Positions 1-64,000 of a stretch of DNA of 64,000 bases are shown one piece after another; within the stretch, counting starts at the first letter, position 1, and every line of letters starts with the position of its first letter. The stretch comes from Metellina segmentata (lineage: Eukaryota; Arthropoda; Arachnida; Araneae; Tetragnathidae). Under the pieces are notes generated by a model. The model saw only the letters and a list, made by a program, of their open reading frames with translations, made no database searches and had not been told where the DNA came from. Both the position numbers and the translations under genes were made by a program. The DNA lies in contig CANAIC010000159.1 in NCBI GenBank assembly GCA_947359465.1, positions 1 to 64,000 of the forward strand, given 5' to 3'.

Positions 1-781
1 ACTTCTACAGTCGGTCCAAAAAATATATAAGCACCGGTACCCTTTCGATTTTTTTACCGAATCGATATTTTGGACCGATTATTTTTTTTGTTTTTTTGTT
101 TTTCAATGTTGGAGTCGCGAAAGAGAACTAGCATTGCCCACGAAGAGCAATGCGTGTATAATAGTATCGAGAAGGGGGGGGGTGAGCAATTGTCAAGAAG
201 CACATGAAGAGCAAAACCAATTGAATCAAATTTCCTTATAGTGTTTTGTGAAACTGGACATTTAAATTCATGACTGAAGTAAAAAAATGACCACAATGTT
301 TACTTATTATTTACTCTCAAGCGGTATTAATATATTAGCTGACCTGGGCGAGATATGATTGTCAAAGCACAATGCAGGGAGATAATGGCATTTCTTCCAA
401 CGATTACTTCTGCAAGCTTGAGTCAAAAGATTATTCATCTCGACATGAAAATAGGTCGAAAGTTGTTGCTTTGTCACTGATTGGGGCTGAAATGTCTTGT
501 GGTAAAAAGAAAACATGATTTGAACTCGACCTTTTTTTTCAAATAAGTAGTAATGCTTTATCGTGAAAAGAAGACATTATGCTGAAAAACTTCAATTTTG
601 ATTTGAACTCGTTTGGATGTACGTAGTAGTAATTGTGTCGTGCCCCGCCCTTTTTTTTTTTAATGTGTGATAGTAGTAATGCTTTATTGTGTGGACAGTA
701 GTAATGGTGTTGTGGTTGGAAAAGTAAATTACATGTATAATATTTCGACGCGCGACCAACTTCCTTTAAATCTTTAATTTC
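1..781. other. Palindrome-edge region, two small ORFs of unknown status
   Basis: No recognised gene. On the minus strand there are ORFs of 69 codons (307-516) and 80 codons (54-296); both are preserved in the other arm. Neither has an obvious domain, and a stretch of 7-8 consecutive C bases interrupts the second in a way that varies between arms, so coding is doubtful. Nearer the ribozyme the motif CATTACTAC (on the minus strand) recurs four times within about 160 bp with nearby AATAAA signals. Confidence 0.4.
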
Positions 782-840
782 AAAACCATTTCGACCCCTA
801 TAGGTCTCATCAGGTGGGCTATTACTCCCACGATGGTTTT
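782..840 (-). ncRNA. Type III hammerhead ribozyme (left copy B)
   Basis: Reverse complement of the copy at 40,980-41,038, with identical core and stems. It lies 127 nt past the stop of the 340-aa gene, on the same strand. On the minus strand a run of 19 A (complement of T 837-855) leads directly into stem III; the predicted cut is between complement positions 832 and 831. Structure details are given at 37,768-37,826. Confidence 0.92.
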
Positions 841-967
841 TTTTTTTTTTTTTTTATTATTAAAGCCAATACATTATTTACAAATACATTATTTATTTAC
901 AAATATATATTTTTTTTACATACAGCTTCGATTACACCAAAAAGTCCACGGGAAACGACCTTTCTGC

Positions 968-1990
968 TCAGGACGAGCCTTCTGATTTTATATCAAAGGA
1001 TTCGTAAAAGTATTGAAAATTCGCAACGTCTTCAGAATCAATGGGGTCCGGGTTCATTTGCATCGGCTGGTGGTGGTCAGTGCTGCTGCGTTTCCTTAAA
1101 TCCAAGGGTTCCACCTGGCAATTGTGGTCGTTAGACACGCTTATGGGAAATCTTTCCACTCTTTGTATATGAGCCGGTCGAGGGGAGAAGACTCGTTCGA
1201 GTGGAGGCGGCGCGGAACGTTCTTGAACGATTGTAGGGGAGAAGACTCGTTGCAGTGGAGGCGGCGAGGAACGTTCTTGAACGATTGTAGGGGAGAAGAC
1301 TCGTTCTTGAACGATTGTTTGTCGTCGAGGGGAGACCGGTCTCTCGATGGGATTGTTGCTGCTGCTGCACTCCCGTTTCAACTCATGGGCCGTTGCCGCG
1401 GTCACCACGTCCAGGGCGAACACGGTCGGTTGGATGGTAACAATGATATAAGTAGTGCCGGGCTCCACCAGGTACACATGGTTCGGTTGCAATACGTTCA
1501 TTTCATAGCAGAACTGGTCCTCGGGCCGAAACAGTCGTTCCCCGACACGACCTCCCTCCGAGTCTAGCTTGTAATACAGAACGGGCACTTGCGACAATTG
1601 AATAACGTGGTGAGTACCCTCTCCTACGGTTCTCTGTCCAAAAGTGAAAAACTTTTTCACAAAGAATAGGTTCTCGTAGACGTAGACGGTCCTCACGTCC
1701 GTGTTTGATTTCTGTCGCATCGAGAGCGACATTCGAGCCCGGACCTTTTCCCAGCTCAAGTTTTTCGGCTCTCGGACCAACGTCTGGGCTCGTGTCGCTG
1801 TATAGACGAAGTGGTCCACCAATTGGCGTGTAAACCACTCGATTCGTGTCCACGACACGAGCTCCCGGTATAATCCCGAGACTGCACAGATCACTTTTTT
1901 CTGGGTCACGTAACGTTCCAAGACCGACTTGTCTCCCGAGTAGCAAAGAGTCTTTACCCGTTCCGAAACCGTGTTGGGAAACAGATCCAT
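968..1990 (-). CDS. 340-aa protein with C-terminal PLDLR motif, paralogue of the 305-aa gene
   Basis: Function unknown. The start is placed at the ATG giving MDLFPNTV, because a TATATAA box lies about 45 nt upstream and the paralogue starts with the same MDxFPxTV pattern; the longer open frame before it includes the promoter. Residues ~100-225 align with the 305-aa neighbour: a TDVRT block, a FTFGQR block and a late hydrophobic TYIIVTIQPTVF stretch. A Pro/Ser-rich linker holds repeats of a TIVQERxFSP type. Near the C-terminus is EPLDLRKRS, a PxDLR motif of the kind bound by the corepressor CtBP. A hammerhead ribozyme follows the gene. Binding of CtBP is inferred from the motif only. Confidence 0.8.
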   Translation of the reverse strand: MDLFPNTVSERVKTLCYSGDKSVLERYVTQKKVICAVSGLYRELVSWTRIEWFTRQLVDHFVYTATRAQTLVREPKNLSWEKVRARMSLSMRQKSNTDVRTVYVYENLFFVKKFFTFGQRTVGEGTHHVIQLSQVPVLYYKLDSEGGRVGERLFRPEDQFCYEMNVLQPNHVYLVEPGTTYIIVTIQPTVFALDVVTAATAHELKRECSSSNNPIERPVSPRRQTIVQERVFSPTIVQERSSPPPLQRVFSPTIVQERSAPPPLERVFSPRPAHIQRVERFPISVSNDHNCQVEPLDLRKRSSTDHHQPMQMNPDPIDSEDVANFQYFYESFDIKSEGSS

Positions 1991-2030
1991 CCTTCGTCGT
2001 TGTTGTGTGCGAAACTGGTTGGTATCGAGC

Positions 2031-2087
2031 TTATATAGGGTCCGATGCAGTGTTTTTTTGTTGTTGTTGTTGTTGTTAGACAGGATG
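2031..2087 (-). promoter_or_regulatory. Promoter of the 340-aa gene with TATATAA and a GACAGGATG element
   Basis: Read on the minus strand, a TATATAA box is followed about 30 nt later by CAGTTTC, resembling a CAGT-type initiator, then by the ATG at 1990. The 9-mer CATCCTGTC (GACAGGATG on plus, 2079-2087) sits about 45 nt upstream of the TATA box. The same 9-mer occurs as a palindrome upstream of other genes here (7019, 54,500, 62,555). Confidence 0.6.
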
Positions 2088-2138
2088 GCAACATGGGCGG
2101 GGGTTTCCTTCCGAGGAGACCTTAACAACAGGACTGTT

Positions 2139-3056
2139 CTATTTTGCCGTTAGCCTTGTCAGACAGGAAAACCCGGCTCTTTTCTTCTGAGAATCTCCTT
2201 CAGACAGGACATGGGGTTTCCCGCTCAAATCTAAAGGCTCCTCGATGCAATTCGGAGGATAATAGTAACACGTCATGATGGGCTCAAAAAGTTCTCTGAT
2301 TTGCTCTTGGGTCGGCGGCTTCGTTACGAAATGCTGCTGCTCTTCTTCTCTCGGCCGCTTACTCAAAACAAGGGTCTCGTAAGGGTCGTAAATTAATATT
2401 TTACTACTTGTAGGGTCTTGGAATCGAAAATCCGCCGTCGCCGTCACCACTCGAACTGAAAACAGAGTCTGTTGCACGGTCAATACGATGTACAACGTGT
2501 CCTCGTCGACTTTGTAGGCGGTGTGGGGTTGCAATACGAACCTTTCGTAGAGATGTTGGTCTTGCCACCAAAAGATCCGATCCCCGACCCAGGGATTCGC
2601 GTTCGATCCCACGGAAGCGTTGGGCAGGCGGTAAAAGAGCATCGGGGCGTCCGAGGTCTCGTACACGTGAAAGGTCCCTCGTTGGACTCGTCGTTGCCCG
2701 AACGTGAAATAGGCGCCGACCACGAACGTTTCGTGGTCAATCGAGTAGATCGTCCTCACGTCGGTTTTGCGTTTATTTCTTTGCGACGACGATCTGGCCA
2801 GGCGACGATAAATTCTTTCCCACTCGACCCGACCTGGTCGAAACGGTATAAAATTTTTAGCTCCCATGGCCAGGTAGAGAAAATTCTGCAGCCCGTCGAG
2901 GAATTTACTTTTCCAGGAGATTCGGTTCTCATCATCGGGATCCAAGCTCGTTACCCAACACGACACTCGCCCGGCGAGTTTCTCGAAGGCAGACTTGGAA
3001 GATGGAACGAGGAGAGGTTGCACGGTATCGCGAACGGTCGAAGGAAAGCAATCCAT
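2139..3056 (-). CDS. 305-aa protein with C-terminal PLDLS (CtBP-type) motif
   Basis: Paralogue of the 340-aa neighbour. The start MDCFPSTV is favoured because the open frame upstream of it is only TA/GA microsatellite. Shared blocks are KTDVRTIY (~100), FTFGQRRV (~120), a Trp-rich stretch (~160) and TLYIVLTVQQTLF (~200). EEPLDLSG at ~280 exactly matches the PLDLS core through which several viral and cellular proteins bind CtBP. The rest of the C-terminus is polar and likely disordered. There is no recognised enzymatic domain. The mirror copy differs by at least two residues, so the arms are not perfectly homogenised. A nuclear transcription modulator is a reasonable guess, not shown. Confidence 0.8.
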   Translation of the reverse strand: MDCFPSTVRDTVQPLLVPSSKSAFEKLAGRVSCWVTSLDPDDENRISWKSKFLDGLQNFLYLAMGAKNFIPFRPGRVEWERIYRRLARSSSQRNKRKTDVRTIYSIDHETFVVGAYFTFGQRRVQRGTFHVYETSDAPMLFYRLPNASVGSNANPWVGDRIFWWQDQHLYERFVLQPHTAYKVDEDTLYIVLTVQQTLFSVRVVTATADFRFQDPTSSKILIYDPYETLVLSKRPREEEQQHFVTKPPTQEQIRELFEPIMTCYYYPPNCIEEPLDLSGKPHVLSEGDSQKKRAGFSCLTRLTAK

Positions 3057-3077
3057 GGCCGTCTTAAGTGTGGGGAC

Positions 3078-3078
3078 G

Positions 3079-3163
<85 letters not shown>

Positions 3164-3198
3164 CGAGGATTATATATATATATATATATTTTTTTTTT
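3078..3198. repeat. (TC)n(TA)n microsatellite acting as upstream region of the 305-aa gene
   Basis: On the coding (minus) strand a long TA run followed by a GA run ends about 20 nt before the ATG of the 305-aa gene. The run is clearly longer here than in the other arm (38,650-38,742). The TA tract could supply the TATA element and the GA tract a GAGA-type site. Confidence 0.8.
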
Positions 3199-3208
3199 AT
3201 ATTTTTGT

Positions 3209-3919
3209 TCATACTTCCTCTTTGAGGTAGCGATACCTCACGTTGTGATTACAAATGATATCCACTACGTTCGGAGGGTATTCGATTCCTTCGAACACCA
3301 ATACCATTGGTTTTCCAACGTTCTTCTCACTCCTTTCAACGGGTTCACGAACATTAGCAGCAGCAGGTTCTTGCAGGTCATCATCACAGGTAGCCTCCTC
3401 TCGATCTCCAAATAACGCATCACGCGTGCTCTCGGAAAATTCGGTGAGGAACTTATGTTTCGAAACAATTTCGCGAGCCTTCGCTAAAACGAATCCAGTA
3501 AACCCTACCATCCACTCGCTCAAGCGGCACGAATCCGGTTCGCTTCCTTTTGAGACCATTTGAAGAATGGTAGAGTAGCGATGACTCGTAGAAAATATAA
3601 AAGGTTCGTTTTTCACGACGCCTAAAGACAAGAGATTACTGACGACTTGTCGAAGAGGGACTCCCCCTTTACGAGACTTTTCGATCAGGTCCAGCATTTC
3701 GTTGGGTGTTAGGATTCGAGTCGACATGGATCCTCGAAAGCAAGAGGGTGCGACGTCCGAAACGTGGCGACGGGGATGGGTCTTGTAACAGTCGGTGGAA
3801 GTGCTTCGATAACCGAGAAGCGCATTCACGTCGGAGAGTTTCCAGTATATTTCACCGTCGATGATCCCGACGCAGGCCGAAAGAACTGTCGTGTCGTTGA
3901 GTCGAACGCGGAACCACAT
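3209..3919 (-). CDS. BRO-N-domain-like protein
   Basis: A 236-aa protein. The N-terminal ~100 residues resemble the BRO-N domain of baculovirus repeated ORFs: a beta-rich start, then GEIYWKLSDVNALLGY (a variant of the 'W..k-DV...LGY' core), and later ILTPNEMLDLIEKS where BRO-N has its ITE.GLY.LI..S segment. BRO-N proteins bind nucleic acid and are commonly multi-copy in insect dsDNA viruses. The C-terminal ~130 residues are not recognised; an acidic patch lies near 185. A TATATATAAA box stands about 60 nt upstream, just after the hammerhead of the preceding gene. Confidence 0.6.
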   Translation of the reverse strand: MWFRVRLNDTTVLSACVGIIDGEIYWKLSDVNALLGYRSTSTDCYKTHPRRHVSDVAPSCFRGSMSTRILTPNEMLDLIEKSRKGGVPLRQVVSNLLSLGVVKNEPFIFSTSHRYSTILQMVSKGSEPDSCRLSEWMVGFTGFVLAKAREIVSKHKFLTEFSESTRDALFGDREEATCDDDLQEPAAANVREPVERSEKNVGKPMVLVFEGIEYPPNVVDIICNHNVRYRYLKEEV

Positions 3920-4018
3920 CCTTTACAGCAAATGAGAGACGATGAAATTGTGAAGTGGTTTGGAAGCGCGACTTTTATATATATACCCAAAGTCGCAGCA
4001 ATTATTTTTTTTTCTTTC

Positions 4019-4077
4019 AAAACCATTTCGACCCCTATAGGTCTCATCAGGTGGGCTATTACTCCCACGATGGTTTT
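4019..4077 (-). ncRNA. Type III hammerhead ribozyme (left copy A)
   Basis: Mirror of 37,768-37,826 with identical 59 nt. It lies between the 391-aa gene (stop at 4311) and the TATA box of the BRO-like gene. The minus-strand A run before it is 18 long here and 15 in the other arm. The predicted cut is between complement positions 4069 and 4068. Confidence 0.92.
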
Positions 4078-4310
4078 TTTTTTTTTTTTTTATTAATTTT
4101 TTTTTAAAGGCACATATATTATTACTACATGCATTGTTTTACATTATTATACAATATTTTTACATGATTCTAGTGGGGTACAGTCACCTAATATCGGTTG
4201 GCACTCATAGTTTTTTTTTTTTTTTTGTGCGTATACACTTTCCGAGGAGTACTTTGTTTGACGCACTTTGCAGTAACGTATCGTCGACGATTCTGCTGTC
4301 GGACCTTCTT

Positions 4311-5486
4311 CTAGTGGGGTATGGTAGTCATCGTCCTACGGGTCACCTTTTGAACACCCCCTACCACCACCTTCCATCGGTGGCACTCGGTTTCTTTGCA
4401 GTACGTACACTTTCCGAGGAGTCGATCGTCCAATGGGTGTACTTTGACGTCCGCGAGCTGCGGGAAATCTTTTCGAAACTCCTTCCACGCACTTTGCGTC
4501 TCTGCACCGACGAGGTAGAGTCCTCCCATACCAAACTCTTGCAAATCGTCGACGAGCTGCTGTCGCCAGTCTGGGCAACAGTCCTCGGACACGCTTTTAA
4601 ATCCGTTGGAGACCGTGTACGATTCTCCTTGAATGCATAGGATCAGTGCCACTTCGAGACCGTGTTCGAACACTTGCCGGGTTCTTTTCCGATCGTCGTT
4701 TTCCGCCTGCTGGTCGTACCTCGAAACATCTCTTCGATGATGATCGGGCCTTCTTCTCCGTTCGTCGGAGTAATAGTTCTTCCTTCTTCTCCAATCCGCA
4801 TAATAAGGTGGAGGATACCTCGGTCTATTATAGACGAAAGGTTCGTTGTTCCACGTCCTATCCGAATAGGGGAACCGCGAACGATCCCTTTTGTCGACGA
4901 CGTGTTGTGGTGGAGGACGACAATCGGTGGTGGCAGCCCTCTTTCTCCACGCCATCGGAGCGTCTCGTTCTTCTTGTTGTTGTTCTTCGTCATCAGGGGT
5001 CGACGACGCGTTTCGTTCTGCTTCAGCAGGTGATGGCGGCTTCGTTACGGTTTTCTTCAACGACGCGTCTCGTTTTTTTTCTACAGGCATTACGGGTTTC
5101 TCATCACTGGTAGGCTCTCGATCAACAGCTGGAGGTTTTACGGGTGGTCTTTGATCACGAGGACTTAAATCCATAGAAATTCGTTTGTCATCATTAGCCG
5201 CAGCAACTTGACTGGGAGCTGGGGTAGTGAGAGGAGGATTCCGTCGACCCCATTCGTGTCGTTGGGGAAACCTTTCTACTGGGTTCTTGTCGATAGTAAA
5301 AAGGACGGGTTCATCATCATTTGGAGGAGGAGAAATCGGAGAGTAACATCTCTCGGATAGAGTAGTAGGACTACGGGTACCCGAGTTCGATGGGTAGTGT
5401 GTCGGGGAAGCGTCCATCGCTTGATCGATCAGGTCCCAAATGTCTTGGTCTGGCATCTCGTCGGTCATCTCTGAGCCGAAGAACAT
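4311..5486 (-). CDS. 391-aa protein with disordered N-terminus and a Cys-containing C-terminal domain shared with the 148-aa family
   Basis: Residues 1-270 are low-complexity: acidic and Pro/Ser-rich first, then rich in Arg, Asp and Tyr with an RRRRPDHHRRD-type basic patch. Residues ~275-391 form a compact domain with DWRQQLVDDLQEF, LYLVGAE and CTYCKETEC. The same order (DW..LV..L, L.FVG, CRQCKSKLC) is found in the 148-aa proteins at 44,000 and 46,685, so I treat them as one family of unknown function. CxxCxxxxC may bind zinc. A start at codon 7 (MTDEMPDQD) is an alternative because the TATA-like run lies very close to the first ATG. Confidence 0.8.
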   Translation of the reverse strand: MFFGSEMTDEMPDQDIWDLIDQAMDASPTHYPSNSGTRSPTTLSERCYSPISPPPNDDEPVLFTIDKNPVERFPQRHEWGRRNPPLTTPAPSQVAAANDDKRISMDLSPRDQRPPVKPPAVDREPTSDEKPVMPVEKKRDASLKKTVTKPPSPAEAERNASSTPDDEEQQQEERDAPMAWRKRAATTDCRPPPQHVVDKRDRSRFPYSDRTWNNEPFVYNRPRYPPPYYADWRRRKNYYSDERRRRPDHHRRDVSRYDQQAENDDRKRTRQVFEHGLEVALILCIQGESYTVSNGFKSVSEDCCPDWRQQLVDDLQEFGMGGLYLVGAETQSAWKEFRKDFPQLADVKVHPLDDRLLGKCTYCKETECHRWKVVVGGVQKVTRRTMTTIPH

Positions 5487-5619
5487 CTCGCAGAGCTTGG
5501 ATCAATATATATATATGAATATAGAGAAAAAAAATTTTTTTTTGGAAGTTTGATAAGGCAAAATCTCCGTCGTATAAAGCAGATGTTAATGCAAGTACGG
5601 GTGGTTTTTTTTTCCATAA

Positions 5620-6150
5620 TTAATTTTTTGTCACAAATATTCTCCTTGGATCCAATTCTGAAAGGTTCGGAGGAACGATGGGCTTTTTTGAAAAGTCTAT
5701 TCCAATTAAAATATATTGAATTGGAGCATCTTCGACCGGACCATTGGCGGTTTTAAACGATATATCTTTGATTGTAGCATTTTCGACCGGAGAAGAAAGT
5801 TCAAAGACGGCGGTGGACATATCTTCGATTGGAGCATCATCAGGAGACAAAATATTTTCGATTGGAGGATTGAGAAACACAGCATTATCTTCGATTGGAG
5901 AAGAAAGTTCAAACACAGCAGACGAAGATATATTGACGGCAGCAGGACGAGGATCCCCCGACGACCAGACGAAGGTTCCGAGTAAATTCCAACTCGGGTC
6001 GTCTGGATCGGGGACCTCCGTATAGGTCTTGATTAATTTAAAAGCAGGAAGCGTCGGTGAACACGGTATAGGCGAGATTGGATTGAAGACAAATTTCACT
6101 TGTTCCCAAACCTCCTCGTCCGTCAACAACGTCCTTTTTCTTTCTGACAT
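5620..6150 (-). CDS. 176-aa acidic protein with internal repeats
   Basis: Unknown function. The start MSERKRTLL is chosen because a TATAAAT box lies about 60 nt upstream; the earlier in-frame ATG would fall close to the expected RNA start. The central part carries imperfect repeats of the type AxFELSSPIEDNA and PIEDxS, rich in Glu, Asp, Pro and Ser; no Cys/His cluster and no membrane segment. The upstream region has 50-bp tandem repeats (6186-6335). Confidence 0.7.
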   Translation of the reverse strand: MSERKRTLLTDEEVWEQVKFVFNPISPIPCSPTLPAFKLIKTYTEVPDPDDPSWNLLGTFVWSSGDPRPAAVNISSSAVFELSSPIEDNAVFLNPPIENILSPDDAPIEDMSTAVFELSSPVENATIKDISFKTANGPVEDAPIQYILIGIDFSKKPIVPPNLSELDPRRIFVTKN

Positions 6151-6185
6151 CGCGAAATGCAGAGAGTCTTGGAATGAAATCATCT

Positions 6186-6335
6186 GGCGTTGCAGATAAG
6201 GACGTTTCTATTTATACAACAGGATATCCTTCGTTTCAGACCTTGGCCCGGCAGATAAGGCGTTTCCAACAGGATATCCTTCGTTTCAGACCTTGGCCCG
6301 GCAGATAAGGCGTTTCCAACAGGATATCCTTGGAA
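6186..6335 (-). promoter_or_regulatory. 50-bp tandem promoter repeats with AGGATATCCT palindrome and GATA-type sites
   Basis: Three copies of the perfect palindrome AGGATATCCT occur at 6221, 6271 and 6321, exactly 50 bp apart, each alternating with GCAGATAAGG (a GATA-type core) at about 6192, 6251 and 6301. The copy nearest the gene also holds the TATAAAT box. The layout suggests an enhancer or activator array for the 176-aa gene. Confidence 0.7.
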
Positions 6336-6451
6336 GAAAAATGGGCGTTTTTATATATCGACCACTACAGGATATATCCCTTGGAAATCACACCTCAGTC
6401 AGACCTTGGATTAATTTGAGTTTGTCTTTAAAAAAAAAAAAAAAAAACGTT

Positions 6452-6958
6452 TCACAAAATGTATTCATTTCTCACTTGCCTTCTACACCACCGCTGCCAT
6501 CTTCCCCTCCTCATCTTCTCTCGAACAAGGCAGGGTTTATCCCGGCACTGGTACGAACACCTATGGGTCGCCTCGAACAATCTCCAAAACAGATTTTTAA
6601 ATACTTTAGTCTCTTTCCACAAAAAATAAGCGGCTCTGTCCACACTCCACCTGCGTTCTCTGTTGTATCCGTCGTACGTTTTCAAATTACGACGTATTTC
6701 GCGATGAATGGCTCGGAGGAGATGATGCGAAAACTCGTAGCGTCCGATTAATAATAAGCTATTCGCGACCGTTGTCCATTTTTCACATCGTCTCTTTTCT
6801 CGTAAAGCGGCGATCACCTCCTCGCCGATCGCAGCTCGGCACAACGGACACGTTTTCCTATCGTCGTCCACCCAATAGGCGAGGCACGTTTCGTGAAACC
6901 GATGCTTGCAAGCGATCGAATCGCCTCCGTCCTCGAGGCAAATGGCACATGTAGACAT
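6452..6958 (-). CDS. RING-H2 protein with novel C-terminal domain (168 aa)
   Basis: The RING-H2 occupies residues 4-40 (C4, C7, C17, H19, H22, C25, C37, C40), complete and typical of an E3 ubiquitin ligase. Residues ~60-150 share a pattern with the 211-aa and 149-aa RING genes: a KW..V segment, VDRAAYFLW, a helical F..LF.RLFE..H and C-x3-C-x4-CL. I see no known family for this part. The gene is divergent from the 211-aa RING gene; the palindrome CATCCTGTC-A-GACAGGATG lies between them. The substrate is unknown. Confidence 0.85.
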   Translation of the reverse strand: MSTCAICLEDGGDSIACKHRFHETCLAYWVDDDRKTCPLCRAAIGEEVIAALREKRRCEKWTTVANSLLLIGRYEFSHHLLRAIHREIRRNLKTYDGYNRERRWSVDRAAYFLWKETKVFKNLFWRLFEATHRCSYQCRDKPCLVREKMRRGRWQRWCRRQVRNEYIL

Positions 6959-7018
6959 TGCGAGAGAGGAAGTCAGAACGAGGAGTGGTTATATCCGCTT
7001 TTATATTCTTTTCCTCCT

Positions 7019-7037
7019 CATCCTGTCAGACAGGATG
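7019..7037. promoter_or_regulatory. 19-bp palindrome CATCCTGTC-A-GACAGGATG between two divergent RING genes
   Basis: A perfect 9-bp inverted repeat around one base, positioned between the divergent starts at 6958 and 7153. The same 9-mer appears upstream of the 340-aa gene and in larger palindromes upstream of both kinase-like genes. It probably binds a dimeric regulator (inference). Confidence 0.65.
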
Positions 7038-7152
7038 CGCGTTTTTTTTTTGTTTTTTGTTTGTTTTTTAACGTAAAGAAAATTAAATAAATACCCTCGC
7101 GTCTATTGTTTCAAACGTGTCTTTGACGAGTCGTTCCTTACACAGAGTCATC

Positions 7153-7788
7153 ATGCCCAAGTGCGCATTATGCCGTCAAAAAGCGATGTCCCCGTTTTAT
7201 CGAATGGACTGCTGCGAAAGTATTCTGCACCTAAAATGCCTGGACGAGTATGCCAACATCCAAAAAGAACCGTTCTGCAAATTCTGCGAAAAGGAAATCA
7301 GTAAGGACGATCTTCTTGTGATCCGAGAAATGGCAGTCGCATCGGTTGCTACCGAAGCGGTGGAAATGGCAGCTAAGAACGCCACCGGGCTCCGCTGTCC
7401 GACCTGTCAGATAGAGCTCAACGACGACTACGAGGTTCAGCTGAAAAATGCCTGGCTCGTGGAGTGCTGGACGCAGGTGCGGAACAGCGTCCTGCGACAC
7501 CATCACATGTATCCCCGAGAAGTGTTCGACTGGATCCTCGTTACAGCACGTCCACACTGCAACGACCAATATATCAATCCGAGTGATCCGTGTTGGCCGG
7601 TCGACCGCGTGGTCGAATTTCTATGGCCCCGTCGCCCGATCAACCGAAAATTCACGTCGTTGCTCGTGCGAATGTTCCTTCAGCGCCACGATTGCGGATC
7701 GAGGTGTGAATGGTTCCCGTGTCTCGGACGTTTATGGGCTCACGCCTTCGAGGAGGAATATCCAAAAGATGATGTAAATAATTATTAA
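7153..7788 (+). CDS. RING-like protein with the shared C-terminal domain (211 aa)
   Basis: Starts at MPKCALC; the upstream in-frame extension has no ATG. The leader and first codons GTCATCATGCCCAAG are identical to those of the 52-aa RING gene at 9476, so the two starts share ancestry. The N-terminal RING is degenerate (C4, C7, C20/C21, H26, C29, C42, C45; one ligand not evident), and a further CPTC pair follows at ~82. The C-terminus has VDRVVEFLW and H-x-C-x3-C-x4-CL, the block shared with the 168-aa and 149-aa RING proteins. An AATAAA signal and a hairpin follow the stop. Confidence 0.82.
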   Translation: MPKCALCRQKAMSPFYRMDCCESILHLKCLDEYANIQKEPFCKFCEKEISKDDLLVIREMAVASVATEAVEMAAKNATGLRCPTCQIELNDDYEVQLKNAWLVECWTQVRNSVLRHHHMYPREVFDWILVTARPHCNDQYINPSDPCWPVDRVVEFLWPRRPINRKFTSLLVRMFLQRHDCGSRCEWFPCLGRLWAHAFEEEYPKDDVNNY

Positions 7789-7803
7789 TATCAATAAAAT
7801 GAA

Positions 7804-7840
7804 GAAGAAACTCCACGAAAACCTTTTCGTCGAGTTTCTT
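7804..7840 (+). terminator. Hairpin after AATAAA, 3' end of the 211-aa RING gene
   Basis: A 16-bp stem with one mismatch (AAGAAACTC..ACGAAAA pairing with TTTTCGT.GAGTTTCTT) begins just after an AATAAA at 7793 and is followed by T-rich sequence. The same arrangement recurs after other genes in the window. Confidence 0.5.
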
Positions 7841-8087
7841 TTTATTATTATTTTACACCAACATTGGTTTGACTCGTGTGGTTCTGTATTAAAGTTGCAC
7901 CACCGCTTCAAGATTTTCCTGGTTCCGGGAGATTTCTTGGTGTTTATAGAATTGGGGCCAAGATTATTAAGGATCTGTGTGGGGGGATGAAGGATCCCCT
8001 TACAAAAAAAAAAAAAAAAAAAAGAATCATTGGAACTGTGCCCCAAACAGCGAAACTAAACTTTACTGAAATTTAGAGTTAAGGAAG

Positions 8088-8425
8088 CATATATCCAGAC
8101 GAGAAAAGTGATATAATATTTTCTCTCCGAGGTTGGATCGGGATGCAAAACTCACTTCATAAAAAAAAAAACTCGTTTCGGGCAACAACAACAACAAAAA
8201 AAACAAAAAACAAAAAGATCCGGATGTCTGGACGCGACTGATAACGAATCAACGGAAAACAGGAAACATATAGATTGAGGTATAATTTTTTCTCTCCGAG
8301 GTTGGATCGAGATCCATAAAAAAAAAAAAAAAAAATCGATGATGTAGGAATCGTTTTCGGAAGAGATCCGGATGTCTAGACGCGACTGATAACGGATCAG
8401 CGTTTCCGACAACAGGAAGCATATA
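8088..8425. repeat. Direct repeats upstream of the 149-aa RING gene
   Basis: The motifs CTCTCCGAGGTTGGATCG and GATCCGGATGTCT.GACGCGACTGATAACG each occur at least twice, separated by A homopolymers of 12-18 bases. The stretch 7841-8484 holds no gene. The last repeat runs into the CTATATAG TATA-like box at about 8437. Probably a promoter or regulatory array. Confidence 0.65.
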
Positions 8426-8484
8426 TCATCCCTATATAGAGTTGTAACCCGAAACGGGGGGACTTGCGCTAAAAAATTCAGAGG

Positions 8485-8934
8485 ATGTGTACGTGCTGTA
8501 TATGCCAATTTGCATTGCCTGACCCCTTCTTTTTCATGGATACTATGATCGTTTCATGCGGCCACAAATTCCATTCTCATTGCATAGCAAAATGGGTCGT
8601 CTCTGGCCAGTCGATCTGTCCGTTATGCCGCGGCGAGATAAGCCAACTGGACGTCGATTATTTGAAAATAGTCGACATACATTTCAAGTGGCATCGCGTT
8701 ATGCTAACGGTAATGCGAAAAATTAATTACCGGAACGAAGTCACGGCGTGGATATTTGAAAAAATTCGAAAGGAATTTGACGACTGCCTCCTTTTCCACT
8801 CCATGGACGATGACGGCGAGGAACTGATGAACCTCGACGAAATGGTAAATTTCCTTTGGGACTTTATATGGGATGATCATGACTCTTTGGAATTTTTTTG
8901 CGGCCTGTTAAAAATCTATGGAGCCATCAATTGA
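8485..8934 (+). CDS. RING-H2 protein with the shared C-terminal domain (149 aa)
   Basis: Complete RING-H2: C4, C7, C25, H27, H30, C33, C45, C48. The remainder has KWHRV, then LDEMVNFLW followed by an F..L helix, corresponding to VDR..xFLW in the two other RING proteins, but it lacks the terminal Cys cluster. A TATA-like CTATATAG is about 45 nt upstream. Probable viral E3 ubiquitin ligase; the rest of the domain is unassigned. Confidence 0.85.
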   Translation: MCTCCICQFALPDPFFFMDTMIVSCGHKFHSHCIAKWVVSGQSICPLCRGEISQLDVDYLKIVDIHFKWHRVMLTVMRKINYRNEVTAWIFEKIRKEFDDCLLFHSMDDDGEELMNLDEMVNFLWDFIWDDHDSLEFFCGLLKIYGAIN

Positions 8935-9100
8935 GGAAAAATGTCGTTGTGTGTAAAAAAAATTGGGTAGTGACCAACGTTAGGTTCAATGGAGAGAGAT
9001 TGGGTTATGGACTTGATTGGACCCTTAATTAGATCACAGATAAATTCTGTCTTTAATCTTCCTACATAACCCTTTCGGGTTATCCTTGCTTATTTCTCTC

Positions 9101-9140
9101 CATTGGGAGTGATGGTCAGCTGACCATCATCGACCAATGG
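9101..9140. promoter_or_regulatory. 40-bp palindrome around GATGGTCAGCTGACCATC
   Basis: An 18-bp perfect palindrome (9111-9128) is nested inside an outer CCATTGG / CCAATGG pair. It lies in the 540-bp gap between the 149-aa and 52-aa RING genes, which otherwise shows no gene. CAGCTG is an E-box and CCAAT a possible NF-Y site; a dimeric regulator or cruciform is plausible. Confidence 0.55.
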
Positions 9141-9475
9141 GAAACCTCTCAGCGCGGTTAGCTGCATGTACCGCCTTCTTTATTTTCCCTGGCTGATGAA
9201 AGTCACATGACTAGAAGCCACTCCCCCTTCCCTACTCTCGTAAAACATCGGAACTCGGAGCTCCTCGTGTCATTCAGACGCAGGACTCCGAACCGCATGG
9301 GTTGCAGCAGCTGTCTTTCTTGGATCCAGCTCCTTCTACCTTCCTTTGATACCCCCTCCTGAAGAAACTACCTGTCTTTCGATTCTTTTCGATGTGGAGA
9401 TAAGCGGCGTGCCGCCGCGGGAGCTCCCTAAGTGATTGTCCAGTCCAGTCCAATCTCCGACTTTCGCAAGTCATC

Positions 9476-9634
9476 ATGCCCAAGCGCCCAGTGCAGTGCC
9501 AGCTTTGTTTCGACTGGATGTATATATTCCCAAGATTCAAATGCAATCATTGTTTCCACTACGATTGCCTGACTAGGTGGAAACATCGTCGAGGTGATAC
9601 GTGCCCTGTATGCAAAGGACCCTTGAGAAATTGA
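9476..9634 (+). CDS. Minimal 52-aa RING-H2 protein
   Basis: The whole protein is a RING finger: C8, C11, C23, H25, H28, C31, C43, C46, with only seven residues before and six after. The ATG context is the same as that of the 211-aa RING gene (GTCATCATGCCCAAG). The frame and all eight ligands are preserved in the other arm. With no substrate-binding region it may act as a dimer partner or as a dominant-negative for cellular or viral E3 ligases (inference). A decayed relative of its second half lies at 10,201-10,317. Confidence 0.8.
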   Translation: MPKRPVQCQLCFDWMYIFPRFKCNHCFHYDCLTRWKHRRGDTCPVCKGPLRN

Positions 9635-9724
9635 ATTGCCAAATCAAGGCACAACGGGAAGTTTCCGGATGTTCTCTCCACCTATATAAAGACGAGTCGG
9701 CATAACTTGACACACAGACACACC

Positions 9725-10204
9725 ATGATCCCAGTCGACTCATACAGGGATCGTAAGATCGAGGAATTGAATTCCAAATGGGCTCGTTTTATGACGGATG
9801 CGAGCATAGGATTGCATGCGGCCCAACCTCCCGAGGAAGTTAGAATTGGCATCGACAACTTCTGGGTCGTCTACAAGACTCTAACGGAGACGTTTCCAAA
9901 CGTCGATCTGAATTTTCACCCAATCTTCAGCTGGGAAACCCATCCCCTTACTAAAGACTTCCTATCTACACCACGGGCTTGGAAGAACGGCAATTTAAAA
10001 TGCTTTTGGCGGGACACAATGATCCCGATGTTTTACGAACTGGCTGAATCAGCGTGGAAGCATTCGTTATCGTCGGGAGAATATTTTTCCATTTCAGTCG
10101 ATCAATGGACTCGTTTGGGGTCCGTTATGTTAGAATGGATAAATGAAGTGAACTATTTACACTACACTCGATACCAACACACTGCTCGATTTGTTCGGAG
10201 ATGA
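9725..10204 (+). CDS. 159-aa protein of unknown function
   Basis: The start MIPVDSYRD is chosen because it has a CACC context and lies about 40 nt after a TATATAAAG box; the frame upstream has no ATG. The protein is rich in Trp and aromatic residues (FWVVYKT, HPIFSWETHP, CFWRDTMIPMFYEL, SVDQWTRL), suggesting an all-helical globular fold. There are no Cys clusters, signal peptide or membrane segment. Its last bases overlap the ATG of the RING remnant that follows. Confidence 0.75.
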   Translation: MIPVDSYRDRKIEELNSKWARFMTDASIGLHAAQPPEEVRIGIDNFWVVYKTLTETFPNVDLNFHPIFSWETHPLTKDFLSTPRAWKNGNLKCFWRDTMIPMFYELAESAWKHSLSSGEYFSISVDQWTRLGSVMLEWINEVNYLHYTRYQHTARFVRR

Positions 10205-10317
10205 TGCAAAAGGACCCCAGTTTTCACTACGACTGTCTAGCTATGTGGAGACGACGATGCGATACCTGCCCTGAATTTAAAGAAACTTTGGGACCGAGTG
10301 GATTCTGGGTGATATAA
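10201..10317 (+). pseudogene. RING-finger remnant (38 codons)
   Basis: The frame begins with ATGATG overlapping the stop of the 159-aa gene and encodes FHYDCLAMWRRRCDTCP, matching the second half of the 52-aa RING (FHYDCLTRWKHRRGDTCP) but lacking the first zinc ligands and the last Cys. It is probably the rest of a second small RING gene. Translation by stop-start coupling cannot be excluded. Confidence 0.6.
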
Positions 10318-10487
10318 TACTCACATTATGTTTCATGTATATCCAAGTGTTTTTTTTTTTTTTTTTTTTCATATATCTACTGAAGTTTTCATTATTATGT
10401 ATCGACTGTTTTTCATTATTATGTATCGATTGTTTTTCATATTGTGTGTCATGCACTACTATGTAACGTTGTAAATGAAATAAATAT

Positions 10488-10532
10488 AAGAACTCCCACA
10501 AAAAACCGTTTCGGTTTTTTGTGGGAGTTCTT
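10488..10532 (+). terminator. Perfect 20-bp-stem hairpin followed by T run
   Basis: AAGAACTCCCAC and an A run pair with the mirrored T run and GTGGGAGTTCTT around a short GTTTC loop; nine T follow. AAATAAATAT precedes it. The gap 10,318-10,487 holds a 20-T tract and repeats of CATTATTATGTATCGA but no gene. It could end transcription from either side. Confidence 0.6.
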
Positions 10533-10581
10533 TTTTTTTAATTTTCATTAGGTACCAACCTTGTGCGTGTTTTATTTACAC

Positions 10582-10701
10582 TTAATTTATCTTGGAAACC
10601 ATTAGAAAATCTCTATTGGAACTCTCTATGTACTCTAATTTTTTTGTCCAAACAATTATCACTGTCTGTTTATTTGGCTTCACACCCTTATTCTAATTTA
10701 A
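10582..10701. repeat. 120-bp direct repeat flanking the transposon (left copy)
   Basis: A 120-bp segment bounded at both ends by TTAA is found immediately left of the transposon and again immediately right of it (13,499-13,618). The transposon-free arm has it once (31,147-31,266). A normal TTAA insertion would duplicate only four bases. Confidence 0.9.
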
Positions 10702-13498
10702 GGTATACGTATACGTTTATTTATCGATTTTCAGTCAAATAACTGATTTTTTTATTTTGATGCAGAAATATAGTTTGAACTTTTAGCTTTCTAAATCACT
10801 TTGAATTTTGTCTCTAGGTCAATTAGAACGCCAGTTATGACGTTTTTAGAAATGCATGTCAGCTATATTTTAAACCGGAAGTTGCCTTCTGCATACCGGA
10901 AATTCTTTCTCGATTTCGAAACTTGTCAAAAAAACACCTATAAATATTTTTTTAATGCTTCAAAATATGCCAAAACATTTATTTTAGCATTTTGAGATAT
11001 TTTAAAATTAATATTTTTAAATTAAAGCGTCTGGCAATGATTTTATTTGTGTTTTAAGTAAGCCAAAAGTGGCTTCATGTTGTGTATTTACATTTGAATT
11101 TTGTTTTGCGCGTATGCTTTTCGTTCTTGAAATCTTGCATTTAAAACAGATTCTTATTTTATTCTACCTACTTTTTAATCAACTTTGGTAGTTTGTCAGC
11201 TTATTTACAAACTATGGGGAAAACTCCAGCTCGTAAACGCAAGAGACACTTTCATGGAAATCGCTTTTCGAAAGCGACTCAGTTGCCCACGGCAAGTGAA
11301 AAGAAACTTGAATTGTTTCCAAATGCATCTGTAAAAGCCTGTGCAGAACTATCAGGAAACAGGATATGTGATTCTGAGATATTGGCGGACGTTTTTTCTA
11401 CAGTTTGCTGCCCTTCTTGTTTGAATGCTGGACTGTTGTTGAAGGAAGATAGCAGATTTGGTTTGTGCTCACATTTTTCCCTTCAATGTCAAAATTGTGC
11501 ATTTGTAAAAGGGTTTTCTTCTTCTAAAAAAATAGGACACTTGCCAGAAATTAATACTCGTTTGGTTTACGCGTTGCGACAACTTGGAAAAGGTATGAAT
11601 GGCGCTGAAAAACTTTGTTCTACGTTAAATCTGCCACCTCCACCAAGCAGAAACTCTTATACGGCTCACGAAAAGAAGCTTTTAGATGCAGTTCAAGAAG
11701 TCTCCCAAGCCTCGATGATAAATGCCGCAGAAGAAGTGAAGTTGTTAAAAGGGAATGCTTCTCATCAAACACAGGAATGCGGTGTATCTGTTGACGGCAC
11801 TTGGCAGCGCAGGGGCTATTCTTCGCTGAATGGTTGCGTCTCGGCAATAAGCATCGACACCGGGAAAGTTTTAGATGTTGCAGTGCTGTCTGCATATTGT
11901 CCAACTTGCAAAAAACTTCAAAAACTCCCCAAAAAGGAAGAATATGAACAAAAAAAGGCAGATCATGTTTGCCAGTGTAATTATGTAGGATCTGCACATC
12001 ACATGGAGACTGTCGGTGCATCTCAAATATTCAAAAGGTCAGAAATTTCACGAGGCCTTAAATATATACACTATTATGGTGATGGGGATTCGAAAGGTTT
12101 CACTGAAGTCAAAGACACGTATGGCAAGGACAGTGTCACCAAACTTGAATGCATTGGTCACATACAAAAAAGAGTGGGCACACACCTTCGACAACTGAAA
12201 AAGAAAACTAAAGGACTTTCTGGAAAGGGAAAACTGACCAATACTTTTATCGACCGTCTTCAGAATTACTACGGCATAGCTGTTCGTGACAATGTGGGGA
12301 ACATAGATAAGATGCAACAAAGTGTTATTGCTGTACTCTTTCACTGTGCATCAACTACAGCGAATCCTATGCATGGACAGTGTCCGACTGGGGAAAAAAG
12401 CTGGTGTTTTCATCAAAGAGCTATTGCTCAAAGTAAAACTCCAGAGCAAAAGTACACAGGCCTCCCCAAATACATATTAGCTGCTGTGAAACCTGTATAC
12501 ATGAAGCTTTGTTCTCGTGAATTGCTCAGCAAATGTCTTCATGGAAAGACACAAAACGCCAATGAATGTTTTAACGCTTCCATATGGCAGAGGGTATCTA
12601 AAAATGTGTTTGCGGTGTTGAAAACAGTACGTTTAGGTGCATTTGACGCTGTAATCCAATTTAATGATGGGTATCGTGGTTGCCTCAAAGTGCTAGAACA
12701 ACTTGGGTTTGAAAGTTTGGGACGATACACTGAGGAACGTTACAATTACTTAGACAAACTCCGCGTGAACGAATCTGTACGACACTCTACCCCTATGGCA
12801 AAACGGCGAAGAAAAATTCTGAAAGCTACCAGAAAGAAAAAATCTACACAATCTGAAAAGACAGAAGGTGTCTCTTACCAATCAGGTGGATTTTAACTGG
12901 GTATTAATCCTTTTTTTAAAGGAATTCTGTGATTATATTACATTTTTGGCTTTTTCTCAAAACCACTATTTTCAAATATGTTACTTTCCATTTTACACAA
13001 TATATCCAAAAGTTTACATTCAATTGCTTAGAAACTTTCTGTGTATGTTCGTAACTAACAAATGTAAGTGTTGAACTATTATTATGAAATTAGATTGGTA
13101 ATTTAAGATTTTCTGGGATTTTAAAGTATGAAATTGACAGGTTTTTTTAATTTTTTGAACAATTGTGGGAATTATGAAACACGTAGGCACATATCTTCAC
13201 CAAATTTAAAGATAATGCTTAGATAATCTTCCAAGTCTAGCAATACTGTCCTTCAAGTGTTTTTAAGTGTCATTTTTTGGAAAATAGTATTTTGTTTTTG
13301 TAATTTCACGTTAAGCGTGACTATCACTTTTTGAGTTTTTTTTGACAGTTTTATGCCATTAATTCAAAATATTAAGAAAAATTTTGTCTTCTGTTGTGTT
13401 ACACTGTTGTTATAACTTATAATGAAATGAAAAACACAAAAAAAAATTGGGAAAATATAATTATTTTGAAAATTTGTCTCCGAACGTATACGTATACC
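10702..13498 (+). mobile_element. 2.8-kb TTAA-type DNA transposon, left arm only
   Basis: The ends are 16-bp perfect terminal inverted repeats GGTATACGTATACGTT, themselves containing the palindrome GTATACGTATAC, and TTAA abuts both ends. It carries one transposase gene. TTAA targeting and GG termini fit the Kolobok superfamily. The other arm lacks it, so it entered after the arms formed or entered only one variant. The gaps 10,702-11,213 and 12,897-13,498 contain no other gene. Confidence 0.9.
11214..12896 (+). CDS. Kolobok/Mutator-like transposase (560 aa)
   Basis: The N-terminus is basic (KTPARKRKRHF) and is followed by a CCPSC...CQNC zinc-finger-like cluster (~65-105). The catalytic region shows VSVDGTWQRRGYSSLNG, then YYGDGDSKGF, then LECIGHIQKRVG, and later CPTGEKSWC and a C-terminal QNANECFN, in the order seen in the widespread metazoan 'Mutator-like transposase' family (DDE-type, Asp of DGTW and Asp of GDGDS as likely acidic residues). 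The C-terminus is basic. The frame is intact, suggesting recent activity. Start taken as the first ATG. Confidence 0.88.
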   Translation: MGKTPARKRKRHFHGNRFSKATQLPTASEKKLELFPNASVKACAELSGNRICDSEILADVFSTVCCPSCLNAGLLLKEDSRFGLCSHFSLQCQNCAFVKGFSSSKKIGHLPEINTRLVYALRQLGKGMNGAEKLCSTLNLPPPPSRNSYTAHEKKLLDAVQEVSQASMINAAEEVKLLKGNASHQTQECGVSVDGTWQRRGYSSLNGCVSAISIDTGKVLDVAVLSAYCPTCKKLQKLPKKEEYEQKKADHVCQCNYVGSAHHMETVGASQIFKRSEISRGLKYIHYYGDGDSKGFTEVKDTYGKDSVTKLECIGHIQKRVGTHLRQLKKKTKGLSGKGKLTNTFIDRLQNYYGIAVRDNVGNIDKMQQSVIAVLFHCASTTANPMHGQCPTGEKSWCFHQRAIAQSKTPEQKYTGLPKYILAAVKPVYMKLCSRELLSKCLHGKTQNANECFNASIWQRVSKNVFAVLKTVRLGAFDAVIQFNDGYRGCLKVLEQLGFESLGRYTEERYNYLDKLRVNESVRHSTPMAKRRRKILKATRKKKSTQSEKTEGVSYQSGGF

Positions 13499-13618
13499 TT
13501 AATTTATCTTGGAAACCATTAGAAAATCTCTATTGGAACTCTCTATGTACTCTAATTTTTTTGTCCAAACAATTATCACTGTCTGTTTATTTGGCTTCAC
13601 ACCCTTATTCTAATTTAA
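13499..13618. repeat. 120-bp direct repeat flanking the transposon (right copy)
   Basis: Same 120 bp as 10,582-10,701, beginning and ending at TTAA. Beyond it is an AATAAA-containing 3' region for the spliced gene on the minus strand. Confidence 0.9.
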
Positions 13619-13760
13619 TACAAATCGAATAAACCACACATACATGAGATTAATATATTTTTATTGACATTATATCATTACTTAAAATTGGGGACCAGGT
13701 CGATGTAGGAAAATACATCCCTCATGCAGAGTCTTAAGCCAGCCTTTATCCGTTGGCGGG

Positions 13761-15412
13761 TTAGAGTCGGCGGAGTTGCAGTGGAATGTGAATCTGAAAG
13801 AAATGTAAGTCTAAATAAGGATTCTGAAAGTTATCAATAGAATTTTCAAATAAAGTCGGCGGCGGAGTTGCAACTGAATGTGAGAATCTGAAAGAGTCTA
13901 AATAAGGTTTCTGAAAGTTATCAATAGAATTTTCAAATAAAGTCGGCGGCGGAGTTGCAACTGAATGTGAGAATCTGAAAGAGTCTAAATAAGGTTTCTG
14001 AAAGTTATCAATAGAATTTTCAAATAAAGTCGGCGGCGGAGTTGCAACTGAATGTGAGAATCTGAAAGAGTCTAAATAAGGTTTCTGAAAGTTATCAATA
14101 GAATTTTTAAATAAAGTCGGCGGCGGAGTAGCAACTGAATGTGAGAATCTGAAAGAGTCTAAATAAGGTTTCTGAAAGTTATCAATAGAATTTTTAAATA
14201 AAGTCGGCGGCGGAGTTGCAACTGAATGTGAGAATCTGAAAGAGTCTAAATAAGGTTTCTGAAAGTTATCAATAGAATTTTTAAATAAAGTCGGCGGCGG
14301 AGTTGCAACTCAATGTGAGAATCTCAAAGAGTCTAAATAAGGTTTCTGAAAGTTATCAATAGAATTTTTAAATAAAGTCGGCGGCGGAGTTGCAACTGAA
14401 TGTGAGAATCTGAAAGAGTCTAAAAAGGAATTGGATTCTGAAAGGTGAATTATACTCCATCAAGGAGTGATTTTCAAGGTCATTTTTTTAAAGGTAATTT
14501 ATACACTATTGTAAATAATTTACATTATTGTAAATAATTTACATAATTACCTAATTGTCTTTGATGATGTTGACGCTGAGATTTGACTGACGATCTACAT
14601 CGACGGTCGGATCTGGATTTGGATCTTCTGAAGTGGGGTAGCCACCTTGATTGATAACTTGGTCCTGGTGAAATTCTATCCGGCATCCTAGGCCTGTCCG
14701 GAATTCTTGCGATGCTCGTAACCCGGGGTGGCGAGATAATCCTGGCAGGCGACGAGGTACGCCGGGGTGATGAGATGCGGGAGTCTTGATGTCGGAGCGG
14801 CGACGAGGTACGCCGGTGTGATGAGATGCGGGAGTCTTGATGCCGGGGTGGAGAGATAATCCTGGCAGGCGACGAGGTACGCCGGGGTGATGAGATGCGG
14901 GAGTCTTGATGTCGGAGCTGCGACGAGGTACGCCGGTGTGATGAGATGCGGGAGTCTTGATGCCGGGGTGGAGAGATAATCCTGGCAGGCGACGAGGTAC
15001 GCCGGGGTGATGAGATGCGGGAGTCTTGATGCCGGGGTGGAGAGATAATCCTGGCAGGCGACGAGGTACGCCGGGGTGATGAGATGCGGGAGTCTTGATG
15101 CCGGAGCGGCGACGGGGTACGCTGGTGTGAGTGGTTGGATTCTTGATAAAAAAATAAATTTAGAATTACTTCTGAAACTATACAATCTTATAAAAAAAAG
15201 TTTACCTGTTTTGGGCCCAAAAAACCACTGCAAAAAAAAACGAAAGCAAATATACTTACCTTGTTAAAAAAAAAAAAATGAATATGTATTAAGGAATCTG
15301 GAAAAGACTTACCTGTTTTAGGCCAAAAGCTGCTGTAAAAGAAACCAAAATGAAATAATGTATTTATTGATAGTATACCGTTTGAAGAGATTGAAGTTTC
15401 TGAAGAAGACAT
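13761..15412 (-). CDS. Spliced Arg/Ser-rich (SR-like) protein gene, left copy
   Basis: Mirror of the gene at 29,353-31,004. Predicted exons on the minus strand are 15,412-15,379, 15,332-15,313, 15,227-15,206, 15,141-14,551 and 14,437-13,761. The single-frame 181-codon ORF that covers exon 4 (14,688-15,233) is another frame of the same repeat and is not favoured, because the Arg/Ser frame continues in phase across all predicted junctions. Evidence and caveats are given for the right copy. Confidence 0.6.
13812..14420. repeat. Seven 87-bp tandem repeats in the last exon of the spliced gene
   Basis: Period 87 bp (29 codons), nearly identical units containing GTTGCAACTCCGCCGCCG in the gene direction. 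One unit has a TGA where the others have TCA; the same change is present in the other arm. Each unit also contains TTGATAACTTTCAG, a good branch-point plus 3' splice-site match. Confidence 0.9.
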
Positions 15413-15645
15413 TCTCGAAATCCTAGAGAGGAGAATATGAAAATTTTGAGCACACACACACACATATATATATATATATCATATTTCATATTTCAAGAAT
15501 GGGTCATGAGAATATGTTAGCTATGTGAGCCCACCCAACGTGATGAGGATTTTCGGCCATGACAGATTTAAGGTGCACCAAAAATATATATATATATATA
15601 TAATAATTTATCGGTTTACGTTATACTAACCTTTATTGTGTGTTT

Positions 15646-16335
15646 TCAATCAGAGTCATCGATGATTTGCACCCTCGAGTGATGGAAGGCATATGCCCGT
15701 CTGCATCGATCAGACTCGTATATTGTGAACAGGGGCGTTCTGACGCAATTGTCGCACCAGTTTCGTTCACGTGTCGTTTCCCAAAATATTCGATGTCCGA
15801 ATCCGCATTCTAAATGTGATAGGACATCTAATATTGCAAATGTCGCTCCCCACGTCGTGTCATTTACCATTGTATTGTTACAATGAATACATAAATGTAA
15901 AACTTCACGTGTTTCCAAATGTGTCCACTTACTATATCTCCATATTATATGACCGTTCCTTCGGAAACTTTCCATTTTAGTCATGTAATGGGAGTATAAA
16001 TCGCGCGGAAGCGGTCGTAAGTCTTCCCAATTCCAATCCCTTAATATTTCCGACCGTTCCGTTTGTATTTCACTGTTAAACACATCGTCGAAAGGTTCGT
16101 CGTAACCCAACGCGATGCGATCGTCAGTGCATACTGGTGTCGCGTTGTAATTTAACAAGTTTACCCATTTACGTACTTTAACTGCAAACCACATTTTAAT
16201 CACGTCGACAGTCAAAGAAACTGGTAACGCTAATGAAAATAGTGCAAAATACATTTGTGCGTGAGTCGCCACTGCTATTGTCGCCCCTTTTTTTAAATTC
16301 ATTGGTGTGTATATCGGCAATAACTGTTCCTCCAT
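15646..16335 (-). CDS. 229-aa protein of unknown function, left copy
   Basis: Mirror of 28,428-29,117; no differences seen in the protein. The gap between this stop and the spliced gene (15,413-15,645) holds two short TA/CA microsatellites and no gene. Confidence 0.75.
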   Translation of the reverse strand: MEEQLLPIYTPMNLKKGATIAVATHAQMYFALFSLALPVSLTVDVIKMWFAVKVRKWVNLLNYNATPVCTDDRIALGYDEPFDDVFNSEIQTERSEILRDWNWEDLRPLPRDLYSHYMTKMESFRRNGHIIWRYSKWTHLETREVLHLCIHCNNTMVNDTTWGATFAILDVLSHLECGFGHRIFWETTRERNWCDNCVRTPLFTIYESDRCRRAYAFHHSRVQIIDDSD

Positions 16336-17244
16336 TGCTGATTCCAATATATCCCTGAAATTAAAACAAATATTATAAAATATTTTGGGAAAATACATAT
16401 TATTTACAAGACAAAGGGTTTGGTGTCTTGTTTATGAGGTGTCGGTGGCGTTTCATTCTCGTCTCCCCAATAAAGTCCTCGACGAATTTATAATAAATGG
16501 CTTAGGTTATTACTACTACTTATGATGTCGGTGGCGTGCCTTCCTACGCTAATTCGTCTCCCATCAAAGTCCCCGTAGACGAGCGGGATTGTACATGTGT
16601 TTATGAGGTAGTCGTGTCGGTGGCCCGTCATCCTCTTGCAACGAGGGAGTCGCTATCGATGAAGTCAACTGGTTCGTGGTGAAAATCGATACGGAACGCG
16701 ACTGGTCGTAAACGGAGTGTAATAAAGTAACATCGAGATTAGACGAGTTTTTTTTCAAAAGTGCCCACATCGATCATTGGGAAAAGCTCCATTACCCATG
16801 TAGACAATGTAAAAGCAAATTGTGTAAAGTGCAAAAGGCGTTCCTCACCTAGAGAAGAATTGCAAAGAGAGTACCATGATATATACATATATACACATAT
16901 ATATATATATATATATATTGTATATATCATGGTACTATTAAGAACTACATAGAAAAAATAGAGAGAGTATAAAATATTATACGGATATTATATACGAAAG
17001 CATTCAGGGAGTCGCTATCGATGAAGTCAACTGGTTCGTGGTGAAAATCGATACGGAACGCGACTGGTCGTAAACGGAGTGTAATAAAGTAACATCGAGA
17101 TTAGACGAGTTTTTTTTCAAAAGTGCCCACATCGATCATTGGGAAAAGCTCCATTACCCATGTAGACAATGTAAAAGCAAATTGTGTAAAGTGCAAAAGG
17201 CGTTCCTCACCTAGAGAAGAATTGCAAAGAGAGTACCATGATAT

Positions 17245-17280
<36 letters not shown>

Positions 17281-17601
17281 TGTATATATCATGGTACTAT
17301 TAAGAACTACATAGAAAAAATAGAGAGAGTATAAAATATTATACGGATATTATATACGAAAGCATTCAGGGAGTCGCTATCGATGAAGTCAACTGGTTCG
17401 TGGTGAAAATCGATACGGAACGCGACTGGTCGTAAACGGAGTGTAATAAAGTAACAACGAGATTAGACGAGTTTTTTTCAAAAGTGCCCGCATCGATCAT
17501 TGGGAAAAGCTTGATTACCTATGTAGACAATGTAAAAACAAATTGTGTCCAGTGCAAAAGGCGTTCCTCACCTAGAGAAGAATTGCAAAGGGAGTACCAT
17601 G

Positions 17602-18010
<409 letters not shown>

Positions 18011-18030
18011 TCTATCTATATATATTCATG

Positions 18031-18290
18031 TCTTGAATGCCGGATTATTTTACTGACACTAGAAACCTTCTTCAATGTATTCATCACGATCAAATAAATT
18101 CCACTCGCTACTTTTATCATGTCAACTCTGGGATGGTACACTTATCCAAATCGAGGAACGGTCACTCTTTTGGTCGATTACACATTTAAGTGGAGCTCTA
18201 ACCGATCCAATCTGGGCATCTAATTGGCATAGAGACTCCCCGCTATTTGAACCGTGTGCTCCACCTTTTTTCAAGCGATTTTAAAGTAGT
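18031..18290 (-). pseudogene. Decayed copy of the 122-aa gene
   Basis: On the minus strand it shares the TATA-like leader and parts of the neighbour at 18,363-18,731 (an AGTTGACATGATAAAAGTAG segment and the ACATTGAAGAAGG segment) but the frame is interrupted and the centre is deleted. Confidence 0.75.
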
Positions 18291-18362
18291 TGGTAAATAC
18301 CTTTATTTCGGACGTCGTTCCATTTACTGTATTTTGGCTTCTTCCAATTTATCGAATTCAGG

Positions 18363-18731
18363 TTACGACTCATGTCGTTCTTCCATCATGTCTTGAATAT
18401 CCGATTTTTTTACTGAGTCATTAGAAACCTTCTTCAATGTATTCATCATGTTCAAATAAATTTCACTCGCTACTTTTATCATGTAAACTGTCAACTCTGG
18501 TATGCTACACTTATCCAGATCGAGAAACCATACATGGTCACCCTTTTGGTCTCCAAAGTGTTTTAAAAATTGGATACAATTATCGTCCAGGTTAACATTT
18601 TCCCACAACATATTCACTTTGGTCGATTGCACATTTAAGTGGAGTTTCACCGATGCAATCTCGGCATCTAATTTGGTAGTGGGAAAAGAGTTGGCATGGA
18701 GACTCCCCACTATTTGAACTGCGTGCTCCAT
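18363..18731 (-). CDS. 122-aa protein, multi-copy family, left copy
   Basis: Intact and identical in frame to 26,046-26,414, where it is described. Four further broken copies lie outside the palindrome, so the two arm copies appear to be the only functional ones here. Confidence 0.72.
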   Translation of the reverse strand: MEHAVQIVGSLHANSFPTTKLDAEIASVKLHLNVQSTKVNMLWENVNLDDNCIQFLKHFGDQKGDHVWFLDLDKCSIPELTVYMIKVASEIYLNMMNTLKKVSNDSVKKSDIQDMMEERHES

Positions 18732-18862
18732 CTTTTATCAAACGACTTTAAAGTAGTTGGTGAATACCTTTATATATTCATCCTATGTTACTCCAATGAG
18801 GGACATGAGTTCTCGCGGGGATCGTGGTTTACCACCATACGCTTGCGGACAACCATTCATGG

Positions 18863-21800
18863 CCTTGATCAGGGATTCGAACCTAGAACCTTTCGATCCA
18901 GAGGCTATATGCTTAATCGGAAAATAAACGTCAAGTCAATCATAATTTGAAACCGATGAACAATCTTTGTACCGGTGGATCACCACATAATTTTGAACCG
19001 CGGTCAGTTGACAGGGCAACATCTACACACTATTCAACCAAAGATTCCGAAACACATAAATGCCAAACAGAAACAAAATTCCTATCCTTGAAAAAGAAAA
19101 AAAAATGCAGAACTTCTAAATCAAGAAATAACAGATTGAATAGTTCAAATGTCGGACAAGCAACGATGCTTCAATAAGGTAACTCGCGCATACATATACG
19201 GAGAAGAAAAAGAGCTTCCATAACCATACTAATACACTATAACTTCAAAATGCAGCAAGGTAATCTTATCTTGGGTATTGTACACACTCATAACAATTAT
19301 TTTACCCCGAGAAAGAGCGTTTAAATATGCCGCTCCTTTGATTTGGCAATGAAGCATAACGCGCCTTGATCAGGGATTCGAACCTAGAACCTTTCGATCC
19401 AGAGGCTATATGCTTAATCGGAAAATAAACGTCAAGTCAATCATAATTTGAAACCGATGAACAATCTTTGTACCGGTGGATCACCACATAATTTTGAACC
19501 GCGGTCAGTTGACAGGGCAACATCTACACACTATTCAACCAAAGATTCCGAAACACATAAATGCCAAACAGAAACAAAATTCCTATCCTTGAAAAAGAAA
19601 AAAAAATGCAGAACTTCTAAATCAAGAAATAACAGATTGAATAGTTCAAATGTCGGACAAGCAACGATGCTTCAATAAGGTAACTCGCGCATACATATAC
19701 GGAGAAGAAAAAGAGCTTCCATAACCATACTAATACACTATAACTTCAAAATGCAGCAAGGTAATCTTATCTTGGGTATTGTACACACTCATAACAATTA
19801 TTTTACCCCGAGAAAGAGCGTTTAAATATGCCGCTCCTTTGATTTGGCAATGAAGCATAACGCGCCTTGATCAGGGATTCGAACCTAGAACCTTTCGATC
19901 CAGAGGCTATATGCTTAATCGGAAAATAAACGTCAAGTCAATCATAATTTGAAACCGATGAACAATCTTTGTACCGGTGGATCACCACATAATTTTGAAC
20001 CGCGGTCAGTTGACAGGGCAACATCTACACACTATTCAACCAAAGATTCCGAAACACATAAATGCCAAACAGAAACAAAATTCCTATCCTTGAAAAAGAA
20101 AAAAAAATGCAGAACTTCTAAATCAAGAAATAACAGATTGAATAGTTCAAATGTCGGACAAGCAACGATGCTTCAATAAGGTAACTCGCGCATACATATA
20201 CGGAGAAGAAAAAGAGCTTCCATAACCATACTAATACACTATAACTTCAAAATGCAGCAAGGTAATCTTATCTTGGGTATTGTACACACTCATAACAATT
20301 ATTTTACCCCGAGAAAGAGCGTTTAAATATGCCGCTCCTTTGATTTGGCAATGAAGCATAACGCGCCTTGATCAGGGATTCGAACCTAGAACCTTTCGAT
20401 CCAGAGGCTATATGCTTAATCGGAAAATAAACGTCAAGTCAATCATAATTTGAAACCGATGAACAATCTTTGTACCGGTGGATCACCACATAATTTTGAA
20501 CCGCGGTCAGTTGACAGGGCAACATCTACACACTATTCAACCAAAGATTCCGAAACACATAAATGCCAAACAGAAACAAAATTCCTATCCTTGAAAAAGA
20601 AAAAAAAATGCAGAACTTCTAAATCAAGAAATAACAGATTGAATAGTTCAAATGTCGGACAAGCAACGATGCTTCAATAAGGTAACTCGCGCATACATAT
20701 ACGGAGAAGAAAAAGAGCTTCCATAACCATACTAATACACTATAACTTCAAAATGCAGCAAGGTAATCTTATCTTGGGTATTGTACACACTCATAACAAT
20801 TATTTTACCCCGAGAAAGAGCGTTTAAATATGCCGCTCCTTTGATTTGGCAATGAAGCATAACGCGCCTTGATCAGGGATTCGAACCTAGAACCTTTCGA
20901 TCCAGAGGCTATATGCTTAATCGGAAAATAAACGTCAAGTCAATCATAATTTGAAACCGATGAACAATCTTTGTACCGGTGGATCACCACATAATTTTGA
21001 ACCGCGGTCAGTTGACAGGGCAACATCTACACACTATTCAACCAAAGATTCCGAAACACATAAATGCCAAACAGAAACAAAATTCCTATCCTTGAAAAAG
21101 AAAAAAAAATGCAGAACTTCTAAATCAAGAAATAACAGATTGAATAGTTCAAATGTCGGACAAGCAACGATGCTTCAATAAGGTAACTCGCGCATACATA
21201 TACGGAGAAGAAAAAGAGCTTCCATAACCATACTAATACACTATAACTTCAAAATGCAGCAAGGTAATCTTATCTTGGGTATTGTACACACTCATAACAA
21301 TTATTTTACCCCGAGAAAGAGCGTTTAAATATGCCGCTCCTTTGATTTGGCAATGAAGCATAACGCGCCTTGATCAGGGATTCGAACCTAGAACCTTTCG
21401 ATCCAGAGGCTATATGCTTAATCGGAAAATAAACGTCAAGTCAATCATAATTTGAAACCGATGAACAATCTTTGTACCGGTGGATCACCACATAATTTTG
21501 AACCGCGGTCAGTTGACAGGGCAACATCTACACACTATTCAACCAAAGATTCCGAAACACATAAATGCCAAACAGAAACAAAATTCCTATCCTTGAAAAA
21601 GAAAAAAAATGCAGAACTTCTAAATCAAGAAATAACAGATTGAATAGTTCAAATGTCGGACAAGCAACGATGCTTCAATAAGGTAACTCGCGCATACATA
21701 TACGGAGAAGAAAAAGAGCTTCCATAACCATACTAATACACTATAACTTCAAAATGCAGCAAGGTAATCTTATCTTGGGTATTGTACACACTCATAACAA

Positions 21801-22367
21801 TTATTTTACCCCGAGAAAGAGCGTTTAAATATGCCGCTCCTTTGATTTGGCAATGAAGCATAACGCGCCTTGATCAGGGATTCGAACCTAGAACCTTTCG
21901 ATCCAGAGGCTATATGCTTAATCGGAAAATAAACGTCAAGTCAATCATAATTTGAAACCGATGAACAATCTTTGTACCGGTGGATCACCACATAATTTTG
22001 AACCGCGGTCAGTTGACAGGGCAACATCTACACACTATTCAACCAAAGATTCCGAAACACATAAATGCCAAACAGAAACAAAATTCCTATCCTTGAAAAA
22101 GAAAAAAAAATGCAGAACTTCTAAATCAAGAAATAACAGATTGAATAGTTCAAATGTCGGACAAGCAACGATGCTTCAATAAGGTAACTCGCGCATACAT
22201 ATACGGAGAAGAAAAAGAGCTTCCATAACCATACTAATACACTATAACTTCAAAATGCAGCAAGGTAATCTTATCTTGGGTATTGTACACACTCATAACA
22301 ATTATTTTACCCCGAGAAAGAGCGTTTAAATATGCCGCTCCTTTGATTTGGCAATGAAGCATAACGC
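18863..22367. repeat. Seven 501-bp tandem repeats (left arm)
   Basis: Near-identical 501-bp units (one is 500 bp through a shortened A run). Each contains GGTTCGAATCC on the minus strand, an exact Pol III B-box/tRNA T-loop match (first at 18,873-18,883), and a 76-codon open frame that looks incidental (Lys-rich, no domain). The array contains no other gene. It may be an origin-like, enhancer-like or SINE-derived satellite. Confidence 0.9.
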
Positions 22368-22652
22368 TTTAGAAAAAGTGAAACTGGAATGCGATGCAGA
22401 GTTTAAACCACAATGAACCATTAATACTTTAAGAAACAGTTACAGAATTTAAAAAAAAAACAGGTAAATTCAACTTACTTCAGACTGAGTCCTGCGAAGC
22501 TTTAGCAAAGGTTATGATCAAGACTTTGTGTCACAAACGCTTTTATAGAAAATAGTTTCAATTCCATATTACAAATTGTCATTTATCATCTGTGTATTGT
22601 TGGCTTTCACACTCTCTTTGACCCATTTCTTCAAAGATGTTTAATGAAATGG
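22368..22652. other. Inner end of the left arm, no gene
   Basis: About 285 bp that are still inverted-repeat (mirror 23,125-23,409) but with more mismatches than elsewhere in the arms. No ORF, RNA gene or known motif seen. Confidence 0.7.
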
Positions 22653-23124
22653 ATTTTTTTCTTTCTCCCAATTATTTAATTTGAAATTCATCAATCATTT
22701 CCTGAACGATGTTGTTCGCTAAGAACAGAGGATCGTGAGTAGAAAAAAAACGGGTATGATTAAATGAAAGAAATGGGTCAAAGAGTCTTTGAAGAAATAC
22801 AAATCTCGAAATCGTGTTTTTTCACTCCAAACTTTTTCCTATTATAAATAAAGATTTCTATCAAATTTAAACTGAACAACGGGTAAGGTGAAATGAACGC
22901 CCAGAACAAAGGATCGTGACGTAGAAAAAAAACGGTCTTTAAAAATGTTTAATGCAATGGGTTTTTTTCTCTCGCCCAGTTGTATAATTTGAAATTCATC
23001 AATCATTTTCTGAACGATGTTGGTCGCTAAAAACATAGGATCGTGAGTAGAAAAAAACATTATGATTAAATTGCCCTTTGACCAAATGGAACTCTCGAAG
23101 TCGTGTTTTTCCTATTCTGGAAAC
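22653..23124. repeat. 472-bp spacer at the palindrome centre
   Basis: Non-inverted sequence separating the arms. It holds an imperfect direct repeat: about 22,640-22,830 and 22,944-23,110 share ATTTGAAATTCATCAATCAT, TGAACGATGTTG and AGGATCGTGAGTAGAAAAAA, and a shorter part (CAAAGGATCGTGACGTAGAAAA) recurs between them. No convincing gene. Such a spacer would let the palindrome replicate without a perfect hairpin apex. Confidence 0.85.
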
Positions 23125-23409
23125 CCATTTCATTAAACATCTTTGAAGAAATGGGTCAAACAGAGTGTGAAAGCCAACAAGGCACAGATGATAAATGACA
23201 GTTTGCAGTATGGAATTGAAACTATTTTCTATAAAAGCGTTTGTGACACAAAGTCTTGATCATAACCTTTGCTAAAGCTTCGCAGGACTCAGTCTGAAGT
23301 AAGTTGAATTTACCTGTTTTTTTTTAAAATTCTGTAACTGTTTCTTAAAGTATTAATGGTTCATTGTGGTTTAAACTCTGCATCGCATTCCAGTTTCACT
23401 TTTTCTAAA

Positions 23410-25914
23410 GCGTTATGCTTCATTGCCAAATCAAAGGAGCGGCATATTTAAACGCTCTTTCTCGGGGTAAAATAATTGTTATGAGTGTGTACAATACCCA
23501 AGATAAGATTACCTTGCTGCATTTTGAAGTTATAGTGTATTAGTATGGTTATGGAAGCTCTTTTTCTTCTCCGTATATGTATGCGCGAGTTACCTTATTG
23601 AAGCATCGTTGCTTGTCCGACATTTGAACTATTCAATCTGTTATTTCTTGATTTAGAAGTTCTGCATTTTTTTTTCTTTTTCAAGGATAGGAATTTTGTT
23701 TCTGTTTGGCATTTATGTGTTTCGGAATCTTTGGTTGAATAGTGTGTAGATGTTGCCCTGTCAACTGACCGCGGTTCAAAATTATGTGGTGATCCACCGG
23801 TACAAAGATTGTTCATCGGTTTCAAATTATGATTGACTTGACGTTTATTTTCCGATTAAGCATATAGCCTCTGGATCGAAAGGTTCTAGGTTCGAATCCC
23901 TGATCAAGGCGCGTTATGCTTCATTGCCAAATCAAAGGAGCGGCATATTTAAACGCTCTTTCTCGGGGTAAAATAATTGTTATGAGTGTGTACAATACCC
24001 AAGATAAGATTACCTTGCTGCATTTTGAAGTTATAGTGTATTAGTATGGTTATGGAAGCTCTTTTTCTTCTCCGTATATGTATGCGCGAGTTACCTTATT
24101 GAAGCATCGTTGCTTGTCCGACATTTGAACTATTCAATCTGTTATTTCTTGATTTAGAAGTTCTGCATTTTTTTTTCTTTTTCAAGGATAGGAATTTTGT
24201 TTCTGTTTGGCATTTATGTGTTTCGGAATCTTTGGTTGAATAGTGTGTAGATGTTGCCCTGTCAACTGACCGCGGTTCAAAATTATGTGGTGATCCACCG
24301 GTACAAAGATTGTTCATCGGTTTCAAATTATGATTGACTTGACGTTTATTTTCCGATTAAGCATATAGCCTCTGGATCGAAAGGTTCTAGGTTCGAATCC
24401 CTGATCAAGGCGCGTTATGCTTCATTGCCAAATCAAAGGAGCGGCATATTTAAACGCTCTTTCTCGGGGTAAAATAATTGTTATGAGTGTGTACAATACC
24501 CAAGATAAGATTACCTTGCTGCATTTTGAAGTTATAGTGTATTAGTATGGTTATGGAAGCTCTTTTTCTTCTCCGTATATGTATGCGCGAGTTACCTTAT
24601 TGAAGCATCGTTGCTTGTCCGACATTTGAACTATTCAATCTGTTATTTCTTGATTTAGAAGTTCTGCATTTTTTTTTCTTTTTCAAGGATAGGAATTTTG
24701 TTTCTGTTTGGCATTTATGTGTTTCGGAATCTTTGGTTGAATAGTGTGTAGATGTTGCCCTGTCAACTGACCGCGGTTCAAAATTATGTGGTGATCCACC
24801 GGTACAAAGATTGTTCATCGGTTTCAAATTATGATTGACTTGACGTTTATTTTCCGATTAAGCATATAGCCTCTGGATCGAAAGGTTCTAGGTTCGAATC
24901 CCTGATCAAGGCGCGTTATGCTTCATTGCCAAATCAAAGGAGCGGCATATTTAAACGCTCTTTCTCGGGGTAAAATAATTGTTATGAGTGTGTACAATAC
25001 CCAAGATAAGATTACCTTGCTGCATTTTGAAGTTATAGTGTATTAGTATGGTTATGGAAGCTCTTTTTCTTCTCCGTATATGTATGCGCGAGTTACCTTA
25101 TTGAAGCATCGTTGCTTGTCCGACATTTGAACTATTCAATCTGTTATTTCTTGATTTAGAAGTTCTGCATTTTTTTTTTCTTTTTCAAGGATAGGAATTT
25201 TGTTTCTGTTTGGCATTTATGTGTTTCGGAATCTTTGGTTGAATAGTGTGTAGATGTTGCCCTGTCAACTGACCGCGGTTCAAAATTATGTGGTGATCCA
25301 CCGGTACAAAGATTGTTCATCGGTTTCAAATTATGATTGACTTGACGTTTATTTTCCGATTAAGCATATAGCCTCTGGATCGAAAGGTTCTAGGTTCGAA
25401 TCCCTGATCAAGGCGCGTTATGCTTCATTGCCAAATCAAAGGAGCGGCATATTTAAACGCTCTTTCTCGGGGTAAAATAATTGTTATGAGTGTGTACAAT
25501 ACCCAAGATAAGATTACCTTGCTGCATTTTGAAGTTATAGTGTATTAGTATGGTTATGGAAGCTCTTTTTCTTCTCCGTATATGTATGCGCGAGTTACCT
25601 TATTGAAGCATCGTTGCTTGTCCGACATTTGAACTATTCAATCTGTTATTTCTTGATTTAGAAGTTCTGCATTTTTTTTTCTTTTTCAAGGATAGGAATT
25701 TTGTTTCTGTTTGGCATTTATGTGTTTCGGAATCTTTGGTTGAATAGTGTGTAGATGTTGCCCTGTCAACTGACCGCGGTTCAAAATTATGTGGTGATCC
25801 ACCGGTACAAAGATTGTTCATCGGTTTCAAATTATGATTGACTTGACGTTTATTTTCCGATTAAGCATATAGCCTCTGGATCGAAAGGTTCTAGGTTCGA
25901 ATCCCTGATCAAGG
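23410..25914. repeat. Five 501-bp tandem repeats (right arm)
   Basis: Exactly 5 x 501 bp, inverted relative to the left array. The B-box-like GGTTCGAATCC is on plus here (last at 25,894-25,904), preceded by a weak A-box-like TAGCCTCTGG, but no foldable tRNA cloverleaf. Confidence 0.9.
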
Positions 25915-26045
25915 CCATGAATGGTTGTCCGCAAGCGTATGGTGGTAAACCACGATCCCCGCGAGAACTCATGTCCCTCATTGGAGTAACATAGGATGAA
26001 TATATAAAGGTATTCACCAACTACTTTAAAGTCGTTTGATAAAAG

Positions 26046-26414
26046 ATGGAGCACGCAGTTCAAATAGTGGGGAGTCTCCATGCCAACTCTTTTCCCACTA
26101 CCAAATTAGATGCCGAGATTGCATCGGTGAAACTCCACTTAAATGTGCAATCGACCAAAGTGAATATGTTGTGGGAAAATGTTAACCTGGACGATAATTG
26201 TATCCAATTTTTAAAACACTTTGGAGACCAAAAGGGTGACCATGTATGGTTTCTCGATCTGGATAAGTGTAGCATACCAGAGTTGACAGTTTACATGATA
26301 AAAGTAGCGAGTGAAATTTATTTGAACATGATGAATACATTGAAGAAGGTTTCTAATGACTCAGTAAAAAAATCGGATATTCAAGACATGATGGAAGAAC
26401 GACATGAGTCGTAA
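26046..26414 (+). CDS. 122-aa protein, multi-copy family, right copy
   Basis: Unknown function. Starts MEHAVQIVGSLHANSF; a TATATAAAGG box lies about 45 nt upstream. The body is predicted mostly helical with VKLHLNVQS, DNCIQFLKHFGDQ and VWFLDLDKCS, and a Lys/Asp-rich C-terminus. No Cys clusters, signal peptide or membrane segment. It is one of six related loci: decayed copies are at 18,031, 26,495, 43,370, 45,960, 53,277 and 55,797, most retaining the TATA-like leader, so copies spread with their promoters. Confidence 0.72.
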   Translation: MEHAVQIVGSLHANSFPTTKLDAEIASVKLHLNVQSTKVNMLWENVNLDDNCIQFLKHFGDQKGDHVWFLDLDKCSIPELTVYMIKVASEIYLNMMNTLKKVSNDSVKKSDIQDMMEERHES

Positions 26415-26494
26415 CCTGAATTCGATAAATTGGAAGAAGCCAAAATACAGTAAATGGAACGACGTCCGAAATAAAGGTATTTACCAACTACTTT

Positions 26495-26755
26495 AAAATC
26501 GCTTGAAAAAAGGTGGAGCACACGGTTCAAATAGCGGGGAGTCTCTATGCCAATTAGATGCCCAGATTGGATCGGTTAGAGCTCCACTTAAATGTGTAAT
26601 CGACCAAAAGAGTGACCGTTCCTCGATTTGGATAAGTGTACCATCCCAGAGTTGACATGATAAAAGTAGCGAGTGGAATTTATTTGATCGTGATGAATAC
26701 ATTGAAGAAGGTTTCTAGTGTCAGTAAAATAATCCGGCATTCAAGACATGAATAT
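26495..26755 (+). pseudogene. Decayed copy of the 122-aa gene, right arm
   Basis: Mirror of 18,031-18,290; same lesions in both arms, so the decay predates arm formation or was homogenised. Confidence 0.75.
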
Positions 26756-26769
26756 ATATAGATAGATAT

Positions 26770-27125
<356 letters not shown>

Positions 27126-27171
<46 letters not shown>

Positions 27172-28125
27172 CATGGTACTCCCTTTGCAATTCTTCTCTA
27201 GGTGAGGAACGCCTTTTGCACTGGACACAATTTGTTTTTACATTGTCTACATAGGTAATCAAGCTTTTCCCAATGATCGATGCGGGCACTTTTGAAAAAA
27301 ACTCGTCTAATCTCGTTGTTACTTTATTACACTCCGTTTACGACCAGTCGCGTTCCGTATCGATTTTCACCACGAACCAGTTGACTTCATCGATAGCGAC
27401 TCCCTGAATGCTTTCGTATATAATATCCGTATAATATTTTATACTCTCTCTATTTTTTCTATGTAGTTCTTAATAGTACCATGATATATACAATATATAT
27501 ATATATATATGTATATATGTATATATCATGGTACTCTCTTTGCAATTCTTCTCTAGGTGAGGAACGCCTTTTGCACTTTACACAATTTGCTTTTACATTG
27601 TCTACATGGGTAATGGAGCTTTTCCCAATGATCGATGTGGGCACTTTTGAAAAAAAACTCGTCTAATCTCGATGTTACTTTATTACACTCCGTTTACGAC
27701 CAGTCGCGTTCCGTATCGATTTTCACCACGAACCAGTTGACTTCATCGATAGCGACTCCCTGAATGCTTTCGTATATAATATCCGTATAATATTTTATAC
27801 TCTCTCTATTTTTTCTATGTAGTTCTTAATAGTACCATGATATATACAATATATATATATATATATGTGTATATATGTATATATCATGGTACTCTCTTTG
27901 CAATTCTTCTCTAGGTGAGGAACGCCTTTTGCACTTTACACAATTTGCTTTTACATTGTCTACATGGGTAATGGAGCTTTTCCCAATGATCGATGTGGGC
28001 ACTTTTGAAAAAAAACTCGTCTAATCTCGATGTTACTTTATTACACTCCGTTTACGACCAGTCGCGTTCCGTATCGATTTTCACCACGAACCAGTTGACT
28101 TCATCGATAGCGACTCCCTCGTTGC
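27126..28125. pseudogene. Three tandem decayed copies of the 148-aa gene, right arm
   Basis: Mirror of 16,640-17,715. TA tracts are shorter here. 28,126-28,427 carries the CCACCGACA repeats and no gene. Confidence 0.75.
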
Positions 28126-28427
28126 AAGAGGATGACGGGCCACCGACACGACTACCTCATAAACACATGTACAATCCCGCTCGTCTACGGGGACTTTGAT
28201 GGGAGACGAATTAGCGTAGGAAGGCACGCCACCGACATCATAAGTAGTAGTAATAACCTAAGCCATTTATTATAAATTCGTCGAGGACTTTATTGGGGAG
28301 ACGAGAATGAAACGCCACCGACACCTCATAAACAAGACACCAAACCCTTTGTCTTGTAAATAATATGTATTTTCCCAAAATATTTTATAATATTTGTTTT
28401 AATTTCAGGGATATATTGGAATCAGCA

Positions 28428-29117
28428 ATGGAGGAACAGTTATTGCCGATATACACACCAATGAATTTAAAAAAAGGGGCGACAATAGCAGTGGCGACTC
28501 ACGCACAAATGTATTTTGCACTATTTTCATTAGCGTTACCAGTTTCTTTGACTGTCGACGTGATTAAAATGTGGTTTGCAGTTAAAGTACGTAAATGGGT
28601 AAACTTGTTAAATTACAACGCGACACCAGTATGCACTGACGATCGCATCGCGTTGGGTTACGACGAACCTTTCGACGATGTGTTTAACAGTGAAATACAA
28701 ACGGAACGGTCGGAAATATTAAGGGATTGGAATTGGGAAGACTTACGACCGCTTCCGCGCGATTTATACTCCCATTACATGACTAAAATGGAAAGTTTCC
28801 GAAGGAACGGTCATATAATATGGAGATATAGTAAGTGGACACATTTGGAAACACGTGAAGTTTTACATTTATGTATTCATTGTAACAATACAATGGTAAA
28901 TGACACGACGTGGGGAGCGACATTTGCAATATTAGATGTCCTATCACATTTAGAATGCGGATTCGGACATCGAATATTTTGGGAAACGACACGTGAACGA
29001 AACTGGTGCGACAATTGCGTCAGAACGCCCCTGTTCACAATATACGAGTCTGATCGATGCAGACGGGCATATGCCTTCCATCACTCGAGGGTGCAAATCA
29101 TCGATGACTCTGATTGA
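28428..29117 (+). CDS. 229-aa protein of unknown function, right copy
   Basis: Starts at MEEQLLPIY; 20 nt upstream is TTTTAATTTCAG, a plausible 3' splice site, so a 5'-untranslated intron is possible. A hydrophobic stretch (MYFALFSLALPVSLTVDVI, ~30-50) could be a membrane segment. The C-terminal half has LHLCIHCNN, ECGFGH and WCDNC, a possible zinc site, and ends acidic (IIDDSD). AATAAAGG follows the stop by about 8 nt. Not recognised as a known family. Confidence 0.75.
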   Translation: MEEQLLPIYTPMNLKKGATIAVATHAQMYFALFSLALPVSLTVDVIKMWFAVKVRKWVNLLNYNATPVCTDDRIALGYDEPFDDVFNSEIQTERSEILRDWNWEDLRPLPRDLYSHYMTKMESFRRNGHIIWRYSKWTHLETREVLHLCIHCNNTMVNDTTWGATFAILDVLSHLECGFGHRIFWETTRERNWCDNCVRTPLFTIYESDRCRRAYAFHHSRVQIIDDSD

Positions 29118-29352
29118 AAACACACAATAAAGGTTAGTATAACGTAAACCGATAAATTATTATATATATATATATATATATATTTTTGGTGCACCTTAAA
29201 TCTGTCATGGCCGAAAATCCTCATCACGTTGGGTGGGCTCACATAGCTAACATATTCTCATGACCCATTCTTGAAATATGAAATATGATATATATATATA
29301 TGTGTGTGTGTGTGCTCAAAATTTTCATATTCTCCTCTCTAGGATTTCGAGA
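29118..29352. other. TA/TG microsatellites and splice-site-rich leader of the spliced gene
   Basis: Contains a 28-bp TA tract, a TA-TG tract and TTCTCCTCTCTAG, which matches a polypyrimidine tract plus 3' splice site directly before the first coding exon of the SR-like gene. An untranslated first exon is therefore likely upstream. No other gene seen. Confidence 0.5.
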
Positions 29353-31004
29353 ATGTCTTCTTCAGAAACTTCAATCTCTTCAAACGGTATACTATCAATA
29401 AATACATTATTTCATTTTGGTTTCTTTTACAGCAGCTTTTGGCCTAAAACAGGTAAGTCTTTTCCAGATTCCTTAATACATATTCATTTTTTTTTTTTTA
29501 ACAAGGTAAGTATATTTGCTTTCGTTTTTTTTTGCAGTGGTTTTTTGGGCCCAAAACAGGTAAACTTTTTTTTATAAGATTGTATAGTTTCAGAAGTAAT
29601 TCTAAATTTATTTTTTTATCAAGAATCCAACCACTCACACCAGCGTACCCCGTCGCCGCTCCGGCATCAAGACTCCCGCATCTCATCACCCCGGCGTACC
29701 TCGTCGCCTGCCAGGATTATCTCTCCACCCCGGCATCAAGACTCCCGCATCTCATCACCCCGGCGTACCTCGTCGCCTGCCAGGATTATCTCTCCACCCC
29801 GGCATCAAGACTCCCGCATCTCATCACACCGGCGTACCTCGTCGCCGCTCCGACATCAAGACTCCCGCATCTCATCACCCCGGCGTACCTCGTCGCCTGC
29901 CAGGATTATCTCTCCACCCCGGCATCAAGACTCCCGCATCTCATCACACCGGCGTACCTCGTCGCCGCTCCGACATCAAGACTCCCGCATCTCATCACCC
30001 CGGCGTACCTCGTCGCCTGCCAGGATTATCTCGCCACCCCGGGTTACGAGCATCGCAAGAATTCCGGACAGGCCTAGGATGCCGGATAGAATTTCACCAG
30101 GACCAAGTTATCAATCAAGGTGGCTACCCCACTTCAGAAGATCCAAATCCAGATCCGACCGTCGATGTAGATCGTCAGTCAAATCTCAGCGTCAACATCA
30201 TCAAAGACAATTAGGTAATTATGTAAATTATTTACAATAATGTAAATTATTTACAATAGTGTATAAATTACCTTTAAAAAAATGACCTTGAAAATCACTC
30301 CTTGATGGAGTATAATTCACCTTTCAGAATCCAATTCCTTTTTAGACTCTTTCAGATTCTCACATTCAGTTGCAACTCCGCCGCCGACTTTATTTAAAAA
30401 TTCTATTGATAACTTTCAGAAACCTTATTTAGACTCTTTGAGATTCTCACATTGAGTTGCAACTCCGCCGCCGACTTTATTTAAAAATTCTATTGATAAC
30501 TTTCAGAAACCTTATTTAGACTCTTTCAGATTCTCACATTCAGTTGCAACTCCGCCGCCGACTTTATTTAAAAATTCTATTGATAACTTTCAGAAACCTT
30601 ATTTAGACTCTTTCAGATTCTCACATTCAGTTGCTACTCCGCCGCCGACTTTATTTAAAAATTCTATTGATAACTTTCAGAAACCTTATTTAGACTCTTT
30701 CAGATTCTCACATTCAGTTGCAACTCCGCCGCCGACTTTATTTGAAAATTCTATTGATAACTTTCAGAAACCTTATTTAGACTCTTTCAGATTCTCACAT
30801 TCAGTTGCAACTCCGCCGCCGACTTTATTTGAAAATTCTATTGATAACTTTCAGAAACCTTATTTAGACTCTTTCAGATTCTCACATTCAGTTGCAACTC
30901 CGCCGCCGACTTTATTTGAAAATTCTATTGATAACTTTCAGAATCCTTATTTAGACTTACATTTCTTTCAGATTCACATTCCACTGCAACTCCGCCGACT
31001 CTAA
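29353..31004 (+). CDS. Spliced Arg/Ser-rich (SR-like) protein gene, right copy
   Basis: Predicted exons: 29,353-29,386; 29,433-29,452; 29,538-29,559; 29,624-30,214; 30,328-31,004. Boundaries follow clear signals (TTTTACAG, AACAG|GTAAGT, TTTTTTTGCAG, AACAG|GTAAAC, CACCTTTCAG), and the frame stays open across every junction. Exon 4 encodes tandem repeats of SPRRTSSPARIISPP and RHQDSRISS (23- and 16-codon units), then RRSKSRSDRRCRSS, an SR-type tail. Exons 2 and 3 (20 and 22 nt) are duplicates of one another. The last exon holds seven 29-codon repeats, but unit 2 has a TGA at 30,453-30,455 in both arms, so the protein may end there, leaving the rest as 3' UTR. AATAAA lies near 31,098. Likely nuclear; role in RNA or chromatin binding is inferred from composition. 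Confidence 0.6.
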
Positions 31005-31146
31005 CCCGCCAACGGATAAAGGCTGGCTTAAGACTCTGCATGAGGGATGTATTTTCCTACATCGACCTGGTCCCCAATTTTAAGTAATGATATAATGTCA
31101 ATAAAAATATATTAATCTCATGTATGTGTGGTTTATTCGATTTGTA

Positions 31147-31266
31147 TTAAATTAGAATAAGGGTGTGAAGCCAAATAAACAGACAGTGATAATTGTTTGG
31201 ACAAAAAAATTAGAGTACATAGAGAGTTCCAATAGAGATTTTCTAATGGTTTCCAAGATAAATTAA
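31147..31266. other. Empty transposon site: single copy of the 120-bp TTAA-bounded segment
   Basis: The segment that flanks the transposon twice in the left arm is present once here, with TTAA at 31,147-31,150 and 31,263-31,266. This is the reference state before insertion. Confidence 0.9.
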
Positions 31267-31315
31267 GTGTAAATAAAACACGCACAAGGTTGGTACCTAA
31301 TGAAAATTAAAAAAA

Positions 31316-31360
31316 AAGAACTCCCACAAAAAACCGAAACGGTTTTTTGTGGGAGTTCTT
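31316..31360 (-). terminator. Perfect hairpin, right arm
   Basis: Mirror of 10,488-10,532, preserved base for base in the stem. Confidence 0.6.
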
Positions 31361-31529
31361 ATATTTATTTCATTTACAACGTTACATAGTAGTGCATGAC
31401 ACACAATATGAAAAACAATCGATACATAATAATGAAAAACAGTCGATACATAATAATGAAAACTTCAGTAGATATATGAAAAAAAAAAAAAAAAAAACAC
31501 TTGGATATACATGAAACATAATGTGAGTA

Positions 31530-31646
31530 TTATATCACCCAGAATCCACTCGGTCCCAAAGTTTCTTTAAATTCAGGGCAGGTATCGCATCGTCGTCTCC
31601 ACATAGCTAGACAGTCGTAGTGAAAACTGGGGTCCTTTTGCATCAT
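31530..31646 (-). pseudogene. RING-finger remnant, right arm
   Basis: Mirror of 10,201-10,317, same lesions. Confidence 0.6.
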
Positions 31647-32122
31647 CTCCGAACAAATCGAGCAGTGTGTTGGTATCGAGTGTAGTGTAAATAGTTCACT
31701 TCATTTATCCATTCTAACATAACGGACCCCAAACGAGTCCATTGATCGACTGAAATGGAAAAATATTCTCCCGACGATAACGAATGCTTCCACGCTGATT
31801 CAGCCAGTTCGTAAAACATCGGGATCATTGTGTCCCGCCAAAAGCATTTTAAATTGCCGTTCTTCCAAGCCCGTGGTGTAGATAGGAAGTCTTTAGTAAG
31901 GGGATGGGTTTCCCAGCTGAAGATTGGGTGAAAATTCAGATCGACGTTTGGAAACGTCTCCGTTAGAGTCTTGTAGACGACCCAGAAGTTGTCGATGCCA
32001 ATTCTAACTTCCTCGGGAGGTTGGGCCGCATGCAATCCTATGCTCGCATCCGTCATAAAACGAGCCCATTTGGAATTCAATTCCTCGATCTTACGATCCC
32101 TGTATGAGTCGACTGGGATCAT
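31643..32122 (-). CDS. 159-aa protein of unknown function, right arm
   Basis: Identical in protein to 9,725-10,204; TATATAAAG box preserved on the minus strand near 32,160. Confidence 0.75.
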   Translation of the reverse strand: MIPVDSYRDRKIEELNSKWARFMTDASIGLHAAQPPEEVRIGIDNFWVVYKTLTETFPNVDLNFHPIFSWETHPLTKDFLSTPRAWKNGNLKCFWRDTMIPMFYELAESAWKHSLSSGEYFSISVDQWTRLGSVMLEWINEVNYLHYTRYQHTARFVRR

Positions 32123-32212
32123 GGTGTGTCTGTGTGTCAAGTTATGCCGACTCGTCTTTATATAGGTGGAGAGAACATCCGGAAACTTCCCGTTGTGCCT
32201 TGATTTGGCAAT

Positions 32213-32371
32213 TCAATTTCTCAAGGGTCCTTTGCATACAGGGCACGTATCACCTCGACGATGTTTCCACCTAGTCAGGCAATCGTAGTGGAAACAATGA
32301 TTGCATTTGAATCTTGGGAATATATACATCCAGTCGAAACAAAGCTGGCACTGCACTGGGCGCTTGGGCAT
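32213..32371 (-). CDS. Minimal 52-aa RING-H2 protein, right arm
   Basis: Mirror of 9,476-9,634, all eight zinc ligands conserved. The 540-bp stretch to 32,912 repeats the palindrome described at 9,101 (here about 32,707-32,746) and contains no further gene. Confidence 0.8.
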   Translation of the reverse strand: MPKRPVQCQLCFDWMYIFPRFKCNHCFHYDCLTRWKHRRGDTCPVCKGPLRN

Positions 32372-32912
32372 GATGACTTGCGAAAGTCGGAGATTGGACT
32401 GGACTGGACAATCACTTAGGGAGCTCCCGCGGCGGCACGCCGCTTATCTCCACATCGAAAAGAATCGAAAGACAGGTAGTTTCTTCAGGAGGGGGTATCA
32501 AAGGAAGGTAGAAGGAGCTGGATCCAAGAAAGACAGCTGCTGCAACCCATGCGGTTCGGAGTCCTGCGTCTGAATGACACGAGGAGCTCCGAGTTCCGAT
32601 GTTTTACGAGAGTAGGGAAGGGGGAGTGGCTTCTAGTCATGTGACTTTCATCAGCCAGGGAAAATAAAGAAGGCGGTACATGCAGCTAACCGCGCTGAGA
32701 GGTTTCCCATTGGTCGATGATGGTCAGCTGACCATCACTCCCAATGGAGAGAAATAAGCAAGGATAACCCGAAAGGGTTATGTAGGAAGATTAAAGACAG
32801 AATTTATCTGTGATCTAATTAAGGGTCCAATCAAGTCCATAACCCAATCTCTCTCCATTGAACCTAACGTTGGTCACTACCCAATTTTTTTTACACACAA
32901 CGACATTTTTCC

Positions 32913-33362
32913 TCAATTGATGGCTCCATAGATTTTTAACAGGCCGCAAAAAAATTCCAAAGAGTCATGATCATCCCATATAAAGTCCCAAAGGAAATTT
33001 ACCATTTCGTCGAGGTTCATCAGTTCCTCGCCGTCATCGTCCATGGAGTGGAAAAGGAGGCAGTCGTCAAATTCCTTTCGAATTTTTTCAAATATCCACG
33101 CCGTGACTTCGTTCCGGTAATTAATTTTTCGCATTACCGTTAGCATAACGCGATGCCACTTGAAATGTATGTCGACTATTTTCAAATAATCGACGTCCAG
33201 TTGGCTTATCTCGCCGCGGCATAACGGACAGATCGACTGGCCAGAGACGACCCATTTTGCTATGCAATGAGAATGGAATTTGTGGCCGCATGAAACGATC
33301 ATAGTATCCATGAAAAAGAAGGGGTCAGGCAATGCAAATTGGCATATACAGCACGTACACAT
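32913..33362 (-). CDS. RING-H2 protein (149 aa), right arm
   Basis: Mirror of 8,485-8,934 with identical protein. Confidence 0.85.
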   Translation of the reverse strand: MCTCCICQFALPDPFFFMDTMIVSCGHKFHSHCIAKWVVSGQSICPLCRGEISQLDVDYLKIVDIHFKWHRVMLTVMRKINYRNEVTAWIFEKIRKEFDDCLLFHSMDDDGEELMNLDEMVNFLWDFIWDDHDSLEFFCGLLKIYGAIN

Positions 33363-33421
33363 CCTCTGAATTTTTTAGCGCAAGTCCCCCCGTTTCGGGT
33401 TACAACTCTATATAGGGATGA

Positions 33422-33759
33422 TATATGCTTCCTGTTGTCGGAAACGCTGATCCGTTATCAGTCGCGTCTAGACATCCGGATCTCTTCCGAAAACGATTCC
33501 TACATCATCGATTTTTTTTTTTTTTTTTTTATGGATCTCGATCCAACCTCGGAGAGAAAAAATTATACCTCAATCTATATGTTTCCTGTTTTCCGTTGAT
33601 TCGTTATCAGTCGCGTCCAGACATCCGGATCTTTTTGTTTTTTGTTTTTTTTGTTGTTGTTGTTGCCCGAAACGAGTTTTTTTTTTTATGAAGTGAGTTT
33701 TGCATCCCGATCCAACCTCGGAGAGAAAATATTATATCACTTTTCTCGTCTGGATATAT
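33422..33759. repeat. Direct repeats upstream of the 149-aa RING gene, right arm
   Basis: Mirror of 8,088-8,425. No gene in 33,363-34,059; homopolymer lengths differ slightly from the left arm. Confidence 0.65.
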
Positions 33760-34059
33760 GCTTCCTTAACTCTAAATTTCAGTAAAGTTTAGTTTCGCTG
33801 TTTGGGGCACAGTTCCAATGATTCTTTTTTTTTTTTTTTTTTTTGTAAGGGGATCCTTCATCCCCCCACACAGATCCTTAATAATCTTGGCCCCAATTCT
33901 ATAAACACCAAGAAATCTCCCGGAACCAGGAAAATCTTGAAGCGGTGGTGCAACTTTAATACAGAACCACACGAGTCAAACCAATGTTGGTGTAAAATAA
34001 TAATAAAAAGAAACTCGACGAAAAGGTTTTCGTGGAGTTTCTTCTTCATTTTATTGATA

Positions 34060-34695
34060 TTAATAATTATTTACATCATCTTTTGGATATTCCTCCTCGA
34101 AGGCGTGAGCCCATAAACGTCCGAGACACGGGAACCATTCACACCTCGATCCGCAATCGTGGCGCTGAAGGAACATTCGCACGAGCAACGACGTGAATTT
34201 TCGGTTGATCGGGCGACGGGGCCATAGAAATTCGACCACGCGGTCGACCGGCCAACACGGATCACTCGGATTGATATATTGGTCGTTGCAGTGTGGACGT
34301 GCTGTAACGAGGATCCAGTCGAACACTTCTCGGGGATACATGTGATGGTGTCGCAGGACGCTGTTCCGCACCTGCGTCCAGCACTCCACGAGCCAGGCAT
34401 TTTTCAGCTGAACCTCGTAGTCGTCGTTGAGCTCTATCTGACAGGTCGGACAGCGGAGCCCGGTGGCGTTCTTAGCTGCCATTTCCACCGCTTCGGTAGC
34501 AACCGATGCGACTGCCATTTCTCGGATCACAAGAAGATCGTCCTTACTGATTTCCTTTTCGCAGAATTTGCAGAACGGTTCTTTTTGGATGTTGGCATAC
34601 TCGTCCAGGCATTTTAGGTGCAGAATACTTTCGCAGCAGTCCATTCGATAAAACGGGGACATCGCTTTTTGACGGCATAATGCGCACTTGGGCAT
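34060..34695 (-). CDS. RING-like protein (211 aa), right arm
   Basis: Mirror of 7,153-7,788 with identical protein; the AATAAA and hairpin after the stop are also present (about 34,008-34,055). Confidence 0.82.
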   Translation of the reverse strand: MPKCALCRQKAMSPFYRMDCCESILHLKCLDEYANIQKEPFCKFCEKEISKDDLLVIREMAVASVATEAVEMAAKNATGLRCPTCQIELNDDYEVQLKNAWLVECWTQVRNSVLRHHHMYPREVFDWILVTARPHCNDQYINPSDPCWPVDRVVEFLWPRRPINRKFTSLLVRMFLQRHDCGSRCEWFPCLGRLWAHAFEEEYPKDDVNNY

Positions 34696-34810
34696 GATGA
34701 CTCTGTGTAAGGAACGACTCGTCAAAGACACGTTTGAAACAATAGACGCGAGGGTATTTATTTAATTTTCTTTACGTTAAAAAACAAACAAAAAACAAAA
34801 AAAAAACGCG

Positions 34811-34829
34811 CATCCTGTCTGACAGGATG
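34811..34829. promoter_or_regulatory. 19-bp palindrome between divergent RING genes, right arm
   Basis: Same CATCCTGTC / GACAGGATG palindrome as 7,019-7,037, with T instead of A at the centre when read on plus. Confidence 0.65.
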
Positions 34830-34889
34830 AGGAGGAAAAGAATATAAAAGCGGATATAACCACTCCTCGTTCTGACTTCCTCTCTCGCA

Positions 34890-35396
34890 ATGTCTACATG
34901 TGCCATTTGCCTCGAGGACGGAGGCGATTCGATCGCTTGCAAGCATCGGTTTCACGAAACGTGCCTCGCCTATTGGGTGGACGACGATAGGAAAACGTGT
35001 CCGTTGTGCCGAGCTGCGATCGGCGAGGAGGTGATCGCCGCTTTACGAGAAAAGAGACGATGTGAAAAATGGACAACGGTCGCGAATAGCTTATTATTAA
35101 TCGGACGCTACGAGTTTTCGCATCATCTCCTCCGAGCCATTCATCGCGAAATACGTCGTAATTTGAAAACGTACGACGGATACAACAGAGAACGCAGGTG
35201 GAGTGTGGACAGAGCCGCTTATTTTTTGTGGAAAGAGACTAAAGTATTTAAAAATCTGTTTTGGAGATTGTTCGAGGCGACCCATAGGTGTTCGTACCAG
35301 TGCCGGGATAAACCCTGCCTTGTTCGAGAGAAGATGAGGAGGGGAAGATGGCAGCGGTGGTGTAGAAGGCAAGTGAGAAATGAATACATTTTGTGA
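34890..35396 (+). CDS. RING-H2 protein (168 aa), right arm
   Basis: Mirror of 6,452-6,958; all RING ligands kept. An 18-T tract follows the stop by about 6 nt, so its transcript would end in a U run. Confidence 0.85.
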   Translation: MSTCAICLEDGGDSIACKHRFHETCLAYWVDDDRKTCPLCRAAIGEEVIAALREKRRCEKWTTVANSLLLIGRYEFSHHLLRAIHREIRRNLKTYDGYNRERRWSVDRAAYFLWKETKVFKNLFWRLFEATHRCSYQCRDKPCLVREKMRRGRWQRWCRRQVRNEYIL

Positions 35397-35512
35397 AACG
35401 TTTTTTTTTTTTTTTTTTAAAGACAAACTCAAATTAATCCAAGGTCTGACTGAGGTGTGATTTCCAAGGGATATATCCTGTAGTGGTCGATATATAAAAA
35501 CGCCCATTTTTC

Positions 35513-35662
35513 TTCCAAGGATATCCTGTTGGAAACGCCTTATCTGCCGGGCCAAGGTCTGAAACGAAGGATATCCTGTTGGAAACGCCTTATCTGCCGG
35601 GCCAAGGTCTGAAACGAAGGATATCCTGTTGTATAAATAGAAACGTCCTTATCTGCAACGCC
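35513..35662 (+). promoter_or_regulatory. 50-bp promoter repeats of the 176-aa gene, right arm
   Basis: Three AGGATATCCT palindromes and three CTTATCTGC sites in the same spacing as 6,186-6,335; the TATAAAT box is near 35,632. Confidence 0.7.
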
Positions 35663-35697
35663 AGATGATTTCATTCCAAGACTCTCTGCATTTCGCG

Positions 35698-36228
35698 ATG
35701 TCAGAAAGAAAAAGGACGTTGTTGACGGACGAGGAGGTTTGGGAACAAGTGAAATTTGTCTTCAATCCAATCTCGCCTATACCGTGTTCACCGACGCTTC
35801 CTGCTTTTAAATTAATCAAGACCTATACGGAGGTCCCCGATCCAGACGACCCGAGTTGGAATTTACTCGGAACCTTCGTCTGGTCGTCGGGGGATCCTCG
35901 TCCTGCTGCCGTCAATATATCTTCGTCTGCTGTGTTTGAACTTTCTTCTCCAATCGAAGATAATGCTGTGTTTCTCAATCCTCCAATCGAAAATATTTTG
36001 TCTCCTGATGATGCTCCAATCGAAGATATGTCCACCGCCGTCTTTGAACTTTCTTCTCCGGTCGAAAATGCTACAATCAAAGATATATCGTTTAAAACCG
36101 CCAATGGTCCGGTCGAAGATGCTCCAATTCAATATATTTTAATTGGAATAGACTTTTCAAAAAAGCCCATCGTTCCTCCGAACCTTTCAGAATTGGATCC
36201 AAGGAGAATATTTGTGACAAAAAATTAA
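35698..36228 (+). CDS. 176-aa acidic repeat protein, right arm
   Basis: Mirror of 5,620-6,150 with identical protein. Confidence 0.7.
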   Translation: MSERKRTLLTDEEVWEQVKFVFNPISPIPCSPTLPAFKLIKTYTEVPDPDDPSWNLLGTFVWSSGDPRPAAVNISSSAVFELSSPIEDNAVFLNPPIENILSPDDAPIEDMSTAVFELSSPVENATIKDISFKTANGPVEDAPIQYILIGIDFSKKPIVPPNLSELDPRRIFVTKN

Positions 36229-36361
36229 TTATGGAAAAAAAAACCACCCGTACTTGCATTAACATCTGCTTTATACGACGGAGATTTTGCCTTATCAAAC
36301 TTCCAAAAAAAAATTTTTTTTCTCTATATTCATATATATATATTGATCCAAGCTCTGCGAG

Positions 36362-37537
36362 ATGTTCTTCGGCTCAGAGATGACCGACGAGATGCCAGAC
36401 CAAGACATTTGGGACCTGATCGATCAAGCGATGGACGCTTCCCCGACACACTACCCATCGAACTCGGGTACCCGTAGTCCTACTACTCTATCCGAGAGAT
36501 GTTACTCTCCGATTTCTCCTCCTCCAAATGATGATGAACCCGTCCTTTTTACTATCGACAAGAACCCAGTAGAAAGGTTTCCCCAACGACACGAATGGGG
36601 TCGACGGAATCCTCCTCTCACTACCCCAGCTCCCAGTCAAGTTGCTGCGGCTAATGATGACAAACGAATTTCTATGGATTTAAGTCCTCGTGATCAAAGA
36701 CCACCCGTAAAACCTCCAGCTGTTGATCGAGAGCCTACCAGTGATGAGAAACCCGTAATGCCTGTAGAAAAAAAACGAGACGCGTCGTTGAAGAAAACCG
36801 TAACGAAGCCGCCATCACCTGCTGAAGCAGAACGAAACGCGTCGTCGACCCCTGATGACGAAGAACAACAACAAGAAGAACGAGACGCTCCGATGGCGTG
36901 GAGAAAGAGGGCTGCCACCACCGATTGTCGTCCTCCACCACAACACGTCGTCGACAAAAGGGATCGTTCGCGGTTCCCCTATTCGGATAGGACGTGGAAC
37001 AACGAACCTTTCGTCTATAATAGACCGAGGTATCCTCCACCTTATTATGCGGATTGGAGAAGAAGGAAGAACTATTACTCCGACGAACGGAGAAGAAGGC
37101 CCGATCATCATCGAAGAGATGTTTCGAGGTACGACCAGCAGGCGGAAAACGACGATCGGAAAAGAACCCGGCAAGTGTTCGAACACGGTCTCGAAGTGGC
37201 ACTGATCCTATGCATTCAAGGAGAATCGTACACGGTCTCCAACGGATTTAAAAGCGTGTCCGAGGACTGTTGCCCAGACTGGCGACAGCAGCTCGTCGAC
37301 GATTTGCAAGAGTTTGGTATGGGAGGACTCTACCTCGTCGGTGCAGAGACGCAAAGTGCGTGGAAGGAGTTTCGAAAAGATTTCCCGCAGCTCGCGGACG
37401 TCAAAGTACACCCATTGGACGATCGACTCCTCGGAAAGTGTACGTACTGCAAAGAAACCGAGTGCCACCGATGGAAGGTGGTGGTAGGGGGTGTTCAAAA
37501 GGTGACCCGTAGGACGATGACTACCATACCCCACTAG
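36362..37537 (+). CDS. 391-aa protein with 148-family C-terminal domain, right arm
   Basis: Mirror of 4,311-5,486. Between its stop and the ribozyme (37,538-37,767) a partial repeat of the C-terminal coding region (GTACTCCTCGGAAAGTGTA) is followed by a second CCCCACTAGAA, a small duplication in the 3' UTR. Confidence 0.8.
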   Translation: MFFGSEMTDEMPDQDIWDLIDQAMDASPTHYPSNSGTRSPTTLSERCYSPISPPPNDDEPVLFTIDKNPVERFPQRHEWGRRNPPLTTPAPSQVAAANDDKRISMDLSPRDQRPPVKPPAVDREPTSDEKPVMPVEKKRDASLKKTVTKPPSPAEAERNASSTPDDEEQQQEERDAPMAWRKRAATTDCRPPPQHVVDKRDRSRFPYSDRTWNNEPFVYNRPRYPPPYYADWRRRKNYYSDERRRRPDHHRRDVSRYDQQAENDDRKRTRQVFEHGLEVALILCIQGESYTVSNGFKSVSEDCCPDWRQQLVDDLQEFGMGGLYLVGAETQSAWKEFRKDFPQLADVKVHPLDDRLLGKCTYCKETECHRWKVVVGGVQKVTRRTMTTIPH

Positions 37538-37767
37538 AAGAAGGTCCGACAGCAGAATCGTCGACGATACGTTACTGCAAAGTGCGTCAAACAAAGTACT
37601 CCTCGGAAAGTGTATACGCACAAAAAAAAAAAAAAAACTATGAGTGCCAACCGATATTAGGTGACTGTACCCCACTAGAATCATGTAAAAATATTGTATA
37701 ATAATGTAAAACAATGCATGTAGTAATAATATATGTGCCTTTAAAAAAAAATAAATAAAAAAAAAAA

Positions 37768-37826
37768 AAAACCATCGTGGGAGTAATAGCCCACCTGATG
37801 AGACCTATAGGGGTCGAAATGGTTTT
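37768..37826 (+). ncRNA. Type III hammerhead ribozyme (right copy A)
   Basis: All invariant parts are present. Stem III: AAAACCAT (37,768-37,775) pairs with ATGGTTTT (37,819-37,826). C17 is 37,776. Stem I: GTGGG (37,777-37,781) with CCCAC (37,790-37,794), 8-nt loop. Core CTGATGA at 37,795-37,801. Stem II: GACC (37,802-37,805) with GGTC (37,812-37,815), 6-nt loop. Core GAA at 37,816-37,818, followed by the A15.1-U16.1 pair. Predicted cleavage is between 37,776 and 37,777. A templated run of 15 A (37,757-37,771), preceded by AATAAATA, enters stem III, so the 5' product would end in A15 plus CCAUC. The TATA box of the BRO-like gene starts about 33 nt downstream. Activity is untested. Confidence 0.93.
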
Positions 37827-37925
37827 GAAAGAAAAAAAAATAATTGCTGCGACTTTGGGTATATATATAAAAGTCGCGCTTCCAAACCACTTCACAATTT
37901 CATCGTCTCTCATTTGCTGTAAAGG

Positions 37926-38636
37926 ATGTGGTTCCGCGTTCGACTCAACGACACGACAGTTCTTTCGGCCTGCGTCGGGATCATCGACGGTGAAATATAC
38001 TGGAAACTCTCCGACGTGAATGCGCTTCTCGGTTATCGAAGCACTTCCACCGACTGTTACAAGACCCATCCCCGTCGCCACGTTTCGGACGTCGCACCCT
38101 CTTGCTTTCGAGGATCCATGTCGACTCGAATCCTAACACCCAACGAAATGCTGGACCTGATCGAAAAGTCTCGTAAAGGGGGAGTCCCTCTTCGACAAGT
38201 CGTCAGTAATCTCTTGTCTTTAGGCGTCGTGAAAAACGAACCTTTTATATTTTCTACGAGTCATCGCTACTCTACCATTCTTCAAATGGTCTCAAAAGGA
38301 AGCGAACCGGATTCGTGCCGCTTGAGCGAGTGGATGGTAGGGTTTACTGGATTCGTTTTAGCGAAGGCTCGCGAAATTGTTTCGAAACATAAGTTCCTCA
38401 CCGAATTTTCCGAGAGCACGCGTGATGCGTTATTTGGAGATCGAGAGGAGGCTACCTGTGATGATGACCTGCAAGAACCTGCTGCTGCTAATGTTCGTGA
38501 ACCCGTTGAAAGGAGTGAGAAGAACGTTGGAAAACCAATGGTATTGGTGTTCGAAGGAATCGAATACCCTCCGAACGTAGTGGATATCATTTGTAATCAC
38601 AACGTGAGGTATCGCTACCTCAAAGAGGAAGTATGA
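37926..38636 (+). CDS. BRO-N-domain-like protein, right arm
   Basis: Mirror of 3,209-3,919, identical in protein. Confidence 0.6.
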   Translation: MWFRVRLNDTTVLSACVGIIDGEIYWKLSDVNALLGYRSTSTDCYKTHPRRHVSDVAPSCFRGSMSTRILTPNEMLDLIEKSRKGGVPLRQVVSNLLSLGVVKNEPFIFSTSHRYSTILQMVSKGSEPDSCRLSEWMVGFTGFVLAKAREIVSKHKFLTEFSESTRDALFGDREEATCDDDLQEPAAANVREPVERSEKNVGKPMVLVFEGIEYPPNVVDIICNHNVRYRYLKEEV

Positions 38637-38649
38637 ACAAAAATATAAA

Positions 38650-38678
38650 AAAAAATATATATATATATATAATCCTCG

Positions 38679-38739
<61 letters not shown>

Positions 38740-38742
38740 CGT
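38650..38742. repeat. Shorter TA/GA microsatellite upstream of the 305-aa gene, right arm
   Basis: Same layout as 3,078-3,198 but about 28 bp shorter over the TA and GA tracts combined. Confidence 0.8.
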
Positions 38743-38761
38743 CCCCACACTTAAGACGGCC

Positions 38762-39679
38762 ATGGATTGCTTTCCTTCGACCGTTCGCGATACCGTGCAA
38801 CCTCTCCTCGTTCCATCTTCCAAGTCTGCCTTCGAGAAACTCGCCGGGCGAGTGTCGTGTTGGGTAACGAGCTTGGATCCCGATGATGAGAACCGAATCT
38901 CCTGGAAAAGTAAATTCCTCGACGGGCTGCAGAATTTTCTCTACCTGGCCATGGGAGCTAAAAAGTTTATACCGTTTCGACCAGGTCGGGTCGAGTGGGA
39001 AAGAATTTATCGTCGCCTGGCCAGATCGTCGTCGCAAAGAAATAAACGCAAAACCGACGTGAGGACGATCTACTCGATTGACCACGAAACGTTCGTGGTC
39101 GGCGCCTATTTCACGTTCGGGCAACGACGAGTCCAACGAGGGACCTTTCACGTGTACGAGACCTCGGACGCCCCGATGCTCTTTTACCGCCTGCCCAACG
39201 CTTCCGTGGGATCGAACGCGAATCCCTGGGTCGGGGATCGGATCTTTTGGTGGCAAGACCAACATCTCTACGAAAGGTTCGTATTGCAACCCCACACCGC
39301 CTACAAAGTCGACGAGGACACGTTGTACATCGTATTGACCGTGCAACAGACTCTGTATTCAGTTCGAGTGGTGACGGCGACGGCGGATTTTCGATTCCAA
39401 GACCCTACAAGTAGTAAAATATTAATTTACGACCCTTACGAGACCCTTGTTTTGAGTAAGCGGCCGAGAGAAGAAGAGCAGCAGCATTTCGTAACGAAGC
39501 CGCCGACCCAAGAGCAAATCAGAGAACTTTTTGAGCCCATCATGACGTGTTACTATTATCCTCCGAATTGCATCGAGGAGCCTTTAGATTTGAGCGGGAA
39601 ACCCCATGTCCTGTCTGAAGGAGATTCTCAGAAGAAAAGAGCCGGGTTTTCCTGTCTGACAAGGCTAACGGCAAAATAG
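38762..39679 (+). CDS. 305-aa protein with PLDLS motif, right arm
   Basis: Differs from the left copy by at least Lys for Asn near residue 68 and Tyr for Phe in the TVQQTL(F/Y) segment. PLDLS is conserved. Confidence 0.8.
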   Translation: MDCFPSTVRDTVQPLLVPSSKSAFEKLAGRVSCWVTSLDPDDENRISWKSKFLDGLQNFLYLAMGAKKFIPFRPGRVEWERIYRRLARSSSQRNKRKTDVRTIYSIDHETFVVGAYFTFGQRRVQRGTFHVYETSDAPMLFYRLPNASVGSNANPWVGDRIFWWQDQHLYERFVLQPHTAYKVDEDTLYIVLTVQQTLYSVRVVTATADFRFQDPTSSKILIYDPYETLVLSKRPREEEQQHFVTKPPTQEQIRELFEPIMTCYYYPPNCIEEPLDLSGKPHVLSEGDSQKKRAGFSCLTRLTAK

Positions 39680-39730
39680 AACAGTCCTGTTGTTAAGGTC
39701 TCCTCGGAAGGAAACCCCCGCCCATGTTGC

Positions 39731-39787
39731 CATCCTGTCTAACAACAACAACAACAACAAAAAAACACTGCATCGGACCCTATATAA
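39731..39787 (+). promoter_or_regulatory. Promoter of the 340-aa gene, right arm
   Basis: CATCCTGTC at 39,731-39,739, then a CAA repeat tract, then TATATAA at 39,781; ATG at 39,828. Confidence 0.6.
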
Positions 39788-39827
39788 GCTCGATACCAAC
39801 CAGTTTCGCACACAACAACGACGAAGG

Positions 39828-40850
39828 ATGGATCTGTTTCCCAACACGGTTTCGGAACGGGTAAAGACTCTTTGCTACTCGGGAGACAAGTCGGTCTTGG
39901 AACGTTACGTGACCCAGAAAAAAGTGATCTGTGCAGTCTCGGGATTATACCGGGAGCTCGTGTCGTGGACACGAATCGAGTGGTTTACACGCCAATTGGT
40001 GGACCACTTCGTCTATACAGCGACACGAGCCCAGACGTTGGTCCGAGAGCCGAAAAACTTGAGCTGGGAAAAGGTCCGGGCTCGAATGTCGCTCTCGATG
40101 CGACAGAAATCAAACACGGACGTGAGGACCGTCTACGTCTACGAGAACCTATTCTTTGTGAAAAAGTTTTTCACTTTTGGACAGAGAACCGTAGGAGAGG
40201 GTACTCACCACGTTATTCAATTGTCGCAAGTGCCCGTTCTGTATTACAAGCTAGACTCGGAGGGAGGTCGTGTCGGGGAACGACTGTTTCGGCCCGAGGA
40301 CCAGTTCTGCTATGAAATGAACGTATTGCAACCGAACCATGTGTACCTGGTGGAGCCCGGCACTACTTATATCATTGTTACCATCCAACCGACCGTGTTC
40401 GCCCTGGACGTGGTGACCGCGGCAACGGCCCATGAGTTGAAACGGGAGTGCAGCAGCAGCAACAATCCCATCGAGAGACCGGTCTCCCCTCGACGACAAA
40501 CAATCGTTCAAGAACGAGTCTTCTCCCCTACAATCGTTCAAGAACGTTCCTCGCCGCCTCCACTGCAACGAGTCTTCTCCCCTACAATCGTTCAAGAACG
40601 TTCCGCGCCGCCTCCACTCGAACGAGTCTTCTCCCCTCGACCGGCTCATATACAAAGAGTGGAAAGATTTCCCATAAGTGTGTCTAACGACCACAATTGC
40701 CAGGTGGAACCCTTGGATTTAAGGAAACGCAGCAGCACTGACCACCACCAGCCGATGCAAATGAACCCGGACCCCATTGATTCTGAAGACGTTGCGAATT
40801 TTCAATACTTTTACGAATCCTTTGATATAAAATCAGAAGGCTCGTCCTGA
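39828..40850 (+). CDS. 340-aa protein with PLDLR motif, right arm
   Basis: Same protein as 968-1990; at least one silent change (AGT versus AGC Ser codon just after the VERFPI segment). Confidence 0.8.
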   Translation: MDLFPNTVSERVKTLCYSGDKSVLERYVTQKKVICAVSGLYRELVSWTRIEWFTRQLVDHFVYTATRAQTLVREPKNLSWEKVRARMSLSMRQKSNTDVRTVYVYENLFFVKKFFTFGQRTVGEGTHHVIQLSQVPVLYYKLDSEGGRVGERLFRPEDQFCYEMNVLQPNHVYLVEPGTTYIIVTIQPTVFALDVVTAATAHELKRECSSSNNPIERPVSPRRQTIVQERVFSPTIVQERSSPPPLQRVFSPTIVQERSAPPPLERVFSPRPAHIQRVERFPISVSNDHNCQVEPLDLRKRSSTDHHQPMQMNPDPIDSEDVANFQYFYESFDIKSEGSS

Positions 40851-40979
40851 GCAGAAAGGTCGTTTCCCGTGGACTTTTTGGTGTAATCGAAGCTGTATGT
40901 AAAAAAAATATATATTTGTAAATAAATAATGTATTTGTAAATAATGTATTGGCTTTAATAATAATAAAAAAAAAAAAAA

Positions 40980-41038
40980 AAAACCATCGTGGGAGTAATA
41001 GCCCACCTGATGAGACCTATAGGGGTCGAAATGGTTTT
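40980..41038 (+). ncRNA. Type III hammerhead ribozyme (right copy B)
   Basis: The same 59 nt as copy A, but in different flanking sequence: 18 templated A (40,966-40,983) preceded by AATAATAATAAAA, 130 nt past the stop of the 340-aa gene. Predicted cleavage is between 40,988 and 40,989. Only the ribozyme, a GAAA after it and the A run before it are shared with copy A. Confidence 0.93.
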
Positions 41039-41820
41039 GAAATTAAAGATTTAAAGGAAGTTGGTCGCGCGTCGAAATATTATACATGTAATTTACTTTT
41101 CCAACCACAACACCATTACTACTGTCCACACAATAAAGCATTACTACTATCACACATTAAAAAAAAAAAGGGCGGGGCACGACACAATTACTACTACGTA
41201 CATCCAAACGAGTTCAAATCAAAATTGAAGTTTTTCAGCATAATGTCTTCTTTTCACGATAAAGCATTACTACTTATTTGAAAAAAAAGGTCGAGTTCAA
41301 ATCATGTTTTCTTTTTACCACAAGACATTTCAGCCCCAATCAGTGACAAAGCAACAACTTTCGACCTATTTTCATGTCGAGATGAATAATCTTTTGACTC
41401 AAGCTTGCAGAAGTAATCGTTGGAAGAAATGCCATTATCTCCCTGCATTGTGCTTTGACAATCATATCTCGCCCAGGTCAGCTAATATATTAATACCGCT
41501 TGAGAGTAAATAATAAGTAAACATTGTGGTCATTTTTTTACTTCAGTCATGAATTTAAATGTCCAGTTTCACAAAACACTATAAGGAAATTTGATTCAAT
41601 TGGTTTTGCTCTTCATGTGCTTCTTGACAATTGCTCACCCCCCCCCCCCTTCTCGATACTATTATACACGCATTGCTCTTCGTGGGCAATGCTAGTTCTC
41701 TTTCGCGACTCCAACATTGAAAAACAAAAAAACAAAAAAAATAATCGGTCCAAAATATCGATTCGGTAAAAAAATCGAAAGGGTACCGGTGCTTATATAT
41801 TTTTTGGACCGACTGTGTTC
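41039..41820. other. Right palindrome edge with small ORFs
   Basis: Mirror of 1-781: 69-codon (41,304-41,513) and ~81-codon (41,524-41,769) open frames, four CATTACTAC-type motifs between 41,112 and 41,272. No recognised product. Confidence 0.4.
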
Positions 41821-42058
41821 ATGACACTAGATCGACTGCGAAATGGACCGAGTGTCTCGTTTCACACTCCTTGGCGTAGGGGCCATGGTAGCAGGAGGCG
41901 TGGAACGGACGCCCTTTTCGATAAGGAGCCGCCGACTTTCTGCGTCTACAACTGGAGATAAATATATGTGTGAAAAAAAAAAAAAAAAAACATATTATAA
42001 AAGGTGGTACAAGAAAGTGAATCACTTTCCTCAGCACCGACTGTTCTCTCCCATTATA

Positions 42059-42436
42059 ATGGAATACAAAGTCTCTACGAAATGGATATGGTATCGCAAC
42101 ACGTGGACTCCATTGGAAATGTGTTTCGAGACTCTGGATGACGACGAAAGAAAAGTCCACGTAATGAGACGGTGTGGTAAATCATTCCAATTCACCTTTG
42201 ATGAAATTGTTCGAAATATCTCTCTCGTCCCGAATCCTTTCACGAACGAATGGACTCGAGGGGATTATTTTCGGGTATGCGTCAACGATCTACGGTATTA
42301 CGTGGGTCAAATCTACGAGGACTTAGTCGAAATGAATAATGGATCCCGGTGTTTGATGGTCACGAACGATTGGACGACTTATATATTTTTGCAGCCTTTA
42401 TTACCTCCAGAGGTCGTACGTTACGGGAGACTGTGA
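42059..42436 (+). CDS. 125-aa protein of unknown function
   Basis: First gene outside the palindrome. The start MEYKVSTKW is chosen because a TATTATAAAAG box lies about 65 nt upstream and the longer frame includes an A18 tract. The KWIWYRNTWTPLE segment followed by alternating strands is faintly reminiscent of a WWE domain, but too weak to name. A TNDWTTYIFLQPLLP C-terminus slightly resembles the TTYIIVTIQP segment of the 340-aa protein. 41,821-42,058 and 42,437-42,563 contain no other gene. Confidence 0.65.
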   Translation: MEYKVSTKWIWYRNTWTPLEMCFETLDDDERKVHVMRRCGKSFQFTFDEIVRNISLVPNPFTNEWTRGDYFRVCVNDLRYYVGQIYEDLVEMNNGSRCLMVTNDWTTYIFLQPLLPPEVVRYGRL

Positions 42437-42563
42437 TGGTCACGAACGACTTAAATATCCTACTTAATTTACGGGAGACCGTTCCAAAAAATAATTAATT
42501 GGCATGTATAAAAACCCCCGGAACAGAGGTCCATCTTTCCCAGATCAAGAATCTCGTCTTCCA

Positions 42564-43070
42564 TGAGCGAATTCGAATGCAGCATTTGCCATCGAAGCCA
42601 ATTACTACAAGCTGCTTGATTGCAAACACGAGTTTCACGAAGAATGTATTTGGAAGTGGGTAGAAAAAAATCCCTCGTGTCCGTATTGCCGATCGTCCCT
42701 TCACGACCAAGACAAAAGTTTCTTTGGATGTAGAATCGCTTTTGGATTTGTTCGATGTTGCAAATATTTTATGGTCAGAGGATGATTCATCGGATGACTC
42801 GCCAGAAGAACTGCTCGACCTCAATCTTTCAGATCCAGATGATTTATCATCTCTCTAAGATTTTCGGGATACATTCTATTTTAAGGAAAATGTATCATCG
42901 AGGGAATACAATCTCGAAGATTTTCGTATTTTATGGTCAGAAGAAGTCCATTCAGATGATGTCTCATCGGAGGACTCGCCACATTCTATTTTAAGGAAAA
43001 TGTATCATCGAGCGAATACAATCTCGAAGATTTTCGGAATATATTGGAAGAAGAAAACTAACGACCTCTT
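42564..43070 (+). pseudogene. Broken copy of the tandem-RING gene
   Basis: Begins MSEFECSIC like the RING gene at 48,015, then a net 14-nt deletion shifts the frame; the second half of the RING (KHEFHEECIWKWVEKNPSCPYC) is legible in another frame, followed by an acidic DDSSDDS segment and two imperfect repeats of ACATTCTATTTTAAGGAAAA. No single frame covers it. Confidence 0.75.
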
Positions 43071-43369
43071 CTTTAATACAGAGAAAAAAAAACGACGAAC
43101 ACTAAAATAAAACAAAAATGGAAGTCCCGTTAGAAAACTGTGCAAAGATGCATTCCTTATAATAATAAAGGGTTGAGAAAACCATTTCCTCGTGGTGTGA
43201 CCGCGGCTTAGGACCTGGATGTACCCCTCTTTATACGAGCCGTTTTGGTAGTTCCCGCGGCGGGGTCTCCCGAAACCCACGTCGTGGATGCGCGTCCGAA
43301 ATACGTTCCCATCGAGGCTGTTGAGAGTAGAGCGAAACGACGCCCCTGACAATATATATATATAAAGGT

Positions 43370-43650
43370 ATTTACCAACTACTTTAAATTGGCTTGAAAA
43401 AAAGGTGGAACACACGGTTCAAATAGCGGGGAGTCTCTATGCCAATTAGATGCTCAGATTGGATCGGTTAGAGCTCCACTTAAATGTGTAATCTACCAAA
43501 AGAGTGACCGTTCCTCGATTTGGATAAGTGTACCATCCCAGAGTTGACATGATAAAAGTAGCGAGTGAAATTTATTTGAACGTGATGAATACATTGAAGA
43601 AGGTTTCTAATGTCAGTAAAATAATCCGGCATTCAAGACATGATCGAAAG
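43370..43650 (+). pseudogene. Broken 122-aa gene copy, duplication unit 1
   Basis: Retains the AAAGGTATTTACCAACTACTT leader, the start region and the AGTTGACATGATAAAAGTAG segment; interrupted by stops and a central deletion. Confidence 0.75.
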
Positions 43651-43708
43651 GAGTCGTATCCTGAATTCGATAATATATATAGTACTATTAAGAACTACAT
43701 AGAAAATA

Positions 43709-43995
<287 letters not shown>

Positions 43996-43999
43996 TTTT

Positions 44000-44446
44000 T
44001 TAGTGATCTATAAAACATGGTACTCTCTTTGCAATTCTTCTCCAGGTGAGGTACGCCTTTTGCACTGGACACAATTTGCTTTTACATTGTCTACATGGAT
44101 AGTGGAGTTTTTCCCAATGATCGATGCGGACGCTTTTGAAAAACTCGTCTAATCTGGGTGCTACTTTATTACAGGCATCTTGTCCTACAAATACCAATTC
44201 TGTTACTTGTAGACTCTTTAAAGCGTTTACGACTGAACCAATCCAGTCGCGTTCCGTATCGATTTTCACCACGAACCAGTTGGCATCGAGTACAACGACA
44301 CAGTTGACTTCATCGATAGCGAGTGCCGCGACTCCTGAATTCTTTCGTTGCAAGAGGATGACGGGTTCGTCTACAACAACTGTCATCTTTTGAAATTTTT
44401 CACAAGTAGCGTCCAGATCCAACATCTCTTTGACGACGGCAGACAT
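44000..44446 (-). CDS. 148-aa protein, copy 1
   Basis: Intact member of a family that includes the C-terminus of the 391-aa protein. Features: VALAIDEVNCVVVLDANWFVVKI (~40-63), DWIGSVVNALKSL (~67), LVFVGQD (~83) and YPCRQCKSKLC (~115), a possible zinc site. A CATATAAAAC box is about 40 nt upstream. Alternating hydrophobic strands and helices suggest a small alpha/beta domain; function unknown. Differs from copy 2 by Phe/Ile at residue 18. Confidence 0.75.
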   Translation of the reverse strand: MSAVVKEMLDLDATCEKFQKMTVVVDEPVILLQRKNSGVAALAIDEVNCVVVLDANWFVVKIDTERDWIGSVVNALKSLQVTELVFVGQDACNKVAPRLDEFFKSVRIDHWEKLHYPCRQCKSKLCPVQKAYLTWRRIAKRVPCFIDH

Positions 44447-45590
44447 CCTTGCGTAGAAATTTTCTATACTCTTGTTTTATATGTGTGTTACGAAAAACAA
44501 ATTTGTGGGCACCGAGTGCCACGAGCTGAACTCCTAAAATTTTTTTTCGTTGCAAGAGGTATCGTCTACAACAAAGATCATATATCTCTTTGATGACGCA
44601 TTCTTGTAGAGTAGAAATAAAAAAATCTATACTCTTGTTTTATATGTGTGTTACGAAAAACAAATTCGTTGGTGACGAAAGCTGAGCTCTTTCGTTGCAA
44701 GAGGGTACTACAAAGATTAAAACTCATCCCTCGTCCTCATCATCAAAGAGGATGACGGGTTCGTCTACAACAACTGTCATCTTTTGAAATTTTTCACAAG
44801 TAGCGTCCAGATCCAACATCTCTTTGACGACGGCAGACATCCTTGCGTAGAAATTTTCTATACTCTTGTTTTATATGTGTGTTACGAAAAACAAATTTGT
44901 GGGCACCGAGTGCCACGAGCTGAACTCCTAAAATTTTTTTTCGTTGCAAGAGGTATCGTCTACAACAAAGATCATATATCTCTTTGATGACGCATTCTTG
45001 TAGCGTAGAAATAAAAAAATCTATACTCTTGTTTTATATGTGTGTTACGAAAAACAAATTCGTTGGTGCCGAAAGCTGAGTTCTTTCGTTGCAAGAGGGT
45101 ACTACAAAGATTAAAACTCATCCCTCGTCCTCATCATCAAAGAGGATGAGGACGGGTTCGTCTACAACAACTGTCATCTTTTGAATTTTTTCACAAGTAG
45201 CGTCCAGATCCAACATCTCTTTGACGACGGCAGACATCCTTGCGTAGAAATTTTCTATACTCTTGTTTTATATGTGTGTTACGAAAAACAAATTTGTGGG
45301 CACCGAGTGCCACGAGCTGAACTCCTAAAATTTTTTTTCGTTGCAAGAGGTATCGTCTACAACAAAGATCATATATCTCTTTGATGACGCATTCTTGTAG
45401 CGTAGAAATAAAAAAATCTATACTCTTGTTTTATATGTGTGTTACGAAAAACAAATTCGTTGGTGCCGAAAGCTGAGCTCTTTCGTTGCAAGAGGGTACT
45501 ACAAAGATTAAAACTCATCCCTCGTCCTCATCATCAAAGAGGATGAGGACGATACTCGTGGAGAGTAGAAATAAAATTTGTTACGAAAAA
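44380..45590. repeat. Three ~397-bp tandem repeats carrying promoter and first codons of the 148-aa gene
   Basis: Each unit holds, on minus, the CATATAAAAC promoter and the first ~25-45 codons (MSAVVKEMLDLDATCEK). Only the first unit joins a complete gene. Between them is a second diverged promoter-like segment with AAACAAATTCGTTGG. No other gene in this stretch. Confidence 0.8.
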
Positions 45591-45624
45591 AAAATAAAGG
45601 ATTACTATTTAGTAAAGAACGAGT

Positions 45625-45759
45625 ATGGACGAGTTTGATTACTGTAGTAGCAAGCCAGCCAAACCAAAATACAAATATGTCGAAGTTTTACCTAGGAATA
45701 AAAGCAAACGAAAACAACAAGTCCCGTTAGAAAACTGTGCAAAGATGCATTCCTTATAA
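45625..45759 (+). pseudogene. Truncated CtIP-like gene (44 codons)
   Basis: The first 32 codons equal the gene at 47,659; it then runs into the next duplication unit and stops, losing the CxxC, RHR and TP-FWE motifs. Confidence 0.85.
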
Positions 45760-45959
45760 TAATAAAGGGTTGAGAAAACCATTTTCTCGTGGTGTGACCG
45801 CGGCCTAGGACCTGGATGTACCCCCCTTTATACGAGCCGTTTTGGTAGTTCCCGCGGCGGGGTCTCACGAAACCCACGTCGTGGATGCGCGTCCGAAATA
45901 CGTTCCCATCGAGGCTGTTGAGAGTAGAGCGAAACGACGCCCCTGACAATATATATATA

Positions 45960-46230
45960 TAAAGGTATTTACCAACTACTTTAAATTCGCTTGAAAAAAA
46001 GGTGGAGCACACGGTTCAAATAGCGGGGAGTCTCTACGCCAATTATAGATGCCCAGATTGGATCGGTTAGAGCTCCACTTAAATGTGTAATCGACCAAAA
46101 GAGTGACAATGTAAGGTTCCTTTTGGATAAGTGTACCATCCCAGAGTGGACATGATAAAAGTAGCGAGTGAAATTTATTTGAACGTGATGAATACATTGA
46201 AGAAGGTTTCTAATGTCAGTAAAATAATCC
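45960..46230 (+). pseudogene. Broken 122-aa gene copy, duplication unit 2
   Basis: As 43,370-43,650, with further small indels. Confidence 0.75.
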
Positions 46231-46318
46231 GGCATTCAAGACATGATCGAAAGGAGTCGAATCCTGAATTCGATAATATATATATAGTACTATTAAGAAC
46301 TACATAGAAAATACAAGA

Positions 46319-46675
<357 letters not shown>

Positions 46676-46684
46676 TAGTTTTTT

Positions 46685-47131
46685 TTAGTGATCTATAAAA
46701 CATGGTACTCTCTTTGCAATTCTTCTCCAGGTGAGGTACGCCTTTTGCACTGGACACAATTTGCTTTTACATTGTCTACATGGATAGTGGAGTTTTTCCC
46801 AATGATCGATGCGGACGCTTTTGAAAAACTCGTCTAATCTGGGTGCTACTTTATTACAGGCATCTTGTCCTACAAATACCAATTCTGTTACTTGTAGACT
46901 CTTTAAAGCGTTTACGACTGAACCAATCCAGTCGCGTTCCGTATCGATTTTCACCACGAACCAGTTGGCATCGAGTACAACGACACAGTTGACTTCATCG
47001 ATAGCGAGTGCCGCGACTCCTGAATTCTTTCGTTGCAAGAGGATGACGGGTTCGTCTACAACAACTGTCATCTTTTGAATTTTTTCACAAGTAGCGTCCA
47101 GATCCAACATCTCTTTGACGACGGCAGACAT
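46685..47131 (-). CDS. 148-aa protein, copy 2
   Basis: Differs from copy 1 by one residue. 47,132-47,658 holds one and a half ~397-bp repeats including a partial promoter; no other gene. Confidence 0.75.
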   Translation of the reverse strand: MSAVVKEMLDLDATCEKIQKMTVVVDEPVILLQRKNSGVAALAIDEVNCVVVLDANWFVVKIDTERDWIGSVVNALKSLQVTELVFVGQDACNKVAPRLDEFFKSVRIDHWEKLHYPCRQCKSKLCPVQKAYLTWRRIAKRVPCFIDH

Positions 47132-47658
47132 CCTTGCGTAGAAATTTTCTATACTCTTGTTTTATATGTGGGCACCGAGTGCCACGAGCTGAACTCCTAA
47201 AATTTTTTTTCGTTGCAAGAGGTATCGTCTACAACAAAGATCATATATCTCTTTGATGAGGTTTCTTGTAGCGTAGAAATAAAAAAATCTATACTCTTGT
47301 TTTATATGTGTGTTACGAAAAACAAATTTGTGGGCACCGAGTGCCACGAGCTGAACTCCTAAAATTTTTTTTCGTTGCAAGAGGTATCGTCTACAACAAA
47401 GATCATATATCTCTTTGATGACGCATTCTTGTAGCGTAGAAATAAAAAAATCTATACTCTTGTTTTATATGTGTGTTACGAAAAACAAATTCGTTGGTGC
47501 CGAAAGCTGAGCTCTTTCGTTGCAAGAGGGTACTACAAAGATTAAAACTCATCCCTCGTCCTCATCATCAAAGAGGATGAGGACGATACTCGTGGAGAGT
47601 AGAAATAAAATTTGTTACGAAAAAAAAATAAAGGATTACTATTTAGTAAAGAACGAGT

Positions 47659-48003
47659 ATGGACGAGTTTGATTACTGTAGTAGCAAGCCAGCCAAACCA
47701 AAATACAAATATGTCGAAGTTTTACCTAGGAATAAAAGCAAACGAAAACAACTGCAAGCTCACACATGTTCCGAATGTAAAAATTATTATGGTGAAAAGG
47801 GTACTCATATACAAAAGTCTTCGAGACATAGAGGAAATCCAAGACCTCTTACACCTGAACACTTTTGGGAGCTCGAATTTCCAGATACTCCCGAATGCAT
47901 TGAACGAGGATATATGGACGCTGAACCCCAAATTCACGTACTGAAACCTTTATCGAAAAATAAGTATACTCGAAAACGTATTGAAGTGACTTTGCAAAAG
48001 TAA
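47659..48003 (+). CDS. CtIP/Sae2/Ctp1 C-terminal-domain protein (114 aa)
   Basis: The protein is essentially only the conserved C-terminal domain of CtIP (RBBP8)/Sae2/Ctp1 (Pfam SAE2 family): KYVEV..NKSKRKQL, then HTCSEC (C37, C40), SRHR (55-58), TPEHFWELEFP (65-75) and CIERGY (80-85). Cellular CtIP stimulates the MRE11 nuclease to cut blocked or hairpin DNA ends after CDK phosphorylation of a Thr in this TP-FWE segment (Thr847 in human CtIP); the equivalent T65-P66 is kept. The TQ (ATR) site seen in human CtIP is TP here. The tetramerising N-terminus is missing. Family assignment is secure from motif order; a role in viral DNA processing, or in interfering with the host factor, is inference. 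An adjacent RING gene follows by 11 nt. Confidence 0.88.
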   Translation: MDEFDYCSSKPAKPKYKYVEVLPRNKSKRKQLQAHTCSECKNYYGEKGTHIQKSSRHRGNPRPLTPEHFWELEFPDTPECIERGYMDAEPQIHVLKPLSKNKYTRKRIEVTLQK

Positions 48004-48014
48004 CTTTGCAGAAC

Positions 48015-48197
48015 ATGAGCGAGTGTAGCGTTTGCTTAACTACCATCGAAGATGATTCCAATTACTACAAGCTGTTTGATTGTAAACACGAGTTTCACGA
48101 AGAATGTATTTCGAAGTGGGTAGAAAAAAATCTCACTTGTCCGTATTGCCGATCATCCCTTCACGACCAGGACAAAAGGTTTTTTTGGATGTGTTGA
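48015..48197 (+). CDS. RING-H2 protein (60 aa), possibly first part of a tandem-RING gene
   Basis: Complete RING-H2: C4, C7, C23, H25, H28, C31, C42, C45. The frame ends soon after at a TGA that follows a run of seven T. Downstream the next frame (48,211-48,603) is open backwards through this stop region, so the two may once have been one gene, split by a homopolymer indel. The start follows the CtIP-like stop by 11 nt. Confidence 0.7.
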   Translation: MSECSVCLTTIEDDSNYYKLFDCKHEFHEECISKWVEKNLTCPYCRSSLHDQDKRFFWMC

Positions 48198-48210
48198 TGT
48201 AGAATCGCTT

Positions 48211-48603
48211 TTGGATTTGTTCGATGAAACATCCGATGATTTGTGGATTCAACTTTCGAATCGTTTGACTGAATTGTACCTCGATGATTCATCAACATCT
48301 GGATATGCTAGGTGTGAATTGCCCCTCGATCAGTCAGACGATTCATCAACATCTGGATCTGTTAGTTGTGAATTGCACCTCGATCATTCAGACGATTCAT
48401 CAACATCTGGATCTGCTAGGTGTAGACTTTGCGATTGCAATATTTCTTCTTCTTGGTATAGTTATACATTAAGAGATTGCCAACATGCTTTTCACAAATT
48501 GTGCATTCTAGATATGTTACGGGATGAATTTGCCACCACTTGTCCAATCTGTGAAACTTCCTTCACCGAGTACGACAAAAAAATATTTCGAATATTCAAG
48601 TAG
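48211..48603 (+). CDS. Acidic repeat plus C-terminal RING (130 aa), second part of a tandem-RING gene
   Basis: Starts MDLFDETSDD if independent. Three 18-residue repeats (DDSSTSGxxxCELxLDxS) lead into a RING: CRLC, C.HAFH..C, CPIC. The broken copy at 42,564 has the same order, RING then acidic stretch. An E3 ligase role is probable from the RING; whether the two parts are translated together is open. Confidence 0.65.
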   Translation: MDLFDETSDDLWIQLSNRLTELYLDDSSTSGYARCELPLDQSDDSSTSGSVSCELHLDHSDDSSTSGSARCRLCDCNISSSWYSYTLRDCQHAFHKLCILDMLRDEFATTCPICETSFTEYDKKIFRIFK

Positions 48604-48684
48604 AAGTGACTCTTTGAGTTTTCTATTTTTGTTTCGAAAACTCCAGGATTCTATTTTGGAATTTCGAGGTAGTTCAAGGATACG

Positions 48685-50001
48685 ATGATGGACCATTATT
48701 ATCTCTACGATTCAGTTGTGAATGTAGTCTACACACTGGGTTCGAATGGCGTACAGAATATTTCAGAGTCAATTGATGCAACTATCGTGTATGCAAAAGA
48801 CGGAAATGGTAATCCATATTACCCTTTAAATTCGAATGGAGACCAATATTATCAAGTTCGCGACGACAAACCGATATTTATAGTAGATCGTTTGGGCCAA
48901 CCCGTTTACGCTCATAAGAGTGATGGTAGTGAATTTTACCCTCGGAACAAGGATAACACAGAAGATATATGCGCTTATTTTAATCAAAAGCGATTTTATG
49001 CAAGTAAAAATGGGTGCATGTTCTATCCCGAAACGACCCTTGGAGTCATGTCGGAAGCGGATTATATTTGGAACCATGACGACGGCATTATTCTCTATCC
49101 TACCAATAGACTCGGAAAACCAATCTATCCCATACGGGATCCTTCGGGCGACGAATATTATTTGACCGATGGACCGAATATTTTCATTGGTTTGGATACG
49201 GATGGTAACGAATGTTACTCTCGTAAAGCCAACGGAGACGAATTTTATCCAAGAGAAGGTCTAGTTGCTCATGATAAGCACGGGGTACCCAAATACGCTT
49301 ACGACCGAAACGGTTTAGTCATCTTTCCAAAGAATGATGGTGAGGAGTATTATTTAGTCGATCCGCAAAATACATCTGATATTTACATGTCCAACAACAA
49401 ACTACTAGATCGATACGTTCGCGACAAAGATTTCAACGAAAAATATCCTCGTAAGAAGGTTAGTTATAGAAGGAACCAACCTATTTATAGAGATGTGTTA
49501 TTAAACTTCAAGTATGCTAAATTGAAAGATCAATCGGCCATATATCCGCTCGATGAGAACGATAACGAGTTTACCCTCGCTATGAATCCCGATACTGATT
49601 TGGAGGAAGACATTTTCCCAATGGGTTATCCCGTGACCAATAACGGTTTTGTGATTATCCCTCGAGTCAATGGTAAACCGTACATAGGTATGAATCTACA
49701 ACCAGACATCGGAGAAGGAAACATTACTGGCCAATTGATTCGGGATGTGACATCGGAGGATGGTTTCGATTACTTAACGAATGTAATATCGACGCGCCCA
49801 CCTCGTGGAACCAACCGACTTTCACTGAGACGTCCATCCATAGTGAATCCACCTAGTGAAGCAAATCCTTCCAGCGCTCCTGAAATTACCAGGAATAGTG
49901 GAAACGCGTTCACGTTTTGGTGGACGTTTCTAGCGATATTTGTTGGAGTGATAATATTTGCTACCGAACTCAATATGCAAAGTTCTTACAAACGGAGGTA
50001 A
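48685..50001 (+). CDS. 438-aa tail-anchored protein with Tyr-rich tandem repeats
   Basis: Residues ~30-320 are built of about 12-16 short repeats of the pattern 'xYAxDxxGxPxYPxxxxGDEYY' (for example YAKDGNGNPYYPLNSNGDQYY is one unit pair), likely an all-beta repeat fold. A Pro/Ser-rich linker precedes one membrane segment at ~408-430 (FWWTFLAIFVGVIIFATEL) and a short basic tail. There is no signal peptide, so it would be a C-tail-anchored membrane or virion-envelope protein. A run of 18 A starts inside the stop codon, so the message carries a templated A tract immediately after the ORF. Family not identified. Confidence 0.82.
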   Translation: MMDHYYLYDSVVNVVYTLGSNGVQNISESIDATIVYAKDGNGNPYYPLNSNGDQYYQVRDDKPIFIVDRLGQPVYAHKSDGSEFYPRNKDNTEDICAYFNQKRFYASKNGCMFYPETTLGVMSEADYIWNHDDGIILYPTNRLGKPIYPIRDPSGDEYYLTDGPNIFIGLDTDGNECYSRKANGDEFYPREGLVAHDKHGVPKYAYDRNGLVIFPKNDGEEYYLVDPQNTSDIYMSNNKLLDRYVRDKDFNEKYPRKKVSYRRNQPIYRDVLLNFKYAKLKDQSAIYPLDENDNEFTLAMNPDTDLEEDIFPMGYPVTNNGFVIIPRVNGKPYIGMNLQPDIGEGNITGQLIRDVTSEDGFDYLTNVISTRPPRGTNRLSLRRPSIVNPPSEANPSSAPEITRNSGNAFTFWWTFLAIFVGVIIFATELNMQSSYKRR

Positions 50002-50329
50002 AAAAAAAAAAAAAAAAGTGATATACTATTTATACCACTTCACATGGTTCTTCCAAGAGGATTTTTATCTCAAAAGAGATAACTTGTTTTCGAGAACCTA
50101 CAATATGGCGATGGTTGGGCAAAGAGAGAAAATTGGAAAAATGCCCTATGTTGGAAACATTTCAATCAAAAGACATTTTCACACCGGAACTTACAAACGC
50201 GAAATTGGCTCGACTCCCCAATCCTGTAGTAACACCTGAAAGCTCATGGATGAAACATCTCACTTAATAATGCACTTTTATGTTAAATTGTGTTTCAACC
50301 ATCCAATGTGCCGAGGTCATTGCCCTATT
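50002..50329. other. Intergenic stretch with possible small coding remnant
   Basis: After the A18 run is a TATTTATA box (~50,030) and a 44-codon frame from 50,105; a second frame reads ETFQSKDIFTPELTNAKLARLP, which looks like decayed coding sequence. Nothing certain. Confidence 0.3.
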
Positions 50330-51193
50330 TTACATCATGGCATCCGTGGTGTCGTATGAGGAGCACTCAAACTTGTTCTCGATGATACTTTGACAAATAG
50401 GGCACCTAATCATCAGCGTAGCACATTGGTCGCAGGCAATGAAATGACGACATGGGACAAATATAATTCCTAGTTCCCTGACAAAACAAATTTTGCATGC
50501 ATGCTCATCTTTAAGTGGTAGTCGTACACGTTTTTGAAGGATTTTCGTTTCCGGTACAGGAAATTCTAAAGTTTGTACGTTTAGGTACAAACCGTTCTTG
50601 GAAATCAATCCATATCTCTTTAAAACTTGTAAGTATTTGCAGTTTTTATGAAATTTCTCATGTTCTTCCATTGGATCGTCGACATCCTTCCAGTTTCCAA
50701 GAGATTCTTCACAGTAAAAACACGTTACCACATCCCTGAGACCCGTATAATATAATCCACAAACCGCCAAACTATAAGGTTCAGGTTTCATCCTAGGCCA
50801 ATTTTTATAGGTATTAAAACGAGTTTGTAGGTTCCCCATTCTCGGTCGTTTCGGTCTATAGCCGTCTATTTCAAAAAAATCCATCGCTTCGACGTGTTTA
50901 AATTTTCCAGCTTTAGCGATTGGAATGTTTCCAACATCATCAAAACTAAGAAAAGGGCATCTTGAAGTTCTTTTCCAATGTTCCCTTTTTGGGGTTTGTC
51001 CAACAATCCAATCCTTTAGGATGAGGTGACAAAAAGCGCATTGAACCGCATCACTGTATTGTAGGTAAAAGAACCCAGTCTTTGCTAATTTCGTCGGCTC
51101 GATGAAGCTTACTGGCCACTTGTCAGAAAAAGAATTCAACCTGTTACGTTCATGACGCATGGATTCAAAGTTCTTCTCAACAATCTCGGACAT
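50330..51193 (-). CDS. iap: Inhibitor of apoptosis protein, two BIR domains plus RING (287 aa)
   Basis: BIR1 zinc ligands C52, C55, H72, C79; BIR2 C158, C161, H178, C185 (both C-x2-C-x16-H-x6-C); C-terminal RING C233, C236, C248, H250, C254, C257, C264, C267. This is the architecture and length of baculovirus-type IAPs, which block cell death by binding caspases or IAP antagonists and ubiquitinating them. The ORF is intact and starts at MSEIVEKNFE. Broken relatives lie at 59,010-60,243. Cytoplasmic E3 ligase by family. Confidence 0.95.
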   Translation of the reverse strand: MSEIVEKNFESMRHERNRLNSFSDKWPVSFIEPTKLAKTGFFYLQYSDAVQCAFCHLILKDWIVGQTPKREHWKRTSRCPFLSFDDVGNIPIAKAGKFKHVEAMDFFEIDGYRPKRPRMGNLQTRFNTYKNWPRMKPEPYSLAVCGLYYTGLRDVVTCFYCEESLGNWKDVDDPMEEHEKFHKNCKYLQVLKRYGLISKNGLYLNVQTLEFPVPETKILQKRVRLPLKDEHACKICFVRELGIIFVPCRHFIACDQCATLMIRCPICQSIIENKFECSSYDTTDAMM

Positions 51194-51239
51194 TATATTT
51201 TTTTTTTCAGGTTAATTACCCGCACGGGTTCTTGAACGG

Positions 51240-51590
51240 TTATCAAATCCTTTTTTTTCTTTTAAAGTCAGATTTAAATTCGTTGAGTCCAATTCGAAAG
51301 CCACTATTTTTTTGTATCCGGCCAATAGTCGCTAAAGGCAATGGACGTGCCGATGCTTTTCAACCGCTCCACATAAAGGTTTCGAATCTGATGATCGTTT
51401 TCCGACTTCTTGCCACTGTCAAACAGAGTCGCGTCACACCATCCGTATCGGGGTCCTTCTCGCGTCTTCGTAGGTGTGCTTACTTGGAAGTTGAGGTCAG
51501 GATCGCATTGAAAGTGTTTTCTGATGGACGTCCGTCATGGCAAGTAACAGCCCAAGTTGGATTTTTCAGTTACTAAAATTCTTATCGCCA
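51240..51590 (-). pseudogene. Possible decayed coding fragment
   Basis: On the minus strand one frame reads CDATLFDSGKKSEN...NLYVERLKSIGTSIAFSD with a stop soon after; it has the composition of real protein but no start and no recognised family. The overlapping plus-strand ORF is considered a shadow. Confidence 0.3.
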
Positions 51591-51624
51591 AGAGTTTTAA
51601 TCACTTTAATAAAGAGGGTAAAAA

Positions 51625-52332
51625 ATGGTTCCACCTTATCCTTATACAATTCAACGATTGTTCAACCTTAAAGGGAGTAATACTTGGGAAATTGCTCTTC
51701 AGAGTCATTACGAGAAAAATTCACATCATCCAGAACACTTTTCATCCCCGGAGCTTATGGACGAACTGAGTTTAAATGAAATGCTTTGCGACCTTTTAGG
51801 TTCAGCATTGGGCAGTCAGTGGAAGTTTAATCAAAAACTTCAATTGGAAGAAGCTGCCGCCATATGTTCGAAATGGGGAAAATGGTCTTTAGTAAAGGAT
51901 CTCTACAAAGGTACGTTTTCGACCAAAGAAGTGACTTTAACGAATAGATGGTCCAGTAAAGACTTTGAATATGAAAGAGAATCATTTGTATTGTGGGTCA
52001 AATGTTTCTTGGCAAATAAAATCACCTATAGTACATTTGTTAATGGATTGTATTCTTTTAAATGCGTTGAGCATTATATTTTAGACCTTCAATGGCATCA
52101 ACATGCAGTGGAATGGGTATGCACGAATCTCTTCAAAGACAACAAAGAGTTGCTGAATGTCGTTCAAAAACATGATAACGACAAATGGGACGGTTTCATG
52201 ATTGCTGCGTATGTGTTAAAATGGATTTTTAATATCGAAACTGTCCCTATATCTCAAGATTTTGATATTAATGATTTAGAAAGTTTTATCGCGAGCAGAA
52301 CTTGTAGAGGTTTGCATGAAATGAACGATTAA
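51625..52332 (+). CDS. DUF5662-like protein (235 aa)
   Basis: HYEKNSHHPEHF (~28-39), followed by an L.EML.DLLGSA segment, matches the signature of the DUF5662 family, known mainly from bacteria and phages, whose conserved HHPEH may bind metal (possible HD-like fold). The C-terminal ~150 residues are not recognised and include Trp/Cys-rich stretches (VLWVKCFLANK, WHQHAVEWVC). Starts MVPPYPY; no clear TATA box. Confidence 0.55.
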   Translation: MVPPYPYTIQRLFNLKGSNTWEIALQSHYEKNSHHPEHFSSPELMDELSLNEMLCDLLGSALGSQWKFNQKLQLEEAAAICSKWGKWSLVKDLYKGTFSTKEVTLTNRWSSKDFEYERESFVLWVKCFLANKITYSTFVNGLYSFKCVEHYILDLQWHQHAVEWVCTNLFKDNKELLNVVQKHDNDKWDGFMIAAYVLKWIFNIETVPISQDFDINDLESFIASRTCRGLHEMND

Positions 52333-52566
52333 AACTCATTGCATGATTCCCACAAGAAAACTTTTATAACGCATGGAGAATCAAATTATTACTACGCTAC
52401 AAGAATGTGATTGGATCTGGACGAGGACGCTACGCTACTCGTGAAAAAAAAAATTAAATGATGTGACAGCGATACCTCCTGCAACGAAAGAATTCAGGGT
52501 ACACACACACATTTTTTTCATAATACATATAAAACAAGAGTAAAATTTATTTCTACGCTACAACAA

Positions 52567-52800
52567 TGTCTGCCGTCATCCTTTTGCGAAGAAAGAGCTC
52601 AACTCGCGGCATTCGTGTCGTAAACGCTTCAAAGGCTTATAAAATTGGTATTTGTAGGACACTATGCCTGTAATAAAATAGCACCGAGAATAAGACGAGT
52701 TTTTTCAAAAGCGTTCGCATCGATCATTGGGAAATGCAAATTGTGTCCAGTGCAAAAGGCATACCTCACCTGGAGAAGAATTGTTTTATAGATCGCTAAA
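52567..52800 (+). pseudogene. Decayed 148-aa gene copy
   Basis: Starts ATGTCTGCCGTCAT; later KSVRIDHWE.QIVSSAKG and a frame-shifted C-terminus including a FIDR stop. The ATATAAAACAAGAG promoter is kept upstream. 52,333-52,566 contains other decayed pieces of the 397-bp repeat, no gene. Confidence 0.7.
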
Positions 52801-52852
52801 AAAAATAGAGAGGGCGAGTATAAACACTATGTAATAATAACTGTATAAACAA

Positions 52853-52886
<34 letters not shown>

Positions 52887-52940
52887 AGAGAGTAATATTG
52901 AGGACTACATAGAACAAATAGAGAGAGTATATAATATTAT

Positions 52941-53132
<192 letters not shown>

Positions 53133-53178
53133 AATATCTTATACTCTCTCTATTTTTTCTATGTAGTTCTTAATAGTA

Positions 53179-53251
<73 letters not shown>

Positions 53252-53276
53252 AATTCAGGATACGACTCCTTTCGAT

Positions 53277-53635
53277 CATGTCTTGAATGCCGGATTATTT
53301 TACTGACATTAGAAACCTTCTTCAATGTATTCATCACGTTCAAATAAATTTCACTCGCTACTTTTATCATGTCAACTCTGGGATGGGTATACTTATCCAG
53401 ACCGAGAAACGGTCACTCTTTTGGTATCCACAAAGTTTTAACAATTGGATACAATTATCGTTCAGGGGAACATTTTTCCACAACATATTCCCTTTGGTGG
53501 ATTACACAAAGTGGAGTTTCACCGATGCAATCTCGGCATCTAATTTGGTAGTGGGAAACGAGTTGGCATAGAGATTCCCCGCTATTTATACAGCGTGCTC
53601 CATCTTTCTTAAAGTGACTTTAAAGTAGTCGGTAA
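53277..53635 (-). pseudogene. Broken 122-aa gene copy
   Basis: On minus it keeps MEHAV-like start region, the VGNELA/KLDAEIASVKLH-coding segment and the promoter TATATAAAGG, but has several indels. Near-identical in lesions to 55,797-56,130, so the two are a duplicated pair. Confidence 0.78.
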
Positions 53636-53939
53636 ATACCTTTATATATATTATTGGTTTGGTGGTTCATGAGGAGGAGAAAAATAATGGTTGATTTTCA
53701 TTTGTTCGTACCGACCCTCATTGGTACGTCGCTCCAATACTATATGAGAAGTCGTTTCGAATGATTGTTGGCTTTGTAATCATTGAGTGATTTCAGTTTG
53801 ATTAAGCCTTTTTCCATTTCGGGGTGTCCAGAAAATTTCGACGAGAGTTTCGACGGTTGAGCCGCATCCTTTTTAAACAAAGGCGTTGCAAGCAAGGTAG
53901 AAGGAGAGTTGCGCTATCTTATCTATTAACTCGCTATGG
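53636..53939. other. No gene seen
   Basis: Unique sequence without ORF of note; sits between the broken 122-aa copy and the duplicated helicase end. Confidence 0.5.
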
Positions 53940-54442
53940 GGGGACCACTTGAAGCAATGTACTCGAGCGCTCGTATTTCGAAACACCACCGTGGACCGGT
54001 ATAACGACTACTATGGCAAAAAAAAAAATGTGCGGAGGGCCTATTCAACGGTTGTGTGTTTGAGATGGATTTTAACAAAAATCAACTGTGTCGTCAGAAG
54101 TTTACGGACGTGAAATCGGGTTGTAAGATTTTCGTGACCCAAAACAATTGCTCGGAGGTGACGAACGGGACGGCTCTAGTGTTTCGAGCGTATTCCGCAG
54201 AAAGACACACGTTAGAATGCGTCGAACCTGAAACGAATCGCATCGTGCGGGTGGGACGCAACGGGAGTGGAAAATTTCCAATCACGTTGGGATTTGCATC
54301 CACCATACACAAGTTTCAAGGTGACACAATCAATGACGAAGCCATTATCATCGACTTTGACGAGAGCGAAGACGTGAATCTCATGTACACGGCAGTAAGC
54401 AGGGTTCGTACCATGAAAAAAATCCTCGCAATCGCTTTGTAG
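53940..54442 (+). pseudogene. Truncated helicase, C-terminal third only
   Basis: Matches the last ~155 codons of the helicase at 61,256-62,497 from GGGGACCACTTGAAGCAATG onward, with extra bases in an A run and a GTGT insertion that break the first part. Walker A and B motifs are absent; the TIHKFQGDT and YTAVSRVRT motifs remain in the 128-codon open frame. Confidence 0.85.
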
Positions 54443-54499
54443 AAGAAGAAAAAAATACCGACCTTGGTTTGCAATTGTTGCAAGAAAGAAATATTCATC

Positions 54500-54530
54500 C
54501 GGCGACAGGATGTTATACATCCTGTCGCCG
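54500..54530. promoter_or_regulatory. 31-bp palindrome CGGCGACAGGATG-5-CATCCTGTCGCCG upstream of the kinase-like gene
   Basis: Perfect 13-bp arms around TTATA. A further CATCCTG and two copies of CCGAAGGTCGACCGGATG follow before the TATTTATAAGG box at about 54,589. Contains the GACAGGATG element shared with other promoters here. Confidence 0.65.
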
Positions 54531-54691
54531 AAGGTCGACCGGATGTATAACATCCTGTTGCCGAAGGTCGACCGGATGGGGTAGAAGGTATTTATAAGGA
54601 CTGGTAATGCTATCTATTGCCTCACAATCACAAACGTTTTCTTGTGAAAGCTGTCTGCTCTTCTTCAGAGACGTTACGTTAAACCTTCACC

Positions 54692-55333
54692 ATGCGTCAA
54701 TTGATTGAAATTCAAGCTTCGTACGTGGGGATTGGCAAAACCGACTTCGCCAAGAGTCTCGGCTGTTCGTGGGTGGTGGAGGATTACCTCTCGATGTTTG
54801 ATGACGTTTCTATAGAGGAGACTACCATGACCAAACTCCTCTTGAGAATAGAAAATTACGTGGGAAAAATCGACGCGATGATTCGGATGAACCACGAGAA
54901 TAACGAAAAAATGATGATTGTTGCAGCTCGCAGTCCTCTGGTCTCTCTCATTCAATTCCAAGAGGATGGTTTCTCGACGGAAGATATCCGTCGGATGGCT
55001 CAGTACTATGAGATGCGCCTTCGACAGATTGGAATCGACGAAGTGCACATTTTGGACTACGGAGACTCGATCGCATATAGTGACTTTTTTAGCAAGAACG
55101 GGTACTTGCAAATGGTGCGACGAGGCCGGGAATTTGATTTGCAAAAGTATACCGACGAGAAAACGTATGTCACGTTTTTCGAGCAGGTCGAAAGAGAAAA
55201 GCACCAATGGTTGAGAGAAATCGTTTCCAACTTTATAGCCTACTATCCCATGACTTATATGGGATTTGAGAAACGGGACGTAGAAGCAGCGATGATTTTG
55301 CTTAAGCACTTGGAAGTGGTCCTCTGGGAATAG
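54692..55333 (+). CDS. P-loop nucleoside-kinase-like protein (213 aa)
   Basis: Starts MRQLIEIQ in a CACCATG context about 100 nt after the TATA box. The N-terminus has SYVGIGKT (10-17), a Walker A variant lacking the first Gly, then VVEDYL; IVAARSPLVSLIQF (~75) sits where deoxynucleoside kinases have their ERS segment, and YYEMRLRQIG, EKHQWLREIV resemble later helices. I therefore suggest a divergent deoxynucleoside/thymidine kinase, which would supply nucleotides for DNA synthesis; an inactive relative is possible. A second copy at 62,747 is frame-shifted. Confidence 0.5.
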   Translation: MRQLIEIQASYVGIGKTDFAKSLGCSWVVEDYLSMFDDVSIEETTMTKLLLRIENYVGKIDAMIRMNHENNEKMMIVAARSPLVSLIQFQEDGFSTEDIRRMAQYYEMRLRQIGIDEVHILDYGDSIAYSDFFSKNGYLQMVRRGREFDLQKYTDEKTYVTFFEQVEREKHQWLREIVSNFIAYYPMTYMGFEKRDVEAAMILLKHLEVVLWE

Positions 55334-55416
55334 AGGATGAAGAGTTGGTAAATACTAAAAAAAAAATTGTGGTTTTCGTTCCAATTGTCATAAGTGCAAT
55401 TTGAGGAAAAAAAAAA

Positions 55417-55466
55417 CCTCTCACGAACCGACTCGACTCGGAGGAGTCGAGTGGGTTCGTGAGAGG
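55417..55466 (+). terminator. Hairpin 1 after the kinase-like gene
   Basis: CCTCTCACGAACC pairs with GGTTCGTGAGAGG and GACTCGACTC with GAGTCGAGT; preceded by ten A. It could act as terminator, RNA 3'-end stabiliser or miRNA-like hairpin. Confidence 0.6.
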
Positions 55467-55603
55467 AGGGTTTTGTTTTTCAAGTTTTACTTCACCAAAA
55501 ACAACCAACCTCTTTGTCAACCAATATGTCATGTAACTCAATGTCAAAATATTATTTGAATGTCTGTATTATATGGTTTCAATAAATAAATAAAAAAAAA
55601 ATA

Positions 55604-55662
55604 GCCACTTCTCACAAACTCACTTGAGTCGGAGGACTCGAGATGAGTTTGTGAGAAGTGGC
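55604..55662 (+). terminator. Hairpin 2, flanked by A and T runs
   Basis: GCCACTTCTCACAAACTCA pairs with TGAGTTTGTGAGAAGTGGC around a CTTGAGTC/GACTCGAG apex; AATAAATAAAT and an A run precede and eight T follow, extending the stem. The symmetric A-stem-T form would work in both directions. Confidence 0.6.
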
Positions 55663-55796
55663 TTTTTTTTTAAATTAGGTTAGTAACCAACGTTGATTGA
55701 GTGTTTAAAAAAATAATCAACATCTTAGCCCCTGGATACTCAAGACAAATAGAACGTGGGTTATTATATATTATAGAATTCAGGATACGACTCCTT

Positions 55797-56130
55797 TCGA
55801 TCATGTCTTGAATGCCGGGTTATTTTACTGACATTAGAAACCTTCTTCAATGTATTCATCACGTTCAAATAAATTTCACTCGCTACTTTTATCATGTCAA
55901 CTCTGGGATGGGTACACTTATCCAGACCGAGAAACGGTCACTCTTTTGGTCTCCACAAAGTTTTAACAATTGGATACAATTATCGTTCAGGGGAACATTT
56001 TTCCACAACATATTCCCTTTGGTGGATTACACAAAGTGGAGTTTCACCGATGCAATCTCGGCATCTAATTTGGTAGTGGGAAACGAGTTGGCATAGAGAC
56101 TCCTCGCTATTTATACCGCGTACTCCATCT
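55797..56130 (-). pseudogene. Broken 122-aa gene copy
   Basis: Sister of 53,277-53,635. 56,131-56,250 is AT-rich without a gene. Confidence 0.78.
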
Positions 56131-56338
56131 TTCCTCGGACTTACCATGACTCACGAACTCGCACATGTTCTTTGGAAAACAATTTTCAACATTCTTATTA
56201 TTTTCTAAAACTACAATGTTTTTAAATATATATATAAATTTTTTTTAAATATTTTATACTATATAAGAGTAAGAGATGTTGAGAAAGATCCATTTACTTC
56301 TGTCATATTGTACTCAATTTCCCCTCGATACTGCAGCG

Positions 56339-56521
56339 ATGCCAGGATATTGTTTAAACTCTCCTATGGACATTGCTACTACTACAACGTCGAAAAAGAT
56401 ACCTCGAAAGCGTCGCCTCGTCATGGAATTTTATGATATACCTCCAAAAATGATAAAACGAAAGATACTTTCAGAGCAACATGTAAATGATCCAATTGAC
56501 GAAGGATACGTTTCGTCATAA
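56339..56521 (+). CDS. 60-aa basic protein
   Basis: A TATATAAGAG box at about 56,258 makes MPGYCLNS the first ATG beyond the expected RNA start; the longer frame from 56,276 would begin at or before it. KKIPRKRR is a probable nuclear localisation signal; the C-terminus is acidic (DPIDEGYVSS). No known family. Confidence 0.5.
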   Translation: MPGYCLNSPMDIATTTTSKKIPRKRRLVMEFYDIPPKMIKRKILSEQHVNDPIDEGYVSS

Positions 56522-56542
56522 ACAAAAAAACCGAGATTCTAA

Positions 56543-57391
56543 TCAAACTACCAGCGTTTCGATCCACGGTTGGATAAATCTGTCCCGAATGTGAGCGCTC
56601 GGCATTAAATGGTAAAATTCTTCCAATACCTTTATTAGACTTTTTTGACTGCTCTGGCAAACGAGTCGATGTGTTTCGTCGTCAAAGCATTCGTCAGTCG
56701 TCTCGTTCAACACGCACCTCTCACCCTTTTTCTTTTTTTGAAAAAAAAGTGGAAATATGAGGCGGCAGTACCGAATCACGTCTCTGTGAGTTTTGCGGCA
56801 CATGAATCGAGACCACTTTTTCATGTTGAAATGTTCTTGTCGGTGAGCGAGCCGTTCTCGACCGCTGGCGTTGTGCCGCCCCACGTCGCACAAGACTGGG
56901 TGCCTCGGCGTGTACACAAACGAAAACTCTTTCACGTTAGGTGCGTTACCTCCAAATCGATTACAAATCATGCACAAGAAAAAAATCAATGTGTATACCG
57001 TTTCTTTGAACGTCTCGCGAGTGATTTTGGACGGAGGGTACAAGTCGACGGTTTGGTGAAACAGTCCAATGGTGTAGCCTGATGACTCCCGCAAGTGACT
57101 CGAAAAGGGCAGGACATATTCGGTCCCCAATTTCCGATGGAGTATCATCATGTCGTGAAAATGTTCGGGAATGTCGCACGAACGCGTCACTGAGTACGAT
57201 TTCCAGAGAGTCGAGCTGTCGGCAAAGAGGCAATGGAAGCGTTCGTGATTGAAATTGTTGAGCATCGTGAAGCACTCTCGGTCGAAATGGTGAGTGCATT
57301 TCGACGCACCGTAATTGAAATTTTCCAAATGTCGAATGATGCTTCGGACAGGGTTGGAGGAATCGTGACGATCTTTACGCTTGAGCTTCAT
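56543..57391 (-). CDS. 282-aa protein of unknown function
   Basis: Starts MKLKRKDRHD (a start 11 codons earlier is possible). Contains scattered His and Cys (KCTHHFDREC, MCRKTHRDVIRYC), a hydrophobic stretch TVYTLIFFLCMICNRF (~150) and a Lys run (KKKKGERC). Divergent from the HAD phosphatase with 36 bp between start codons, so they may share one promoter. Not recognised. Confidence 0.6.
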   Translation of the reverse strand: MKLKRKDRHDSSNPVRSIIRHLENFNYGASKCTHHFDRECFTMLNNFNHERFHCLFADSSTLWKSYSVTRSCDIPEHFHDMMILHRKLGTEYVLPFSSHLRESSGYTIGLFHQTVDLYPPSKITRETFKETVYTLIFFLCMICNRFGGNAPNVKEFSFVYTPRHPVLCDVGRHNASGRERLAHRQEHFNMKKWSRFMCRKTHRDVIRYCRLIFPLFFQKKKKGERCVLNETTDECFDDETHRLVCQSSQKSLIKVLEEFYHLMPSAHIRDRFIQPWIETLVV

Positions 57392-57427
57392 GATGCAGTT
57401 CCTTGATTTCCATCTGTTAAGCAAAGC

Positions 57428-57970
57428 ATGGAGAGTCGGCCTCTAGCGGTGTGTGTTTTAGACATGGACGAGACTTTGGGCACCTATGACGAAACGACTT
57501 TCCACGTTAGACCCAAAGTAAAGAGTTTGATAAATTTTCTTCGATTGGCTCGAGTCGATATTATTTTATGGAGTCTCGGTTCCGACGAGTACGTCGAAAG
57601 GATAGCAAATACGTTTTTACCAGAGGTGACTCGTTATGTGTATAAACTGTTTGCTCGTAACGAGTGTAAGCGATCTGCGGAAAGATACAACTACCACAAG
57701 GCGTCTGAGCACATTCGTATCATGTATGACCATGATATTTTTCTAATTGGTGTGGACGACAAAGCAAGCGAGAATATGGACAGTTTGTATGACGTTCGAA
57801 TCAACGTTCGACCTTACCAGAAACCAGATCCCTCTGATCGAGTATTATTTGACATTTGCGAAAAGATTACAAACGCGTTGATGGAGTCTTGTGACCAACA
57901 TAAAGCAACTGTTGAGTCAAGGACGGATCACGTCGACGAAGCTGCAGCAGAAGTTTTTGGCAATTGGTAA
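57428..57970 (+). CDS. HAD-superfamily phosphatase, FCP/SCP-like (180 aa)
   Basis: Motif I VCVLDMDET (D12, D14, T16), motif II LWSLGS (S49 after strand), Lys near 81-91 and motif IV IGVDDKAS (D110, D111), in the order of the DxDxT phosphatase group that includes RNA polymerase II CTD phosphatases; related genes are known in several large DNA viruses. The length suits a single catalytic domain. A role in altering host or viral transcription is inference; acid phosphatase or magnesium-dependent phosphatase relatives are alternatives. Confidence 0.75.
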   Translation: MESRPLAVCVLDMDETLGTYDETTFHVRPKVKSLINFLRLARVDIILWSLGSDEYVERIANTFLPEVTRYVYKLFARNECKRSAERYNYHKASEHIRIMYDHDIFLIGVDDKASENMDSLYDVRINVRPYQKPDPSDRVLFDICEKITNALMESCDQHKATVESRTDHVDEAAAEVFGNW

Positions 57971-58128
57971 AAAAGAAAAAAAGAAATAATATATATATAT
58001 TATTATTATTATATGTATATATTATTATATGTATACAAGTCTATAAAAGGCATTTGAAATATTTTTTCTTACACTCTAGTGTCAACTTCCCTTTGCTACA
58101 AAAATAAACTAAAAGAAAGGGAACTACC

Positions 58129-58962
58129 ATGGATTACGATCAGCTAATCTCTGCTATCTCTATATGCGCTCCACTCTACGAAGCAGCTGAGAAAATGGCA
58201 GAGCAAGTTAGAGCCACTAACCTGGTAAAATCCAATTGGATCGATACGTTGTCCAAACACCCCACCTACCAAGCCCATAAGGAAAAACGGGTCAAATACT
58301 CCAAAGGACACGCCTGTTTGATAGACAAGGCCTATGTCAAGAATATTATTAATAAAAAAGATACCTTTAACGTCGTTGTTGCGGGTGTTTGGTCTTTGGA
58401 CACGAGCAAATTGTACGATGACAGTAGAGAATTTACTGGAAATTGTTCTTTTATAACTCGAGCGTGTCAACCTTTGACTGAAATAGGTAACGTAATGCAG
58501 GAAACACCCCTCCAAAAGCTGCATGATGGTGCTCGCTTGTTCAGAGAAACGTGCGATCCCACCTTGTGTCATCATTGCGTATACTCCCACAAGTTGCATA
58601 ATATACCCATCGAAAAACAGAATTGGTGCGTTATCACGACTCGAATTTACGACGGAAAGGTTTTGAAGCATGAATTTAAGAACCGCCTTCTGAAATCGTT
58701 ACTTAATCTCAGTACGTTTTGTGGAATTTTTAACATTGAAATATATAGTCGTACCACTTTTGGAGATGATTGTTACAAAATTGGTGGAAGTATCAAAGAA
58801 ATGATTATTTTCCAATCGACTTCTCTTCGTCAATATGCAGATATCCAGTTTGGGGATTCGATGCATTTAGAAGAGACTATTGTTCCAAGCATCGAGTTTC
58901 CATCAGATGATCCTTCAAAAGAAAATCTTCCAAAGGAAACCCATCAAAGTGATGCAATTTGA
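58129..58962 (+). CDS. 277-aa protein with CxxxxCxxC cluster
   Basis: A TATAAAAGG box about 90 nt upstream and ACCATGG context support the start. The N-terminal half is helical with FNVVVAGVWSLDTSK (~85); CDPTLCHHCVYSH (~142-154) is a possible zinc site; the C-terminus is acidic with DPSKENLPK. Not assigned to a family. Upstream 57,971-58,128 has TATTA repeats only. Confidence 0.65.
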   Translation: MDYDQLISAISICAPLYEAAEKMAEQVRATNLVKSNWIDTLSKHPTYQAHKEKRVKYSKGHACLIDKAYVKNIINKKDTFNVVVAGVWSLDTSKLYDDSREFTGNCSFITRACQPLTEIGNVMQETPLQKLHDGARLFRETCDPTLCHHCVYSHKLHNIPIEKQNWCVITTRIYDGKVLKHEFKNRLLKSLLNLSTFCGIFNIEIYSRTTFGDDCYKIGGSIKEMIIFQSTSLRQYADIQFGDSMHLEETIVPSIEFPSDDPSKENLPKETHQSDAI

Positions 58963-59009
58963 AGTAACAACGTGCGAGAATGGTCTACTTCCAGACTGGT
59001 TACGTCAAC

Positions 59010-59496
59010 TCCATGATTGAACAGGTTGCTCACTTTTTATTCAGAGTGGACTGACAGGTTCATTCATTTGGATGAGTTAGTAAAAAATAGGATTCTTAAT
59101 TCTTCGGGATGTCCTTTTCTTATTTCGGAAGTTGCGGGAAACATTTCAATTATTTAACCTGAAGGACTCATCGAAACGTTTAAACCATTCAAACTTGATT
59201 GTAATATAGGTGAGCATTTGAGAATGGCTGACTTAGAAACTCGTCTTCGAACCTATAAAAATTGGCTAAAACCTAGACCTAATCGTTTGTCAGCGTGTAG
59301 ATTATATTATACTGGTACCAGCAATGTGGTAAGGTGCTTTTATTGTGGAAAATCTCTCGCAAACTGGGAGGATGATGATAATCCAATGGAAGAACATGAT
59401 AAATTTTATGCGCACTACCTACATTTGCAATTTTTAAAAAAGGAATCAATGGATTCTAGAGGATTCGACTCCAGCCGGAGTAAACTCTCCATCTGA
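59010..59496 (+). pseudogene. IAP remnant 1 (end of BIR1 and BIR2)
   Basis: SSGCPFLISEVAGNISI corresponds to the end of BIR1; the frame then stops and restarts with LETRLRTYKNW...VVRCFYCGKSLANWEDDDNPMEEHDKF (BIR2, first Cys pair and His kept, last Cys replaced by Tyr). Homologue of the intact gene at 50,330, broken by stops. Confidence 0.85.
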
Positions 59497-59754
59497 AATG
59501 TCCACACAACATTCACGGGATATTTTGTAGTTAAACTTACCACCTTTAGAAGTGGATAAGAGTCCCGTTGAAGAAGCGATACAAAATATATTTGTAAAAT
59601 CTTCTGATAAGGATAAATATGTACTCGAAACGCGTAGGTTAAAATTGAGTAATGAAAATATTTTTCATCTGAACGACGCAAAATTTGTTTGGAGACGAAT
59701 CACATCTTTGAATTTATGAAGTATGAACATTATGAAGTATGATTGAATTCGTTT

Positions 59755-60243
59755 TCAGAAAAGTGGCCTGTTAGCTAAATCGATCCTGCGGATTTAGCAA
59801 AGACTGGATTCTTTAACCTAGAAGACGGTGATGCAGTTCAGTGCGCTTTTTGTCACGTCATTGTAAAGGATTGGAAGGATGGGCAAACACCGAAGAGAGA
59901 ACACTTGAGAAATACTTTCTGATGTCCATTTCTTCTTTCTGAAGATGTTGCAAACATTCCATTGATTTGTCCAAAACCTAAACCAAACGTTGTATTTGAA
60001 AAGGTGGAATCTACAGGTAAAATGGTACTAGGAACAAATCAGTTGAAAATTATTGAAAGTATTGAAAAACCTATAAATTTTCCAGATAACGGTGTACTTA
60101 TGTACACAAACAGTTTAAAGAGAAATCTGGGAATTTCGTTTCCACCATGTGATGATTATATCCCCTGCCACGAATGTTCAGGGTTACAAACGAGATGCCC
60201 CATTTGCCTAAAGACGTTCAGTCAAATTGCGCTCACTGTTTAA
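59755..60243 (+). pseudogene. IAP remnant 2 (BIR1 then RING half)
   Basis: LAKTGFFNLEDGDAVQCAFCHVIVKDW is a good BIR1, followed by stops; then IPCHECSGLQTRCPICLKTF, the second half of the RING. BIR2 is missing here and present in remnant 1, so the pair may be a rearranged single gene or two truncated copies. Confidence 0.85.
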
Positions 60244-60391
60244 TAAAGAACGCCTTTAAAAAAACTTATCAACGAGTAAAACGGTTCACGAGTCACTGAA
60301 AAAATTGGAGTGATCACTGTTTAATAAAGAACGCTTAAAAAAAACTTATCAACAAGTAAAACGTTTCACGAGTGACATTGGAGTGAGTTCA

Positions 60392-60724
60392 ATGGATGAT
60401 TTAGAAGGGATTGTTTTATTTACGACTTTACTCTCGGGATTTAGACATGACGATGAGATATACGTCGATGAATACTGGGAGAATGCAGTCAATGCCGAAT
60501 TTGCCAAATTGCTATTGATTATGGATGCAAAAATAAAACGAAGATTAGAAGATATGGAAGATGGCAGAGAAAATCGATATTTTGATGGAATAATATGTAA
60601 ATATAGGAAATCGGCTGAATATGCTGAGAAAAGGATTTGGAACCAAGAAAAGAGAAAGCGAGATAAAGAGAAAAAACTGTTGAAGCAACAAGAAAAAATT
60701 ATTAAAAAAAAATTAATTCAATAA
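60392..60724 (+). CDS. 110-aa protein with basic coiled-coil C-terminus
   Basis: Starts MDDLEGIVLF. Helical throughout; residues ~70-110 are an uninterrupted Lys/Glu/Gln-rich helix likely to form a coiled coil. No known family. Upstream 60,244-60,391 has two copies of AATAAAGAACGC...AAAACTTATCAAC.AGTAAAACG.TTCACGAGT, a short tandem repeat. Confidence 0.6.
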   Translation: MDDLEGIVLFTTLLSGFRHDDEIYVDEYWENAVNAEFAKLLLIMDAKIKRRLEDMEDGRENRYFDGIICKYRKSAEYAEKRIWNQEKRKRDKEKKLLKQQEKIIKKKLIQ

Positions 60725-60775
60725 TTTTTTTATCTTTATATATTAAGGATTTTCAAACACTTTTGACATTTGTCT

Positions 60776-61237
60776 CTAGCTTACAGTCTCCAAGCGTTGT
60801 CCGTCGACTTTCACGATTGTTGGCTTTTTACAAACGTCTATAAGCTCACCAGTCAATCCTCCTATCGTCGCCTCGTTGATGTGAAGAGACTCACTTGGAT
60901 TATCCCGCGACACCAAGAGTCCTCCATTCTCACCCAGTGAGTAATAAAAGGCAGATTTCTCAGGTCGTGCAATAAAGCATTCGAAACTCGATCTTCCTCC
61001 CCACTTCGAAAACCGAGACCATTTGATACAATCCAACCAATCGCTTGGATTGATAATCTCGTCCACATTCAGGACCGTGACAGATTTCACGAGCCGAGGG
61101 GGCATTTGGATGGAATCGATTCCTCGATACAGAGAATACAAATCCATCAAGTAAGAAATACGTACATTTGCACAAATTAAGAGAGAGTACTCGGCCCGCC
61201 GAAATTTTTCTCGTAATACCAGGGTGACGCATTTCAT
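60776..61237 (-). CDS. 153-aa protein of unknown function
   Basis: Divergent from the helicase; the chosen start MKCVTLVLREKF lies 18 bp from the helicase ATG. The frame stays open 39 codons further into the helicase gene, but coding there is unlikely. LLICANVRISYLMDLYSLYRG and a C-terminal GGLTGELIDVCKKPTIVKVDG are the most ordered parts. Not recognised. Confidence 0.5.
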   Translation of the reverse strand: MKCVTLVLREKFRRAEYSLLICANVRISYLMDLYSLYRGIDSIQMPPRLVKSVTVLNVDEIINPSDWLDCIKWSRFSKWGGRSSFECFIARPEKSAFYYSLGENGGLLVSRDNPSESLHINEATIGGLTGELIDVCKKPTIVKVDGQRLETVS

Positions 61238-61255
61238 GTCACACGTTCTACAACC

Positions 61256-62497
61256 ATGGATAACGCATCGTTTCAAATGGGGAACGTTTTTGAAATGAAG
61301 AGGCTCGACGAACATATCGAAACTCTCACTCCAAGCCAGAAGGAGATTGTACACTTGGTTAAAGATTTCATCGAGAATCCTCGTAATATGGTGCTTCTCG
61401 TTTCAGGGGGACCCGGCACTGGAAAAACATATACTGTGACGAGTACGCTAGACTTGATCGAAACGAAGCAATTGCGCATGGCCCCGACGGCTCGCATCGC
61501 TCAAAAGATTCAAGGCCGAACAATCCACTCGGCTTTGAAACTTAACTGGAATTCTGGATCGGTATTGAAAAGGCTCGAGGAGTTGCTCGAGCACGAAACA
61601 GATTTAAATCGGTGTATCGAAGAGAGTCGAGTGCTCGAGAGCACGTTTTACTATAACGAGGATCCCTCCATTATCGTACTCGATGAACTCGGAATGGTTC
61701 CGTTTTGGTTGCCCTATCAAATTATTAATTATTTTTTCAATCGGTCTCGAAAATCCATTCTTTTTATAGGAATGGGGGACATGCATCAATTGCGACCCGT
61801 GCGATCGCTGCGAAATTTATTTGGAGTCATTAATTTAGAAGACACGTTCGAAACTCATCGTCTCATCTTGAAGGAGAGTAAACGGTTCCTTCCAGACTAC
61901 GAGCTGATCGTGGATCGGCTGCGGGAGTTTGTCGATCGAAACGACCCCACTGGACTCTTGGGTTTTATCTGCTCAACGTTTCCAGTCGTCGAATCTATAA
62001 ATGGGGACCACTTGAAGCAATGTACTCGAGCGCTCGTATTTCGAAACACCACCGTGGACCGGTATAACGACTACTATGTCAAAAAAATGTGCGGAGGGCC
62101 TATTCAACGGTTGTTTGAGATGGATTTTAACAAAAATCAACTGTGTCGTCAGAAGTTTACGGACGTGAAATCGGGTTGTAAGATTTTCGTGACCCAAAAC
62201 AATTGCTCGGAGGTGACGAACGGGACGGCTCTAGTGTTTCGAGCGTATTCCGCAGAAAGAGACAAGTTAGAATGCGTCGAACCTGAAACGAATCGCATCG
62301 TGCGGGTGGGACGCAACGGGAGTGGAAAATTTCCAATCACGTTGGGATTTGCATCCACCATACACAAGTTTCAAGGTGACACAATCAATGACGAAGCCAT
62401 TATCATAGACTTTGACGAGAGCGAAGACGTGAATCTCATGTACACGGCATTAAGCAGGGTTCGTACCATGAAACAAATCCTCGCAATCGCTTTGTAG
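61256..62497 (+). CDS. Pif1/RecD-like superfamily 1 DNA helicase (413 aa)
   Basis: Walker A GGPGTGKT (51-58); motif Ia MAPTARIAQKI (75-85) and TIHSAL; Walker B IIVLDEL (139-145); motif III GMGDMHQLRPV (172-182); C-terminal motif V FASTIHKFQGD and motif VI YTALSRVRT. These define the 5'-3' SF1B Pif1/RecD group, and small viral versions exist in several arthropod DNA viruses as a second helicase. It probably unwinds DNA in replication or recombination. Intact, full-length for a viral minimal helicase. Confidence 0.92.
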   Translation: MDNASFQMGNVFEMKRLDEHIETLTPSQKEIVHLVKDFIENPRNMVLLVSGGPGTGKTYTVTSTLDLIETKQLRMAPTARIAQKIQGRTIHSALKLNWNSGSVLKRLEELLEHETDLNRCIEESRVLESTFYYNEDPSIIVLDELGMVPFWLPYQIINYFFNRSRKSILFIGMGDMHQLRPVRSLRNLFGVINLEDTFETHRLILKESKRFLPDYELIVDRLREFVDRNDPTGLLGFICSTFPVVESINGDHLKQCTRALVFRNTTVDRYNDYYVKKMCGGPIQRLFEMDFNKNQLCRQKFTDVKSGCKIFVTQNNCSEVTNGTALVFRAYSAERDKLECVEPETNRIVRVGRNGSGKFPITLGFASTIHKFQGDTINDEAIIIDFDESEDVNLMYTALSRVRTMKQILAIAL

Positions 62498-62554
62498 AAG
62501 AAGAAAAAAATACCGACCTTGGTTTGCAATTGTTGCAAGAAAGAAATATTCATC

Positions 62555-62585
62555 CGGCGACAGGATGTTATACATCCTGTCGCCG
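62555..62585. promoter_or_regulatory. 31-bp palindrome upstream of the second kinase-like copy
   Basis: Same sequence as 54,500-54,530, including downstream repeats and TATTTATAAGG. Confidence 0.65.
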
Positions 62586-62746
62586 AAGGTCGACCGGATG
62601 TATAACATCCTGTTGCCGAAGGTCGACCGGATGGGGTAGAAGGTATTTATAAGGACTGGTAATGCTATCTATTGCCTCACAATCACAAACGTTCTCTTGT
62701 GAAAGCTGTCTGCTCTTCTTCAGAGACGTTACGTTAAACCTTCACC

Positions 62747-63389
62747 ATGCGTCAATTGATTGAAATTCAAGCTTCGTTCGTGGGGATTGGTAAAAACCGA
62801 CTTCGCCAAGAGTCTCGGCTGTTCGTGGGTGGTGGAGGATTACCTCTCGATGTTTGATGACTTTTCTCTAGAGGAGACTACCATGACCAAACTCCTCTTG
62901 AGAATAGAAAATTACGTGGGAAAAATCGACGCGATGATTCGGATGAACCACGAGAACAACGAAAAAATGATGATTGTTGCAGCTCGCAGTCCTCTGGTCT
63001 CTCTCATTCAATTCCAAGAGGATGGTTTCTCGACGGAAGATATCAGTCGGATGGCTCAGTACTATGAGATGCGCCTTCGACAGATTGGAATCGACGAAGT
63101 GCACATTTTGGACTACGGAGACTCGATCGCATATAGTGACTTTTTTAGCAAGAACGGGTACTTGCAAATGGTGCGACGAGGCCGAGAATTTGATTTGCAA
63201 AAGTATACCGATGAGAAAACGTATGTCACGTTTTTCGAGCAGGTCGAAAGAGAAAAGCACCAATGGTTGAGAGAAATCGTTTCCAACTTTATAGCGTACC
63301 ATCCCATGACTTATATGGGATTTGAGAAACGGGACGTAGAAGTAGCGATGATTTTGCTTAAGGACTTGGAAGTGGTCCTCTGGGAATAG
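62747..63389 (+). pseudogene. Frame-shifted kinase-like copy
   Basis: Relative to 54,692 it has one extra A in the A run encoding the Lys of the P-loop (about 62,792-62,796), which puts the remaining ~200 codons out of frame with the original ATG. The rest is ~97% alike and open in the new frame, so the loss is recent, or the protein starts internally at 62,760 without a P-loop start. Confidence 0.8.
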
Positions 63390-63415
63390 AGGATGAAGAG
63401 TTGGTAAATACTAAA

Positions 63416-63475
63416 AAAACCCTCTCACGAACCGACTCGACTCGGAGGAGTCGAGTGGGTTCGTGAGAGGGTTTT
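63416..63475 (+). terminator. Hairpin 1, second copy
   Basis: Stem extended by AAAAC/GTTTT relative to 55,417, making it longer and perfect through the outer part. Confidence 0.6.
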
Positions 63476-63592
63476 GTTTTTCAAGTTTTACTTCACCAAA
63501 AACAACCAACCTCTTTGTCAACCAATATGTCATGTAACTCAATGTCAAAATATTATTTGAATGTCTGTATTATATGGTTTCAATAAATAAAT

Positions 63593-63669
63593 AAAAAAAA
63601 AAGCCACTTCTCACAAACTCACTTGAGTCGGAGGACTCGAGATGAGTTTGTGAGAAGTGGCTTTTTTTT
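63593..63669 (+). terminator. Hairpin 2, second copy
   Basis: Flanking A and T runs directly continue the stem. Tandemly repeated again at 63,857. Confidence 0.6.
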
Positions 63670-63856
63670 TAAATTAGGTTAGTAACCAACGTTGATTGAG
63701 TGTTTAAAAAAATAATCAATATCTTAGCCCCTGGATACTCAAGACAAATAGAACGTGGGTTATTATATATATCAACCAATATGACATGTAACTCAATGTC
63801 AAAATATTATTTGAATGTCTGTATTATATGGTTTCAGTAAATAAATAAAAAATTAT

Positions 63857-63927
63857 AAAAAAGCTACTTCTCACAAACTCACTTGAGTCAGAGGACTCGA
63901 GATGAGTTTGTGAGAAGTGGCTTTTTT
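63857..63927 (+). terminator. Hairpin 2, third copy
   Basis: Part of a ~255-bp direct repeat (63,510-63,765 and 63,770-64,000). One stem change (GCTAC against GTGGC) keeps a G-U pair in RNA, hinting that RNA pairing matters. Confidence 0.6.
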
Positions 63928-64000
63928 TGTAAAATTAGGTTAGTAACCAACGTTGATTGAGTGTTTAAAAAAATCAATATCTTAGTCCCTGTATACTCAA

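Follow-up and report, generated by a model that had tools for sequence, protein, structure and literature searches.

Type III hammerhead motifs behind protein genes of a naldavirus-like element in the spider Metellina segmentata: candidate ribozymes for mRNA 3' ends

Introduction

What are type III hammerhead sequences doing directly behind the protein genes of a virus-like element in a spider, and could they set the 3' ends of its messages? According to PMC7761336 and PMC7229834, the hammerhead ribozymes of animals are mostly of type I and those of plants of type III, phages have all types, and some HDV-like circular RNAs of toads and termites carry type III variants. Insects, too, have elements with type III hammerheads (PMC7761336, citing earlier work), so that the topology by itself is no novelty in arthropods.

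The window, the whole stretch of DNA analyzed, comprises 64,000 nt (bases 1–64000) of contig C167 (629,758 bases), in a genome of 1.67 Gb and 173 contigs. We see an even chance that each of the two sites described below is a genuine type III hammerhead in the 3' UTR of a gene that belongs to an endogenous naldavirus-like element, where it would set the 3' end of the mRNA.

Two hammerhead sites mirrored by a palindrome

Four identical 59-nt sequences, reported in a sequence-only reading of the window, were confirmed by sequence comparison, coordinates and strands included (Table 1). All four sequences are present, but they constitute only two sites, each doubled by a 41.8-kb palindrome. In their long matches, the palindrome arms are 99.5–99.6% identical, and the left arm carries an insertion. 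A descriptor scan for hammerheads of all three topologies, which required at least 11 stem pairs, confirmed the type III topology and the complete core in all four copies and found no further hammerhead in the window.

The 59-mer has the layout AAAACCAU-C17-GUGGG-loop-CCCAC-CUGAUGA-stem II-GAA-AUGGUUUU, with the cut at AUC^G and with the loops AGUAAUAG and UAUAGG (or AUAG). The core elements CUGANGA ... GAA, the A15.1-U16.1 pair, and an H at position 17 are all present, and each window copy contains 5 + 5 + 8 = 18 stem pairs in the descriptor scan. Stem II has the 4 bp originally noted, or 5 bp once its closing U-G pair is counted. For the isolated 59-mer, the minimum-energy fold is the hammerhead, with three stems formed and stem III open (−18.7 kcal/mol, z −2.29); equal stability is reached by four of 200 shuffles. 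The covariance-model search proposed with the sequence-only reading came out mixed: a local scan of 99 bases yields a match to RF00008 (Hammerhead_3) at 38.1 bits (E 1.9e-7), below the gathering score of 48.5, which is a threshold set by curators and not a feature of the structure, and RF00008 is absent from Rfam scans of the whole window, both at the gathering score and at E ≤ 10.

Table 1. Coordinates of the hammerhead sites, neighboring genes, and element landmarks (window positions unless a locus is named)
Feature	Position	Strand	Remark
Type III hammerhead site 1, right arm	37768..37826	+	predicted cut after 37776
Type III hammerhead site 2, right arm	40980..41038	+	predicted cut after 40988
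Site 1 mirror copy, left arm	4019..4077	-	predicted cut between 4069 and 4068
Site 2 mirror copy, left arm	782..840	-	predicted cut between 832 and 831
A-run into site 1, 15 A	37757..37771	+	last 4 A within stem III
A-run into site 2, 18 A	40966..40983	+	last 4 A within stem III
391-aa ORF upstream of site 1	36362..37537	+	no Pfam match at E ≤ 1
236-aa ORF downstream of site 1	37926..38636	+	
305-aa ORF between both sites	38762..39679	+	
386-aa ORF upstream of site 2	39690..40850	+	TTG start; no Pfam match at E ≤ 1
Palindrome doubling both sites	7..41816		41.8 kb
External terminus of element	6..41	+	TA, then CAGTCGGTCC...
Internal terminus copy, palindrome/unique-region boundary	41782..41817	-	CACAGTCGGTCC
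Lineage-B 27-bp hairpin, just past stop of 386-aa counterpart	L056:1482-1539	-	same in L057

Position behind coding regions

The placement of the motifs 3' of coding regions, also part of the earlier description, is borne out at both sites. Site 1 is located 230 nt past the stop codon of the 391-aa ORF and site 2 is located 129 nt past that of the 386-aa ORF (340 aa if counted from the ATG at 39828), in each case on the sense strand of the gene. A TATA-like stretch, recognized by eye at 37860–37872, is positioned between the site 1 ribozyme and the 236-aa ORF. The 391-aa and 386-aa ORFs display no significant similarity to each other, yet both carry one module composed of an A-run and a hammerhead, and the 3' regions of the two sites are 82–84% identical over ~150 nt, ribozyme included. 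This likeness behind dissimilar ORFs indicates that the module was probably copied between gene ends. In the protein database, the 340 aa of the 386-aa ORF counted from its ATG have no relative at E ≤ 0.001. The 305-aa and 386-aa proteins and their lineage-B counterparts (L056) look alike by eye and share a C-terminal PLDL(S) stretch, which we take to resemble the CtBP-binding motif of other viral proteins.

An A-run of 8–19 A leads into the ribozyme at all 24 distinct places read in the genome; in the C9 copy, a G and an A separate the run from CC. The 60 nt upstream of the ribozyme are 47–80% A at these 24 places, compared with a window mean of 30%. AATAAA is found at 37750, 26 nt before the site 1 cut, and at 40921 and 40963, 67 and 25 nt before the site 2 cut. 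Such a hexamer is expected by chance in stretches this rich in A; its occurrence near both cuts means that the ribozyme and ordinary polyadenylation may compete.

An endogenous naldavirus-like element

The sequence-only reading placed the motifs in a large DNA virus-like genome. Virus-like genes do surround the sites, but they belong to an endogenous element with transposon-like ends in a spider-like genome and not to a free viral genome. Copies of the element are also present in contigs of 79–132 Mb. The helicase ORF at 61256–62497 has named close relatives in the spiders Araneus, Trichonephila, Nephila, and Parasteatoda, and the named relatives of a PIF2-like protein of C167 come from Caerostris, Trichonephila, Oedothorax, and Nephila; no relatives of the helicase, the PIF2-like protein, or the 391-aa ORF were found in IMG/VR. 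On pieces of C167, PIF2 is recognized by PF04631 (E 2e-11; 43.8 bits, cut-off 25) and domain 6 of the RNA polymerase subunit Rpb2 is recognized with an E of 5.9e-14, a domain that we presume to be as in LEF-8. LEF-8, 38K, and others are naldavirus core genes. The C167 pieces also encode a primase-helicase and an IAP, and the genes of the window include a further IAP as well as a RING protein and a phosphatase, which weakly matches the viral phosphatase model TIGR01684 (E 0.0024; 17.2 bits, cut-off 134). By this gene content (PIF2, the Rpb2 domain, and the IAPs), drawn from ~60% of the element, the element appears naldavirus-like. Literature searches on viral elements of spiders and on naldaviruses yielded nothing pertinent.

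The element is bounded by a 36-nt end, for which 91 places within three mismatches are listed genome-wide, mostly as two variants: GGTCC marks lineage A, which includes the window, and GGTTC marks lineage B. The outer ends on C8, C9, C11, C13, C82, and C107 and both outer ends on C167 have different flanks, with TA adjoining in eight of eight, and the flank of the C5 outer end likewise ends in TA. The inner terminus copy, in contrast, is preceded by ACA in five of five distinct places. The termini on C167, at 6, 41817, 161502, and 203951, indicate that the element spans ~204 kb, and a lineage-B element on C24 spans ~172 kb. The C167 spacing was also considered as a repeat unit of ~162 kb, which was rejected: the flanks are the mirrored ends of one element. 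Giant naldavirus-like elements with ends of the form TA followed by CAGTCGG were seen on C167, C24, C163, C72, C92, C15, C85, C7, and C11.

With terminal repeats that are both external and internal, and with no fewer than two lineages in the same genome, the element has the appearance of a Teratorn-like virus-transposon fusion, and it is possibly as interesting as the ribozyme. Teratorn is a fish herpesvirus fused to a piggyBac transposon, with terminal repeats, external and internal, that surround long inverted repeats (PMC6431247); PMC10871703 describes the endogenous nimaviruses of crustaceans as giant transposable elements. As far as these descriptions go, the spider element shares the giant virus-transposon plan with both and the arrangement of repeats with Teratorn, and differs from them in its naldavirus-like genes, its TA ends, and another terminal repeat. 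The word "ribozyme" does not occur in PMC10871703, and the accessible text of PMC6431247 mentions hammerheads for Terminons and not for Teratorn. No transposase that fits the termini was found; with the ORFs of the unique region sampled, the sole transposase-like ORF encountered is Mutator-like and lies inside the left-arm insertion.

Copies of the ribozyme across the genome

The 25-nt core is present at no fewer than 31 places in the genome within three mismatches. Among the matches listed, 27 are exact, four (at C11:17.73–17.757 Mb) have two mismatches, and none lies outside those 31 places. Flanks were read at 24 of the 31; the other seven lie on C82, C107, and C167. A genome search with RF00008, in which 68 of 211,924 first-look candidates were scored, gave no match, and the diverged C11:17.7 copy scores 31.5 bits with this model. 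The C9 copy still folds as a hammerhead in surroundings that are 67–84% identical to the window. The C3 copy is found outside any recognized element (~13 kb around it read).

In seven aligned places, the catalytic core is intact without exception and C17 varies only to A, an allowed base. Compared with the window, C11:30.8 has no differences, C13 site 2 has one, C13 site 1 has two, C9 has two (both giving G-U pairs), C3 has three (C17 to A, one G-U pair, and one end pair lost), and C11:17.7 has four. The three changes in stems I and II (C3, C9, and C11:17.7) all retain a G-U pair; two-sided compensatory changes are absent from the seven aligned places. A C-to-A change that breaks a pair of stem III is common to both C13 sites and C11:17.7, and in these three of the seven rows the energy-based fold is no longer a hammerhead. 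They stand for six of the 24 places read, namely both C13 sites and C11:17.7 Mb four times, the other three places there being identical to the aligned one in ribozyme sequence, and the change is predicted to impair the ribozyme in those six.

Strong conservation of the ribozyme was expected from the C9 copy with its ~75% identical surroundings, but the test on aligned columns near the site was weak. In five comparisons, 2, 4, 0, 1, and 2 differences are observed in the 59 nt, against expectations of 5.3, 6.7, 2.7, 1.3, and 1.3 derived from the aligned columns of the flanks (P 0.089, 0.19, 0.061, 0.62, and 0.87; none significant). The observed number is below the flank expectation in four of these five comparisons, which are not independent, since the C9 and C11:17.7 copies are related. 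Given the weakness of the flank test, selection is not claimed.

At C11:17732423–17757228 (L039–L042), four near-identical copies of the gene end, ribozyme included, are spaced 6.7–9 kb apart in the same orientation, an array that, judged from its layout, is a local tandem amplification.

The comparable gene end in lineage B

The lineage-B element on C24 has counterparts of the 386-, 305-, and 236-aa ORFs in unchanged order and sense, and the piece read of the 391-aa counterpart is inverted, so that only site 2 is comparable. The hammerhead is absent from this gene end in both lineage-B copies read. Instead, the 386-aa counterpart on C24 is followed by a 27-bp perfect hairpin, the 3' strand of which runs into eight T's; with its extension, the hairpin has a folding energy of −61.7 kcal/mol. 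The C163 copy is identical to C24 across the 330 nt compared. The ribozyme was thus either gained in lineage A or lost in lineage B.

A proposed role at mRNA 3' ends

The motif, its position, the A-run, and the occurrence of the motif in many copies of the element are given in the DNA. From these we infer that the sites may be transcribed, that the RNA may cleave, and that the cut may be used as an mRNA 3' end. Upon transcription through a site, the RNA would adopt the hammerhead fold and self-cleave after C17 (...A-run-CCAUC^GUGGG...). The upstream mRNA would thereby obtain a fixed 3' end, A(n)CCAUC, which would carry a 2',3'-cyclic phosphate and directly follow the genome-encoded A-run, and read-through RNA directed toward the next gene would be cut off. 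Counted for a working ribozyme are the full core, the three stems, and the hammerhead fold of the 59-mer; the RF00008 match, which extends to the diverged C11:17.7 copy; and the location of both sites after a gene on its sense strand, site 1 also preceding the TATA-like stretch. Counted against it are the absence in lineage B, the broken stem III in six of 24 places, the weak folding in longer context, and the score below the cut-off.

One alternative, possible although on balance unlikely, is that the hammerhead cleaves whenever it is transcribed but is a passenger, which has spread between 3' UTRs, and once outside a recognized element, and is kept by copying and gene conversion rather than by use. 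The likeness of the ~150-nt regions behind dissimilar ORFs, the stem III change shared by both C13 sites as if copied, the isolated C3 copy, the ribozyme-free gene end of lineage B, and the weak selection tests are all consistent with such a passenger. Both window sites nonetheless occupy the same functional position, downstream of a stop codon on the sense strand, and the core has stayed intact in all seven aligned places.

A relic, that is, a hammerhead-shaped sequence that does not cleave in the cell, is an improbable explanation, to which folding in longer transcripts lends some weight. In the longer 3' UTR of site 1, stem III has a probability of 0.37 instead of 0.84, that of stem I also drops, to 0.43, and the centroid differs from the hammerhead; in that of site 2, the probability of stem III falls from 0.84 to 0.24 and the minimum-energy fold differs from the hammerhead. 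The broken stem III at a quarter of the places read and the sub-threshold Rfam score point the same way, but the window copies have all invariant bases and the isolated 59-mer folds well.

It is very improbable that the two cuts serve to free a 3.2-kb RNA with three ORFs, the ends of which a host RNA ligase could join. The sites of an arm do have the same orientation, 3212 nt apart, and retrozymes make circular RNAs with their hammerheads (PMC7229834, PMC4918200). The spacing is far longer than the retrozyme units of ~150–800 nt given in the same texts, however, and the TATA-like stretch after site 1 suggests that the downstream genes have their own start. In addition, the C9, C11:17.7, and C11:30.8 copies are only single sites among the matches listed, in regions partly truncated or unread. 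A chance resemblance has a negligible probability and was rejected, as the 25-nt core has four matches in the window versus a mean of 0 over 100 shuffles, 20 Markov-simulated windows yield three weaker matches altogether (11, 13, and 13 pairs, versus 18), and the motif recurs in diverged copies.

A bolder version of the 3'-end reading, which we consider rather unlikely, is that a nuclear DNA virus lineage makes its mRNA 3' ends without the polyadenylation machinery, through an encoded tail of 8–19 A and a hammerhead cut 5 nt beyond it (...A(n)CCAUC^). The ground for this proposal is that the A-run exceeds the 4 A that stem III needs; a plain alternative is slippage of a run that was copied along with the module. 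Reporter mRNAs that are terminated by a ribozyme and have a templated A tail exist, and the spider arrangement would be their natural version, with the sister lineage having a 27-bp hairpin at the same gene end instead.

If the sites cleave in cells, a lineage of animal DNA-virus-like elements would end protein-coding messages with a hammerhead, in a form described chiefly for plants and for infectious circular RNAs, and the hammerhead with an encoded A-run would become testable as an mRNA 3'-end device. The repeated copies in one genome, together with a sister lineage that lacks the ribozyme at that gene end, offer a ready comparison.

Comparison with known systems

The window sites have the same core, three stems, open stem III, and cleavage after AUC as the type III hammerheads of RF00008, which are found in viroid-like RNAs and plant retrozymes. 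Unlike those, they were not seen in an LTR or a short dimer but stand singly behind the protein genes of a DNA-virus-like element, and an A-run is fused to their stem III. With the type III hammerheads of insects they share the topology in arthropod DNA, a likeness known from description alone. The sites therefore appear to represent a known ribozyme in a new setting. A plant LTR retrozyme, in which two hammerheads bound ~600–800 nt, was considered and rejected, as the sites are 3212 nt apart with protein ORFs between them. An animal retrozyme or Penelope-like element, with type I hammerheads in short tandem repeats, was likewise rejected, as the window sites are of type III only. Hammerheads in animal mobile DNA are common to these retrozymes, to Penelope-like elements/Terminons, and to the window, but the window sites differ in topology and are not covered by a tandem array of a few hundred bp; no array with a score of 200 or more covers them.

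Amniote mRNAs carry hammerheads, as in the Clec2 3' UTR, which are likewise tied to mRNA processing but belong to host genes and have another sequence. An invertebrate iridescent virus has an HDV-like ribozyme, also a self-cleaving RNA in a large DNA virus of arthropods but of a different ribozyme class. A role of hammerheads in mRNA biogenesis is mentioned in PMC7229834, and PMC7761336 contains neither "DNA virus" nor "large DNA". A literature search that covered few subscription papers and no preprints found no paper connecting hammerheads with viruses of this kind.

A search of IMG/VR yielded no exact match to the core. Among IMG/VR loci with the stem I pattern, 12 of 13 were scanned and gave one hammerhead match above the family threshold, of type II. 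The IMG/VR contigs L043 (10415–11252), L045, L049, and L050 contain three to five hammerhead-like motifs close together, of type III in L043, L045, and L050 and of type II in L049. These contigs, presumed to be phage, resemble the spider element in having several hammerhead motifs per DNA-virus contig; the sequence likeness to the window that was seen is limited to the motif, and stem I (GTGGG/CCCAC) is common to them because it was the search pattern.

Other features of the element

The insertion present in the left arm only occupies approximately 10701–13495 of the window, contains the Mutator-like transposase ORF at 11193–12896 (PF20700), and has short inverted ends that include GGTATACGTATAC. 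Tandem repeats of 501 bp flank the center of the palindrome, with seven copies at 18862–22367 and five at 23410–25915. A 21-bp perfect hairpin, flanked on one side by a T-run, is present in both arms (10488–10532 and 31316–31360). In the unique part, a direct repeat of ~1.4 kb, 98% identical, is located at 53940–55363 and 62003–63419, and each copy holds an ORF of ~210 aa.
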